Source: Pseudomonadota bacterium
GTDB taxonomy: Bacteria; Myxococcota_A; Polyangia; Polyangiales; JAFGIB01
DNA: 48,893 bases
Assembly (NCBI GenBank): GCA_017881185.1
Contig: JADGRE010000015.1
Span: 1 to 48,893, forward strand
Direction of reading: 5' to 3'
The notes beneath the pieces were generated by a model, which saw only the letters and a list, made by a program, of their open reading frames with translations, ran no database searches and was not told the DNA's origin. The translations under genes and the position numbers were made by a program. Shown here one piece after another: positions 1 to 48,893 of this stretch (position 1 is the stretch's first letter; each line of letters opens with the position of its first letter).

Positions 1-1
1 G

Positions 2-94
2 ACCCACTACGAGAAGATCCTACGCGAGCACAAATTCCTCGGACAAATCCTGCTCTTCGACTCCGACGCGAACACGGAGGAAACGAGGGGATGA
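2..94 (+). CDS. 3' tip of an unidentified gene (partial at window edge)
   Basis: An open frame enters from the left edge and ends at a TGA 30 codons in. The visible tail starts THYEKILREHKF and ends in an acidic stretch (DSDANTEETRG). It carries no catalytic motif. The next gene on the same strand begins 21 nt later, so the two probably form an operon. Overlap-nuclease or DUF4276-type partners often follow an AAA or ABC-like ATPase gene, so an ATPase is a reasonable guess for this gene. That guess rests on context alone, because nothing in these 30 residues proves it. Confidence 0.5.
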   Translation, partial: THYEKILREHKFLGQILLFDSDANTEETRG

Positions 95-115
95 TTCAGT
101 CTTCGGAGAGAAGAC

Positions 116-1093
116 GTGAGTCGCGGTCGGGGCTCGACTCAACCACGGTTCGGATTGTTCGTTGAGGGAGCCAGCAATCTGCTTCCGCGAGGACGAGACG
201 ATCTGAGGGACTTGTGGAGAACTCTGTGCGAGCACTTCAACGTCGCTCCTGATCGCGTCGATGTCTGCGGGATCACGAAGGGACAGATCCTCGCGATGGA
301 CCTTCCACACGGAGTGCAGCTGACGACGAGAGATCGCCTCGACGCAACGGTTGACATTGAGCATCGAAGAAATCCTTTCGATGTGCTCATCATCGCGTTT
401 GATGCGCTTCCGCCGAACCAGAACCTACTTGCGAAGGCCTGCCTCCGCACGGAGGTTAACTTTGTTCTTGAACGCTTTCAGAACAGCTCTGTGCTTCCAG
501 CGGCGTTTCGTGCGGAAGCCGCTGCCCTTCTGCAGCGCTACAAGGCAAATCCTGCAACGCCGCGTGGAGTCGGTCGTCCACCACGGGGAGCGATGGACAT
601 CATCTACATGGCGCCAAAATTTGAAGGGCTCGTGCTCACGGACGAGAGCGCGTGGCGCAGAGTATTCCAGCTCAAGCGCACACCGAACCAGTGGCCGAGA
701 ATGGGAACCAGCGATACCCACCTTGAGCAGCGCTTCGAAAAAGTCGTCCGCGTTGGGCGTTCGGAGGGCGTGCCTCCGAAACATGTCCGTGGCGACGCGA
801 CGACGGCGAAGCATGCGTGGGCGCGGGAGGCGATTCGACATGCTGGTGCAAACAGCGCGCTGTGGAAGCACGAAATCGCTGTTCGGCTCGGCCAGGTGCT
901 GGCGTGGCAACGACTTGTAGTCGCGCCGCATCGGGCTCGTAGAGGCAGCCGCTGGGCGAGGAAGCTCCCCGGTCGCGTCTTAGGTGGCGTCCTCCTCCGA
1001 TTCATCCTCGTCGACAATCGCCTCCAGCACCTCCGCCCCCGTGCTCACCTGCGCAATCGACAGCTTTCGAACGACTCTCTCCTTCAAACCTAA
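116..1093 (+). CDS. Unknown protein, possibly Toprim/DUF4276-like; second gene of a putative two-gene module
   Basis: The 325-residue frame starts at GTG, with a GGAG-type ribosome site about 7 nt upstream (CGGAGAG), just after the stop of the preceding frame. I do not recognise it firmly. The fold pattern suggests a small acidic-site domain: a first strand with an acidic residue (FGLFVEGASN, near residue 15), a second strand ending in Asp (DVLIIAFDALPP, near 90), and a later Glu after a strand (MAPKFEGLVLTDE, near 170). DUF4276/Toprim-like nucleases show this kind of layout. The last 40 or so residues (Arg/Leu-rich) lie opposite a plausible minus-strand frame at 980-1216. They look less protein-like, so the native protein may have ended earlier and a frameshift near 880-980 is possible. 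The pairing with an upstream gene fits a defence or toxin-type module, which is inference. Confidence 0.55.
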   Translation: MSRGRGSTQPRFGLFVEGASNLLPRGRDDLRDLWRTLCEHFNVAPDRVDVCGITKGQILAMDLPHGVQLTTRDRLDATVDIEHRRNPFDVLIIAFDALPPNQNLLAKACLRTEVNFVLERFQNSSVLPAAFRAEAAALLQRYKANPATPRGVGRPPRGAMDIIYMAPKFEGLVLTDESAWRRVFQLKRTPNQWPRMGTSDTHLEQRFEKVVRVGRSEGVPPKHVRGDATTAKHAWAREAIRHAGANSALWKHEIAVRLGQVLAWQRLVVAPHRARRGSRWARKLPGRVLGGVLLRFILVDNRLQHLRPRAHLRNRQLSNDSLLQT

Positions 1094-1216
1094 GTTCATC
1101 GATGCTTCATCCGACACGAGGACTTTCAATCCGCGTCCAGTGTCGCCGCGACCCACGAAAACAAGGGATGGGCGCAAGGGGTATGGGCCGTACAGCGCAT
1201 TTGCAACAGGTTGCAA
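980..1216 (-). CDS. Possible small acidic-tailed protein (78 aa), antiparallel to the previous frame
   Basis: This minus-strand frame overlaps the last 114 bases of the plus-strand gene. Its second half reads like real protein: KERVVRKLSIAQVSTGAEVL followed by an acidic tail (DEDESEEDAT), in G/C-rich-third-position codons. The start is weak: TTG without a clear ribosome site, and the frame has a stop codon 13 codons further upstream. An internal ATG (MNLGLKE) is an alternative start. The sequence could be a gene remnant or antisense noise. No family is recognised. Confidence 0.3.
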   Translation of the reverse strand: MQPVANALYGPYPLRPSLVFVGRGDTGRGLKVLVSDEASMNLGLKERVVRKLSIAQVSTGAEVLEAIVDEDESEEDAT

Positions 1217-1462
1217 CGGTACGGGTGAGGTTTCCGCGGACTGCTCGTGCGCGTGTCATATCACTGCGGGTCGACCCACTGGCCATGAACCGCCGCGCGG
1301 AGGGGCCGGGGAGAGAGGGGAGGGGCCAGCGTTTATAGGGACTACCGCCCGCGCCGCAAATCGAGCCAACGGTTCGAGAGCCGTGGTAACGTCACGAGGT
1401 CGTGATTCGCGTCGCGAGACTCGGCCTATTCGGTTAGTCACCTGGCAGAGAAGAGAAAAACA
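1217..1462. other. Intergenic stretch upstream of the Asp-box lipoprotein
   Basis: No convincing coding frame is seen here. The stretch contains a 10-bp GGGTCGACCC palindrome (about 1268-1277), and its 3' end carries the purine-rich ribosome site of the next gene. With the doubtful frame at 980-1216 excluded, the gap without a secure gene runs from 1094 to 1462. Confidence 0.4.
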
Positions 1463-2794
1463 ATGCGTAGGTTTGCGGCGAGCCTCGGGCTGTTGATCAT
1501 GGGCTGCGGGTCGTCCGGCCACACCGGGAATTCGGCGCTCCAGCACCCCGATGGCGGTGGTGGCGACACCAAGGGCGGCGGCGGCACCGGCAGCTCGAGC
1601 GGCGGCAGCCAGAACGGCGGCAGCCAGAACGGCGGCGGTGTCTCGGGAAGCGGTGGGGCCTCGGACGGGAGCGGCGGTTCGACACCCATCCCGGACCAAG
1701 ATGCGGCACCGCAAAAGTGCACCAGCGTCCTTCCACTGCCGGCGGGAACGCCGACACTGAAGGAGGGCGTATGGTCGGACATCAGTCCGAAGGGTCTCAA
1801 CTTCACGGGTCAACCACAGACTGGAAGTTTCACACAAGGCATCGCGGTCGACCCGTGCAACCCCGCGGTCATCTGGGTCGCGGTGGACGACTTCGACGTC
1901 TCCAAGGGCGGACTCTACAGGACCAGCAATGGCGGCGTGAGCTGGAGCAAGATCGGCCTGTTCGACCAACCGACGAGAATTCGCATCGATCCGAAGAATC
2001 CGAAACACGTCTACGTGGGTGACGGCGTCCGAGGTAACACCCAGGGTTTCTGGTTCTCGTTCGACGGCGGGTCGACCTGGAGCAAGCCCCCCAATTGGGA
2101 TGCGTTCCCAGCCACCATCGGCATCGCAAACTGCGCCGGGTTGAGCGACGTGTACGACATTGCAGTCGACCCGACGGACTTCCAGCACGTCCTGGTCACC
2201 CTGCATTCGCCCTACAGCTGGTGCGACAGCAAATACGGAAGCGACGCCGGCGTTCTCGAGAGTAAGGATGGGGGCATGACCTGGGTTGCGCACACTCCCA
2301 TTCAGGGTACCGCCGAGGGTCATGGAATCTCGTTCTTGGGTAAGAGCACGACCTGGCTCCTCGGCACGCAAGGCTCCGGCTACTGGCGAACCACCGACTC
2401 CGGGTCCACGTGGAGCAAGGTGTCCACCGTGGACATGGCGCACGGAGGCGGGCAGACGTACCGTACCAAGGCCGGAGTCCTCTATACGAGCAGCCAGAGT
2501 AAGGTCCTCCGCAGCACGGACGACGGGCTCACCTGGACCGAAGTCGGCTCCGAGACGTTCACGACGTCCGTATTCGGCGACGGCAACCTGCTGTACGTAC
2601 ACAATGCGTACGGCGGCAATGGCGCCACACCGTTCTCCACGTCGCCGGAATCCGACGGGCTCACGTGGACCCAGCAACCCACCAGCGCTGGGACGTTCAC
2701 GGATGGCCCGTTCGAGGTTGCGTTCGATTCGACGAATCGCATTCTCTACGCCGCCAACTGGGGCAATGGCGTCTTGGCGTTGAAGGTTCCGTGA
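1463..2794 (+). CDS. Secreted Asp-box (BNR/sialidase-like) beta-propeller lipoprotein
   Basis: The 443-residue protein starts at ATG after a purine-rich ribosome site (GAGAAGAG). A short signal sequence ends in a lipobox-like LLIMGC with Cys15, so it is predicted to be a lipoprotein. Residues 30-80 are a low-complexity Gly/Ser/Asn linker with a tandem GGSQN repeat. The rest contains at least five or six Asp-box motifs of the S-x-D-x-G-x-T-W type (SNGGVSW, SFDGGSTW, SKDGGMTW, TTDSGSTW, STDDGLTW, ESDGLTW). These mark blades of a BNR or Vps10-like propeller. Such folds occur in sialidases, photosystem assembly factors and many carbohydrate-binding exoproteins. I see no sialidase RIP motif or catalytic triad, so an enzyme name is not justified. 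It probably acts on the cell surface. Confidence 0.85.
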   Translation: MRRFAASLGLLIMGCGSSGHTGNSALQHPDGGGGDTKGGGGTGSSSGGSQNGGSQNGGGVSGSGGASDGSGGSTPIPDQDAAPQKCTSVLPLPAGTPTLKEGVWSDISPKGLNFTGQPQTGSFTQGIAVDPCNPAVIWVAVDDFDVSKGGLYRTSNGGVSWSKIGLFDQPTRIRIDPKNPKHVYVGDGVRGNTQGFWFSFDGGSTWSKPPNWDAFPATIGIANCAGLSDVYDIAVDPTDFQHVLVTLHSPYSWCDSKYGSDAGVLESKDGGMTWVAHTPIQGTAEGHGISFLGKSTTWLLGTQGSGYWRTTDSGSTWSKVSTVDMAHGGGQTYRTKAGVLYTSSQSKVLRSTDDGLTWTEVGSETFTTSVFGDGNLLYVHNAYGGNGATPFSTSPESDGLTWTQQPTSAGTFTDGPFEVAFDSTNRILYAANWGNGVLALKVP

Positions 2795-2872
2795 CGTACT
2801 GCCGCGTGCGCGTCGTGCTTTCCGAAGAGGGTCGCCGACGTAGCACGGGGTGGGCGATCGTTTCGGTTCCGC

Positions 2873-2917
2873 GGGAGGCGCGTCGAGCCCTCGTGCCGCG
2901 TGGGAGGCGCGGCGAGC
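2873..2917. repeat. Short direct repeat (16 bp, one mismatch)
   Basis: GGGAGGCGCGTCGAGC at 2873-2888 recurs as GGGAGGCGCGGCGAGC at 2902-2917. The starts lie 29 bp apart, in the 281-nt gap between the lipoprotein and the truncated acyltransferase. Nothing else is evident in that gap. It may be a duplication scar or binding-site pair, or simply chance in GC-rich DNA. Confidence 0.35.
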
Positions 2918-3075
2918 TCTGTCACCATTGCGCTCCGCTCCACGAGCGATTCCCGACCGCGTCCCGCGAGGATTCGAGCTATGGTCGCCCGCGGCCGACG
3001 ACGCTGCATCGCTCAGCCGCCTCAGGTACCCGAGGAAGGTGACTCGGCGCCGCGCGAGCGGCGAGGAGAGATCAG

Positions 3076-3623
3076 TTGCTATTCAACTCCTTCCCGTTCG
3101 TTATCTTCCTTTGCGTGACCACGACGCTCTTCTTCGTGCTGCCGCACCGGTTTCGTTGGTTGCTGCTGCTGCTCGCCAGCTGCATCTTCTACATGTTCTT
3201 CGTCCCGGTCTACATCCTGATCTTGCTAGTGACGATCGGAATAGACTACTTCGCGGGAATTTGGATAGAGGATTCACCGGACCCCCGCATCAAGAGGCTT
3301 TGGCTGCTCGCGAGCATCATCTCAGTGTGCGCGACGCTGTTCGTCTTCAAGTATTTCAATTTCTTCAACCAGAACATTGCCGCGCTCGCGGATGCGCTTC
3401 ATTGGAGATACCCGGTCAAGAGCCTGCGCATCTTGCTGCCCATAGGGCTCTCTTTCCATACGTTCCAGAGCCTCAGTTACGTGGTCGAGGTGTACCGCGG
3501 AAAACAAAAGGCGGAGCGGCACTTCGGTATCTACGCGCTCTACGTCATGTACTTTCCGCAGCTGGTGGCCGGCCCCATCGAGCGCCCTCAGAACCTGTTG
3601 CACCAGTTCCACGAGGAGAAGAG
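3076..3623 (+). pseudogene. 5' part of an MBOAT/AlgI-type membrane-bound O-acyltransferase, truncated by an IS
   Basis: The frame starts at TTG after a GAGGAGAG ribosome site and begins MLFNS, the usual N-terminus of AlgI/DltB-like MBOAT proteins. Several hydrophobic segments follow (LLLLLASCIFYMFFV, ILILLVTIGIDYF, LLASIISVCATLFVFKYF), then the family-typical stretch ILLPIGLSFHTFQSLSYVVE and YFPQLVAGPIERP. Full-length members have about 470-520 residues and catalyse transfer of an acyl group to extracellular polysaccharide. Only 183 native residues remain here, and the C-terminal half with the catalytic His is missing. The open frame runs on into the IS terminus to a stop at 3657. The missing half does not reappear on the other side of the IS, so this is a remnant and not a simple insertion. 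Confidence 0.85.
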
Positions 3624-3649
3624 TGAAGTGGACCCCAATTTTTGGACCA
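3624..3649 (+). repeat. IS left terminal inverted repeat
   Basis: 26-bp left terminal inverted repeat of the IS3-family element. It matches the right end at the outer 14 bases and the inner 5 bases. Confidence 0.9.
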
Positions 3650-3695
3650 GGGGTTAAGGTGGTGGAGGGTGCTCCCGACGACAGGAGCGTGACCC

Positions 3696-3983
3696 GTGAA
3701 GAAGACCCGAACCAAGCACAGCCCGACACTGAAGGCCAAGGTGGCGCTGGCCGCGATCCGCGAACAGGAGACGGTGGCCGAGATCGCGCGCCGCTACCAG
3801 CTCAACGCCAATCAAGTCTACAAGTGGAAGAAGGAGCTCATGGACAACATGGCTCACGTCTTCGAAGCTGATGGCGGCATCAACAACAACAGCTCGGAGC
3901 GCGAAGCCGAGTTGTTGCAGAAGATCGGCGAGCTGACGGTGGAGCGCGATTTTTTGTCTCGCGGGCTCGATCGCAAGCGATGA
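3696..3983 (+). CDS. IS3-family transposase OrfA (DNA-binding subunit)
   Basis: The 95-residue frame starts at GTG with an AGGAG site upstream. It has the HTH_Tnp_1 layout: a basic N-terminus, a helix-turn-helix (EIARRYQLNANQVYKWKKEL, about residues 29-48), then a heptad-like coiled coil (AELLQKIGELTVERDFL). It binds the terminal repeats and cooperates with OrfB. Its stop overlaps the ATG of orfB in an ATGA arrangement, so orfB could be made by translational coupling. No slippery run for programmed frameshifting is obvious. Confidence 0.9.
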   Translation: MKKTRTKHSPTLKAKVALAAIREQETVAEIARRYQLNANQVYKWKKELMDNMAHVFEADGGINNNSSEREAELLQKIGELTVERDFLSRGLDRKR

Positions 3984-4617
3984 AGTACAGGCGCGCAATG
4001 GTCAAACCCGACGCGACGATCTCGATGCGTCGCCAGTGCGAACTGGTCGGTGTTTGCCGTTCGAGCGTGTACTACGAGCCTGCGGAGACGAGCCCAGAAC
4101 AACTCTCGCTGATGCGCCGCATCGACGAGCTGCACCTGAAGTCTGGGCGACGGACATCACGTACATCCCACTGGCGCACGGCTTCGTGTATCTGGTGGCG
4201 ATCATCGATTGGTATTCCAGGCGCGTGCTGTCGTGGCAGCTGTCCAACACGCTGGAGACCAGCTTCTGCATCGAGGCGTTGCAGGAGGCTCTGGAGCGCT
4301 TCAGCGCGCCCGACATCTTCAACACGGACCAAGGCGCGCAGTTCACCTCGGCGGACTTCACGAAGGTGCTGCGCGACCGAGGCATCAAGATCAGCATGGA
4401 CGGCAAGGGTCGCTGCATCGACAATGTGTTCGTCGAACGCCTGTGGCGCTCGCTCAAGTACGAAGAAGTCTACCTCCACGCGTACGCCAACGTGCTCGAA
4501 GCGCGGGCCGGCATCGCGCGCTACCTCGACTTCTTCAACCATCAGCGCCCGCACCAGGCGCTGGGCTACCAGACGCCCGATGCGTTCTATCGCGGGCTCT
4601 GTCGCAACGCGGCGTGA
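3980..4617 (+). pseudogene. IS3-family transposase OrfB, broken by an internal deletion with frame change
   Basis: The N-terminal part ([20 protein letters not shown] to RIDELHLK) is read in one frame up to about 4140. The rve/DDE integrase core continues in another frame from 4141, starting [11 protein letters not shown]. In intact relatives about 60 residues (HPFYGSRRM... region) lie between DELHLK and VWATDITY. Here they are joined directly, so roughly 180-190 bp were lost. The core retains the first Asp (WATDITY), the second Asp ([10 protein letters not shown]) and the Glu ([14 protein letters not shown]), then the family ending HQALGYQTPDAFY. No intact OrfB can be made unless a frameshift restores the frame, and even then the linker is missing. 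The element is probably immobile unless helped in trans. Confidence 0.9.
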
Positions 4618-4813
4618 CGCTGCTCACCTCGAACGCACGCGCCGTGCACAAGTTATCAGTCTCCCCCCGGCCCCCCCCCTCGCAGAGCGACACCGAATAC
4701 CACGCGCCGGCCATCGACGACTGACGCCTCTCAGAGCTACAAGATCCAAGACGACGACGACGGATGATCAGATCTCAACCAGAGCAGATCTCCACCTTAC
4801 CGAGCCCCGTTTC

Positions 4814-4839
4814 TGGTCTAGAGAATGGGGTCCACTTCA
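4814..4839 (-). repeat. IS right terminal inverted repeat
   Basis: 26-bp right terminal inverted repeat of the element. The outer half complements the left end perfectly, and the middle seven bases diverge. Confidence 0.9.
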
Positions 4840-5450
4840 ATCGCGTGTGTCAGGTGAAGACGAAGCGGCCGTCCAGCGAAGTCGACCGCGTGGTTGTCGA
4901 TTGGATGCAGGGCCTCCTGTTCAGCGACGACTTCGCCGGCGTAGTCGTGAACGAGCTGCGTGAGCTCCTGACTCAGCAGACCGCCACGGACGCACCGGAG
5001 CTCGATGCCCTTGAAGCCCAAGCCAAGACGCTGAAGGCGGAGATCTCCCGTCTGGTAGCTGGCATGGCCCGAACCGACGAAGCCCCCGATGCCATCATCA
5101 ACTTGGTAGCCGAGAAGGAGCGCACGCTGAAGGGTGTGGAGGGTCGCCTGGCCGCGTCGTCGGCTGTGCCCCAGGTGATCCACGCCAAGCTCAGCGCGTT
5201 GGAGGCCGGCGTCCGGCAGCGGCTGGCGGATCTGCAGGCACGCTACCTGGCCGAGAACCCGGAGGCGCGGGGCATGCTTGCCAGCCTGCTGGATGGCCCC
5301 CTGCGCCTGCGCTCCGTGGAGACCCCGGCAGGGGCAAGGTTCGAGCTTCGAGGCCGGTACACCCTCGGCCCGCTCTTGCTGACCGAGGGTGTGACCGGTG
5401 CCTCTACTGGGGTGACCCCGACGGGACTTGAACCCGTGTTACCGACGTGA
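4840..5450 (+). pseudogene. C-terminal remnant of a large serine site-specific recombinase
   Basis: From the IS right end the frame reads VCQVKTKRPSSEVDRVVVDW, then an Asp/Phe-rich segment and a long heptad-rich coiled coil (residues about 70-160 of the open frame, LDALEAQAKTLKAEISRL). Large serine recombinases have this layout after their zinc-ribbon region. The N-terminal resolvase domain with the catalytic Ser and the zinc domain are absent, cut off at the IS. The frame ends inside tRNA-Glu, and its last residues (TPTGLEPVLPT) are the tRNA 3' half read from the opposite strand. The position against a tRNA 3' end is what an integrase at its own attachment site would show. The ORF-track start at 4764 lies inside the IS and is not native. 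Confidence 0.8.
5354..5398. repeat. Strong inverted repeat next to the tRNA-Glu 3' end
   Basis: The arms CCGGTACACCCTCGG and CCGAGGGTGTGACCGG can pair over 15 bp, with one bulged base and a 14-nt loop. The inner 9 bp (CACCCTCGG/CCGAGGGTG) are perfect. It lies inside the end of the recombinase frame, 15 nt from the tRNA. No T-run follows on either strand, so it is not a typical intrinsic terminator. It could be a recombinase-binding arm of the attachment site or part of the tRNA 3' processing/termination region. Confidence 0.6.
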
Positions 5451-5484
5451 GAGGCCGATGTCCTAACCGCTAGACGACGGGGCC
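5413..5484 (-). tRNA. tRNA-Glu (anticodon CTC)
   Basis: The complement folds as a cloverleaf. The 7-bp acceptor is GGCCCCG/CGGGGTC with one G-T pair and discriminator A. The D-arm contains GTCTAGCGGTTAGGAC, the anticodon loop is CTCTCAC giving CTC, and the T-arm is ACGGGTTCAAGTCCCGT. CCA is not encoded. The left-hand genomic side touches its 3' end, where the recombinase remnant terminates, so the gene is a likely integration site. It lies 33 nt downstream of tRNA-Gln and is probably cotranscribed with it. Confidence 0.95.
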
Positions 5485-5517
5485 GAGATACATTCTCACT
5501 GCCTGATTGCTCAGGGG

Positions 5518-5588
5518 TTCGGGGACTAGGATTCGAACCTAGATATCCAGAGCCAGAATCTGGAGTCCTGCCGTTGGACGATCCCCGA
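5518..5588 (-). tRNA. tRNA-Gln (anticodon CTG)
   Basis: The complement gives acceptor TCGGGGA/TCCCCGA with discriminator A, and a D-arm GTCCAACGGCAGGAC. The anticodon stem-loop is CCAGA-TTCTGGC-TCTGG, so the anticodon is CTG. The T-arm is CTAGGTTCGAATCCTAG. CCA is not encoded. The first base lies about 4-5 nt from the predicted transcription start of the promoter just upstream. Confidence 0.95.
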
Positions 5589-5598
5589 ATGGGCGCCT

Positions 5599-5627
5599 TA
5601 TTTACGGGGCCGGGGGATCGGTGTCAA
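5599..5627 (-). promoter_or_regulatory. Sigma-70-type promoter for the tRNA-Gln/tRNA-Glu unit
   Basis: On the minus strand a perfect -35 box TTGACA (5622-5627) is followed by exactly 17 bp and a -10-like TAAATA (5599-5604). The DNA between the -10 box and the expected start is GC-rich (AGGCGCC). Stable-RNA promoters under growth-rate control often show this. The tRNA-Gln begins a few bases downstream. Confidence 0.7.
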
Positions 5628-5649
5628 GCAAGGCGATCCGAAAGTCCTG

Positions 5650-5676
5650 TCACTTGGCTCACTTGGCTCACTTGGC
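5650..5676 (-). repeat. Triple 9-bp tandem repeat carrying the stop codon of the TolC gene
   Basis: GCCAAGTGA occurs three times in direct succession on the coding (minus) strand. The first copy contains the last codons and stop (A-K-stop), and the next two give further in-frame stops. This probably arose by slippage. Confidence 0.8.
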
Positions 5677-7221
5677 TTCGGTGACGCGGTCCAGGCGCGC
5701 TCTGGCGATGCGCATGTCGATGGCAGCGTTGGCCATGTCCAGGCGCGCCTTGCGCAGCTCGGCCTCGGCGTCGATGACGTCGGTGGCCACGGCGGCGCCA
5801 GCGCGGAACTGCTCGCGGCGCACGCGGTAGCTCTCCTCGGCGGCCGCGATGCCCGTGACCGAGGCTTCCATCGCTTCGCGTGATGCGCCGTAGTCTTCGT
5901 ACGCCTGGGCGACCTCGATCTTCAGACCATCTTCCAGCGATTCCAGGTCGGAGAGCGTCTGGGCCAGATCAGCACGGGCCTGATCTTCGCCCTTGTTCGC
6001 GCTGAGCAGGTCGTTGGGCGACCAGCTGAGCTGCGCGAACGCGGCCCAGTTGGTGCGCACGCCGTGCGTGTACATCGAGTAGCGCTGGTTCGGGTCGGCG
6101 ACATCAGCTGAACCACCGACGGCCAACTTCGGCAGCTTGTCGCCCTTCTGCGCGTCGATGTTCTCCTGATGGACACCCGCCAGGGTGCGCAGCGCCTTGA
6201 TCTCCGAGCGCTGCTCGAGCGCGCGCGCGACCATGGCGTCTTGGGTCTCGGTGAGCGCAGGCAGCGGGTGCTCCACCTCTTCGCCGATGGTGATGTCCTC
6301 GGTGCCGTCCAGATGCGTCACCGAATACAGCGCCGAACGCGCGACGGCGACGGCCGCGCGGGCACGTGCGACGATCACGCTGGCGGCAGCGATCTGCGCA
6401 TCGGCGCGCATGAGTTCGACACGCGCCAAGGTGCCTGCGTTCACCAGCGCGTCCACGTCGCGACGGTGCGCCTTCGCTTGCTCGAGCGAGGCACGCGCCA
6501 CCATCAGCTGCGCGCGAGCTCGTGCGTAGTTCCAGAAGGTCTCGCGCGCACGCAGGGCCACGATTTGCGCTTCGGCGCTCGCTTGCAGCTTCTGCACTTC
6601 GACGGCGTGCTGCGCGGCGCGGTAGCGCGGCATGATGCTGAAGAAGAGTTGGCTGACCGGATATGCAACGGACGCCTCGAACAAGAACTGATCGAGCATC
6701 AGCTTGGGAAACTTGAAGGTGGTGGTGAACGGCACAGGCGCGCTGCCGGCGATCGCCTGCGTGCCCGAGACCGGCGTCGCGAGCGGCGTGGCCTCACTCA
6801 AGCGCGTATACCGCGCGGTGAGGTCGAGGCGCGGATACACCGCGAGGTACGCCTGCTCGGCCGCCTGGCGTGCCTTTTCTCCGGCCGCCTCGGCCTTCGC
6901 GATGGACGGCGCGGTCTTCACCGCTCGTTCTGCGATCTGGTCGTTGGTCATGCTCGGACCACTGCCCTGCAGCGCCGCAGCGAGGTTGAAGCTGTCGGCG
7001 GGCGGTGCATCGACGGGCCCCGGCGCGGCCGCCGCGTTGGCAGGCGCAAGCGGCGCGGGCGCAAGCGGCGCGAGCGGCACAGACGCGGCGGGCGCGGGCG
7101 ACGCGACCGGCACAGGGGCTGGCGCCGCAACGGGCTTCGCTTGCGCAAATACCACCGCAGCCACCAGCAGCGGCACGGACACACCGGCAATCACCAAAGA
7201 TGAACCCAAGCTCACGCGCAT
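5668..7221 (-). CDS. TolC-family outer membrane efflux/secretion channel
   Basis: The 517-residue protein has a signal peptide (VSVPLLVAAVVFAQA, cleavage near 27), then a Pro/Ala-rich linker to about residue 75. The OEP domain follows, with two long alpha-helical coiled-coil repeats and YPRLDLTARYTRL and LPKLAVGGSADVADP strand regions. TolC proteins trimerise into an outer-membrane barrel with a periplasmic helical tunnel and work with an inner-membrane pump and an adaptor. No pump or adaptor gene is in this window, so the substrate is unknown. It is transcribed in the same direction as the sulfite reductase operon, but 187 nt separate it from DUF934, so it is probably an independent unit. 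The TolC gene stop sits in a triple GCCAAGTGA repeat. Confidence 0.9.
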   Translation of the reverse strand: MRVSLGSSLVIAGVSVPLLVAAVVFAQAKPVAAPAPVPVASPAPAASVPLAPLAPAPLAPANAAAAPGPVDAPPADSFNLAAALQGSGPSMTNDQIAERAVKTAPSIAKAEAAGEKARQAAEQAYLAVYPRLDLTARYTRLSEATPLATPVSGTQAIAGSAPVPFTTTFKFPKLMLDQFLFEASVAYPVSQLFFSIMPRYRAAQHAVEVQKLQASAEAQIVALRARETFWNYARARAQLMVARASLEQAKAHRRDVDALVNAGTLARVELMRADAQIAAASVIVARARAAVAVARSALYSVTHLDGTEDITIGEEVEHPLPALTETQDAMVARALEQRSEIKALRTLAGVHQENIDAQKGDKLPKLAVGGSADVADPNQRYSMYTHGVRTNWAAFAQLSWSPNDLLSANKGEDQARADLAQTLSDLESLEDGLKIEVAQAYEDYGASREAMEASVTGIAAAEESYRVRREQFRAGAAVATDVIDAEAELRKARLDMANAAIDMRIARARLDRVTEAK

Positions 7222-7408
7222 GTGGCCCTCCGAAATACTGCAAGGCGCGCGTATCTTGCCCTAAATGCCCAGGCGCGCGACCGCTTTCTTCACCCGGTGG
7301 TCTGACCGGGGCCGCACAAGCAGAGGTGCACCGTATCAGCCACGCGCCGGGCGCCCACGCGGGGCTGCCCATGGGTGCCGATGAGTACGTGCGAGCGGCG
7401 CTGGCGTT

Positions 7409-7900
7409 TCAGCGCTGGGCGCGGCGGCGAAACAGCGGGCGCGGCTCGTCGGCAGCACCCTGATAGCTGACCGAGTACTCGGAGAACGCCTGCAGGGCGC
7501 CGTCGATGTCTTTGCCCGCCTTCAGCTCGTAGGCGTTGAAGCCGCAGCGCTGCATGTAGAAGAGCTGGTCGCGCAGGACGTCGCCAACCGCGCGTAGCTC
7601 GCCCTTGAAGCCGAAGCGCTCGCGCAACAGGCGCGCCGTGGTGTAGCCGCGACCGTCTTTGAAGCCGGGGAACTCGATCGCGATGAGCGGCAGCTCAGCC
7701 ACGAAGTCGGCGACCACCTTGGCTTCTTGGTCACTGCGCAGCTGCACACCGACCCGGCTGTTGCGCTTCTGCAGCTGCGCGCGCAGCTCGCGGTAGCGAT
7801 CCACGCTCACGATGATGTCGCCGTGCGCGGGCAGCTCGGTGCCGTCGGCCACGTGCACGTAGCTGTCGTCGAAGAGCTTGCCTTCTTTAATGATTCGCAT
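7409..7900 (-). CDS. DUF934 protein of the sulfite reductase operon
   Basis: The 163-residue protein begins MRIIKEGKLFDDSYVHVADG. Its core is ELPLIAIEFPGFKDGRGYTTARLLRERFGFKGELRAVGDVLRDQLFYMQRCGFNAYEL, split by typical DUF934 turns. Family members sit beside cysI-type genes and are annotated as probably involved in sulfite reduction. The biochemical role is not established. The start codon lies inside the 3' end of the reductase gene (14-nt overlap), so translation is likely coupled. The extra tail after AFSEYSVSYQGA is Arg-rich and variable. Confidence 0.9.
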   Translation of the reverse strand: MRIIKEGKLFDDSYVHVADGTELPAHGDIIVSVDRYRELRAQLQKRNSRVGVQLRSDQEAKVVADFVAELPLIAIEFPGFKDGRGYTTARLLRERFGFKGELRAVGDVLRDQLFYMQRCGFNAYELKAGKDIDGALQAFSEYSVSYQGAADEPRPLFRRRAQR

Positions 7901-9581
7901 GCGTCGTCTCCTGCCGCGGCGGCGCCGGGTACAGCACTTCCTTGAACGGGCCGAGGCCCAGCCGACGCACCACGTCGATGAAGCTGTCTTCAGACGAGCG
8001 GCGCAGCTTCAAGTAGGTCGAGAGCACCTTGTCGACGGCGTTCACGATCTCGGTGCGCGGGAAAGCGCGACCCAGGATCTCGCCGATGCTGGCATCGTGG
8101 CCCGGCGAGCCGCCGAGCATGAGCTGGTAGAATTCCTCACCCTGCTTGTCGATGCCGAGGATGCCGATGTTGCCCACGTGATGGTGTCCGCAGGCGTTGA
8201 TGCAACCGGAGATCTTCACGCTGATGTCGCCGAGATCGTTCTGGTAGTCGACATCCTCGAAACGCTGCATGATCTCCATGCCGACGGGGATCGACCGCGC
8301 GTTGGCGAGCGCGCAGTAGTCGAGGCCCGGGCACGCGATGATGTCCGTGAGCTTGTTGGCGTTCGCGGTGGCGAGGCCGAGCTTCTTCAGCTCCGCATGC
8401 AGCGCCGCCAGGTCGCTGACCTTCACGTCGGGCAGCACCAGGTTCTGCGTGTGCGTGACGCGTAGCTCGCCGAAGCCGAAGCGCTCGGACAGGTCGGCGA
8501 CGCGGTCCATCTGGTAGTCGGTGAGATCGCCGGGCGGCGTGTCTTTCTCTTTCACCGAGACCGTCACGGCCACATAACCCGGCTGCTTGTGCAAGGTGGT
8601 GTTGTTCTGCACGAAGCGACCGAGCTCGCGATCCTTGCCGAGCTTGAGCGACGAAAGCAGCGCATCGGCCGCAGCCAGCTTCTCGTACGCATGCGGCGCG
8701 AAGTCTTTCGCCACGCGCGTGATCTCTGCTTGCGTGAGCTGGAGCGGGCCGTCCTTGATGAGCGCCCACTCTTCTTCCACGCGAGCGCGGAACTCTTCCA
8801 CGCCCAGCGCGTGCACCAGGATCTTGATGCGTGCCTTGAAGAGGTTGTCGCGACGTCCAGACAGATTGTAGACGCGCAGCACCGCTTCCAAATACGAGAG
8901 CAGGTCTTGCGGCTGCACGAACTGCCCGATGACCGGCGCGATATGCGGCGTGCGACCCATGCCGCCACCGACCAGCACCTCGAAGCCGCGCTTGCCGGCC
9001 TCGTTCTGGACCAAGCGCACACCGATGTCGTGGAAGGCCACGGCGGCGCGATCTACACCCGGCGTGGCGCCCACGGCGATCTTGAACTTGCGCGGCAGCG
9101 CAGCGAACTCCGGGTGGAAGGTGGACCACTGGCGAATGAGCTCGGCCCATGGGCGAGGATCTTCCAGCTCGTCACGCGCGACGCCAGCGAAGTGATCCGA
9201 AGTCACGTTGCGCACGCAGTTGCCGCTGGTCTGGATGGCGTGCATCTGCACCGACGCGAGGTCGGCGAGGATCTTGGGCACGTCGTCGAGCTTGGGCCAG
9301 TTGTACTGCATGTTCTGACGCGTGGTCAGATGGCCGTAGCCCTTGTCGTAGGTGCGCGCGATGTGCGCGAGCATGCGTAGCTGCTTGGCGTTGAGCGTGC
9401 CGTAGGGAATGGCCACGCGCAGCATGTACGCGTGCAGCTGCATGTAGAGGCCGTTCTGCAGACGCAGCGGCTTGAACTCGAGCTCTTTGATCTCGCCGCA
9501 GAAGCGCCGCTCGACTTGGCCTTCGAACTGCTTGGCGCGCTCATCGACGATGCGCTGGTCGTATTCATCGTATTGGTACAT
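7887..9581 (-). CDS. cysI: Assimilatory nitrite/sulfite reductase hemoprotein (siroheme, 4Fe-4S)
   Basis: The 564-residue protein has two ferredoxin-like half-domains and two siroheme/4Fe-4S domains. The N-terminal half has GHLTTRQNMQYNWPKL and TSGNCVRNVTSDHFAG. The iron-sulfur/siroheme cluster is bound by Cys417 and Cys423 (ACPGLDYC) and Cys460 and Cys464 (SGCINACGHH). The reaction is six-electron reduction of sulfite to sulfide (or nitrite to ammonia). The neighbouring DUF2849 and DUF934 genes point to sulfite, and the electron donor is probably ferredoxin because no flavoprotein subunit is nearby. The gene lies downstream of DUF2849 (18-nt gap) and overlaps DUF934. No cysH or siroheme synthase gene is seen in the window. 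Confidence 0.92.
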   Translation of the reverse strand: MYQYDEYDQRIVDERAKQFEGQVERRFCGEIKELEFKPLRLQNGLYMQLHAYMLRVAIPYGTLNAKQLRMLAHIARTYDKGYGHLTTRQNMQYNWPKLDDVPKILADLASVQMHAIQTSGNCVRNVTSDHFAGVARDELEDPRPWAELIRQWSTFHPEFAALPRKFKIAVGATPGVDRAAVAFHDIGVRLVQNEAGKRGFEVLVGGGMGRTPHIAPVIGQFVQPQDLLSYLEAVLRVYNLSGRRDNLFKARIKILVHALGVEEFRARVEEEWALIKDGPLQLTQAEITRVAKDFAPHAYEKLAAADALLSSLKLGKDRELGRFVQNNTTLHKQPGYVAVTVSVKEKDTPPGDLTDYQMDRVADLSERFGFGELRVTHTQNLVLPDVKVSDLAALHAELKKLGLATANANKLTDIIACPGLDYCALANARSIPVGMEIMQRFEDVDYQNDLGDISVKISGCINACGHHHVGNIGILGIDKQGEEFYQLMLGGSPGHDASIGEILGRAFPRTEIVNAVDKVLSTYLKLRRSSEDSFIDVVRRLGLGPFKEVLYPAPPRQETTHANH

Positions 9582-9599
9582 GACAGCTCTCCCCCACTC

Positions 9600-9917
9600 T
9601 CAATGCGTTTGGATGCGCGGGTCAGGCCGTCGCACGCGGATGCTCGGACCCTGTGCGCGAATGCGCTCGCGCGCGCTGAGCGCGTCGAGACCGCCACCAT
9701 TCGGCAGCTCGGCCACCTCGACCACGTAAGGGTCGGCGATGAGTGCTTCCATGCCGAGCGCGACCTGGCGCATGGCCTCGGCATCTTCCTTAGTCGCGAA
9801 GCGAGCGGCTTCGTCGAGCACGCGCGTCACGCTCTTGTCCGAGCGCAAGTAGGCCACGGCACCTTCACTCGTGAAGTTCGCGGTGACGATCCATTGCAGC
9901 GGCTGGTTGGCAGGCAT
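9600..9917 (-). CDS. DUF2849 protein of the sulfite reductase operon
   Basis: I place the start at the ATG that gives MPANQPLQWIVTANFTSEGAVAYL, 105 residues in all. Family members begin a few residues before the xVTAN motif. The track start (TTG at 9971) would put the leader inside the putative regulatory region. The conserved pattern continues with DEAARFATKEDAEAM and DPYVVEVAEL. DUF2849 genes are commonly the first gene of sulfite-reduction operons, and the function is unknown (small cytosolic protein). No clear ribosome site precedes any of the candidate starts. Confidence 0.8.
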   Translation of the reverse strand: MPANQPLQWIVTANFTSEGAVAYLRSDKSVTRVLDEAARFATKEDAEAMRQVALGMEALIADPYVVEVAELPNGGGLDALSARERIRAQGPSIRVRRPDPRIQTH

Positions 9918-9950
9918 GGCGGGGACTTTGGTCCGCGACATGGGATAATG

Positions 9951-9992
9951 CAATGGCATTGTCTTTATCAATACGATAACCTCTGGCTATTG
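9951..9992. promoter_or_regulatory. Putative LysR-type operator region between divergent sulfite operon and regulator
   Basis: CGATA-N9-TATTG at 9974-9992 contains a T-N11-A core (ATA-N9-TAT). This is the classical shape of a LysR-family binding site, and it sits 17 bp before the regulator ATG. A second perfect 11-bp palindrome, CAATGGCATTG, lies at 9951-9961 near the operon side. This DNA is visibly richer in A and T than its surroundings. No clear -35/-10 pair could be assigned on either strand. The activity is inferred from position and symmetry. Confidence 0.55.
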
Positions 9993-10008
9993 TTACGCAG
10001 CTAACGCC

Positions 10009-10932
10009 ATGAATTTGAATCACTTACGAGCATTTTCCGAGGTCGCTCGGGCGGGCAACCTGACCCGAGCCGCCCAGGCGCTGCGCATCAGCCAGCCGGC
10101 GGTGTCCAAACAGCTGGCCGAGCTGGAGGCCGACCTGGGCGCCGATCTCTTCGACCGACTGCCCCGCGGGGTCCGGCTGACGGCGGCGGGTGAGGCGCTC
10201 TACGAGCACGCACAGCGCATCCTGAGCGCCGAGCAAGCCGCCGAGAGCGAGCTGCGCGAGCTGGGACAACTGCGGCGCGGTCGGCTTTCGATTGGCGCGA
10301 GCACCACGATTGGCAGCTACCTGGTGCCGACCTTGTTCGGCGAGCTGCACCGTGCGCACCCCAGGGTGGAGCTGCAGCTGCAGATTGCAAACACGGCAGT
10401 GATTCAAGCGGCGGTGCTCGACAACAGCCTGGACCTCGGGCTGACCGAGGGCTTCGTGGCTTCCGACGCGCTCGCGGTGGAGGTCGTGGCGCACGACGAG
10501 ATGGTGGCCATCGCGGCGCCGGGTCATCCCGCGCTGCGCGAGCCGGTGCTGCGCGCGCGCGATCTCACGCGCTTGCCGGTGCTGATGCGCGAACGCGGCT
10601 CGGGCACGCGCGACGTGGTCGAGGCGGCGCTCGCTGCGCTGGGCGTGCGCGTCGAACCGAGCATGGCGCTGGGCAGCACCGAGGCGCTGAAGAACGCGGT
10701 GTTGGAAGGCCTCGGCATCGCGATCGTGTCGCGCTTGACGGTGGAGCACGAGCTGAAGAGCGGGCGACTGCTGGAGGCGCGCATCTCTGACCTACGCATC
10801 CGCCGCGATTTGCACTTGGTCACGCTCAAGGGCAAGCGGCTCAATCGGCCGATGGTCGCGTTCATCGATCTGTTGCACCGGCGGCTGCGTGGACGCGATC
10901 CTGCGCCACCAGGTGGCGTGTATGCGATCTGA
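10009..10932 (+). CDS. LysR-family transcriptional regulator, CysL/CysB-like role
   Basis: The 307-residue protein has an N-terminal winged helix-turn-helix (NLTRAAQALRISQPAVSKQLAELEADLG, about residues 17-44), a linker helix, and a LysR substrate-binding domain from about residue 90 (RRGRLSIGASTTIGSYLVP). It is divergent from the sulfite reductase operon. LysR regulators normally control the divergent operon and themselves, so the likely role is control of sulfite/sulfide assimilation. The co-inducer cannot be read from sequence (O-acetylserine or a sulfur intermediate are guesses). No Shine-Dalgarno site is apparent. Confidence 0.9.
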   Translation: MNLNHLRAFSEVARAGNLTRAAQALRISQPAVSKQLAELEADLGADLFDRLPRGVRLTAAGEALYEHAQRILSAEQAAESELRELGQLRRGRLSIGASTTIGSYLVPTLFGELHRAHPRVELQLQIANTAVIQAAVLDNSLDLGLTEGFVASDALAVEVVAHDEMVAIAAPGHPALREPVLRARDLTRLPVLMRERGSGTRDVVEAALAALGVRVEPSMALGSTEALKNAVLEGLGIAIVSRLTVEHELKSGRLLEARISDLRIRRDLHLVTLKGKRLNRPMVAFIDLLHRRLRGRDPAPPGGVYAI

Positions 10933-11043
10933 GCGTGCGCGAACGCTGCTGACAGATTGTCACGACACGGCCGGACCGACGCGCCAGAATGTCGCCCACC
11001 TGCCCCGAAAAGCGTGCTAATCCGCGCCCCCGAGACTGGACCG

Positions 11044-12198
11044 ATGTTTGCATATCCCCAGGCCATGATGCGTACCCTCGCCCGGCTGCTGCTGCCCTTG
11101 TTTGCAGTGGCGGCCCTAGTCGCTGCCTCAGTCGCCGCCCGGCCCGCTGCGGCGCAAACCACGACGCCCACCACCCCAATGGTCGGCACCATCCCGGTCG
11201 TGCTGCTGAGCGTCGGCGGTGCGACCTACCACCTCAGCACGCTGTCGATTCCGCTCAACAAGGCGCAGTGCGACGCGGGCGCCAAGCTATCGTTTCAGCT
11301 GACGCTACCCGCCGGCGGTGCCAATCTGGGCTTCATTCAGGTCTGGCAAGGCAACAACTGCAACGCCGCCAACACCCGCACCACGACCACGAGCACGGTC
11401 ACCTGTCAGCTGCTGCAGACCTTCGTCACCAGCTCGACGGACACGCGCGTCACCTACAGCGTCGACCCCAAGGCCCTGTGCGCTTCCAGCGCCACCTGGC
11501 ACCTCTACTTCCTCGACACCGCCAGTGATGCTGCGAGCACCGACGAAATCGCCAAGTTCGGCCAGTACGATCTGAAGGTGGACATCGACCCACCGACGCC
11601 GCCCACCGGCGTGTCGGGCGGCAAGGGCGAGACCCAGATCCCCGTCAACTGGACTGCGCCGGCCGGTGACATCTACGGTTACACCGTCCTGTGGGACACC
11701 AACGTGACCGCAGGCGGCAGCGCGGGCACCCCGAGCATCGACGCCGGCGCGGCAAGCGACGACGGCGGCACGGCGGCGGCCTCGACGATCGGCGACGATC
11801 CGGGCTGCGTGTCGAGCAAGCTGCGTGGCGGCGTGGCCATCGACTTCAACCACTTGCCCGCCGGCGTCGGCCGCCTGGACATCAAGGAGAAGTCCACGAC
11901 CACGAGCCTGAGCGCGGACGAAATCGGCGCCAGCCTCAATAGCACCGTGGCCGTCGCAGTGGTCGCCCTCGACCTGGCCTACAACCCGAGCAAGCTGTCG
12001 AACGTCAGTTGCGTCCGGGTGGTGCACACCCTGGGCTTCTGGGACACGTACAAGGCGAACGGCGGGTCCGCGGACCAAGGCTGTGCGGTCTCGGCCGTGG
12101 GTCACCACGCTGGCGAGCGCAGCACGCCTGCATCGGCGTTCACCATCGTGGCAGCGCTGCTGGGCGTCAGCCTGCGCGCGCGGAGAAAGCGTTCATGA
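11044..12198 (+). CDS. MYXO-CTERM-like anchored exported protein (MXAN_2561-family type)
   Basis: The track start at 10957 adds an unlikely N-terminus. I prefer ATG 11044, and ATG 11065/11068 are also possible. A signal peptide (LARLLLPLFAVAALVAASVAA) is followed by a Cys-containing N-domain (VGGATYHLSTLSIPLNKAQC), a fibronectin-III-like segment (IDPPTPPTGVSGGKG) and a Gly/Ala/Asp-rich insert. The C-terminus has the MYXO-CTERM plan: a Gly-Cys (DQGC), a short hydrophobic helix (ASAFTIVAALLGVSL) and a basic tail (RARRKRS). That tail is a sorting signal known from Myxococcota. The stop codon overlaps the next gene's ATG. From memory, such proteins are paired with a beta-barrel in the MXAN_2561/MXAN_2562 families. 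Function is unknown, and a surface location is inferred. Confidence 0.75.
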   Translation: MFAYPQAMMRTLARLLLPLFAVAALVAASVAARPAAAQTTTPTTPMVGTIPVVLLSVGGATYHLSTLSIPLNKAQCDAGAKLSFQLTLPAGGANLGFIQVWQGNNCNAANTRTTTTSTVTCQLLQTFVTSSTDTRVTYSVDPKALCASSATWHLYFLDTASDAASTDEIAKFGQYDLKVDIDPPTPPTGVSGGKGETQIPVNWTAPAGDIYGYTVLWDTNVTAGGSAGTPSIDAGAASDDGGTAAASTIGDDPGCVSSKLRGGVAIDFNHLPAGVGRLDIKEKSTTTSLSADEIGASLNSTVAVAVVALDLAYNPSKLSNVSCVRVVHTLGFWDTYKANGGSADQGCAVSAVGHHAGERSTPASAFTIVAALLGVSLRARRKRS

Positions 12199-12908
12199 AG
12201 CAGCTGGCCCGCTGGTGCAGCACACTGTCACTGGCTCTGGCGGCGCTGGCCGCTGCGGCGCCCGTGCACGCACAGAACGACGACCAACTCTTGCCCGCGA
12301 CGCACAGCTTCGTGTCGCCGGAGCGCGTGATCTTCGAATTCCGCGGCGGCCCCTACCGCCCCAACCTCGATGGCAACCCGAGCTTTCACAACCAGTTCGG
12401 TAGCGACACGGGGCCTCTGCTCGACATCGAGATCGACGCCATCGCGTACCGGCTGCCAAAGATCTTGTACCTGACGATCGGCGGCAGCGCCGGCCGTGTG
12501 GCCTACAGCGCTCACGCCTTCGACAACACCGGCGCACGCGTGAGCGAGAAGACAGCCTTCTCGATGATCCCGCTGGCCGCGCTCGGGACGCTGCGCTTCG
12601 ACGCACTGGCACGCAGGCTCGCGGTGCCCTTCATCCTCACCGGCAAGATCGGCTACGAGTGGGCGCACTGGTCGACCAGCACGGGCACGCGCGACGACGC
12701 CAGCGGTTGGAGCAAGGGCTTGGTCTACGGCGGCGAGATCGCACTCGACCTCGACACTTTCGAGCCCACTTCCGCGCGCCGCATGGACGACGAGTGGGGC
12801 ATCAACCACTCGTTCGTGGTGTTCGAGGTGTTCCACTTCGCCCCGAACGGCAAGTCGTTGCCCATCGGTGACACGGCGTGGCTCCTCGGCCTAGGCTTCG
12901 TGATCTGA
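12195..12908 (+). CDS. Outer membrane beta-barrel protein (MXAN_2562-family type)
   Basis: The start is the ATG overlapping the previous stop (ATGA), with GGAGAAAG as ribosome site 8 nt upstream. The longer track start at 12009 only reads the previous gene in another frame. The 237 residues begin with a signal peptide (STLSLALAALAAAAPVHA). Next come FVSPERVIFEFRGGPYRP and alternating hydrophobic strands such as PKILYLTIGGSAGRVAYS, GLVYGGEIALDL and SFVVFEVFHFAPNG. The C-terminus WLLGLGFVI is a typical barrel closing strand. Translational coupling suggests a fixed stoichiometry with the anchored partner. The cargo is unknown. Confidence 0.8.
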   Translation: MKQLARWCSTLSLALAALAAAAPVHAQNDDQLLPATHSFVSPERVIFEFRGGPYRPNLDGNPSFHNQFGSDTGPLLDIEIDAIAYRLPKILYLTIGGSAGRVAYSAHAFDNTGARVSEKTAFSMIPLAALGTLRFDALARRLAVPFILTGKIGYEWAHWSTSTGTRDDASGWSKGLVYGGEIALDLDTFEPTSARRMDDEWGINHSFVVFEVFHFAPNGKSLPIGDTAWLLGLGFVI

Positions 12909-12909
12909 G

Positions 12910-13743
12910 ATGGAACACGGCGTTCGGCTCACGCTGGCGTACGACGGAACAGAGTTTGCGGGCTTCCAGCGGCAACCCGATGCGCGGACCGTGCAGGCTG
13001 CGGTCGAGCATGCGGCGCAGGAGATCGCGCAGCATCCGGTGCGCTTGCATGGCTGCAGTCGCACCGATGCGGGCGTTCACGCCGAAGGTCAGATCGCGGC
13101 GTTCGCCACCACGCGTCAGCTGCCACCACGGCGCTGGCTGCTGGCACTCAACCGCTACTTGCCCGACGACGTCGCCGTGCAAGACGTGGCCGCCTGCGCG
13201 CCCGACTACAGGCCACGCTTCGACGCGCTCGAGAAGACCTATCGCTACCTGTTCTATCTCGGCTTCGCACGCGACCCGCTGCGCCGCCACCGCGCCTGGC
13301 ACCTGGGCCGCGACGCCCACGTGCGCGACGAGGAAGTGCTGACCTTCGCGCAGCTGCAACCCGACCTTGCGGCAATGCAACGCACCTGCGAGCTCCTGCA
13401 CGGCACGCACGACTTTCGCGCGTTCCGCTCGTCGGACGACGTGCGTGACAACAGCGTGCGCACGCTGTACCGCGTGCAGCTCGTGCCGAGCCATTCCGGC
13501 GACCCGCGTCTGCTCGCGCTCGAGGTCACGGGCTCGGCGTTCATGAAGCAGATGGTGCGCATCTTGGCCGGCGCGCTGATCGCCGTCGGCCGTGGCGCGC
13601 GGACACCCGAGCAGATCGCGGCGCGGCTGTCGCCCGATGCCGTGCGTGACGTGGGCTGCGAAACGGCACCCGCCGCAGGGCTCACGCTGGTTCGGGTGAA
13701 GCTGGGGCGGGTTCACGCGCAGGCATCGCACTCAGATCCATGA
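12910..13743 (+). CDS. truA: tRNA pseudouridine(38-40) synthase TruA
   Basis: The 277-residue protein has the TruA core. Catalytic Asp53 lies in GCSRTDAGVHAEGQ, preceded by LTLAYDGTEFAGFQRQP and followed by KTYRYLFYL and FMKQMVRILAGAL. It isomerises uridines 38-40 in the anticodon arm of tRNAs. It starts at an ATG (MEHGVR) 1 nt after the stop of the barrel gene, so it may be cotranscribed. Its 3' end overlaps the convergent plsC-like gene by 62 nt. The extreme C-terminus, after LTLVRVKLGRVHAQ, is the overlapping part and is variable in the family. Confidence 0.95.
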   Translation: MEHGVRLTLAYDGTEFAGFQRQPDARTVQAAVEHAAQEIAQHPVRLHGCSRTDAGVHAEGQIAAFATTRQLPPRRWLLALNRYLPDDVAVQDVAACAPDYRPRFDALEKTYRYLFYLGFARDPLRRHRAWHLGRDAHVRDEEVLTFAQLQPDLAAMQRTCELLHGTHDFRAFRSSDDVRDNSVRTLYRVQLVPSHSGDPRLLALEVTGSAFMKQMVRILAGALIAVGRGARTPEQIAARLSPDAVRDVGCETAPAAGLTLVRVKLGRVHAQASHSDP

Positions 13744-14428
13744 GCCGGCCGCGTACCGTGGCGATCAGCGCCCTGAACTCGGAAGACTCGATCTCCGCCG
13801 GCGTCACAGGCGCACCGATGTGCACCTCGACCGTGGCCGGCCGAAACAGCAGGCTGTGCTTGGGGCTGACCAAGCGCGTGCCACGCACCCCCACGGGCAC
13901 GATGGACACACCGGCCGCCTTCGCGAGCCGGAAACCACCGCTCTTGAGCTCGCCGATGGTGTCGGAGTCGCCGCGGGTGCCCTCGGGGAAGATCAACACG
14001 GTCTTGCCCCCCTTCACCTGCGCGGCCGCGCCGTCGAGGGTCTGCATCGCGCGGTCGTGGCGCTGACGGTCGATGACCACGTGGCCGCCTGCATTGAGCG
14101 CTGCGTTCAAGAACGGCACGCGCTTCAGCTCGCTCTTGGCCAGAAAACCGGGAATGACGGGCAAAGCGATGAAGAGCACCACGATGTCGGCCCAACTCAA
14201 GTGGTTGGACATGACCACGTAGCTCTGGCTCGGATCCATGTGCTCGGCGCCAAACACCCGCAGCTCGACGCCCCAGAAGCGCGTGAGGCCGCGTGCCCAG
14301 TGCCGCTGCATGCGGCGGAAAAACTCGGGATCGCGCAGCACCAGCCCAACGCTGATGGCCATCGTCACCATGAACGCCGTCCACAGAGCCAGGAAGATCG
14401 TGTTGGCGACTGCCCGCAGTGTCGTCAC
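13682..14428 (-). CDS. 1-acyl-sn-glycerol-3-phosphate acyltransferase (PlsC-like)
   Basis: The 248-residue protein has one N-terminal membrane helix (IFLALWTAFMVTMAISVGLVL). The acyltransferase motif NHLSWAD follows (H76 and D81, the HX4D pair). A lysophospholipid acyltransferase signature FPEGTRGDSDT appears near residue 146, and SGGFRLAKAAGVSIVPVGV near 165. It acylates lysophosphatidic acid at the inner membrane. The convergent 62-nt overlap with truA means the last about 20 codons of both genes share DNA. The Pro/Glu/Ala tail may be dispensable. A precise acceptor cannot be told from sequence, and an ornithine-lipid acyltransferase is possible. Confidence 0.9.
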   Translation of the reverse strand: MTTLRAVANTIFLALWTAFMVTMAISVGLVLRDPEFFRRMQRHWARGLTRFWGVELRVFGAEHMDPSQSYVVMSNHLSWADIVVLFIALPVIPGFLAKSELKRVPFLNAALNAGGHVVIDRQRHDRAMQTLDGAAAQVKGGKTVLIFPEGTRGDSDTIGELKSGGFRLAKAAGVSIVPVGVRGTRLVSPKHSLLFRPATVEVHIGAPVTPAEIESSEFRALIATVRGRLMDLSAMPAREPAPASPEPA

Positions 14429-14595
14429 GCGGCGTACAAGCTATCACAAAAGCCCTGGGAGCCACCTGCCCGGCAGGCCCTACGGTGCTATTCTGAGCCA
14501 GGCACGTGGCAGTCGTAGCGCACACGCACACGGCACCCGGCGGGGCACGGCGTAGCGCCGGCCGCTCCGTGGTTTCCCTGCATGTCGAGCGTTGG

Positions 14596-15675
14596 ATGCG
14601 CCGCATGCTGGTCGTGCTGGCCATGCTCGTCGCCTCCGTGTTCGCGAGCGGCAGCGCGCACGCCGACCTCGGCAAGCAGCTGCCCAATGGCTACGTGAGC
14701 ACGCACATTGGCAAGGTGCAGTGGACCTACCCGGTGTCTGCAACGGCGGAGACGCGCGACTTGCAAGCGGCCGAGCCCGCAGCGTTCTCGCGCGTGGTTC
14801 ACGAGCTGGGCGTGGTCGTCGCGGCCGACCTCGACATTCGCATCGCGGTGAACCCAGCGCAGATGCAGAGCCTCGCGCCCGATGGCCTGCCACTGCCGGA
14901 CTACGCGGACGGCATCGCGTTTCCCGAACGCGGACTCATCTTGCTCACGCTGACCGAGCCGCAGACCTGGCTGCGGCCCAACATGAAGGCCGTGCTCACG
15001 CACGAGCTCTCGCACGTTGCGCTGTACCGCAGCACCGGCGGCGCCGCTGTGCCGCGCTGGTTCTCCGAGGGCGTCGCCCTGCATCAGGCCGGCGAGAGCG
15101 CGTTCAGCCGCCTGCACACGCTCTGGGAGGCCACCTTGCGCGGGCGGCTCATCCCGCTCGATCGCCTGGCCGCGTCGTTCCCGTCGCGCCACGGCGAGGT
15201 CGACCTGGCGTACGCGCAGAGCGCCGACTTCGTGGGCTTCATGCTGGGCGGCACCGATGAGCGCGCACGCTTCCGCGAGCTGCTGCGCGCGCTGGCCAGG
15301 GGCACCCCGTTCGCCGACGCCCTAACCCACGCGTACCACGTGCCGCTCGGCTACATGGAGCGGGACTGGCGCGCGACGCTCACGCAGCGCTTCGGACGCT
15401 GGCCGGCGCTCTTGATGGGGCTCACCTTCGTCTGGGTGCTGGGCGCGGTCTTGCTGGTGGCCGGCTACATCCGAACGCGCGGGCGGCACAAGGCCACGCT
15501 GCGGCGTTGGGCTATCGAGGAAGCTCCGCTGGCGCAGCCGCCTGCCGTGGTGCCACCACCGCTGCCGGTCACGCCCGCACAGTCGAACATCGACGAGTTC
15601 TTCGACAAGCGCGCCAAGGGCGATTCGGGCATCCCAACGGTGGTGCACGACGGCCAGAGTCACACGCTGCACTAG
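14596..15675 (+). CDS. Membrane-anchored HExxH zinc peptidase (peptidase MA-like)
   Basis: I choose the ATG giving MRRMLVVLAMLVASVFASGS. The longer GTG start at 14506 would place a basic stretch before the signal sequence. Mature residues follow AHA. The zinc-binding HELSH is at residues 136-140, with a Glu-containing WFSEGVA about 20 residues later as likely third ligand. A transmembrane helix (LLMGLTFVWVLGAVLLVAGY, near 280) and a Pro-rich cytosolic tail (PPAVVPPPLPVTP) close the protein. This suggests a periplasmic peptidase fixed to the inner membrane, substrate unknown. It is followed 21 nt later by the large lipoprotein gene. Confidence 0.8.
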   Translation: MRRMLVVLAMLVASVFASGSAHADLGKQLPNGYVSTHIGKVQWTYPVSATAETRDLQAAEPAAFSRVVHELGVVVAADLDIRIAVNPAQMQSLAPDGLPLPDYADGIAFPERGLILLTLTEPQTWLRPNMKAVLTHELSHVALYRSTGGAAVPRWFSEGVALHQAGESAFSRLHTLWEATLRGRLIPLDRLAASFPSRHGEVDLAYAQSADFVGFMLGGTDERARFRELLRALARGTPFADALTHAYHVPLGYMERDWRATLTQRFGRWPALLMGLTFVWVLGAVLLVAGYIRTRGRHKATLRRWAIEEAPLAQPPAVVPPPLPVTPAQSNIDEFFDKRAKGDSGIPTVVHDGQSHTLH

Positions 15676-15696
15676 CTCCGGTGTATCGTAGGCGCC

Positions 15697-17781
15697 GTGA
15701 CTGGCGTGGGTGCAACACTGGGGCGCAGCGGCGCAAACGCTGCGCTGCTGCTCGCTTGCTTGGCGGGCGGGCTGCTCGGCTGTTCGCGCACGGGGCTCAA
15801 GGTCTCGCCGAGCGCGGGCGCAGCTGCGCGGTGCGCGCAGCGCTGCGACGACCGTGTGTTCTGCAACGGCCCGGAGAGCTGCGACCCGCAAACCGGAAGT
15901 TGCCTGCCCGGCAAAGCACCCAGCTGCGACGACAAGAGCGAGTGCACGCTGGACCGCTGCGACGAGAACCAGCGCGCATGCGTGCACGACCGAGCGCCTC
16001 GCGACGAAGACGCCGACGGCTGGGACGCCTGCAACGGTGACTGCAACGACCACGATCCCAGCATCCATCCGCAGGCGGTCGAGATCTGCGACAACATCGA
16101 CCAGAACTGCAACGGCCAGGTCGACGAAGGCTTGCGCTCCGAGTGCGGCGACTGCCGGCCCGGTTGCAGGTTGCTGTACCTGCCGGGGAAGTCGCCGTGG
16201 CAGCCGGGCATCGACAATTCGTCGGCGGTTGCCGTGGCAGGCAACGATCTGGTGCTCAGCGGCCAGAACCACGAGCGCTACGACGCCTGGATCGCCAACG
16301 ACATCGACGCCAAAGTGACGCGGCTCGATACCCGCGACGGCTCGCAGCTGGCCCGCTACGACAGCGCGCTGCGCGACGGCAGCAACCACGCCGAGCCGCT
16401 CGACACGCTGTGCGATCGCGACAAGACCAACCCCCAGCCGGGCGGCAACTGCCCGTCGCGCACTTCGGTGAATTTGCAGGGCGCGGTGTACGTGGCCAAC
16501 CGCGCGTTCGGGCGGCAGGGCACGGTGACCAAGATCGCCGGCTTCGAGGAAGACTGCATCGACCGCAACCACGACGGCACGATCCAGACCTCGCACGACG
16601 TCAATGGCAACGGGCGTATCGATCTGCAAGAGCCAGGCGAGTACCTCGGCCAGGACGACGAGTGCCTGTTGTGGACCGTCGACGTGGGCAGCGTGGGCGG
16701 TGTGCCGCGCGCGCTGGCAGTTGCAGCTGACGGCAGCGTGTGGGTCGGACTGCACGGCGATCAGAAAGTGCTGAAGCTCGATCCCGACAGCGGGAAGATC
16801 CTGGCCACGCTGGCCGTGCCTGGCTTCAAGCCCTACGGCGCCGCCATGGACGGCCACGGCACGCTGTGGCTCACCGAGGCGCTCACCGGGCAGATCTTGT
16901 CGATAGACACCAAGGCCGGGCGCGTGGGGCAAGCGCTGTCTGCGCCTGCACCGGAGAAGGGCTGCCCGAGCTCGTACGGCATCGCCGTGGACACGAGCGA
17001 CCGGGTGTGGATGGCCGGGTTCACCTGCCCGTATGCATTCCGCTACGACCCACAGCAGGGCGAATGGTTCAGCGTGCACCTGCCCGACGCGGGCGTGATG
17101 CGCGGCATCGCCGCCGACGACAACGGGCACATCTACGTGGCCTCTTCGTACGATTGGGTCACCATCAACACCGACTCCCGCTTCGGTTATATCGACGCGA
17201 GCGCGCCGATCACGCGCCTGACCATGTTCGACGCGGCCGACGGCGGGCATCTCAAGACCTTCGGCGGCAAGGATGCACCCTTGCCTGGCGGCGGCAGCAT
17301 CGGCGTTGGACTCGACGCCGACGGACGCGCCTGGCTCGTCAACCGCGAAAACGGCTCGGCCACGCGGGTAGACCCGAAGACCGGCGATGCGGCGCAGTTC
17401 GGCGTAGGCGCGATGCCGTACACCTACTCCGACTTCACCGGCTACAGCCTGCGGCGCATCGTGGCACCCTCGGGCTTCATCCGCGGCGTGCTCGACGGCT
17501 GCGCGATGGGGCCTTCGGAGTGGGAGAAGCTCACGGTCGACGCGCAGCTGCCCGCCGGCGCGAGCATTCAAATACGCGCGCGCACCGCGGCAAGCCGCGA
17601 CGCGCTCACGCACGCGGCGTGGTTCGGCCCGTGGTCGAGCTCGCCTGTCGATCTCTTGATGTCACCCGGGCCATTGCCGGAGGACCGCTTCATCGAGATC
17701 GAGGCGCGCCTACTGTCGACCGACCGCCGCAACACGCCGCTACTGCACCAGATCGAGCTGCAGGTGCACTGCCCGATCTGA
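15697..17781 (+). CDS. Large lipoprotein with MopE-type Cys-rich region and NHL/Vgb-like propeller
   Basis: The 694-residue protein starts at GTG and has a signal sequence ending LAGGLLGC (lipobox). Residues 45-150 form a Cys-rich region with CNGPESCDPQTGSC and the calcium/copper-type MopE motif (DADGWDACNGDCNDHDP followed by EICDNIDQNCNGQVDEG). From about 160 a propeller of repeated YVWGL-like blades follows (GSVWVGLHGDQKVLKLDPDS, GTLWLTEALTGQILSIDTKA, DRVWMAGFTCPYAFRYDP, RAWLVNRENGSATRVDP), like NHL repeats or virginiamycin B lyase. A calcium-loop-like DRNHDGTIQT/DVNGNGRIDLQ pair sits near 290. A surface-exposed binding or structural role is likely, and no catalytic centre is recognised. 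Confidence 0.85.
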   Translation: MTGVGATLGRSGANAALLLACLAGGLLGCSRTGLKVSPSAGAAARCAQRCDDRVFCNGPESCDPQTGSCLPGKAPSCDDKSECTLDRCDENQRACVHDRAPRDEDADGWDACNGDCNDHDPSIHPQAVEICDNIDQNCNGQVDEGLRSECGDCRPGCRLLYLPGKSPWQPGIDNSSAVAVAGNDLVLSGQNHERYDAWIANDIDAKVTRLDTRDGSQLARYDSALRDGSNHAEPLDTLCDRDKTNPQPGGNCPSRTSVNLQGAVYVANRAFGRQGTVTKIAGFEEDCIDRNHDGTIQTSHDVNGNGRIDLQEPGEYLGQDDECLLWTVDVGSVGGVPRALAVAADGSVWVGLHGDQKVLKLDPDSGKILATLAVPGFKPYGAAMDGHGTLWLTEALTGQILSIDTKAGRVGQALSAPAPEKGCPSSYGIAVDTSDRVWMAGFTCPYAFRYDPQQGEWFSVHLPDAGVMRGIAADDNGHIYVASSYDWVTINTDSRFGYIDASAPITRLTMFDAADGGHLKTFGGKDAPLPGGGSIGVGLDADGRAWLVNRENGSATRVDPKTGDAAQFGVGAMPYTYSDFTGYSLRRIVAPSGFIRGVLDGCAMGPSEWEKLTVDAQLPAGASIQIRARTAASRDALTHAAWFGPWSSSPVDLLMSPGPLPEDRFIEIEARLLSTDRRNTPLLHQIELQVHCPI

Positions 17782-17802
17782 GCACAACCAGCCGGCAACG
17801 GC

Positions 17803-17946
17803 TCACTTGGCTTGGTTGGCGGTTTGGTCGAGATGGATCGGAAACTTGGGGGTGCCTTCGCGCGCACGCTTGCGAGCCTTGTCTCTGCCCACGCTTGCGC
17901 GCTTCCTGCGGCGGCGCAGCTCGGTCTTCTTGGTATCCGATGCCAT
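17803..17946 (-). CDS. 47-residue basic protein of unknown function
   Basis: The start is the ATG giving MASDTKKTELRRRRKR, with an excellent ribosome site AAGGAG 7 nt before it. The track start further upstream is unnecessary. The protein is Lys/Arg-rich in its first 30 residues and ends in GTPKFPIHLDQTANQAK. Similar short KR-rich proteins ending in a TPxFPIH-type motif occur in Myxococcota genomes as far as I recall. Nucleic acid or ribosome binding would fit the charge, but this is inference. It lies alone between a plus-strand lipoprotein and the minus-strand hydrolase gene. Confidence 0.7.
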   Translation of the reverse strand: MASDTKKTELRRRRKRASVGRDKARKRAREGTPKFPIHLDQTANQAK

Positions 17947-18004
17947 GACTGTCTCCTTGTCGGGCGGTGGTGTAACGGACCTTGCGGCGCGGGTCAAATG
18001 CGGA

Positions 18005-19156
18005 TCAGAGACAGGCGTAGAGTGCCTCGATGAGGCGCCTGGGACGCTCGCCCACGAGGACGTTCATCCCGGACCGGTTCATGACGTAGCCAAAGGCCAG
18101 CTGGGCCTCGGGGTCGGCGAAGCCGATGGAGCCGCCCATGCCCGGGTGACCGAAGGCCCCGGCGTTGGGGCTGAACCAGCCACCGCCGCTGGGCTGGGAA
18201 AGCATGAAACCCAGGCCGAAGCGCGTGGTGACGCGCAGCACGGCGTCGGGGCCGAAGGACTGCTCCTGCGCGCAGCGCGCGACGCCCTCGCGGCTGAGCA
18301 GCTGTGGCCGGAGCGACGCCACCCCGGCGTAGATGGCTGCGAGGCCCGCCGCGCTGGCGTGGCCGTTGGACGCGGGGATCTCGGCCTCTCGCCATTGACG
18401 CGTGCTCACCGCGCCGGGCGACGGCAGCGGGTTGATGAAAGCCAGCGCCGTCATGGAGCGGGGCTCGTTCATGAACACGCTCATGAGATCGAGCTCGCCC
18501 GCTGGCGGTGTTTCTCCGAGCGGACGCGTGAGCTTGGCGACGCGCACATCTTCGTTGGCCGCCAGACCGATATGCGCGTCCGCGCCGAGCGGGCCGGCGA
18601 TCTCTTCACGGAAGTAGCGACCGATGCTCCTGCCGGTGATGCGCAGGACCAATTCGGCGAGCAGAAAGCCGAAGGTCTGCGCGTGGTAGCCGTGCTGGGT
18701 GCCCGGCTCCCAGAACGGCGTCTCGGCGGCCAGCGCACGCGCCATAGTGGCTTGGTCGTAGAGCGCGGCGTGCGGCAGCGGCTGCCGCAGCGCGGGTAGC
18801 GCCGAGCGATGACCGAGCACGTGGCGCACGGTGATGGCGCCCTTACCGGCGGCCGCGAACTCGGGCCAGTACTGCGCGACGGGGGCTTCGAGGTCGATGC
18901 GGCCGGCTTCGAGCAAGTGGTGCACGCACAGGGCGGCCCAGCCCTTGGTGGTGGAATACACGTTCACCAGCGTGTCGCGCTGCCACGCTTTGTTGTCGGA
19001 GCGCGATGCCAGCCCACCCCACAGGTCGACCACCACGCGCCCGCCCACGTGCACCACCACGGCGGCGCCCAGCTCGCCATGCTGCGCGAAGTTCTCCGCA
19101 AAGGCCTCGCGCACGGGCTCGAAGCGTGTGTCCAGCTGACCGTGCAGCTCGCTCAT
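18005..19156 (-). CDS. Serine hydrolase of the class C beta-lactamase / family VIII esterase fold
   Basis: I choose the ATG giving MSELHGQLDT, 4 nt after the dusB stop; the longer track start lies inside dusB. The nucleophile motif STTK is at residues 68-71 (S68, K71). The second motif is GYHAQTFGFLLAEL, with Tyr in the place of the YxN motif, as in esterases of this family. A HPGMGGSIGFADPEAQLAFG segment lies near 340. These enzymes are serine beta-lactamase-like esterases or transacylases. Without a signal peptide a cytosolic esterase is more likely than a true beta-lactamase. Tight spacing suggests cotranscription with dusB. Confidence 0.88.
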   Translation of the reverse strand: MSELHGQLDTRFEPVREAFAENFAQHGELGAAVVVHVGGRVVVDLWGGLASRSDNKAWQRDTLVNVYSTTKGWAALCVHHLLEAGRIDLEAPVAQYWPEFAAAGKGAITVRHVLGHRSALPALRQPLPHAALYDQATMARALAAETPFWEPGTQHGYHAQTFGFLLAELVLRITGRSIGRYFREEIAGPLGADAHIGLAANEDVRVAKLTRPLGETPPAGELDLMSVFMNEPRSMTALAFINPLPSPGAVSTRQWREAEIPASNGHASAAGLAAIYAGVASLRPQLLSREGVARCAQEQSFGPDAVLRVTTRFGLGFMLSQPSGGGWFSPNAGAFGHPGMGGSIGFADPEAQLAFGYVMNRSGMNVLVGERPRRLIEALYACL

Positions 19157-19160
19157 GCGT

Positions 19161-20342
19161 TCACCCGCCGCTCTCGTCGTCTTCGGTCTCGGGCAGCGGC
19201 GGCGTTTCGTCGTCCAGGCTGTCGAGGTAGCCGTCGGGCAGCGCGACCTTCTGCGTGCCGCCGGTCTTGCCACGTGGTACGCGCATCGCACCGGGCGGAA
19301 ACGCTTCGTTGCCGTCGAGGGTATCGAGCACGTCTTGCAGCTCGATCAGCGTCTGCACGCGCATCACGCTGTCGCGCATGCGCGCGCTGCCACGGAAACC
19401 CTTGGTGTACCAGGTGGCGTGCTTGCGAAACTGGCGCATGGCCAGGGGTTCGCCGACCCAGTCGCACAAGGCGCGGGCGTGACGCAGCATGATGGCTGCC
19501 ACCTCGGCCATGCGCGGTGGGTTCTGCGGCTGCCGACCATCGAACACGTCGGCGAGATCGCGGAACAGCCACGGGCGCCCGAGACAGCCGCGGCCCACCA
19601 CCACACCGTCGCAGCCGGTCGCGCGCATCATGCGCAGCGCGTCTTCCGCTTCCCAGATGTCGCCGTTACCGAGCACCGGGATGCGCGTGACCTGTTGCTT
19701 CAGCCGACCGATGGCGTCCCAACGCGCTTGACCGGCGTAGAGCTGCGCGGCCGTGCGCGCGTGCAATGCCACGTACGCGCAGCCTTCCTCTTGCCCGATG
19801 CGCCCGGAGTCCGAGCAGGTCTCGTGCTCGTCGTCGATGCCGATGCGGAACTTGATCGTGACCGGCACGTGCGCGGCGCCGCGCACGGCGGCACGCACGA
19901 TGTTGGCGAGCAGCTTGGGCTTGAGCGCAATCGCTGCACCGCCGCCGCGACGGGTGACCTTGCGCACCGGACAGCCGAAGTTGAGATCGAGGTGATCCAC
20001 CCTACCCTCGCCCACCAGACGCTTGGCGGCTTCGCCCACGTAGTATGGGTCGACGCCGTAGAGTTGCAGCGAGCGGATGCTTTCGTCGGGAGCGAAGTCG
20101 GCGAGCTTCTCCGCCTTTGCGCGCTGCTCGACCAGCGGGCGCGCTGTGATCATTTCGCTCACGTACAGGCCGGCACCGAAGCCGCGACAGATCGAGCGAA
20201 ACGGCGGATTGGTGACGCCGGCCATCGGCGCGAGCACCACGGGCGGCCAGATCGACAGCTTGCCCAACGGCAGGGCTTTGAACTCGCCTGGCTCCGCCGG
20301 TGCAATCTCGCGGTTTTGTTCGCTGCGGTAGGTCGGGTCCAT
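19161..20342 (-). CDS. dusB: tRNA-dihydrouridine synthase, DusB type
   Basis: I choose ATG 20342 (MDPTYRSEQN). The track frame extends another 86 codons without a plausible N-terminus. The 393-residue TIM barrel has VVLAPMAGVTNPPFR at the start, the active-site Cys124 in LDLNFGCPVRKVTRRGGGAA, the FMN-binding region VTIKFRIGIDD and GNGDIWEAEDAL with DGVVVGRGCLGRPW. The enzyme reduces uridine in the tRNA D-loop with NADPH. The last 60 or so residues form an acidic tail (TPPLPETEDDESGG), longer than usual. No ribosome site is obvious. The downstream hydrolase gene follows immediately. Confidence 0.92.
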   Translation of the reverse strand: MDPTYRSEQNREIAPAEPGEFKALPLGKLSIWPPVVLAPMAGVTNPPFRSICRGFGAGLYVSEMITARPLVEQRAKAEKLADFAPDESIRSLQLYGVDPYYVGEAAKRLVGEGRVDHLDLNFGCPVRKVTRRGGGAAIALKPKLLANIVRAAVRGAAHVPVTIKFRIGIDDEHETCSDSGRIGQEEGCAYVALHARTAAQLYAGQARWDAIGRLKQQVTRIPVLGNGDIWEAEDALRMMRATGCDGVVVGRGCLGRPWLFRDLADVFDGRQPQNPPRMAEVAAIMLRHARALCDWVGEPLAMRQFRKHATWYTKGFRGSARMRDSVMRVQTLIELQDVLDTLDGNEAFPPGAMRVPRGKTGGTQKVALPDGYLDSLDDETPPLPETEDDESGG

Positions 20343-20483
20343 GGTGTGCGGGCGTCGGACAGCGCGGCAATATGTGGCATGGGACCGAGCCTGACAAGGC
20401 GCGCTGACAGATGCGGTGCAAGCTGTTGCCCGCGCGGGTGGCGGACACGTGAAGAGCGGCAGCGAGCGTGCTAAAGAAGCCCG

Positions 20484-21206
20484 GTGGGGATGCGGCACAG
20501 CTTCAGCGGGTTCGCGCTGGTCCTGCTGACGGCAGGCTGCTACCAGTCGTCGGCGCAGAACCGAGGCTTCAGCTTGCGTGACGCTGGCGTGCGCGGTCAT
20601 TCAGCCGACGCTGCCGCTTCCCTCGACGCCGCAGCGCTCGCCACAGCTGCCGACGCTGCAAGCACGCTGCGCACCGATGCCGGAGCGAGCGCCGATGCCG
20701 GAGGCAAGCCCTGCGTAGGCAGCAGCTGCACACCGCACATCAGCGCCTGCGCCGACCGCTCGCGCAGCACGATGCTGCTGCAGCTCATGCACCAGTCCGG
20801 ACGGTGTGCGGCAGAGTGCGAGCTCACACTGTCGCTGGCTGCGCACGGCAGCGGCTGCGACCAGGCCGTGCTGGACGTTTGCGGCAACGGACACGGCGCG
20901 TGCACGCGGCACAACACTGGCGTGCTCAGCGCGACGGCGCACGAGCGGGCACGCACCTTGGCCTCGAAGCTGGTGGGCACTCGACTTGCCGACAGCTACG
21001 GCTGCCCCGGCTGCGCAGACGAGCCCTACGCCACGTTGCAGCTGTCGAGAAACGACCAGCAGACCATGCACAACTACGACGTGGGCTCCGTGCCCAGCGA
21101 GCTTGCCGACGCAGACACCTTCATGGCCGCGCTGCTGGACGCGCTCAACCACTGCACAGCGGTGCCCGAGCTCGCGCTCGACCCGGGCTGCAAGCCGGCA
21201 CCGTAA
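20484..21206 (+). CDS. Lipoprotein of unknown function, Ala/Asp linker plus Cys-rich domain
   Basis: The frame starts at GTG, or at the ATG two codons later. A signal sequence ends in LTAGC (lipobox, Cys near 19). Residues 30-80 are an Ala/Asp/Ser-rich linker. The C-terminal half has paired cysteines (CAADRS..., CAAECEL, DQAVLDVCGNGHGAC, YGCPGC, ALDPGC), suggesting a disulfide-bonded exported domain. I recognise no family. It stands in a 1-kb slot between divergently oriented dusB and the convergent aminotransferase gene, so its operon context gives no clue. Confidence 0.65.
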   Translation: MGMRHSFSGFALVLLTAGCYQSSAQNRGFSLRDAGVRGHSADAAASLDAAALATAADAASTLRTDAGASADAGGKPCVGSSCTPHISACADRSRSTMLLQLMHQSGRCAAECELTLSLAAHGSGCDQAVLDVCGNGHGACTRHNTGVLSATAHERARTLASKLVGTRLADSYGCPGCADEPYATLQLSRNDQQTMHNYDVGSVPSELADADTFMAALLDALNHCTAVPELALDPGCKPAP

Positions 21207-21261
21207 GAGCCGCGCTCAATGCCCGATCGCGGCGGCTTGCGCGGCGGGACGCTCGTGAGCC

Positions 21262-22128
21262 TCAGCGACCGACCAGCTCGCGGTACGCTTGCATCAGCCG
21301 CAGCGTGACCCGACCTGGCTTGCCGTCGCCCACCTGGGCGTCGTCGACGCGCACGACGGGCATGATCTCGCGCACCGAACTGGTGATGAACACCTCGTCG
21401 GCCTGCGTGAGCTCATCGGGAAACAAACGGCGAATGCTCAGCGGGATACCCGCACGTTCGGCCAGCTCGATCACTGTCTGGCGCGTGATGCCCGCCAAGA
21501 TGCCCGCCTCTAACGGCGGCGTGAGCAGCTGGCCGCGACGCACCGCGAAGACGTTGCTGGTGGCGCCTTCGGCGACCTGGCCGCTGCCATCGACCACGAT
21601 GGCCTCTGCGCAGCCGCGCTGCTTCACCTCGTGCAACGCCAAGAGGCTCGCAAGGTAGTTGCTGGCTTTCGCTCCCGCGGCTGCAGTTCCATCGACCGTG
21701 CGCCCGACCCGCACCAGACCTACCGCGATGCCTTGCGCGTAGATGGTGGCCGCCGGCAGGTGCAGGGGCAGCGCGAACACCAGGGTGCTCGGTTCGTGGG
21801 CGTCGGCGATGTCGAGGCCGAGCGAGCCCACGCCGCGTGTCACCATCACACGCAGGTAGCATTCCGGCAGGCCGGAGGCGGCGATGGTGCGATGCAGGTC
21901 GCGCGACCAGCTCTCGAGGCTCGAGGTCACGGGGATCAACAAGCGCTCGCAGGAGCCCTGCAAGCGCTGCAGGTGCTCACGCTCGCGAAACGGCTCGCCA
22001 GCGTAGGTTCGCATCACCTCGAACGCCGAATCGCCGTAGAGGAACCCGCGGTCGAACACCGAGATCTTCGCCTCGGCGGCCGGACATAAGTCCCCATTGA
22101 TGCAGACATGACCTTCGGAAGCACGCAC
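21262..22128 (-). CDS. Class IV PLP-dependent aminotransferase (IlvE/Dat/PabC group)
   Basis: The start is a GTG (MRASEGHVCINGDLCPAAEA) 8 nt past the stop of the TPR gene, giving 288 residues. Relatives begin with an xxNGxxxPAxxA motif, seen here. Signature parts are ISVFDRGFLYGDSAFEVMRTY near 22-42, the Schiff-base Lys in AKASNYLASLL (K154), EGATSNVFAVRRGQLLTPP near 185 and ITRQTVIELAERAGI near 210. Class IV enzymes act as branched-chain or D-amino acid aminotransferases or as aminodeoxychorismate lyases. The sequence alone does not choose among them. The tight junction suggests cotranscription with the giant TPR gene. Confidence 0.9.
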   Translation of the reverse strand: MRASEGHVCINGDLCPAAEAKISVFDRGFLYGDSAFEVMRTYAGEPFREREHLQRLQGSCERLLIPVTSSLESWSRDLHRTIAASGLPECYLRVMVTRGVGSLGLDIADAHEPSTLVFALPLHLPAATIYAQGIAVGLVRVGRTVDGTAAAGAKASNYLASLLALHEVKQRGCAEAIVVDGSGQVAEGATSNVFAVRRGQLLTPPLEAGILAGITRQTVIELAERAGIPLSIRRLFPDELTQADEVFITSSVREIMPVVRVDDAQVGDGKPGRVTLRLMQAYRELVGR

Positions 22129-22136
22129 GCTGGGCC

Positions 22137-25100
22137 TCAAAGCTGTTCGAGCAGAGCCTTGGCCGCGGGATGCTGGCCCGCCTCCGAGATGGCGCGCTCC
22201 AACATGGCCTTGGCCTTGGGCTTGTCGTTTTGCTTGGCGGAGATCTCGCCAAGATGGAAGTACACATCGGCCTTCTGAATGCCAACGTCGGCGCCCAGCT
22301 TCTGCAACAAGAGCGCGCGATAGGTTTTCTGCGCGCGGTCTAGATCGCCGCGCCCGAGGCACAGCCGTGCGAGATCGCGCAGCACCGGCACGCTGGTGAG
22401 ATCGATCTTGAACGCGGCGTCGTAGTGCTTGAGCGCTTCGTCCTCTTGGCCGCCCGACTCGTAGGCCTGGCCCAGGCGGTGCTCGTAGATGGCGACTTCC
22501 TTGGCGCGGCGGCCGCCGTACGAGGCGATGATCTTCTCGAGCACGGGTACGGCGTCGGTCTGGCGCTGGGCTGCGATGTACAGGTCGCACAGCGCCAGCA
22601 GGGTGGCCCGGTCGTCGGGTACGAGCGCGACGGCGCGTTCCAGGTACGCGACTGCACTGGCAGGATCCTTCAGCTTGTCGGCGTAGAGGCTCGCAATGCG
22701 ATTCCACAACGCCACCTGCGCGGGCGCGTCGGCGGCAGCTTCGGCCTCGCGGACGAGCAGCTGCGCGAGCTTGTCCCAGGCGCCGGTCGCTTCGTGGTGC
22801 GCCTTCAGCTTGTGCACGGTCTGCGCGCGGCTCGGATCGAGCGTGAGCGCATGCGTCAGGGCGGCCTCGACCGTGGCGGGATCGGAGAGCTTGCCGGCGG
22901 CGAGCTCAGCGAGTGCGTACGCCGTGTCGATGGCTTCGGCGGGTGGTTGCAACTGCATCAGCGTCTGCATCAGCTGTGCAGCTTCGGCCAGACGGCCCGC
23001 GGCTTGATGCAGGCGAATGAGGCCCTCGACCGCGCCGCGTTCTTGCGGCGCCAGCGCATGCATGCGGCTGAGCGCCGACAGCGCCTGCTCGGGATCGTTC
23101 AGGCTCTCTTCGGCCACGGCGCACAGCGCCCACAGGCGGCTGATCGCCAGCTGCGTATCGCCTGCGGTTTGCGCGCGCGCGGCGCGCTCCAGCAAGAACG
23201 CGGCGAGCTCCGCGTGATGCGCGTTGTCGCGGTAGAGGCGTTCGAGCTCGGCCACTGCCTGCGGATGATCGGGCTGCTCGCGGAGAATCTCGACGAGCTG
23301 TGCGATGGCAAGGTCGGGTTGACGCAGCTGCTGCTCGGCCAAGCGCGCGAGCTTGATGCGCACCTGCAGGCGCTCGTCGCTGCTGCCGCCGCGCTGCAAG
23401 CGCTGCTCGAGCGCAGCACGCAGCTCGTCCCACCGGCCGAGGCTCTGGAGTAAGTCTTCGAGCGCAGCACGCGCCGCGACCTCGTCAGGCGCGTTTTCCA
23501 GCAACGCACGGTAGCTCGCGAGCGCCGCCTCGCGGTCCTGCAGCGCGTCGGCTTGCGCCTGCGCAATGCGGTAGCGCAGCCCCGTGCGGCGCGCGAGCTC
23601 GCTCGGGCCTTCCGGCAGCGCGGTGAGCAAACGCGTCAGCAGCGCCACCATGTCGCCTGCGCGGCCCTGAGCCGCCCGGATCTCTGCGAGCGCATTCAGC
23701 GCTTCGGCGTCGTGCGCATCGGCTGCCAACACCGCGTCGAAGCAGCGGGCAGCAATGTCCACCGACCCGAGCTCGCTCGCCAAACGACCGGCTTCCATCA
23801 AGTGCTCACGCCGACGCGTCGACTCCGGCTCGGCCTCGGCCATCGCACGCAACACCTCGACCAGCGCCGGCTTGTCGTCGCGCGCGCGCACGATCTCGGT
23901 CACGCGCTCGTGGACCGCAAGCGCCGTCGGCTCGACCGCCAACACTGCACGCAGGCAGCGCTCCTCACCCTGCAGGTCGCCCAGATGATCGCGGTACCAG
24001 CCGGCGCAACGCTGCGCGGCCTCGCGCTTGTTCGCACCCTCGAGCGCGCCGCTGGCGATCAAGCCTTCGGACAAGCCGGAGAGGTCTTGCCAAGCGTCGG
24101 CCGCCTTGGCCAAGTGTTCGAGCTCGTCGAGCAGACCGGCGTCCCGGCAGTCGAGCTCGTAGGCGCGGCGCAAGCAACCCAGGGCGCGGCGTGGCTCGGA
24201 CAGCTCCTGCTCCCAGAGCACGGCAGCTTCGCGCAACAGGCGAACCTTCTCGCTGTCCATGGGCGCGAGGCGGATCTTGATCTCGTAGAGACCGACGACC
24301 TTCTCGAGCGCACCCGCGTCGCGGTAACAGCGCTCGAGCACCTCGAGCACATCACGCGCGAGGTCGTCGCGCTGACCCAGGCGCTCCATGCCGGCGAGCG
24401 CGCGCGCATCGGTGCCGTCGTTGTCGAGCACTTCTTGGTACGCGACGAACGCGCCGCGACCGTCGTTGAACTGCTGGTCGCGGAGCGCACCGAGACGAAT
24501 CAGCAACTCTGCCCGCTCCGAAGGCGCGCTGAGCGCCGCGATGCGGCGTTCCAACACCTCGACAAGCTGCTCGTGCTGCTTCGTCTTGTCGTAGAGGGCA
24601 TCGAGTGCGAGCAGGGTCTCGGGCGCGTCGTCGTCGCGCTCCGACGCGTGCACGTACGCGCTGATAGCCAGCGTGTCGTCGTGCATCTGGTGCTCGGCGA
24701 TGCGCCCGGCGCGCCGGTACAGCGCCGCCGACTCACTCGGCTCCGACATGCTCTGCGCACGCTCCATGAACACGCTCGCGAGCTTCGGCCATGTGCCGAG
24801 CAACACCGCGAGCCGCTCGAGCTCGTCCTGCACCTCTAGGTCGGCCGGCTCGTCCGCCAGCGCCCGGGTCAAGGCTGCGAACGCATCGGCCGGTACTTTG
24901 CGACCGTTTTCGTGGATCTCCGCCAGGCGCACCAACTCGGCGCGTCGTTCGGACGGGTCGAGGATGCTCTCCACACGACGCTCGATCAGCTGCACGAGAT
25001 CGTCCCAGCGCGCTTGGTCGCGCAACAGCGGCTCCACGATCTCCGCCGCCCGCGCGCGATGCTCTTCCTTGACGGTGAGCGCCATCAGCGCCTGCACCGC

Positions 25101-28100
25101 TTCGTTGCAGCGCGGATCGTCTTCCAGCGCCTGCCGATAGCACTCGATGGCTTCGGCCAGATCGTTCAGCTCGCTCTGCAGCACGCGTCCGGAGTGGCAG
25201 CGCAAGCGCACGCGTTCCTCGGTGCTGGCCGTGAGACTGGCCTGCGTGGCGAGGTTATCGAGCAAGTCTTGCCACATGCCCTGGCGTTCGTAGAGCGCGG
25301 CCAGCCGCGCGATCGCGACGGCGTTCTGAGGCTCGTCATCGAGCACGCGGCGGTAGGCTTCGATGGCATCTTCGTAGCGATGCAGCTGCTCTTCGGCCAC
25401 GCCACCCAAGCGCACGCCCAGCTCGGCGCGCGTGGCGGGGTCCTGCGCGAGCTCGATGCGCCGCGAGAGAATCGCTGACAGCTCGGCACCCTGCCCGCCC
25501 GCCGCATACAGGCGGTCGAGCGCTTCGAGCGCCTGCTCGTCGGTCTCGAGCTCCTCGAGCGCCCGCTTGTACGCTGCGATGGCCGCATCGCGATCGCCAA
25601 CGAGGTCATCGAGCACCGAACCCATGCGTCGCAGCACGTCGGCGCGCTCCTCCGAGCTGAACGCCGACTTCACCTTGCGCTCGAGCACCGCGACGAGGCC
25701 GCGCCAATCACCCACCATGGTGAGCAGCGACTCCAGAGCATCGAGTGTGCTCGGGTCGTCGGCGTCGATGGCCAGCAGCTGCTCGTACGCCTGAATCGCG
25801 GCGCGTGGATCGCCGAGCTTCTCGTCGTGGACACGCGCGATGGTCGTCAACAGCTGCGCCTTCACCGCGTCGTCCTGCGCCACGAGCAAAGCGCCTTCGT
25901 ACGCGGCAATGTGCTCGTCCCAGGCATCGCGCCGGGCCGCGAGTCGATCCACGTGCGCGCGCGTGCTGTCGTTGTCGGGCTCGCGCTTGAAGGCGCGCGC
26001 GTAGGCATGGAATGCCAGGCGCAGATCGTTACCGCGCCGCTCGTGCAACTGGCCGACCTCGGACAACAGGCGCACAGCTTCGGCCGGGTCCTGCAGCAGC
26101 GACAGGCGCGCCTCGTAGATGGCGATCAGCTTCTTCCACTGATCCAGGTGCTGGTAGACCGGCTCCAGAATCTCGGTGACGCGCAGCGTGTGCGCCTCGC
26201 GCTGCACGAGCTGTTCGAGCGCCGCGATGGAAGGCGCGTGCCCGGGATCCAGCTGCAGTGCCTCTTCGAAGGCCTCGATGGCGCCGGTCTCGTCGCCCAG
26301 GCGCGTCGACAAGAGCTCGCCAAGCCGGAACTTGAGCGCGACTTGCTCGCTCTTGCCCGAGCTGTGCTCCATGCGACGACGCAGGTGCTCCGCGAGACTC
26401 GCGTAGTCTTCCGATTGTCCGAGCATGCCCTCGACACCGGAGATGGCCTCCGCGTTGGTCGGCTCCAGCTCGAGTATCTCGCGATAGCTCTCGATCGCGG
26501 CTTTGCGGTCGGAGAGCTCGGTGGCGTACAAGCGCGCGCTCTTGTGTAGGAGCGCGACACGCTGCGCATCGCTGGCTGCGGCCTCGGCCTGCTTCTTGTA
26601 GAGCACGAGCAGCGCCGCGTGGTTGGCGCTGCGCTGGTAGGCAGCTTCGATGGCCGAGAACGCCACCGCATCCTGCGAGTCGAACTCTAACGCTTTGTTG
26701 TAGAACTCGGCGGCCTTCACCGCGTTGACGACGCGCTCGTCGTAGAGCGAACCCACGTAGCGCGCGAGCTTGGCGGTGATCTCGTCGTTCGCCGCCTCGG
26801 GCAGCGCTTCGCCCAGGATCTTGGCGAGCCGACTCCACTGCCCGCCGACCTTCGCCAGGCGCGTGAGGGTCTCCCACTGCTCCTCGTCGCGCGGGTCTTC
26901 GCGGAACAGGCGCGCGTACACTTCCATGGTCTCGTCGAAGTCTTCGAGCTGTTCCTCGTAGATGCGCCCCAGGCGCAAGAGCAAGCGCTTGCGCTCTTCG
27001 AGATCGAGCTCGCCATCGACGCGCGCGCGCAGTGCCGCCGTCAGCTTCGCCCACTCCATGCGGGCCAGGTAGCCGGGCTCGAGCAACTCGGCGGCCGTGG
27101 TGCGGTACTCGCCGTGCTCGTTCATGATCGATTCGAGCAACGCGATGGAATCTGGGTGGTTGGGGTTGGCCGTGATGGCCTCGCGCAGATGTTCGAGCGC
27201 TGCCTGCGTGTCGGACAGGTGCTGGCGACAGTTACGCGCCAGTTGGAAGCGCAGCTCCACGGCATCGCCGACCCGCCGTTCCAGCTGCTGCTCGTACATG
27301 CTCGACAGATCGGCCCAGCGATGCGTGCGCTGGTACAGCCGCTGCAACGAGTCGTAGGCCGCCTTGTCGGGCGCATCGGCCACGAGGTCTTCGAGCGCGG
27401 CGATGGCCTTGTCGGCGTCGTCCAGGCCGCGTTCGTAGACGTCGGCCTGCCGCGACAGGAGCTGCGCGCGCTGCGCAGGGTTGCTCGTGAGCTCGGTCTT
27501 GCGCTTGAGCACTTCGATCAACGCCGCGTGATCGCCGACTTCTTCGTCGAGCGCGCACAGGGCATCGAGCGCGGGCAGGTCGTCGGGCTGCTCCTCGAGT
27601 ACCTTGCGAAAGCTGCTGCGTGCGAGCGAAGTATCGGCGAGCTTCTCGCGCGCGACCTCGGCGACCTTACGGTAGGCGCGCACCTTCTCGTCGACGTCGA
27701 CAATCTCGGGTGCGATCTCCTGCAAGCACGCGACGTACTCCGCGTAGCGGCCGGTCATCTCGGCCATGCGGGTGTACTCGGCCAAGAGCTGCGGCAAGCT
27801 CTCGTGGGCGCGGCCCGCACGCACGGCGCGACCGAGGTAGCCCATGGCCTGGGCCGCGTCGTTCTGGCCGTGCTCCGCAATCTCGGCGGCGCGACGCAAC
27901 GCGCCGAGCTGCTCCAGTTCGTCGTCGGTTTCGGCAAGCAGCTCGAACACTGCCAGCAGGCGGTCGTAGCTGCCCATGGCTTCGTAGCGCGGCGCAGCGA
28001 CGCGCGCAGCGTCACGCCGGAACGCGAAGCTCACGTCACGCATCAGCGTCTCGAGCGCGGCCAAGGTGAGCGTGTGCTGGGGGTCGTCCTCGAGCACGCC

Positions 28101-31100
28101 TTCGTAGACCGAGATGGCGCGTTCTGGCTCGCCCTGCTTGTCACGCAGCAGCTCGGCCATTCGGTAACGCAAGTTGGCGCGCTCTTGCGACGGCTCGAGC
28201 AGCGACTCTGCCGCTTCGAGCGTGGCCAGCAGATCGGCGTAGCGGCCGGACGACTCGTACAACCGCCCGAGCGCGGCGAGCGTGTCGCGATCGTTGCCGA
28301 ACGCGCTGAGCACCTCGTTGTAGGCCTCGATGGCGTGCTCGACGTCGCCGCGCTTCTCTTCGTGCACGACCGCCACGCGCCGCAGCAGCTCGCGCCGTGC
28401 GACGTCGTCGCTTGCCCCTTGTGCGCGCCTGCCAACCACCTCGACCAGCGGCAACCACTGCTGCGTGCGCTCGTACAGACGCTCGAGGGCGAGCAACGCG
28501 TCGTCGTCACCTGCATCGAGCTCCAGGCGCTTCTGTTGGGTGGCGATCGCACCCTGCATGTCGTCCAGCTTGTGCTCGTAGAGCTCCGCCAGGCGCAAGA
28601 GCAGCTGCTCGCGCGTACGGCCATCGAGCTCGAGCTCGACCTGGCGCTCCAGGTCTTTCGCGAGCCTCACATGATCGCCCGCGTGAATGTGAATGCGCTC
28701 GAGTGCCTTCGCGACCTCGAGCACCACGTCGTCGCGCCCGCCTGCGCTCGTCGCGAGTGTCAGCACGCGGTCGTAGACGCGTTCGGCCGCGACGCGATCA
28801 TCGAGGTACTGGTCGAGCAGCTGTGCGAGCTCCAGCAAGAGTTCGATCTGCACGTCGGGGTCTTGCACGGCCTCGGCCGCATGTTCGAGCACCTGCGCAC
28901 GCCTACGCCGATAGGCGTCGCGCGTGGCCGCAACGCGCGCCAGCGCTTCGCGCACGATCTTGTCGCTCGGGTCGGACTCCACGGCGCGCGCGTACGCAAC
29001 GAACGCTGCCTCCGGATCGCGCAGGCGGTGCTCGTGCAGCTCGCCCACACGCAACAGCAACGCCGCTTGCGCGTCGCGGCTCGGGCGGTCGACGACCTGA
29101 ATCTCCAGCACGCGCGCGAGATCGGCGTACGCGCCTTGGCTCTCGTACACGGGCTCCAAGATGGCGGCCACGCGCTGGCGCTGGCTCTCCACCGCGAGCA
29201 AACGCGCGAGCGCAGCCTGCGCGCGCAAGTGGTGCGGCTGGTTGGTGAGCACGCCCTCGTACTGGTCGACTGCGGGGCCCGGCTCCGAGAGCTTGGTCTC
29301 GTAGAGCTCGCCCAAGCGGTACATCAGGTCGACCTGGTCGTAGCCCTCGGCCTGGTCGAGGTTCGCGCGCAGCAGGTTCGACAAGTCGCGGTAGCGCTCG
29401 GTGCGCTCGTAGAGCTTCTCCAGCGTGCGGCGCGACGGACCGTGATCGGGCGCAAGCTCGAGCACCGCCTGATAGGCCTCGATGGCCATGTCGGGCTTGT
29501 CGAGGATCTCCTCGAACAGAAAGCAGACCTGCAGCAGCAAGTCCAAGCGTTGCGTGGTGTCGACGGTCTCGTCGATGCGCTTGCGGTAGAGCGCCTGCAA
29601 GTCTTCCCAGCGCTCTTGGTTGGTATAGATCTCTTTGAGCGCCGTGAACGCGACGTCGGCGAGTGGATCGTGCACGAGCACGCGCTTGTGGAACGGCTCG
29701 GCCTCCTGAGGCTCGCTCAACACTTCGTCGTAGATGCTTGCCGCGCGAATCGCGAGCGTGGCCTTGTCGGTGTCGGACAACGCCGGGGACTCGATCGCTC
29801 GCGCGTAGGCGTTCGCGAGCGCGCGGTGCTGGCCGGCCGTCTCGGCCGCGGCGGCCAGACGGTCCCAAAGCGTTTCGTCGTCGGGCTGCTCGAGGAACGC
29901 TTGCTCGAGCGCGCTGTAGGCACCGAGCGCATCGCCTAGCTTGCCGCCCCTGATTTCCGCCATGCGCAGGCGCAGGCGCTTGAGCTCCACCTCGTCGCGC
30001 ACGGTCTGCAAGCGCTGCGCGACCACCTTCGCCAGACGGTCGAAACGACCGGCCCGCTCGTACGACTTCTCGAGCGTGACCAGGATGCCACCGCGCAGCG
30101 CACTCTCGTCAGCTGCCAACTTCTCGAGTGCAGCGAGGCTCGGCCCGTGCTCGGGATCGAGCTCGAGCACTTCGGTGAACACGGTGGCGGCGCCGCCAGG
30201 TTGCGCCAGCTTGTCGAGCAAGAGCGCCCCGAGGCGCGCGCCCAGATCGATGCGCGCCGCGCGCTCTTCCTCGACCGTGCGTCGCGTCTCCAGCACCTCG
30301 GCGAGCTCTTCGTGCCGGCCTGCGGCGAGCGCCAGCCGATCGAGCGCCGACCACACGTCGCGATTGGTCGGCTCCAGCTTCGACAGTGCCCGATAGCGCT
30401 CGGCAGCGGCCTTCGGATCGTCGAGCTTGTTCTCTTCGATCGTGGCCAGCTCATGCAGAATCTCTGCACGCGCGCTAGCGTCTCGCGTCTGCGCGAGCTT
30501 GTGCAAGAGCAGCTTGCGAATGTCGTCGGCGCGTTGCTCGGCACGGTAGATACGATCGAGCGCTGCGAGCGCTGCAGCGTCGTCCGGCACCTTGGCCAAC
30601 ACCAACTGCCACTCACTGGCGGCGAGCTCGGCACGACCCAGACGTTCACCCGCGAGGGTCGCCACGCGGCGATGTAAGAGCAGCGCTTCGTCGGCCGGGG
30701 CACGCTCGGCGCGCGCGCGGTATTGCTCGACCACGCGGTCGAGCGCTTGCGCGAGCTCGCCTGCGGCTTCCAAGCTTTCGCGCATGCCCGTGGCGTCCGG
30801 TGCCAGCTGGTACGCGGCAAGCGCATAACCGAACGCGCTCTCACCGTCGCGCAGCTTCTCGTGCGAGAGCGTGCGCAAGCGCGCCAGCAAGGCGAGCTTC
30901 TCGTCCTTGGCGCTGTCGGCTAGGCCTTGGCGCACCACCTCGAGCACCGCGCACAGCCGAGACCACTTCTCTTCTTCTTCGTAGAGCGGCGCGAGCGCTC
31001 GCGCCGCTCGCACGTTCTGCGGGTCCACGCTGAGCACGCGCTCGTAGCTGCGCTGCGCCCGCGCAGGCTCGCCGATCTTGTCTTCGAACACGCGTGCGGC

Positions 31101-33422
31101 ACGCAGGCTGAGGTCGACCTTCACTTCGCGCGCTTGCGCGGCGTCGGCCTCGCCCGAGAGCACGTCGACCAGCGCTTCGAAGTCGCCCGCGCGTTCGTAG
31201 AGCGCTTCGAGCGCATCCCACTCGCCGAACGAGAGCAAGCTGTCACGCAAGCTACGCAGCGCCCGCCCCTGCTTGGGATCGAGCTCCAAGATGCGCCGCC
31301 AGGCGCGGCTAGCGGCCTCCGGGTCGGCGCTGCGCTCGGAGTGCAAGCTGCCAAGCTTGAGCAAGACGCGGATGCGCGCCTCGTCGCTGGTGTCGCGCGC
31401 CACTTGCAGCTCGAGTACCTGCGCGAGCGTGGCCCAGTCTTTTTCGCGCTCGGCGAGCTTCTCGAGCGAGTCGAGCGCCAGCCCGCCGTGCTGCGGGTCG
31501 CCCGACACCTCGCGCCACAGCTCGACGGCGTCGTGGTAGCGCTGCAGCCGGTCGGCCGCGAGCTCCGCCATCATTACGGTGAGCTTGGCGCGCACGGTGG
31601 GATCGCTCGCTACGATGCGCTCTTTCTTGAGCACCTCGAACAGCTGCTTCCAAGCGCGCTTCTTTTCGTAGATGTCGCGCAAGCGCGAGAGCGCTTCGCG
31701 GTTGTTGGGCTCGAGCTCGAGCACCTTCTCGAGCGGCGACGCCGCCTGGTTGTAGTTCGAGAAGTGCTCCACCCACAGCTGCGCCACCTGCAAATAGGTC
31801 GCGATGCGGGCAGCGCGGTCGGACAAGAGCTCGGCGTCCGCCGACAGCACGTTGATCAAGTCGTTCCAGCGGCCGAGCTCGCGGTACTTGTCGGCCAACG
31901 CTCCGAGCGTCGCGCGGTCCGAGGGCGAAAGGCGCAAGATGGCGTTGTAGGCATTGATGAGCATGCCATCGAGCCGCAGGTGGTCGCGGTACACCTGCGC
32001 CAGCTCGCGCAAGACTTCCACCTTGCGCGGGGCATCCGCGTCGGGAATGGCGTCGACTTGGGCCTTGAGCAGGTCGACGAGCGCGTTCCACTTCTCCGAC
32101 TTCGCGTAGAGCGCCTTGAGCACGTCGTTGGCGTCGGTGTTCAGCGGATCGATGCGCTGCACGGTCTTCCAGGCTTCGATGGCGCGGTCGGGCGTGCCGG
32201 GCAGCGCCTGTGCCAGACGCGCGGCCTCCGCAGCGAGCTCCACCTTGCGCGGAGGCGCGAGCGACACGCGCTGCGCATCGGACAACACACGGATCAGCGG
32301 CTCGAGCTCTCCGCTCTGTCGCGAGTGCTCGCGGTAGAAATCGAGCATCGCCGGGTGCGCCGGGTCGAGCTTACGCAGACGCGCGAAGTACGGCTCGGCT
32401 TCCGCCGCGTGCTTGCGCATGCGCCAGTGCACCATGCCGATCTGCAGCAGGATGCCCTGCTCCACCTCGACCTTCTGCGGCACGCGCAGCGCGTCTTCGT
32501 ACAGGCCGACCAAGTGGTCCCACTGCTCCCCCTCGGTGAAGTGCTCCGAGAGATAGGTCATGGCTTCGGGATTGGTCGGATCGAAGTCCAGCACGCGCTC
32601 GTAGCAGGCAGCCGCGCGGCTCTTCTCGCCTAGCTTGCGCGCAAAGGTGCGCGCGGAGCGCACGTAGCAGTTGACGCGGTCTTGCTTGTCACGTGCGGCT
32701 TCCGCTGTGTCGAGCAGGTGTTGCGCGAGCGCATTCCATTCTTCGCGCTCGCGCAGCGTGTGCTCGTAGAGCATCGCGGCCCGCATGTTCGCCGGATCGA
32801 GCTCGAGCGCCTTCTTGAACAGCTTCTCGGCCTCTTTGCCCTTGCCCTTGCGCTTCCACTCCCACGACAGGCAGGCGGCGCGCAGCAACAGCGAGGTCTT
32901 GAGCGACAGGTCGGAAGCTGACTCGGCTTCTTCCACGAAGCGCTTGGCGAACTTCTTCCAGCTGGCCTCGGCTTGCTCCAGCCGGCGCAGCGCTTCGGTG
33001 ATCTCGGTGTCGTCGCCCTTGATCTCGAGCGCCTTGCCGTAGGCCGCGCGCGCGCCTTCGGGATCGAGCAGCAGCTCGGTGCGCAGGCGCCCAAGCTCCT
33101 TCCACAAGGAAGCGCACAGGGAGTTGTCGTCCTGCACGAGCGGGATCTCGGCCTCCATCAGCCGTGCCACGGTGGACATCTCGCCGCGCAGCTCGTGGCC
33201 CCGGCGCGCCATCTCCATGAGCCGCGCCGGCTCCGGGCCGAGCAGCTCGGTGTCGCCGGAGGCGATGATCCGATTGATTTGGGCCAATGCCTCCCGGTCA
33301 TCCGGGTCGGCCTCGAGCACGCCAAGGTAGTTGCTGAGCTTCAAGCGCCGCGCTGGCTCGCCCTGACCCGCTGGTGTCCCGTTTGCTGCGGGTGCGGCCA
33401 TGTCGGTTCGTGTCTGCGCCAC
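22137..33422 (-). CDS. Giant tetratricopeptide-repeat protein (3,761 aa)
   Basis: The gene spans 11.3 kb with no visible stop or frameshift. Start GTG 33422 has an AGGA site; ATG 33401 is an alternative. There is no signal peptide or membrane helix, so it is probably cytosolic. After about 30 low-complexity residues it consists almost wholly of TPR-like helix pairs. A recurring unit of about 70 residues reads roughly LxxLYxxxxxWxxLxxVLxRR, xxELLxRLAxLxExxL, AIxAYxxVLxxDPxxxxAL, so about 50 such units are present (my estimate). Copies are divergent (for example LEKLYERTERYRDL and LARLLAVESQRQRV), so this is an old array. The last 200 residues are cleaner TPRs (HRLGQAYESGGQEDEALKHY). TPR superhelices bind proteins; partner unknown. 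A large scaffold is the likely role. Confidence 0.9.
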   Translation of the reverse strand: MAQTRTDMAAPAANGTPAGQGEPARRLKLSNYLGVLEADPDDREALAQINRIIASGDTELLGPEPARLMEMARRGHELRGEMSTVARLMEAEIPLVQDDNSLCASLWKELGRLRTELLLDPEGARAAYGKALEIKGDDTEITEALRRLEQAEASWKKFAKRFVEEAESASDLSLKTSLLLRAACLSWEWKRKGKGKEAEKLFKKALELDPANMRAAMLYEHTLREREEWNALAQHLLDTAEAARDKQDRVNCYVRSARTFARKLGEKSRAAACYERVLDFDPTNPEAMTYLSEHFTEGEQWDHLVGLYEDALRVPQKVEVEQGILLQIGMVHWRMRKHAAEAEPYFARLRKLDPAHPAMLDFYREHSRQSGELEPLIRVLSDAQRVSLAPPRKVELAAEAARLAQALPGTPDRAIEAWKTVQRIDPLNTDANDVLKALYAKSEKWNALVDLLKAQVDAIPDADAPRKVEVLRELAQVYRDHLRLDGMLINAYNAILRLSPSDRATLGALADKYRELGRWNDLINVLSADAELLSDRAARIATYLQVAQLWVEHFSNYNQAASPLEKVLELEPNNREALSRLRDIYEKKRAWKQLFEVLKKERIVASDPTVRAKLTVMMAELAADRLQRYHDAVELWREVSGDPQHGGLALDSLEKLAEREKDWATLAQVLELQVARDTSDEARIRVLLKLGSLHSERSADPEAASRAWRRILELDPKQGRALRSLRDSLLSFGEWDALEALYERAGDFEALVDVLSGEADAAQAREVKVDLSLRAARVFEDKIGEPARAQRSYERVLSVDPQNVRAARALAPLYEEEEKWSRLCAVLEVVRQGLADSAKDEKLALLARLRTLSHEKLRDGESAFGYALAAYQLAPDATGMRESLEAAGELAQALDRVVEQYRARAERAPADEALLLHRRVATLAGERLGRAELAASEWQLVLAKVPDDAAALAALDRIYRAEQRADDIRKLLLHKLAQTRDASARAEILHELATIEENKLDDPKAAAERYRALSKLEPTNRDVWSALDRLALAAGRHEELAEVLETRRTVEEERAARIDLGARLGALLLDKLAQPGGAATVFTEVLELDPEHGPSLAALEKLAADESALRGGILVTLEKSYERAGRFDRLAKVVAQRLQTVRDEVELKRLRLRMAEIRGGKLGDALGAYSALEQAFLEQPDDETLWDRLAAAAETAGQHRALANAYARAIESPALSDTDKATLAIRAASIYDEVLSEPQEAEPFHKRVLVHDPLADVAFTALKEIYTNQERWEDLQALYRKRIDETVDTTQRLDLLLQVCFLFEEILDKPDMAIEAYQAVLELAPDHGPSRRTLEKLYERTERYRDLSNLLRANLDQAEGYDQVDLMYRLGELYETKLSEPGPAVDQYEGVLTNQPHHLRAQAALARLLAVESQRQRVAAILEPVYESQGAYADLARVLEIQVVDRPSRDAQAALLLRVGELHEHRLRDPEAAFVAYARAVESDPSDKIVREALARVAATRDAYRRRRAQVLEHAAEAVQDPDVQIELLLELAQLLDQYLDDRVAAERVYDRVLTLATSAGGRDDVVLEVAKALERIHIHAGDHVRLAKDLERQVELELDGRTREQLLLRLAELYEHKLDDMQGAIATQQKRLELDAGDDDALLALERLYERTQQWLPLVEVVGRRAQGASDDVARRELLRRVAVVHEEKRGDVEHAIEAYNEVLSAFGNDRDTLAALGRLYESSGRYADLLATLEAAESLLEPSQERANLRYRMAELLRDKQGEPERAISVYEGVLEDDPQHTLTLAALETLMRDVSFAFRRDAARVAAPRYEAMGSYDRLLAVFELLAETDDELEQLGALRRAAEIAEHGQNDAAQAMGYLGRAVRAGRAHESLPQLLAEYTRMAEMTGRYAEYVACLQEIAPEIVDVDEKVRAYRKVAEVAREKLADTSLARSSFRKVLEEQPDDLPALDALCALDEEVGDHAALIEVLKRKTELTSNPAQRAQLLSRQADVYERGLDDADKAIAALEDLVADAPDKAAYDSLQRLYQRTHRWADLSSMYEQQLERRVGDAVELRFQLARNCRQHLSDTQAALEHLREAITANPNHPDSIALLESIMNEHGEYRTTAAELLEPGYLARMEWAKLTAALRARVDGELDLEERKRLLLRLGRIYEEQLEDFDETMEVYARLFREDPRDEEQWETLTRLAKVGGQWSRLAKILGEALPEAANDEITAKLARYVGSLYDERVVNAVKAAEFYNKALEFDSQDAVAFSAIEAAYQRSANHAALLVLYKKQAEAAASDAQRVALLHKSARLYATELSDRKAAIESYREILELEPTNAEAISGVEGMLGQSEDYASLAEHLRRRMEHSSGKSEQVALKFRLGELLSTRLGDETGAIEAFEEALQLDPGHAPSIAALEQLVQREAHTLRVTEILEPVYQHLDQWKKLIAIYEARLSLLQDPAEAVRLLSEVGQLHERRGNDLRLAFHAYARAFKREPDNDSTRAHVDRLAARRDAWDEHIAAYEGALLVAQDDAVKAQLLTTIARVHDEKLGDPRAAIQAYEQLLAIDADDPSTLDALESLLTMVGDWRGLVAVLERKVKSAFSSEERADVLRRMGSVLDDLVGDRDAAIAAYKRALEELETDEQALEALDRLYAAGGQGAELSAILSRRIELAQDPATRAELGVRLGGVAEEQLHRYEDAIEAYRRVLDDEPQNAVAIARLAALYERQGMWQDLLDNLATQASLTASTEERVRLRCHSGRVLQSELNDLAEAIECYRQALEDDPRCNEAVQALMALTVKEEHRARAAEIVEPLLRDQARWDDLVQLIERRVESILDPSERRAELVRLAEIHENGRKVPADAFAALTRALADEPADLEVQDELERLAVLLGTWPKLASVFMERAQSMSEPSESAALYRRAGRIAEHQMHDDTLAISAYVHASERDDDAPETLLALDALYDKTKQHEQLVEVLERRIAALSAPSERAELLIRLGALRDQQFNDGRGAFVAYQEVLDNDGTDARALAGMERLGQRDDLARDVLEVLERCYRDAGALEKVVGLYEIKIRLAPMDSEKVRLLREAAVLWEQELSEPRRALGCLRRAYELDCRDAGLLDELEHLAKAADAWQDLSGLSEGLIASGALEGANKREAAQRCAGWYRDHLGDLQGEERCLRAVLAVEPTALAVHERVTEIVRARDDKPALVEVLRAMAEAEPESTRRREHLMEAGRLASELGSVDIAARCFDAVLAADAHDAEALNALAEIRAAQGRAGDMVALLTRLLTALPEGPSELARRTGLRYRIAQAQADALQDREAALASYRALLENAPDEVAARAALEDLLQSLGRWDELRAALEQRLQRGGSSDERLQVRIKLARLAEQQLRQPDLAIAQLVEILREQPDHPQAVAELERLYRDNAHHAELAAFLLERAARAQTAGDTQLAISRLWALCAVAEESLNDPEQALSALSRMHALAPQERGAVEGLIRLHQAAGRLAEAAQLMQTLMQLQPPAEAIDTAYALAELAAGKLSDPATVEAALTHALTLDPSRAQTVHKLKAHHEATGAWDKLAQLLVREAEAAADAPAQVALWNRIASLYADKLKDPASAVAYLERAVALVPDDRATLLALCDLYIAAQRQTDAVPVLEKIIASYGGRRAKEVAIYEHRLGQAYESGGQEDEALKHYDAAFKIDLTSVPVLRDLARLCLGRGDLDRAQKTYRALLLQKLGADVGIQKADVYFHLGEISAKQNDKPKAKAMLERAISEAGQHPAAKALLEQL

Positions 33423-33609
33423 GCGATCCTAGCCCACGCCGCGTGCGGTCCTACTGCCTGCATATCCGCGGACCGGCGTCCGGCGATGGTACTGATGCGG
33501 GGCTGCCACACGCAAGCACGAATCGTGGCTCTCTTGCAGTTGCCCAAACACCACCAAGTCCAACCACGAACACTGCCGAAGCGCGACGCGGCCGCCAACC
33601 AAGCGCGAC

Positions 33610-34335
33610 TCAGAACGTCATCAGTGCGCCCGCCCAACTGAGCGCACCCCACGTCACGATGCCCGAGGCCAAGTGCACCGTGGCCAGCGCTTGCAGCGTC
33701 TTGTAGTTGTTGGCCCGGTCGAGGCCGAGCCAGTTGTTGGCGATGACGACACCGATCAACCCCTGCAGCACCATGCCGCCGAAGTGCACCCAGCGCAGCG
33801 TCTTGTGCAAACGCAAAGTCTTGGCGAACTCGCCCTTGCCCGAGGAGAGGTCGTCCGGGTCCGGCATCATGAACGAGAGCGTGAACGTGCTCGCGTAGAG
33901 CGCCGTGGTCACGCCCGCGCTGATGGCGTGCGCGGTGCGCAGCGATCTACAGCCACCATCACCGCCTATCGCGCTGCCCCGCACGCATGGGTTGTCGGCC
34001 TGGCTGGAGAAGGCGCCGTAGAGGTTGTAGTAGCTCATCACGCCCAGAGCGACCGTGACGGTCATCGCGCCCCAGGTGCTGATACCCAGGATGCGATGGA
34101 TGCCGGCGATTGAGTTGCGACGCCGCGTCTGCGCCAGGTACTCGGCTTGCGACGCGTCGTTCTCGGCACTGGCGTCGGCGCTCGCCTCGCTCGCGGCCGC
34201 CTCACCCGCAGCCAGCTCTGCGACGACGTGTGCCGAAAGATCGAGCACCGCCGGCGTAGTCGAAGCCAACGCGGGTGCCGACAGTGAGAAACCGAAGATC
34301 GGCGTTGCCAACAAAAGCGCAGTCAAGCCACCCAT
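33610..34335 (-). CDS. Four-helix membrane protein, cytochrome b561-like His pattern
   Basis: The start is ATG 34335 (MGGLTALLLATP) with a GGAGGT ribosome site 6 nt before it; the track start is further upstream. A signal-like helix comes first, then an Ala/Ser/Glu-rich linker. Four membrane helices follow, each carrying a His near one end: IHRILGISTWGAMTVTVALG, AHAISAGVTTALYAST, VHFGGMVLQGLIGVVIANNW and VHLASGIVTWGALSW. A further His (LRLHKTLRW) lies before the third. The spacing matches heme b-binding bundles of the b561 type, which carry electrons across a membrane. Heme binding is inference, and no family signature is certain. Confidence 0.65.
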   Translation of the reverse strand: MGGLTALLLATPIFGFSLSAPALASTTPAVLDLSAHVVAELAAGEAAASEASADASAENDASQAEYLAQTRRRNSIAGIHRILGISTWGAMTVTVALGVMSYYNLYGAFSSQADNPCVRGSAIGGDGGCRSLRTAHAISAGVTTALYASTFTLSFMMPDPDDLSSGKGEFAKTLRLHKTLRWVHFGGMVLQGLIGVVIANNWLGLDRANNYKTLQALATVHLASGIVTWGALSWAGALMTF

Positions 34336-34412
34336 GAGAACCTCCACGCACCCCTGCGCCCCGGTGTCGTTAGCAGAGTCCGAGCGTTTTCTACAGCGTC
34401 TCCACAGCATCT

Positions 34413-35621
34413 CTACAACATGGCCGCGGCGTCCGGAACGAGTTGGTCACCCTGACACCGATATGTCACGAAGCCCAGGCTCGGACCGCGCGCAGAGACC
34501 ACGATCAGCCGACTGCCGGTGAACACCGCCCGCGCACCCGCCGGCGCCAACGCAGTCGGCAGCCAGAGCTCGATGCGGTCGCGGGGCTCGTCGAGCTTCA
34601 GCTCCAGCGGGTCACCCTCACCGGACACCCGCAGCAGCGGACGGCCGCCCGCGCAGCGGATGTCGGTGATTGCGTGCGCCAGCGTGCGCTCGCGACCATC
34701 GAGCGTGATGACGTGTGCTGTTCGTTCGCCGGCGCAGTCACCCCACATCACCGCGCCTTTGGGCGCCGGCGACAAGCCCAATGGCATGCACTCGCGCAGC
34801 GTGGGCACGGCCGCGGCGTACGAAATCTCGGGGCGAATCGCATACACCTGCGTGGTGGGAATCGCGTCTTGCTCGCCGAGTGCGCAGAACGCGTCGTACC
34901 AGGTGCCCGAGACCCAAGTGGCACCGGCCAGCATGCGCAGGCACGGCGTGCGGATCTCGCGTGCGTCTGCCACACGCGCGGCAGCGCCAGCCAAAGGTGG
35001 ATACGCCTGGGTCACCAGCTGCGCGCAATCGCCGCTCTGACCCACGCAGCGCGCGACCGGCGCGCGGAACGCCACGCGCATCGCGCCGGTCTCCGCTGCG
35101 CTCAGTGACAAGCGACCGCGCACGGCATCACTGCGCGCTTCGGCGGCCGACAGCCGTTGCGGTGGACCGAAGGTCTGCGCGCTGTCCGGTGCGTAACTGC
35201 CGAGCACCGCGGCCAGCTGCTCGCTCTGCGCGATCCAGACCAAGCCCAGATGACCACCGGCCGCGGTTGCAGCGAGCTCGGAGACACGAGCGTCAGCCGC
35301 GGGCAATGCGGCGGCGGCGCATGCATCGAGGCCAAGCACCCGAGCCGCGCCCTGCGCCCTTCCCTGCGCATCGAAGCGCTGCAGGCGCAGGCTCTGCGAA
35401 CAGCTGCCAGGTGCAACCCATAACGCCAATGCCCCATCGCTCGTGGTGACCAGCTCGAAGGCATCTGTGGTGCCCAACTCGCCGAGCACGCGAGGCACCG
35501 CTGGCGCAGCGACGACGGCTGGGCTCGGCACCGGCTTGGGCACTTGCCGGGGCGCACTCGCGCGGCTGCACGCCGCCAAGAGCAGCACCGAGATCCACGA
35601 GCCGCAACACCAAGCGCGCAT
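34413..35621 (-). CDS. Exported lipoprotein of unknown function
   Basis: I choose the ATG giving MRAWCCGSWISVLLLAACSRAS, whose signal sequence ends in LLAAC (lipobox). The track start is 18 codons earlier and lacks a signal-like N-terminus. The roughly 400 residues have a Pro/Ala linker (PKPVPSPAVVAAPAVP), then beta-strand-rich sequence with scattered cysteines (GSCSQSLRL, LDACAAAAL, RCVGQSGDCAQL, TPCLRML, FCALGE, ECMPLG, DCAGE, RCAGG). Repeated hydrophobic-turn patterns (GHLGLVWIAQS, TGAMRVAFRAP, GARAVFTGSRLIVV) suggest a propeller. No family is recognised. It is 77 nt from the b561-like gene on the same strand. Confidence 0.65.
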   Translation of the reverse strand: MRAWCCGSWISVLLLAACSRASAPRQVPKPVPSPAVVAAPAVPRVLGELGTTDAFELVTTSDGALALWVAPGSCSQSLRLQRFDAQGRAQGAARVLGLDACAAAALPAADARVSELAATAAGGHLGLVWIAQSEQLAAVLGSYAPDSAQTFGPPQRLSAAEARSDAVRGRLSLSAAETGAMRVAFRAPVARCVGQSGDCAQLVTQAYPPLAGAAARVADAREIRTPCLRMLAGATWVSGTWYDAFCALGEQDAIPTTQVYAIRPEISYAAAVPTLRECMPLGLSPAPKGAVMWGDCAGERTAHVITLDGRERTLAHAITDIRCAGGRPLLRVSGEGDPLELKLDEPRDRIELWLPTALAPAGARAVFTGSRLIVVSARGPSLGFVTYRCQGDQLVPDAAAML

Positions 35622-35759
35622 CGAGCCGTGCACCGTAGGCCATGGCGGAACCGGCAGCAACCGCGAGGCGCGCACACAGCGGGTCGTCGCTACACCTGCG
35701 CGCTCGCGTTATGCTCGGCCGACGCCGCCAGCGCGGCGCGGAAAGCAAAGCATCGCACC

Positions 35760-37061
35760 ATGTCCGAGCTCGCTCACGCCCTGCTGCAGTACATCGATGC
35801 CTCGCCGACGCCGTTCCACGCGGTCGCCCACAGCACGCGCTTGCTCGAAGACGCCGGCTTCGCGCGCTTGCGCGAGGAAGACAGCTGGCAACTGCAACCT
35901 GGCGACAGAGCCTACGTGGTGCGCGGCGGCTCCAGCCTCGCGGCGTTCGTGTGTGGCAGCGTGCCGCCGCACGACGCCGGCTTCCTGCTGATCGGCGCGC
36001 ACACCGATTCCCCCAACCTGCGCATCAAGCCTGCGCCGGAGCTGTCTCGCAACGGCTACCGCCAGCTCGGCGTGGAAGTCTACGGCGGGGTATTGCTGAG
36101 CACATGGCTCGATCGCGACCTGTCACTGGCGGGCCGCGTGGTCGTCGACACCGATGGCGAGCACTACGAGAGTTACCTGGTCGACTTCGAGCGCGCCCTG
36201 TTGCGCATCCCGAACCTCGCAATTCACCTGAACCGCAACGTGAACACCGAAGGCCTGGTGCTCAACGCGCAGAGCCACCTGGCGCCGATCCTCGGCCTCG
36301 CCAGCGACCACGACGAGCCGCTGCGCGCGCTGCTTGCTACGGAGCTGCAGCGGACAGGCCAAGAGTGCAACGCCGAGCGCATCGCCGGCTGGGACCTCGC
36401 GCTCTACGACGTGCAGCAAGCCGCGGTCTGTGGCTTGCGTAACGAGTTCATCCAGGCAAGCCGCCTCGACAACCTCGCCAGTTGCTTCGCTGCCGTGACC
36501 GCGCTGTGCGAGCTCGACGCCCCAAGCGACGCGACACGCGCCATCGTGCTGTACGACCACGAAGAGGTCGGCAGCCGCAGCGCGCAGGGCGCACACTCGC
36601 CGCTGCTACGCGAAGTGCTGGAGCGCGCCACGCGTGCCCACGGCGGCAGCGCAAGCGACATGTTCTCGCGCGCGATGGCGCGCTCGTTCCTGATCTCTGC
36701 CGACATGGCGCACGCCGTACACCCGAACTACGCCGACAAACACGAACCCGGCCATCAACCGGTGCTCGGCGGCGGCCCGGTGATCAAGACCAACGTGAAC
36801 CAAGCCTACGCTACCGACGGCGAGAGCATGGCGCGCTTCGCCCAGCTGTGCCGCAGCGCGGAGATCACTGCGCAACACTACGTCGTGCGCAGCGACCTGC
36901 CCTGCGGCAGCACGATCGGTCCAATCACCGCCGGCCAACTCGGTCTGCGCACAGTCGACGTGGGCAGCCCTCTCTTATCGATGCACTCGATCCGCGAAAT
37001 GGCCGCGGTCTCCGACGTCGAAGCCATGCAACGCGTGCTGGAAGCGTTCTTTGGGACGTAG
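35760..37061 (+). CDS. apeB: M18-family aspartyl/glutamyl aminopeptidase
   Basis: The ATG gives MSELAHALLQYIDASPTPFH, a typical M18 N-terminus; the track frame extends 72 codons upstream without support. The 433-residue protein has the two-zinc motifs: GAHTDSP (His/Asp ligands), DHEEVGSRSAQGA (Glu pair) and SADMAHAVHPNY near the C-terminus with GGGPVIKTNVNQAYATDG. It releases N-terminal acidic residues from peptides and acts in the cytosol as an oligomer. The active-site elements look complete. It is convergent with asnB, and the two stops are 7 nt apart. Confidence 0.93.
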   Translation: MSELAHALLQYIDASPTPFHAVAHSTRLLEDAGFARLREEDSWQLQPGDRAYVVRGGSSLAAFVCGSVPPHDAGFLLIGAHTDSPNLRIKPAPELSRNGYRQLGVEVYGGVLLSTWLDRDLSLAGRVVVDTDGEHYESYLVDFERALLRIPNLAIHLNRNVNTEGLVLNAQSHLAPILGLASDHDEPLRALLATELQRTGQECNAERIAGWDLALYDVQQAAVCGLRNEFIQASRLDNLASCFAAVTALCELDAPSDATRAIVLYDHEEVGSRSAQGAHSPLLREVLERATRAHGGSASDMFSRAMARSFLISADMAHAVHPNYADKHEPGHQPVLGGGPVIKTNVNQAYATDGESMARFAQLCRSAEITAQHYVVRSDLPCGSTIGPITAGQLGLRTVDVGSPLLSMHSIREMAAVSDVEAMQRVLEAFFGT

Positions 37062-37068
37062 TCACGGT

Positions 37069-38985
37069 TCACAACGACACCCGATGTTGCGCGCACCAAT
37101 TGAGGTGCACGTAGATGGCCCAGACCCGCGACCAGTAGATACCCGAGCGGCCCGCTTGGAACGAGCGCCACAGCGCCAGCGCGCTGGCCGGGTCGACGCC
37201 GGCGCGCTCGCACAGCGCCTCGTCGCGATACAACGCTTCCATCGTCTCGCGCAGACTATTACGGCACCAGGCATCGATGGGCAACACGAAGCCCGACTTC
37301 GGCCGGTCGAAGAGCTGCGGGTCGAGCTTGGAAAGCGCCGTGCGCCGTAGCATGGTCTTCTTGCCGAGCGGTGCGAAGCGCTGCGCCGCGGGCAAGCCTG
37401 CCACGGCCTCGATCACCTTGTGGTCGAGTAAGGGCACGCGCGCCTCGAGCGCCGCAGCCATGCTGGCCACGTCGGTGTCACGCAGCAGGCGCTCGCCGAT
37501 GAAGCTGCGCAATTCCAGAAGCGATACCGCATGCAAGCTGTGCTCGCCGCGCGTGAGCGCCCGCGCCGCCGCGCGCTGCGGCGCAGTCAGCCCGCGCGTG
37601 AGCCCGGCGGCAGGGGCCACACGCGCTGCCAGTCGCGCATACAGCTCGCTCGAGAACAGCGCATACGATGACTGGTAGAGATCGGCGAAATCGCCGCGCG
37701 CACTGATCACGTCGGCGAGCTTTCCCCAACGCGTCTGCGGCGGCACCCCACCGAACGCCAGCGCTGCAGCCGTGGCGGCCGCGGCTGCAGCATGCGCAAC
37801 CGACCCCGCAAACGCGGGCAGCGCCGCCAAGCGCGCGGCACGCGGCAGGTCGTGGAAGCTGCGATAGCCACCGAACAGCTCGTCACCACCGGTGCCTGCG
37901 AGCGCCACCGTCACTCCCGCATCGCGTACCGCGCGACTCAGGAGGTAAGTATTGATGGCATCGAAGGTCGGCTGATCGATCGCGTCGAGCGCGCGTGGCA
38001 GCTGACGATGGAAGTCGTCTTCGGTGATGCGCAGACTGTGGTGCTCGGCGCCGAGCGCACGGGCCACGGCCTCGGCGTAGCGTGATTCATCGAGCTCCGG
38101 CTGGTCGAAGCCGATGGTGAAGGTCTTCACGGCCGACGGCGCTACCTCGCAAGCCAACGCCGCCACGGCGCTCGAGTCGATACCTCCAGAGAGAAACACT
38201 CCCAGCGGTACGTCGGCGATGAACTGCATGCGCACGGTCTCGCGCAGCGTCTGCCCCAGCTGGTCCTCGCTGGTGCTGCCCTCACTTGCTGCCGGCAGCT
38301 GCCAGTACACGCTGGGCTCCGGCGACAGCTGACCCTCGCGCAGCGTCAGGCACGAGGCCGCTGGCAAGAGCCGCACGCCTTCGATCATGGTGTTCGGACC
38401 GACCACGAAGCCGTGCCACAGAAAGCTCGCCACGCCTGTCGGGTCGAGCTTGCGCGGCGCACCCGCAGCGAGCAGCGCACGCACCTCCGATGCAAAGTGC
38501 ACGCTGCGCCCCTGCACGCGGTAGTACAGTGGCTTGATGCCCATCGGATCGCGCACCAGATGCAGCACGCGCGAGCGCGGGTCCCACAGTGCGAACGCGA
38601 ACATGCCGCGGAACTTCCGCACGGCAGCGTCGAGCCCCCACGCGACGTACGCCCGCAAGATCACCTCGGTGTCGCTGCCCGAGCGGAAACGCACGCCGCT
38701 GGCTTCCAGCTGATCGCGCAGCTCGCGGTAGTTGTAGATCTCGCCGTTGAAGACGATCACGCAGCCCGTGTCCGGCTCGTGCATGGGCTGAGCGCCCGCG
38801 GGCGAGAGATCGATGATGGCCAGCCGCCGGTGCCCAAGGCTCACGTCGAAACGGCCCGTGCCCAGCGCGCTCGTCCACACGCCCTGCCCGTCAGGCCCGC
38901 GATGCGATTGCGCGTCGTTCATGCGACCGACCGCGGCGACACTGGCCTCGTCGATCACTCCCGCCACGCCGACCAGTCCGCACAT
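37069..38985 (-). CDS. asnB: Asparagine synthase, glutamine-hydrolysing (AsnB type)
   Basis: The 638-residue protein begins MCGLVGVAG, so Cys2 is the glutaminase nucleophile. The class II glutamine amidotransferase domain (SHRGPDGQGVW, LGHRRLAIIDLSPAGAQPM, FNGEIYNYRELRDQL, SGSDTEVILRAY) spans about 1-210. The synthetase domain follows with the PP-loop PLGVFLSGGIDSS near 260, a DELFGGY motif (GTGGDELFGGYRSF), and KTMLRRTALSKLDPQLFDRPK. It makes asparagine from aspartate, glutamine and ATP. AsnB paralogues often serve surface-polymer amidation in Myxococcota, so a housekeeping role is not certain. It is followed, 56 nt upstream in genome order, by the small Cys gene. Confidence 0.92.
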   Translation of the reverse strand: MCGLVGVAGVIDEASVAAVGRMNDAQSHRGPDGQGVWTSALGTGRFDVSLGHRRLAIIDLSPAGAQPMHEPDTGCVIVFNGEIYNYRELRDQLEASGVRFRSGSDTEVILRAYVAWGLDAAVRKFRGMFAFALWDPRSRVLHLVRDPMGIKPLYYRVQGRSVHFASEVRALLAAGAPRKLDPTGVASFLWHGFVVGPNTMIEGVRLLPAASCLTLREGQLSPEPSVYWQLPAASEGSTSEDQLGQTLRETVRMQFIADVPLGVFLSGGIDSSAVAALACEVAPSAVKTFTIGFDQPELDESRYAEAVARALGAEHHSLRITEDDFHRQLPRALDAIDQPTFDAINTYLLSRAVRDAGVTVALAGTGGDELFGGYRSFHDLPRAARLAALPAFAGSVAHAAAAAATAAALAFGGVPPQTRWGKLADVISARGDFADLYQSSYALFSSELYARLAARVAPAAGLTRGLTAPQRAAARALTRGEHSLHAVSLLELRSFIGERLLRDTDVASMAAALEARVPLLDHKVIEAVAGLPAAQRFAPLGKKTMLRRTALSKLDPQLFDRPKSGFVLPIDAWCRNSLRETMEALYRDEALCERAGVDPASALALWRSFQAGRSGIYWSRVWAIYVHLNWCAQHRVSL

Positions 38986-39041
38986 GCGGGCCAGGCTACC
39001 ACTCGTCAGCGCAGTTGCGCGAACCGACCTTCAGCCGGGCT

Positions 39042-39239
39042 TCAAGCCAGCTCGAAGTGTTTGCAAAACACCACGAGCGCCGTGGGGTCGTCGTAGTGCG
39101 CCTGCCGATGCTCGGTGGTCGGGTAGCCGTGGGCGCAAGTCTCCCGCTGCTCGTCGAAGAGCGCGCAGTGCTCGCAGTTGAAGCGCAGGTTGAAGGCTTC
39201 GCGCTGCTGCCGAAAGCGCTGGTCTTGCAGGATCTTCAC
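39042..39239 (-). CDS. 65-residue four-Cys protein of unknown function
   Basis: The frame starts at GTG overlapping the rpiB stop by 4 nt (GTGA) and reads MKILQDQRFRQQREAFNLRF. A CxxC pair (NCEHC) follows, then a Cys in RETCAHGYPTTEHRQ and a last Cys in VVFCKHFELA. Four cysteines and several His give a probable metal-binding fold, with a zinc or Fe-S site as possibilities. The longer track ORF (to 39473) includes the rpiB region in another frame and is spurious. Coupling to rpiB through overlapping codons suggests coexpression at the end of the fatty acid cluster. Confidence 0.75.
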   Translation of the reverse strand: MKILQDQRFRQQREAFNLRFNCEHCALFDEQRETCAHGYPTTEHRQAHYDDPTALVVFCKHFELA

Positions 39240-39679
39240 GCGTCGATCTTGGCGACGCGGCCCGCGTGACGCCCACCCTCGAAGCTGCCATCGAGAAAGG
39301 TCTTCAAGATGTCCTCGGCAAGACCCGGCCCCACGATGCGGGAACCCAAACACAACACGTTGGCGTCGTTGTGCGTGCGCGCCATGCGCGCTGCATAGGC
39401 CTCGGTGCACACGGCGGCGCGCACACCTTTGTGCCGGTTGGCCGCCATGCTCATGCCCAGGCCCGTGCCACACACCAGCACGCCCAGGCGGTAGCGACCC
39501 TGCACGACGCCCGTCGCCACGGCATGCGCGTAGTCCGGATAATCAGTCGACGCCTCGCTGTGGGTGCCCAGGTCCTCGAACGCCACGCCCCAGCGGGCCA
39601 GCGCCAGCTTCAACGACTCCTTGAGCGCGAAGCCCGCATGGTCGGACGCAATCGCGATGGGCTTGGTGGCTTCAGTCAT
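39236..39679 (-). CDS. rpiB: Ribose-5-phosphate isomerase B
   Basis: The 147-residue protein has the RpiB/LacAB fold. Phosphate-binding ASDHAGFALKESLK lies near the start, DLGTHSEASTDYPDYAHAVA near 37-56, the catalytic Cys70 in VLVCGTGLGMSMAANRHKGV, and HNDANVLCLGSRIVG near 108. It interconverts ribose 5-phosphate and ribulose 5-phosphate. Its ATG overlaps the last 8 nt of fabF, and its stop overlaps the small four-Cys gene, so all three are likely cotranscribed. rpiB next to fabF is an arrangement known in Myxococcota. Confidence 0.94.
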   Translation of the reverse strand: MTEATKPIAIASDHAGFALKESLKLALARWGVAFEDLGTHSEASTDYPDYAHAVATGVVQGRYRLGVLVCGTGLGMSMAANRHKGVRAAVCTEAYAARMARTHNDANVLCLGSRIVGPGLAEDILKTFLDGSFEGGRHAGRVAKIDA

Positions 39680-40925
39680 GTCGCTTGAGCACGAGGGTGA
39701 CGTTGGTGCCGCCGAAGCCGAACGAGTTCGACAGCGCGATGTTGATCTTCTTCTGACGCGCCGTGTGCGGCACGAGATCGAAGCCAGCGGCTTGCTCGTC
39801 AGGGTTGTCGAGGTTGATGGTCGGTGGGATCACGCTGTCGTGAAGCGCCAGCGCGGCAATCACGGCCTCGAGCCCACCCGCAGCGCCGAGCAAGTGCCCG
39901 GTCATCGACTTCGTGCTCGACACCATCAGCCCGGCGCCGTGACCGCGGGCGTGCGCGCCAAACACCTTCTCGATGGCCACCAGCTCGGTGATGTCGCCGA
40001 CCTCGGTCGAGGTGCCGTGCGCGTTCAGGTAATCCACAGCCGTGGGCGGAAGCTTGGCGTCTTTGAGCGCGAACTTCATCGCACGCTGCGCGCCTTCGCC
40101 CTCGGGCGCAGGTTGCGTCAAGTGGAACGCGTCGGCCGACGCGCCGTAACCGATGAGCTCGGCGTAGATCTTGGCGCCGCGCTTGATCGCGCGCTCGCGC
40201 TCTTCGAGAATCATCAGGCCGCAACCTTCGGCCATGACGAAGCCGTCGCGATCCTTGTCGTAGGGTCGGCTGGCCTTCGTCGGCTCGTGGTTGCGCTTGG
40301 ACAGCGCGCGCATCGCGTTGAAGCCGCCCACGCCGAGACCCGTGATGGTGGCTTCGGAGCCGCCCGCCACCGCCATCTCGAGATCGCCGCGCTGGATCCA
40401 GCGGTAGGCTTCGCCGATGGCGTGCGCGCCCGACGAGCACGCGCTGGTGGTGGTGTAGCTCACGCCCTTGAAGCCGAAACGCATCGACACCCCACCGGGC
40501 GCGAGGTTCGCGATGGTGGCGGGGATGAAGTACGGCGTCATGCGCCGCGGGCCCTTCTCGAACAGCACCTTGGCCTGCGCCTCGATCAGCGACAGACCGC
40601 ACATGCCGACGCCCACGAAGGTGCCAGTCAGCTCCTTCACCTCATCGGGCGCATCGGCGACACCGGCATCACGCACGGCCAGCTCGCTCGCGGCCAGCGC
40701 CAGGTGAATGAAGCGGTCGCCTTCACGGACGCGCTTGCGCTCGATGTACAGCTCCGGGTCGAAACCCTTGCACTCGCCGGCAATCTGGGTCGCGAATTCT
40801 TTGGCGTCGAACAGCGTGATCGGACCGATCCCGCTCTTGCCTTCGCGCAGTGCGTTCCAGGTGGACGCCGTGTCGTTGCCGCACGGGGTCACAGCCCCCA
40901 CGCCTGTAATGACTACCCTTCGCAT
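39672..40925 (-). CDS. fabF: 3-oxoacyl-[ACP] synthase II
   Basis: I use the ATG giving MRRVVITGVGAVTPCG, with GGTGA as a modest ribosome site; a GTG three codons upstream is an alternative. The 417-residue thiolase-fold enzyme has Cys163 as nucleophile (TTTSACSSGAHAIGEA), and the two catalytic His in NAHGTSTEVGD and STKSMTGHLLGAAGG. It extends acyl-ACP with malonyl-ACP. It ends with the usual ALSNSFGFGGTNVTLVL. It follows acpP by 83 nt and overlaps rpiB. Confidence 0.95.
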   Translation of the reverse strand: MRRVVITGVGAVTPCGNDTASTWNALREGKSGIGPITLFDAKEFATQIAGECKGFDPELYIERKRVREGDRFIHLALAASELAVRDAGVADAPDEVKELTGTFVGVGMCGLSLIEAQAKVLFEKGPRRMTPYFIPATIANLAPGGVSMRFGFKGVSYTTTSACSSGAHAIGEAYRWIQRGDLEMAVAGGSEATITGLGVGGFNAMRALSKRNHEPTKASRPYDKDRDGFVMAEGCGLMILEERERAIKRGAKIYAELIGYGASADAFHLTQPAPEGEGAQRAMKFALKDAKLPPTAVDYLNAHGTSTEVGDITELVAIEKVFGAHARGHGAGLMVSSTKSMTGHLLGAAGGLEAVIAALALHDSVIPPTINLDNPDEQAAGFDLVPHTARQKKINIALSNSFGFGGTNVTLVLKRHD

Positions 40926-41008
40926 GCGAATCACCCAGCAGTGAAACTGGGGCGACCCCGTTCGGGCCGCCCCACCACTTGCAGGTCCACTCTAGCGCGG
41001 ATTGGGCG

Positions 41009-41242
41009 CTATTTGGCGTGGGCCTGGATGTATGTGATCGCGTCACCGACGGTACCGATCTTCTCGGTGTCCTCGTCGGGGATGTCGATCTCGAACTGTT
41101 CCTCGAACGCCAGAACCAGCTCGACGATGGCGAGCGAGTCAGCACCAAGATCTTCGATGAACTGCGCCTCTTCCTTCACTTCGGCGATGTCCACGTCCAA
41201 CTGCTGAGCGACGATTTCCTTGACCTTCTGCGCGATATCCAT
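41009..41242 (-). CDS. acpP: Acyl carrier protein
   Basis: This is a 77-residue acidic protein with the phosphopantetheine serine at S36 ([20 protein letters not shown]) and the helix pattern of AcpP. A GGAGG ribosome site sits 7 nt before the ATG, the strongest in this cluster, fitting the high level of ACP. It lies between fabG and fabF, as in most fab clusters. Confidence 0.96.
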
Positions 41243-41285
41243 CCGACCCCTCCAACGGGTGCAAGATTGGTAGACTACTCACTCG

Positions 41286-42032
41286 TTACACGTACATTCC
41301 GCCGTTGACTCGAATGACTTGGCCCGTGATGTACGAAGCCTCGTCCGAGCACAAGAACAGCACGGCTGCTGCAACATCATCCGGCTGACCGATCCGCGCG
41401 AGCGGGATCTGCTCGATCATGTATTTCTTGGCGTCCTGCGGCAGGTTCTTGGTCATGTCGGTGTCGATGAAACCGGGGGCCACTGCGTTCACGGTAACGC
41501 CGCGCGAGGCGTACTCCCGGGCGAGCGTCTTCGTCAAGCCGATCAAGGCTGCCTTCGAGGCCGAGTAGACCGCCTGTCCGGGGTTGCCGAGCTCGGCAAC
41601 CACGCTGGCCAGGTTCACCACCCGGCCCGTGCGGGCACGCATCATCAGGCGAATCGCCGAGCGCGCGCAATTGATTGCGCCCGTTACGTTCACGGCAAAG
41701 GTTTTCTGTATGTCCTCATCCGACACGCGCAACAGCAGGTTGTCGCGGGCGATGCCGGCGTTGTTCACGAGAATGTCGAGCCGCCCGAGGCGCTTGGCCA
41801 GCTCGCGGATACCTTCGTCGACGGCTTCGGCCTGGGTCACGTCGAGCTTCATCAGCTCGCCCTTGCCCCCGGCTGCGGACACCGCTGCGAGGGTCTCTTG
41901 GCCCACTTCGGCCTGCAGCACGTCGGCTGCGATCACGTGCGCGCCGGCCTTGGCCAGCGTGACGCACATCGAACGCCCGAGGCCACGGTAGCCACCGGTC
42001 ACCACTGCCACTTTGCCGTCGAGTCGGAACAT
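41286..42032 (-). CDS. fabG: 3-oxoacyl-[ACP] reductase
   Basis: The 248-residue short-chain dehydrogenase has cofactor motif TGGYRGLG (residues 12-19; most FabG have TGASRGIG), NNAGIARDNLL, and catalytic S143, Y156, K160 (VYSASKAALIGLTKTLARE). The C-terminus has the FabG-like VNAVAPGFIDTDMTKNLP and YITGQVIRVNGGMYV. It reduces 3-oxoacyl-ACP with NADPH. Position in the cluster supports the assignment. Confidence 0.94.
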   Translation of the reverse strand: MFRLDGKVAVVTGGYRGLGRSMCVTLAKAGAHVIAADVLQAEVGQETLAAVSAAGGKGELMKLDVTQAEAVDEGIRELAKRLGRLDILVNNAGIARDNLLLRVSDEDIQKTFAVNVTGAINCARSAIRLMMRARTGRVVNLASVVAELGNPGQAVYSASKAALIGLTKTLAREYASRGVTVNAVAPGFIDTDMTKNLPQDAKKYMIEQIPLARIGQPDDVAAAVLFLCSDEASYITGQVIRVNGGMYV

Positions 42033-42119
42033 GGTGTGTCCTTATCACGCCGAATCACGCCGAGAGATTGAGACCGCTCGGCACCCCCGAGAGCCGATGG
42101 CTGCTCGGAAAATACACCG

Positions 42120-43133
42120 TCACCAACGCACCAGCGCGCTGCCCCACGCGATGCCACCGCCGAGCGCGCAGAACACGAGCGACTGCCCGGGCTTCACCTT
42201 GCCGGCACGCACCGCTTGATCGAGCGCGATCGGAACCGAAGCGCTCGAGGTGTTCGCGGTCTGGTCGATGTTGATGAAGAAGTGTTCCTTGGCGATGCCG
42301 GTGCGCGACTGCACCGCATCCAAGATGCGCACGTTCGCTTGATGCGGAATCACCCAGTCGACATCGCCCGGCGCCATCTTGTTGGCCGCGAGCGCCGTCT
42401 GCACCGAGGCCGTCAGCGCCTTGACCGCATACTTGAACACGTCCATGCCGACCATCTGCACGAGGTGCAACTTCTTGTCGAGCACCTCTTGGCTGAACGG
42501 CAGACGCGAACCACCGCCGGGGATCTGCAGCGCTTCGATCATCGAGCCATCCGAGTAGATGTGCGTCGACAAGATGCCGCGGCCATCGCCGGTGGCTGGG
42601 CCGACGACCACTGCGCCAGCGCCGTCGCCGAAGAGCACGCAGGTGCCGCGATCGGTCCAGTCGATGATGCGGCTGAGCAGCTCGACGCCGATCACCAAGA
42701 CGTGCTTGGCCGTGCCGGCACGCACGAATGCATCCGCGATGCTCAAGCCGTAGATGAAACCCGCGCATGCAGCTGACAGATCGAACGCGGGGCAGTCCTT
42801 GCGCGTGCCCAACGCAACCAAATTGCGCTGCACGAACACCGCCGCCGAGGGCATGGGCACGTCGGGGCTGATGGTGCCCACGATGATCAGATCGATATCG
42901 GCCGCAGAGATCCCCGCCGACTGCAGTGCGGCCTTCGCAGCATGCGTCGCCATGTCGCTGGTCGCCTCTTCGGGCGCAGCGATGTGGCGCTGACGGATGC
43001 CCGTGCGGCTGGCGATCCAGGCATCGGAGGTGTCCATCACCTTCTCGAGGTCCTGATTGGTGAGGACCTTCTTCGGAAGGTAATGGCCGGTGCCGAGAAT
43101 CCGCGAGCCGGGCTGTGCGCTCGGACCTGTCAC
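42120..43133 (-). CDS. fabH: 3-oxoacyl-[ACP] synthase III
   Basis: The track start at 43256 runs back into rpmF. I use GTG 43133 (MTGPSAQPGSRILGTGHYLP), giving 337 residues. The nucleophile Cys123 lies in FDLSAACAGFIYGLSIADAF, the His in VDWVIPHQANVRILDAV and the Asn in INIDQTANTSSASVPIAL. It condenses acetyl-CoA or a branched primer with malonyl-ACP to start fatty acid synthesis. The gene begins 17 nt after the rpmF stop; in many bacteria plsX lies in that position but it is absent here. fabD is also missing between fabH and fabG. Confidence 0.94.
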   Translation of the reverse strand: MTGPSAQPGSRILGTGHYLPKKVLTNQDLEKVMDTSDAWIASRTGIRQRHIAAPEEATSDMATHAAKAALQSAGISAADIDLIIVGTISPDVPMPSAAVFVQRNLVALGTRKDCPAFDLSAACAGFIYGLSIADAFVRAGTAKHVLVIGVELLSRIIDWTDRGTCVLFGDGAGAVVVGPATGDGRGILSTHIYSDGSMIEALQIPGGGSRLPFSQEVLDKKLHLVQMVGMDVFKYAVKALTASVQTALAANKMAPGDVDWVIPHQANVRILDAVQSRTGIAKEHFFINIDQTANTSSASVPIALDQAVRAGKVKPGQSLVFCALGGGIAWGSALVRW

Positions 43134-43150
43134 TGGGTGAGCACCCGGTC

Positions 43151-43345
43151 TTATGCCTGGGCCTCGCCGCCTTGATCGACGACCTTGCGCCCCTTGTAAT
43201 GACCACACGCTCCGCACACGCGGTGCGGCAAGGTCATCTCGCCGCACTTCGGGCACGGGATGAAGTTGGGCGCGGTCACTTTGTCGTGGTTGGCCCTGCG
43301 CTTGTCGCGCTGGGACCGGCTCTTTCTACGCTTGGGAACGGCCAC
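43151..43345 (-). CDS. rpmF: 50S ribosomal protein L32
   Basis: The protein has 64 residues from a GTG start with an AAGGAG ribosome site 8 nt upstream. It begins AVPKRRKSRSQRDKRRANH, has a Cys4 zinc ribbon (PCPKCGEM and RVCGACGHYKG), and ends in an Asp/Gln-rich tail. The long track frame that fuses it with upstream DNA (to 43765) is a wrong-frame read. It is encoded 4 nt after yceD, the conserved order in bacteria. Confidence 0.95.
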   Translation of the reverse strand: MAVPKRRKSRSQRDKRRANHDKVTAPNFIPCPKCGEMTLPHRVCGACGHYKGRKVVDQGGEAQA

Positions 43346-43349
43346 GGTG

Positions 43350-43946
43350 TCACTCCTTCTTGTGGGGCTTGTTGGGCGGGACTTTGTCTCGCAGTCTTTG
43401 TAGCGGCGCAAGACGCGGATCCACGCCCGCGCCGTCGAGATGCCGATTTTCTTTGGAACCGAAGACTTCCGGGGGCGGCCGCAGGTGCTCGGGCACTGCG
43501 ATGCCCTGGCAATCGGGCTTGCAGAGCGGCTGCATCGGGCACTCGAGCACGAGCTGCTCACGCACCAAGCCGTCGAGCACCAGATCGTGGCCGGAGAATT
43601 CCTCGCGCTGGAAGTCTTCTTCCTCGAGCTCCTCTTTGGCTTTGGCTGGCGTGTGCTTGTCGGACTTGCGACAGAAGAGCGTCGCAAACGCCACGTGCAC
43701 GGGCACCTTGGCGTCGCCCAGGCAGCGGCCGCACTCGGCCAGCAAGTCGGCGTCGACCCGGCCATTCACCAGATACTCCGCGCCATTCTTCTGCGCGTGG
43801 ACCTGCACGACCGGCGGAATGGCCGCCGGGTCAGCGCGCAGGCCGGCGTCGGCGAGCTCGGTCTGCAGCCACGCCGAGCTGAGCGGAAAGGTGTAGTCCT
43901 TCCCGTCTTCGTCGATGTCGTGGATCTGAAGCACCAGCGCAGCCAT
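43350..43946 (-). CDS. YceD/DUF177 family protein
   Basis: The 198-residue protein has the YceD pattern in the middle: VNGRVDADLLAECGRCLGDAKVPVHVAFATLF, then an acidic insert (KAKEELEEEDFQREEFSGHD), LVLDGLVREQLVLECPMQPLCKPDCQG and a downstream Pro-rich tail. Family members precede rpmF and are linked to 23S rRNA/ribosome biogenesis. The Cys of ECGRC and of CPMQPLC could form a metal site. It is the first gene after the predicted promoter and probably leads the whole cluster. Confidence 0.9.
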   Translation of the reverse strand: MAALVLQIHDIDEDGKDYTFPLSSAWLQTELADAGLRADPAAIPPVVQVHAQKNGAEYLVNGRVDADLLAECGRCLGDAKVPVHVAFATLFCRKSDKHTPAKAKEELEEEDFQREEFSGHDLVLDGLVREQLVLECPMQPLCKPDCQGIAVPEHLRPPPEVFGSKENRHLDGAGVDPRLAPLQRLRDKVPPNKPHKKE

Positions 43947-43961
43947 TCGTACCCGCGCGGA

Positions 43962-44004
43962 CGCTGAAAAACAGCGGTGGCGCGCCTCTCGGCCCCAAAA
44001 GGGG
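43962..44004. repeat. Two inverted repeats in the yceD leader
   Basis: CGCTGAAAAACAGCG (43962-43976) is a 5-bp stem with an A5 loop. CCCCAAAAGGGG (43993-44004) is a perfect 12-bp palindrome. Both lie between the predicted transcription start and the yceD ATG, so they would form hairpins in the mRNA leader. They may matter for control or stability of the fab transcript. Confidence 0.5.
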
Positions 44005-44009
44005 TGCGG

Positions 44010-44038
44010 ACTATGGAATGCGGGCGGATCGAAGTCAA
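44010..44038 (-). promoter_or_regulatory. Sigma-70-type promoter of the yceD-rpmF-fab cluster
   Basis: On the minus strand TTGACT (44033-44038) is separated by exactly 17 bp from CATAGT (44010-44015). The -35 box matches consensus in five of six positions and the -10 box in four of six. It lies about 60 bp before the yceD ATG. The start is expected near 44002, so the leader would contain both inverted repeats. Confidence 0.6.
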
Positions 44039-44066
44039 TTCAAGCGGGTGCAGCACGAAGCACGGT

Positions 44067-44996
44067 TCAGCGCACGACGCGCAGGCCGGCGTTGTCGAGC
44101 TCGGCGCGCAGGAAGCCGAGCGCGCTGCGTGAACCGTCGGTGCGCGTGATGAGCGGGCCGAACAAGCGAGGCACCACCGCGCTGGCAGCCCCGGCAGGCG
44201 CGAGGCCGATCTGCGCTTCCGGCCAGGCGTAGAGCCCACCGGCGATGCTCGCGCGTCGAGCAAACTCGGCGAGCGGGCCGGAGCCCAAGTCGAGCCCGGT
44301 GGCTGTGCGACCGACACCCGCGGCGACCGCCCCCGCGGGTGCCTGCCACGCCAAGAGCCAGCGCCGGCCGGGTATAGCGGCGAGCTGGCCCGCGCGGGCC
44401 TTGAGATCGGGCAGGCCAAAACCGCAGCTGTCCTCGTCGACGGAGTAGCGGCCATCTTGGGCGCCAGCGATCGGCAAGAGCGCCTGGCTGCCGACGTGGA
44501 TCTCGTGCACCGCCGTAGCGTCGAGTAGCGCAGCGTTTGCAGGCAGGCTCGCGAACGCGTGAGCGAGCGTGCCCAAGCTGTCGCGTCCGCCTGCCACGAA
44601 GAGCAGCGGAGCCGGCAGCTTGGCCAAGGCTGCGGCAGTCGCCGACGCGCTGGCTTGGCTGTCGCCGAGGCCACCCAGCATCACGAAGAGATCCGCGCCA
44701 GAGCTGGCCACGCCAGCCAGGTCTGCGGGGCTCGGAGCCGGCCCAAAACCGGGACCGGAGAACACGGCCAGGTGCAGCGGCTTTGGCGCCCCGACCACCG
44801 TGATCACCGCACCCTTGCGCGAAAGACGCAGTCCGTGCCCCTGTGCCGTGCGGTCGGCTGCCGGTGGAGCGGACATGCAGCGCACGTAGGGCGTCGGACC
44901 CGACTCGCGCAGGCGCGCCTCGGTGGTGCATGCAGCGCCGGCCACCAGCCAGGCAGCGACACAGGCGACACGCGACAGTGGACGCAGGCGGCACAT
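44067..44996 (-). CDS. Lipoprotein with degenerate metallophosphoesterase-like domain
   Basis: I choose ATG 44996 (MCRLRPLSRVACVAAWLVAGAAC), whose signal ends in a lipobox Cys. The body contains LHLAVFSGPGFGP, DLFVMLGGLGDSQ and PLLFVAGGRDSLG. These correspond to the DxH, GD and GNHD metal-binding blocks of calcineurin-like phosphoesterases. The first block has lost its acidic/His ligands, GD is present only as GLGD, and GNHD is GGRD. IHVGSQALLPIAGAQDGRYS and RRWLLAWQAPAG follow, at the place of the GH and HxP motifs. I infer a metallophosphoesterase fold without metal catalysis, so it may bind a ligand. The yceD promoter lies in the 120 nt downstream of its stop. Confidence 0.65.
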   Translation of the reverse strand: MCRLRPLSRVACVAAWLVAGAACTTEARLRESGPTPYVRCMSAPPAADRTAQGHGLRLSRKGAVITVVGAPKPLHLAVFSGPGFGPAPSPADLAGVASSGADLFVMLGGLGDSQASASATAAALAKLPAPLLFVAGGRDSLGTLAHAFASLPANAALLDATAVHEIHVGSQALLPIAGAQDGRYSVDEDSCGFGLPDLKARAGQLAAIPGRRWLLAWQAPAGAVAAGVGRTATGLDLGSGPLAEFARRASIAGGLYAWPEAQIGLAPAGAASAVVPRLFGPLITRTDGSRSALGFLRAELDNAGLRVVR

Positions 44997-45147
44997 GATC
45001 GTGGGCAGGCCCTGTATCACGAGGCCCTGGGCGATGAAATTGACAGCGGCGTCAGTAGCGTCGGCGGCGGCCGCGGTGTAGATGAAAAGCGGTTACGCGC
45101 CCAGGCTTGCCTGCCGGGCGACGTGACGAAAGGAACCGCCGCCCATC

Positions 45148-45987
45148 ATGCAGTCGCCCACCCGTTTCAAGGGAACCGCCAGCTACCTCACCAACGAAGC
45201 GCTCGAGACCGCGGTCGACTGCGCGCTGGCGTTACAGAAGCCCCTCTTGGTGCGCGGCGAGCCCGGCACCGGCAAGACGCTGCTGGCCGAGGCGGTGACC
45301 GAAGCGCTCGATACCGAGCTCATCACCTGGCACGTGAAGAGCACCACGCGCGCGCAAGAGGGTCTGTACACCTACGACACGGTGCAGCGCTTGTACGATT
45401 CGCGCTTCGGCGACGGCGATGTGAAGAACATCCGTCACTACATCAAGCTGGGGCCCCTGGGGCGTGCGTTCTCGTCGGAGAAGCGGGTGGTCCTGCTCAT
45501 CGACGAAGTCGACAAGGCCGACATCGAGTTCCCTAACGATTTGTTGCATGAGCTCGACCGCATGCGCTTTCGCATCGTGGAGACCAACGAAGACGTGGTC
45601 GCCAAGCAGCGCCCGGTGGTGATCATCACCAGCAATGCCGAGAAAGAGCTGCCCGACGCCTTCCTGCGCCGCTGCGTGTTCCACTTCATCGACTTCCCCG
45701 AGAAAGACCTGATGACGCGCATCGTCGACGTGCACCACCCGAAGCTCGATTCGGCGTTGGTCGAGCAGGCGATGGACGCGTTCTACAAGATCCGCAACAT
45801 GCAGCGGCTGCGCAAGCGCCCGAGCACGAGCGAGCTGGTCGACTGGATCCACATGCTCAAGACCATGGGCGTGAAAGACGTGAAGCTCGACAAAAACCTG
45901 CCCTTCCTCGGAACCTTGCTGAAGAAAGAACAAGACCTCGTAGCGTACGCCGATCAGTTGTCTGGCGGCGCGCGCTGGCGCAGTTGA
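45148..45987 (+). CDS. MoxR-family AAA+ ATPase
   Basis: The 279-residue protein has the Walker A GEPGTGKT (residues 37-44), Walker B VVLLIDEVDKAD near 117, sensor residues in PVVIITSNAEKELPDAFLRRCVFH and a C-terminal helical lid (RKRPSTSELVDWIHML). MoxR ATPases act as chaperone-like motors on a VWA-domain partner, as in metal-cofactor or enzyme maturation. The partner gene follows after the tandem repeats. The substrate cannot be read from the window because no oxidoreductase gene is adjacent. Confidence 0.92.
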   Translation: MQSPTRFKGTASYLTNEALETAVDCALALQKPLLVRGEPGTGKTLLAEAVTEALDTELITWHVKSTTRAQEGLYTYDTVQRLYDSRFGDGDVKNIRHYIKLGPLGRAFSSEKRVVLLIDEVDKADIEFPNDLLHELDRMRFRIVETNEDVVAKQRPVVIITSNAEKELPDAFLRRCVFHFIDFPEKDLMTRIVDVHHPKLDSALVEQAMDAFYKIRNMQRLRKRPSTSELVDWIHMLKTMGVKDVKLDKNLPFLGTLLKKEQDLVAYADQLSGGARWRS

Positions 45988-45989
45988 TG

Positions 45990-46112
45990 ACATACCCGCC
46001 GAGCAGCCTTCGGCTCTCGGCGTATACTTGATTACATACCCGCCGAGCAGCCTTCGGCTCTCGGCGTATACTTGATTACATACACGCCGAGCAGCCTTCG
46101 GCTCTCGGCGTA
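45990..46112. repeat. Three tandem 44-bp palindromic units
   Basis: Units start at 45990, 46034 and 46078. The first two are identical, and the third differs by one base and stops after about 35 bp. Each contains the inverted repeat CGCCGAG...CTCGGCG, with an inner AGCC-TTC-GGCT stem (26-bp hairpin, core of unit 1 at 45997-46022). It begins 2 nt after the moxR stop and ends 14 nt before the VWA gene. It is not a CRISPR: there are no spacers. REP/MITE-like in type, its near-identity implies recent amplification. It could act as a transcript stabiliser or attenuator between the two genes. Confidence 0.9.
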
Positions 46113-46126
46113 ACGCGCGAATCGCG

Positions 46127-47323
<1,197 letters not shown>

Positions 47324-47378
47324 AGGCGCGGCGCAACACGCGCGACACCGCAGCGTCGCAGCTGTTCGAGCAGCCCGC

Positions 47379-48272
47379 TCAGTTGCCGAGCTTGATGCCG
47401 GCTTGGGCCTTGGTGCGCGTTTGCGCGCCGGCGGTCGGCTTGGTGGCCTTGATGCCGGGCGGCAGCTCGTGGTCCATGCTGGTGTCGACCTTCACGTTCG
47501 CGCTGGCCTTGCCGCTGGCCGAAGCCTGACCCGGAGCGCCCGGCGCGTCGTCGAGGTACGCGGGCAGCTCGCCGGCGGCGTTCCGAGCGCTCGCAGCCGT
47601 TGCCGCAGCAGCCTTGGCGGGTGTCGGGCCGAGCACTTGCTTCTCGGCTTCGCCGAGGAAGCTCCCGGCGGGGAGATCGATGTACGTGAACGCGTAACCG
47701 CTCGCGCCCCGTTCGCCCGAGACGGCAGGGGTGACGGGTGCGCGCAGATCGAGCGTGACGGTGACGCCGTCGCGCGCGTGGGTGATGGTGACGCGCGTCA
47801 CGGGCGTGTTGAAGAAGCGTGTCTCGAGCGGCAAGCGATTGTTGTTGCCAGCGATCTGCGTGCCCGGCAACTTCATCACGAACTTGGCGGCGGTGAGTGA
47901 GGTCTGCACCGGCACCGGCACGGTCGACTGGAAGAACACGCGCGAGGTTCCGTCCGGCCGCATCTGGAAGCCCGGCCAGGTGATCTGAGCGGGCGTCTGA
48001 CCGGCGGGCACGGTGATCGAGGCCGGCTGTGCGCCGCCTGGGACGACGCCCGCATAGGTGCCGGCCGCATGCTCGTCGGTGCCTTTGGGCTCGGGCGCGC
48101 CATCGCCGGACTTGGGGCCCAGCTCGTCGGTGGCACCCGCGCGCAAGCTGGCGGTGCTGTTGACCGCAGATGGCCCTGTGGTCGCCGCCTGCGCGCTCGC
48201 CGTTGTGGCGCCGCTCGCGACACCGCTGGCTACTGCAGACACCACGACCCAATGCATAGCTGGCCGGAACAT
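47379..48272 (-). CDS. Exported AMIN-domain-like protein
   Basis: The 297-residue protein has a signal peptide (MHWVVVSAVASGVASGATTASA; ATG 48257 would also work). An unstructured Asp/Gly-rich segment (PKSGDGAPEPKGTDEH) follows. The core from about 90 to 190 has the beta pattern of AMIN domains: ITWPGFQMRPDGTSRVFFQS, FVMKLPGTQIAGNNNRLPLE, VTRVTITHARDGVTVTLDLR. AMIN domains bind peptidoglycan or secretin/amidase partners in the periplasm. The tail is Ala/Lys-rich (KAAAATAASARNAAG, TKAQAGIKLGN). It is convergent with the VWA gene. The exact partner is unknown. Confidence 0.7.
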   Translation of the reverse strand: MFRPAMHWVVVSAVASGVASGATTASAQAATTGPSAVNSTASLRAGATDELGPKSGDGAPEPKGTDEHAAGTYAGVVPGGAQPASITVPAGQTPAQITWPGFQMRPDGTSRVFFQSTVPVPVQTSLTAAKFVMKLPGTQIAGNNNRLPLETRFFNTPVTRVTITHARDGVTVTLDLRAPVTPAVSGERGASGYAFTYIDLPAGSFLGEAEKQVLGPTPAKAAAATAASARNAAGELPAYLDDAPGAPGQASASGKASANVKVDTSMDHELPPGIKATKPTAGAQTRTKAQAGIKLGN

Positions 48273-48350
48273 GGTGCTCTGAAGGATAGGTCACGCATCG
48301 ACCCCGAGCAAAAGAAGTGCGGCGGACCCGCAGTGCCGGGTCTTTGCGGC

Positions 48351-48893
48351 TCAATCCGACGCTGCAGACAGCGTGACCCAGCGCGTCTGGCCGGGCTTGA
48401 TGAACAGGTAGCGCACGCTGACCTCGTCGCCGCGATGCAGGCGCAGCTCATGCCGACCTGCGGGCAGCGCCACGGCGATGGGGGGGGTCCCGAGCTCGTG
48501 CTCGCCATCGCTGATGCGCGGCGCGTGCCCTTCCCCCTCGAAGTCGACCACGAACAGCCCCTGGCCACTGGGTACCGCGACCCCGCGGCGCGGATCGATG
48601 TAGCTGAGTACGCGACCGAAGTCGGCTGGGTCGACAGCGCTGGGCGCGGTGGTCGGCTCAGCGCCCGGCAAGGCAGCAGCCGGCGGCGGCGCCTCAGCGA
48701 CGGTCGCAGGGCGCGGCGCCTGCACCGCGCTCGAGACGCGGTAACTCTCCACCGAACGCTGGCGCCGTTCCAGCTGCTGCCAACCGAAGTAGCCGGTCGC
48801 CATCAAGGCCGCCGCCGTCAGCAGCATGACCAGCCCTTCGTGGCGGGTGTTGCCCGCTGGCGGCCAGGTCGGAAGCTGCCCAATCACCGGCTC
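48351..48893 (-). CDS. C-terminal part of a membrane protein with a PEGA-like domain (partial)
   Basis: The frame is open to the right edge, so the true start may lie outside. The track start near 48887 is only the first GTG. A transmembrane helix (GLVMLLTAAALMATGYFGWQ) is followed by a Pro/Ala linker (APPPAAALPGAEPTTAP) and a beta-rich C-domain: GRVLSYIDPRRGVAVPSGQG, LFVVDFEGEGHAPRI, PPIAVALPAGRHELRLHRGD. The last is a PEGA-like pattern. Myxococcota have many protein kinases with this kinase-helix-PEGA layout, so a kinase domain may precede the window end, but this is a guess. Confidence 0.6.
   Translation of the reverse strand, partial: EPVIGQLPTWPPAGNTRHEGLVMLLTAAALMATGYFGWQQLERRQRSVESYRVSSAVQAPRPATVAEAPPPAAALPGAEPTTAPSAVDPADFGRVLSYIDPRRGVAVPSGQGLFVVDFEGEGHAPRISDGEHELGTPPIAVALPAGRHELRLHRGDEVSVRYLFIKPGQTRWVTLSAASD

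Follow-up and report, generated by a model that had tools for sequence, protein, structure and literature searches.

A single open frame in the window, by which the whole analysed stretch of 48,893 nt of DNA is meant, encodes a giant TPR-only protein, here called W, which is one intact chain of conserved length and unit order, with conservation concentrated near its ends and a kinship to GltI (AgmK). Comparison of the two sequences identifies W and GltI as paralogues along the repeat array, a relationship that goes beyond generic TPR similarity. The combined reading, in which W is a second GltI-type giant cytosolic scaffold or tether with a probable motor partner, is given about an even chance of being right. 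The features on which the argument relies, and the other large TPR proteins of the same genome, are collected in Table 1.

Table 1. Features of the window and further large TPR proteins encoded on other contigs of the genome
Feature	Position in window	Strand	Basis or remark
Giant TPR-only protein W (3,761 aa; 51 units of ~72 residues; GltI/AgmK paralogue)	22137..33422	-	
N-terminal conservation hot spot of W, residues ~289-860	30843..32555	-	Column conservation
C-terminal conservation hot spot of W, residues ~3600-3745	22188..22622	-	Column conservation; matches GltI ~2651-2812, unique register
Fold-type IV (class IV) PLP aminotransferase	21262..22128	-	PF01063 E 1e-59, Lys154
Predicted membrane protein of 266 aa, several conserved His, no Pfam match	33610..34410	-	187 bp upstream of W
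Large TPR protein on C217			3,379 aa
Large TPR protein on C351			2,612 aa
Large TPR protein on C20			2,053 aa
Large TPR protein on C213			At least 2,011 aa, a lower bound since the frame is cut by the contig end
Large TPR protein on C223			1,833 aa

Reading frame, repeat array and predicted fold

The source of W is a draft genome of 5.99 Mb in 410 contigs (94% complete), in which W lies on contig C337; the only close matches that carry a name are Sandaracinaceae and other myxobacterial MAGs. The frame starts with GTG, remains open across 3,761 codons and displays a strong coding bias (GC3 minus GC2 = 0.43). Residues 1-23 are predicted to be disordered, and the start may therefore alternatively be the ATG at codon 8. 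Autocorrelation of the sequence gives a period of 72 residues with a harmonic at 144, and an iterated unit HMM delimits 51 units, which cover 3,447 of the 3,761 residues and have a mean identity among them of 27%. The first-pass annotation, which had described an all-TPR protein of about 50 units of about 70 residues read in one open frame, is thus confirmed by the frame itself, by Pfam and by the coding bias. W is matched in Pfam exclusively by repeat models of the TPR/ARM type (TPR_8 at 8e-51, and others), and it belongs to the TPR superfamily by these profiles, by its 51 units and by the all-helical AlphaFold models. No catalytic or other non-repeat Pfam domain was found in W, and no segment of transmembrane-grade hydrophobicity is present, the Kyte-Doolittle maximum over 19 residues being 1.18; both results agree with what had been read from the sequence at first. 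The top NCBIfam match, the PEP-CTERM TPR lipoprotein PrsT, was rejected as an identity for W, its repeat-driven score of 223.1 bits falling below the cut-off of 312.2.

Modelling of W segments, which had been proposed in the first-pass annotation, was carried out with AlphaFold on residues 1-860 and 3050-3761 using orthologue alignments, and a helical solenoid is predicted at both ends of the chain. The N-terminal segment is continuous beyond its disordered start (mean pLDDT 89.1), and the C-terminal one is composed of 39 helices of ~18 residues each (mean pLDDT 93.4), from which it follows that each 72-residue unit corresponds to two helical hairpins, with ~100 hairpins in total. Standard TPR geometry has a rise of ~8 Angstrom per repeat, by which W would fold as one superhelix ~80 nm long.

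Distribution, length and conservation

W is present in about 53 of the 57 genomes of the order. A search of these 57 with the N-terminal 700 residues of W gave a match in 50, and a C-terminal query of 700 residues added G028, in which the C-terminal part of W sits beside the aminotransferase, so that an apparent loss in this genome is refuted. An apparent loss in G038 is accounted for by the contig, which stops at the locus ~9 bp past the match to the upstream flank. Among the 57 genomes searched, W is truly absent from G007, G016, G021, G024 and G034.

Complete orthologues measure 3,734-3,927 aa and are read in a single collinear frame, which is also intact in the one-contig genomes G017, G120 and G155. 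In close orthologues from three genomes the unit-to-unit best matches fall at the same position for 51/51, 51/51 and 49/51 units, and since unit i best-matches unit i, the order of the array appears to be old and stable. Neither an assembly collapse or frameshift nor a gene split into parts in relatives, the two outcomes that the first-pass annotation had named against a single chain, was seen. That the long frame could be an assembly or frameshift artefact is suggested by the 410-contig state of the draft; this explanation, whose probability is negligible, was rejected given the strong coding bias and the near-equal collinear frames in dozens of independent genomes, the three one-contig genomes included.

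When 190 genomes of the phylum were searched with the N-terminal query, 78 gave a match at E 1e-40, part of these being matches to the GltI paralogue rather than to W. Column conservation is highest at residues 3601-3745, and the GltI-specific match covers this C-terminal peak together with part of the N-terminal peak. As judged from these sequences, W is ancient and length-conserved.

GltI and other giant TPR proteins

At least five further large TPR proteins (1,833-3,379 aa) are encoded in the genome that carries W, so that it has six or more such frames when W is counted, and much of the phylum has GltI-type giants of 3.4-4.2 thousand residues. The claim that a single-chain scaffold of this size is rare therefore does not hold. 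The C217 giant is encoded downstream of GltE-, GltD-, GltF- and GltG-like genes, the last of which codes for FHA and TonB_C domains, and of a TPR lipoprotein gene; the same glt-like order accompanies giants of 4,021-4,216 aa in G063, G120 and G155. By this gene context the C217 protein is evidently GltI/AgmK, the gliding scaffold. GltI of Myxococcus xanthus (AgmK, MXAN_4863) is a TPR-only protein of 4,132 aa without a signal peptide, and gltI is at times multicopy (PMC3169522). It has been described as a large scaffold that connects the proton-driven motor AglRQS with the MreB track (2026 review, PMC13104615), and its placement is disputed, with cytosolic, transmembrane and wall-threading arrangements having been put forward (PMC3169522, PMC9120999, PMC12288465). 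Since gltI may be multicopy and this lineage has many giant TPR proteins, W is not a new kind of protein. A literature search on Myxococcota proteins of this giant TPR type gave no result; in the literature searched there was no distinct, length-conserved W lineage extending across much of the phylum in a gene context of its own, and no description of W's own role.

The register shared by W and GltI was assessed by profile comparison over 72-residue windows, against 60 permutations of the GltI unit order. Residues 500-1760 of W align to GltI at offsets of 455-468 (20 windows) and the C-terminus at offsets of 940-950 (8 windows), the end of W corresponding to about residue 2812 of the 3379 of GltI. 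One offset bin contains 16 of the 103 windows, compared with a maximum of 6 in the 60 permuted controls, and generic TPR similarity is thereby ruled out as the source of the match. Between its two GltI-matched parts W has ~7 extra units, and the C217 GltI runs ~570 aa past its match to the W C-terminus. A tree computed from 77 giants groups the 26 GltI proteins together with a support of 1.0 and leaves W outside. Taken together, the register match and the clade that excludes W indicate that W is related to GltI yet distinct from it. W was accordingly rejected as a GltI orthologue, being outside both this clade and the gltD-E-F-G cluster: its neighbours in the window are unrelated to those genes, and in the closed genome G017 it lies ~200 kb from GltI.

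GltI is present in each of the order's 57 genomes and in 93 of the 190 of the phylum, and every W-bearing genome of the 190-genome sample also has a GltI-type giant. This confinement of W to GltI-bearing genomes and the paralogy of the arrays could mean that the gliding machinery has W as an additional subunit, acting in the same complexes as GltI; however, W lies outside the glt cluster and is missing from some GltI-bearing genomes, and a second giant TPR protein is not listed for the M. xanthus machinery, though gltI is sometimes multicopy (PMC3169522), so that such a role is regarded as very unlikely. As five genomes of the order keep GltI without W, the latter stands outside any obligate core machine.

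Other large TPR proteins were observed to share parts with these giants. On C351 (L124 1572-11946) the giant is followed by a gene for a zinc-ribbon and GYF protein that resembles GltJ/AgmX, and close relatives have giants of 2,615-2,670 aa that are related to W. The protein on C20 (L126 1437-7598) has a counterpart of the final 1,190 residues of GltI, up to the C-terminus, and frames of ~1,800 aa and ~750 aa that carry the C-terminal part of GltI are found in many genomes, a recurrence that marks this part as a mobile module. The frame on C213 (L127 2-6037) has a long run of ET dipeptides at the contig edge; over the final 738 residues it has 40% identity to the C223 protein, making these two giants related paralogues.

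The aminotransferase and other neighbours

As the first-pass annotation had stated, a class IV aminotransferase follows W at 8 nt; its GTG start is counted from the W TGA stop, which a TGAGG motif overlaps. The catalytic Lys154 is conserved in the adjacent homologues, and the enzyme scores below every NCBIfam equivalog cut-off. W and the aminotransferase are paired in ~35 genomes of the order, in families f1, f3, f4, f5, f6, f10 and part of f12, and because the adjacency spans these families the pair is old. In relatives with the two genes directly adjacent, the gaps are -35 to +90 nt. The tight spacing, the recurrence of the pair and the lack of a close aminotransferase in 4 of the 5 W-less genomes would be expected if the two formed a functional unit in which W scaffolds the enzyme or its pathway. 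Against this, family f8 keeps both genes unlinked, three f12 genomes (G019, G029 and G054) have W without a close aminotransferase and G016 retains the enzyme but not W; outside the order the genes that flank W differ and the aminotransferase is replaced, and no aminotransferase accompanies GltI, which is built alike. A functional unit of this kind is thus improbable. As the pair is unlinked or incomplete in some genomes and the enzyme is replaced outside the order, the aminotransferase does not define a W complex, and it is probably an enzyme that is co-transcribed with W and not one of its structural partners.

The 266-aa membrane protein upstream of W, possibly a b-type cytochrome, has homologues in the vicinity of W in 13 genomes, mostly as the gene immediately upstream. 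At positions 39236-43946 of the window there is a fatty-acid cluster (yceD, fabH, fabG, acyl carrier protein and fabF, then rpiB) that is kept upstream in relatives.

A different neighbourhood is found in the lineage labelled Bradymonadales-like in this analysis on the basis of genome size and gene content, where W lies ~2-16 kb from tolB in 7 of the 8 W-bearing genomes. In G120 (L136 1729-16830) W is divergent to a tolQ-tolR-tolA-tolB operon, 129 bp apart; on the other side of W in this genome are a low-molecular-weight phosphatase gene, ybgC and hemW. Phylum-wide, the proximity to tol genes is limited to this one lineage, none being seen in G063 or in the other families checked. The arrangement may point to a link of W with a motor of the TolQR/AglRQS type. 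A narrower proposal, tentative and rather unlikely, is that W does for a second TolQR-type envelope motor what GltI does for AglRQS, as a giant tether in the cytosol dedicated to that motor, which would most likely be Tol-Pal itself; if true, matched giant TPR arms would connect more than one proton-driven envelope motor of myxobacteria with the inside of the cell.

Proposed role of W

A TPR solenoid without other domains is most naturally read as a scaffold or assembly factor, which would agree with the paralogue GltI. The large-complex scaffold suggested in the first-pass annotation is partly supported, in so far as it fits these two; the conserved aminotransferase neighbour is dispensable. 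Conserved ends and a repetitive middle resemble the pattern of a two-ended tether. By analogy with GltI, W may act as a long multivalent tether, in which docking sites near each end would hold different partners at a set separation, the middle serving as a spacer or as an extra groove; the most likely partners would be an inner-membrane motor complex of the TolQR/AglRQS type, or proteins bound to it, and, at the opposite end, a cytoplasmic element. The position of W outside the glt locus, the restriction of the tol proximity to one lineage, the genomes that keep GltI without W and the disputed placement of GltI count against this reading.

It could also be that W is a general cytosolic TPR adaptor unconnected with envelope motors, of an RNA- or protein-processing, chaperone or modification complex, and that its kinship to GltI reflects common descent only. 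The nearest solved folds to the W models are the scaffold TPR superhelices of Ski3, IFT139/TTC21B, Ctr9 and OGT; eukaryotic analogues for an adaptor would be Ski3, Ctr9, the NatA auxiliary subunit and the OGT TPR domain, and the neighbourhoods of W vary between lineages and consist mostly of housekeeping genes. However, these fold matches (TM-scores of 0.11-0.26, normalised to the query) are expected for any long TPR superhelix and carry little functional weight, and the closest sequence relative of W found in this analysis is GltI; the adaptor is a possible reading, though an unlikely one.

For the reading of W as a GltI-type scaffold or tether, several consequences can be drawn. GltI is not one of a kind, since much of the phylum also has W, an ancient and separate lineage of this build with near-constant length and the best conservation at its ends. 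W offers a testable model of a fixed-length, two-ended tether, with the end regions as candidate docking sites. Comparison of W with GltI could reveal the contribution of giant TPR arms to proton-driven envelope motors, and a non-gliding paralogue may help to decide whether GltI is cytosolic, lies in the membrane or threads the wall.

Comparison with known systems

The enzyme next to W belongs to the same class IV superfamily as BCAT, D-amino-acid transaminase and aminodeoxychorismate lyase, with the catalytic Lys present, but differs from these named types in that it reaches none of the NCBIfam equivalog cut-offs. W itself has the long TPR superhelix fold of Ski3/TTC37, IFT139/TTC21B, Ctr9 and the OGT TPR domain, which, however, are 2-4 times shorter and have no full-length collinear kinship with it. 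A closer likeness is seen in the C351 giant, whose residues 42-1503 match 2153-3719, in the C-terminal part, of the G017 W; this protein is shorter (2,612 aa), continues for ~1,100 residues past the shared part and is paired with a GltJ-like gene. GltI/AgmK of M. xanthus shares with W the giant TPR-only chain, the lack of a signal peptide or membrane helix and the register match at both ends, whereas it is encoded in the gltD-E-F-G cluster and W is encoded elsewhere and falls in a separate clade.
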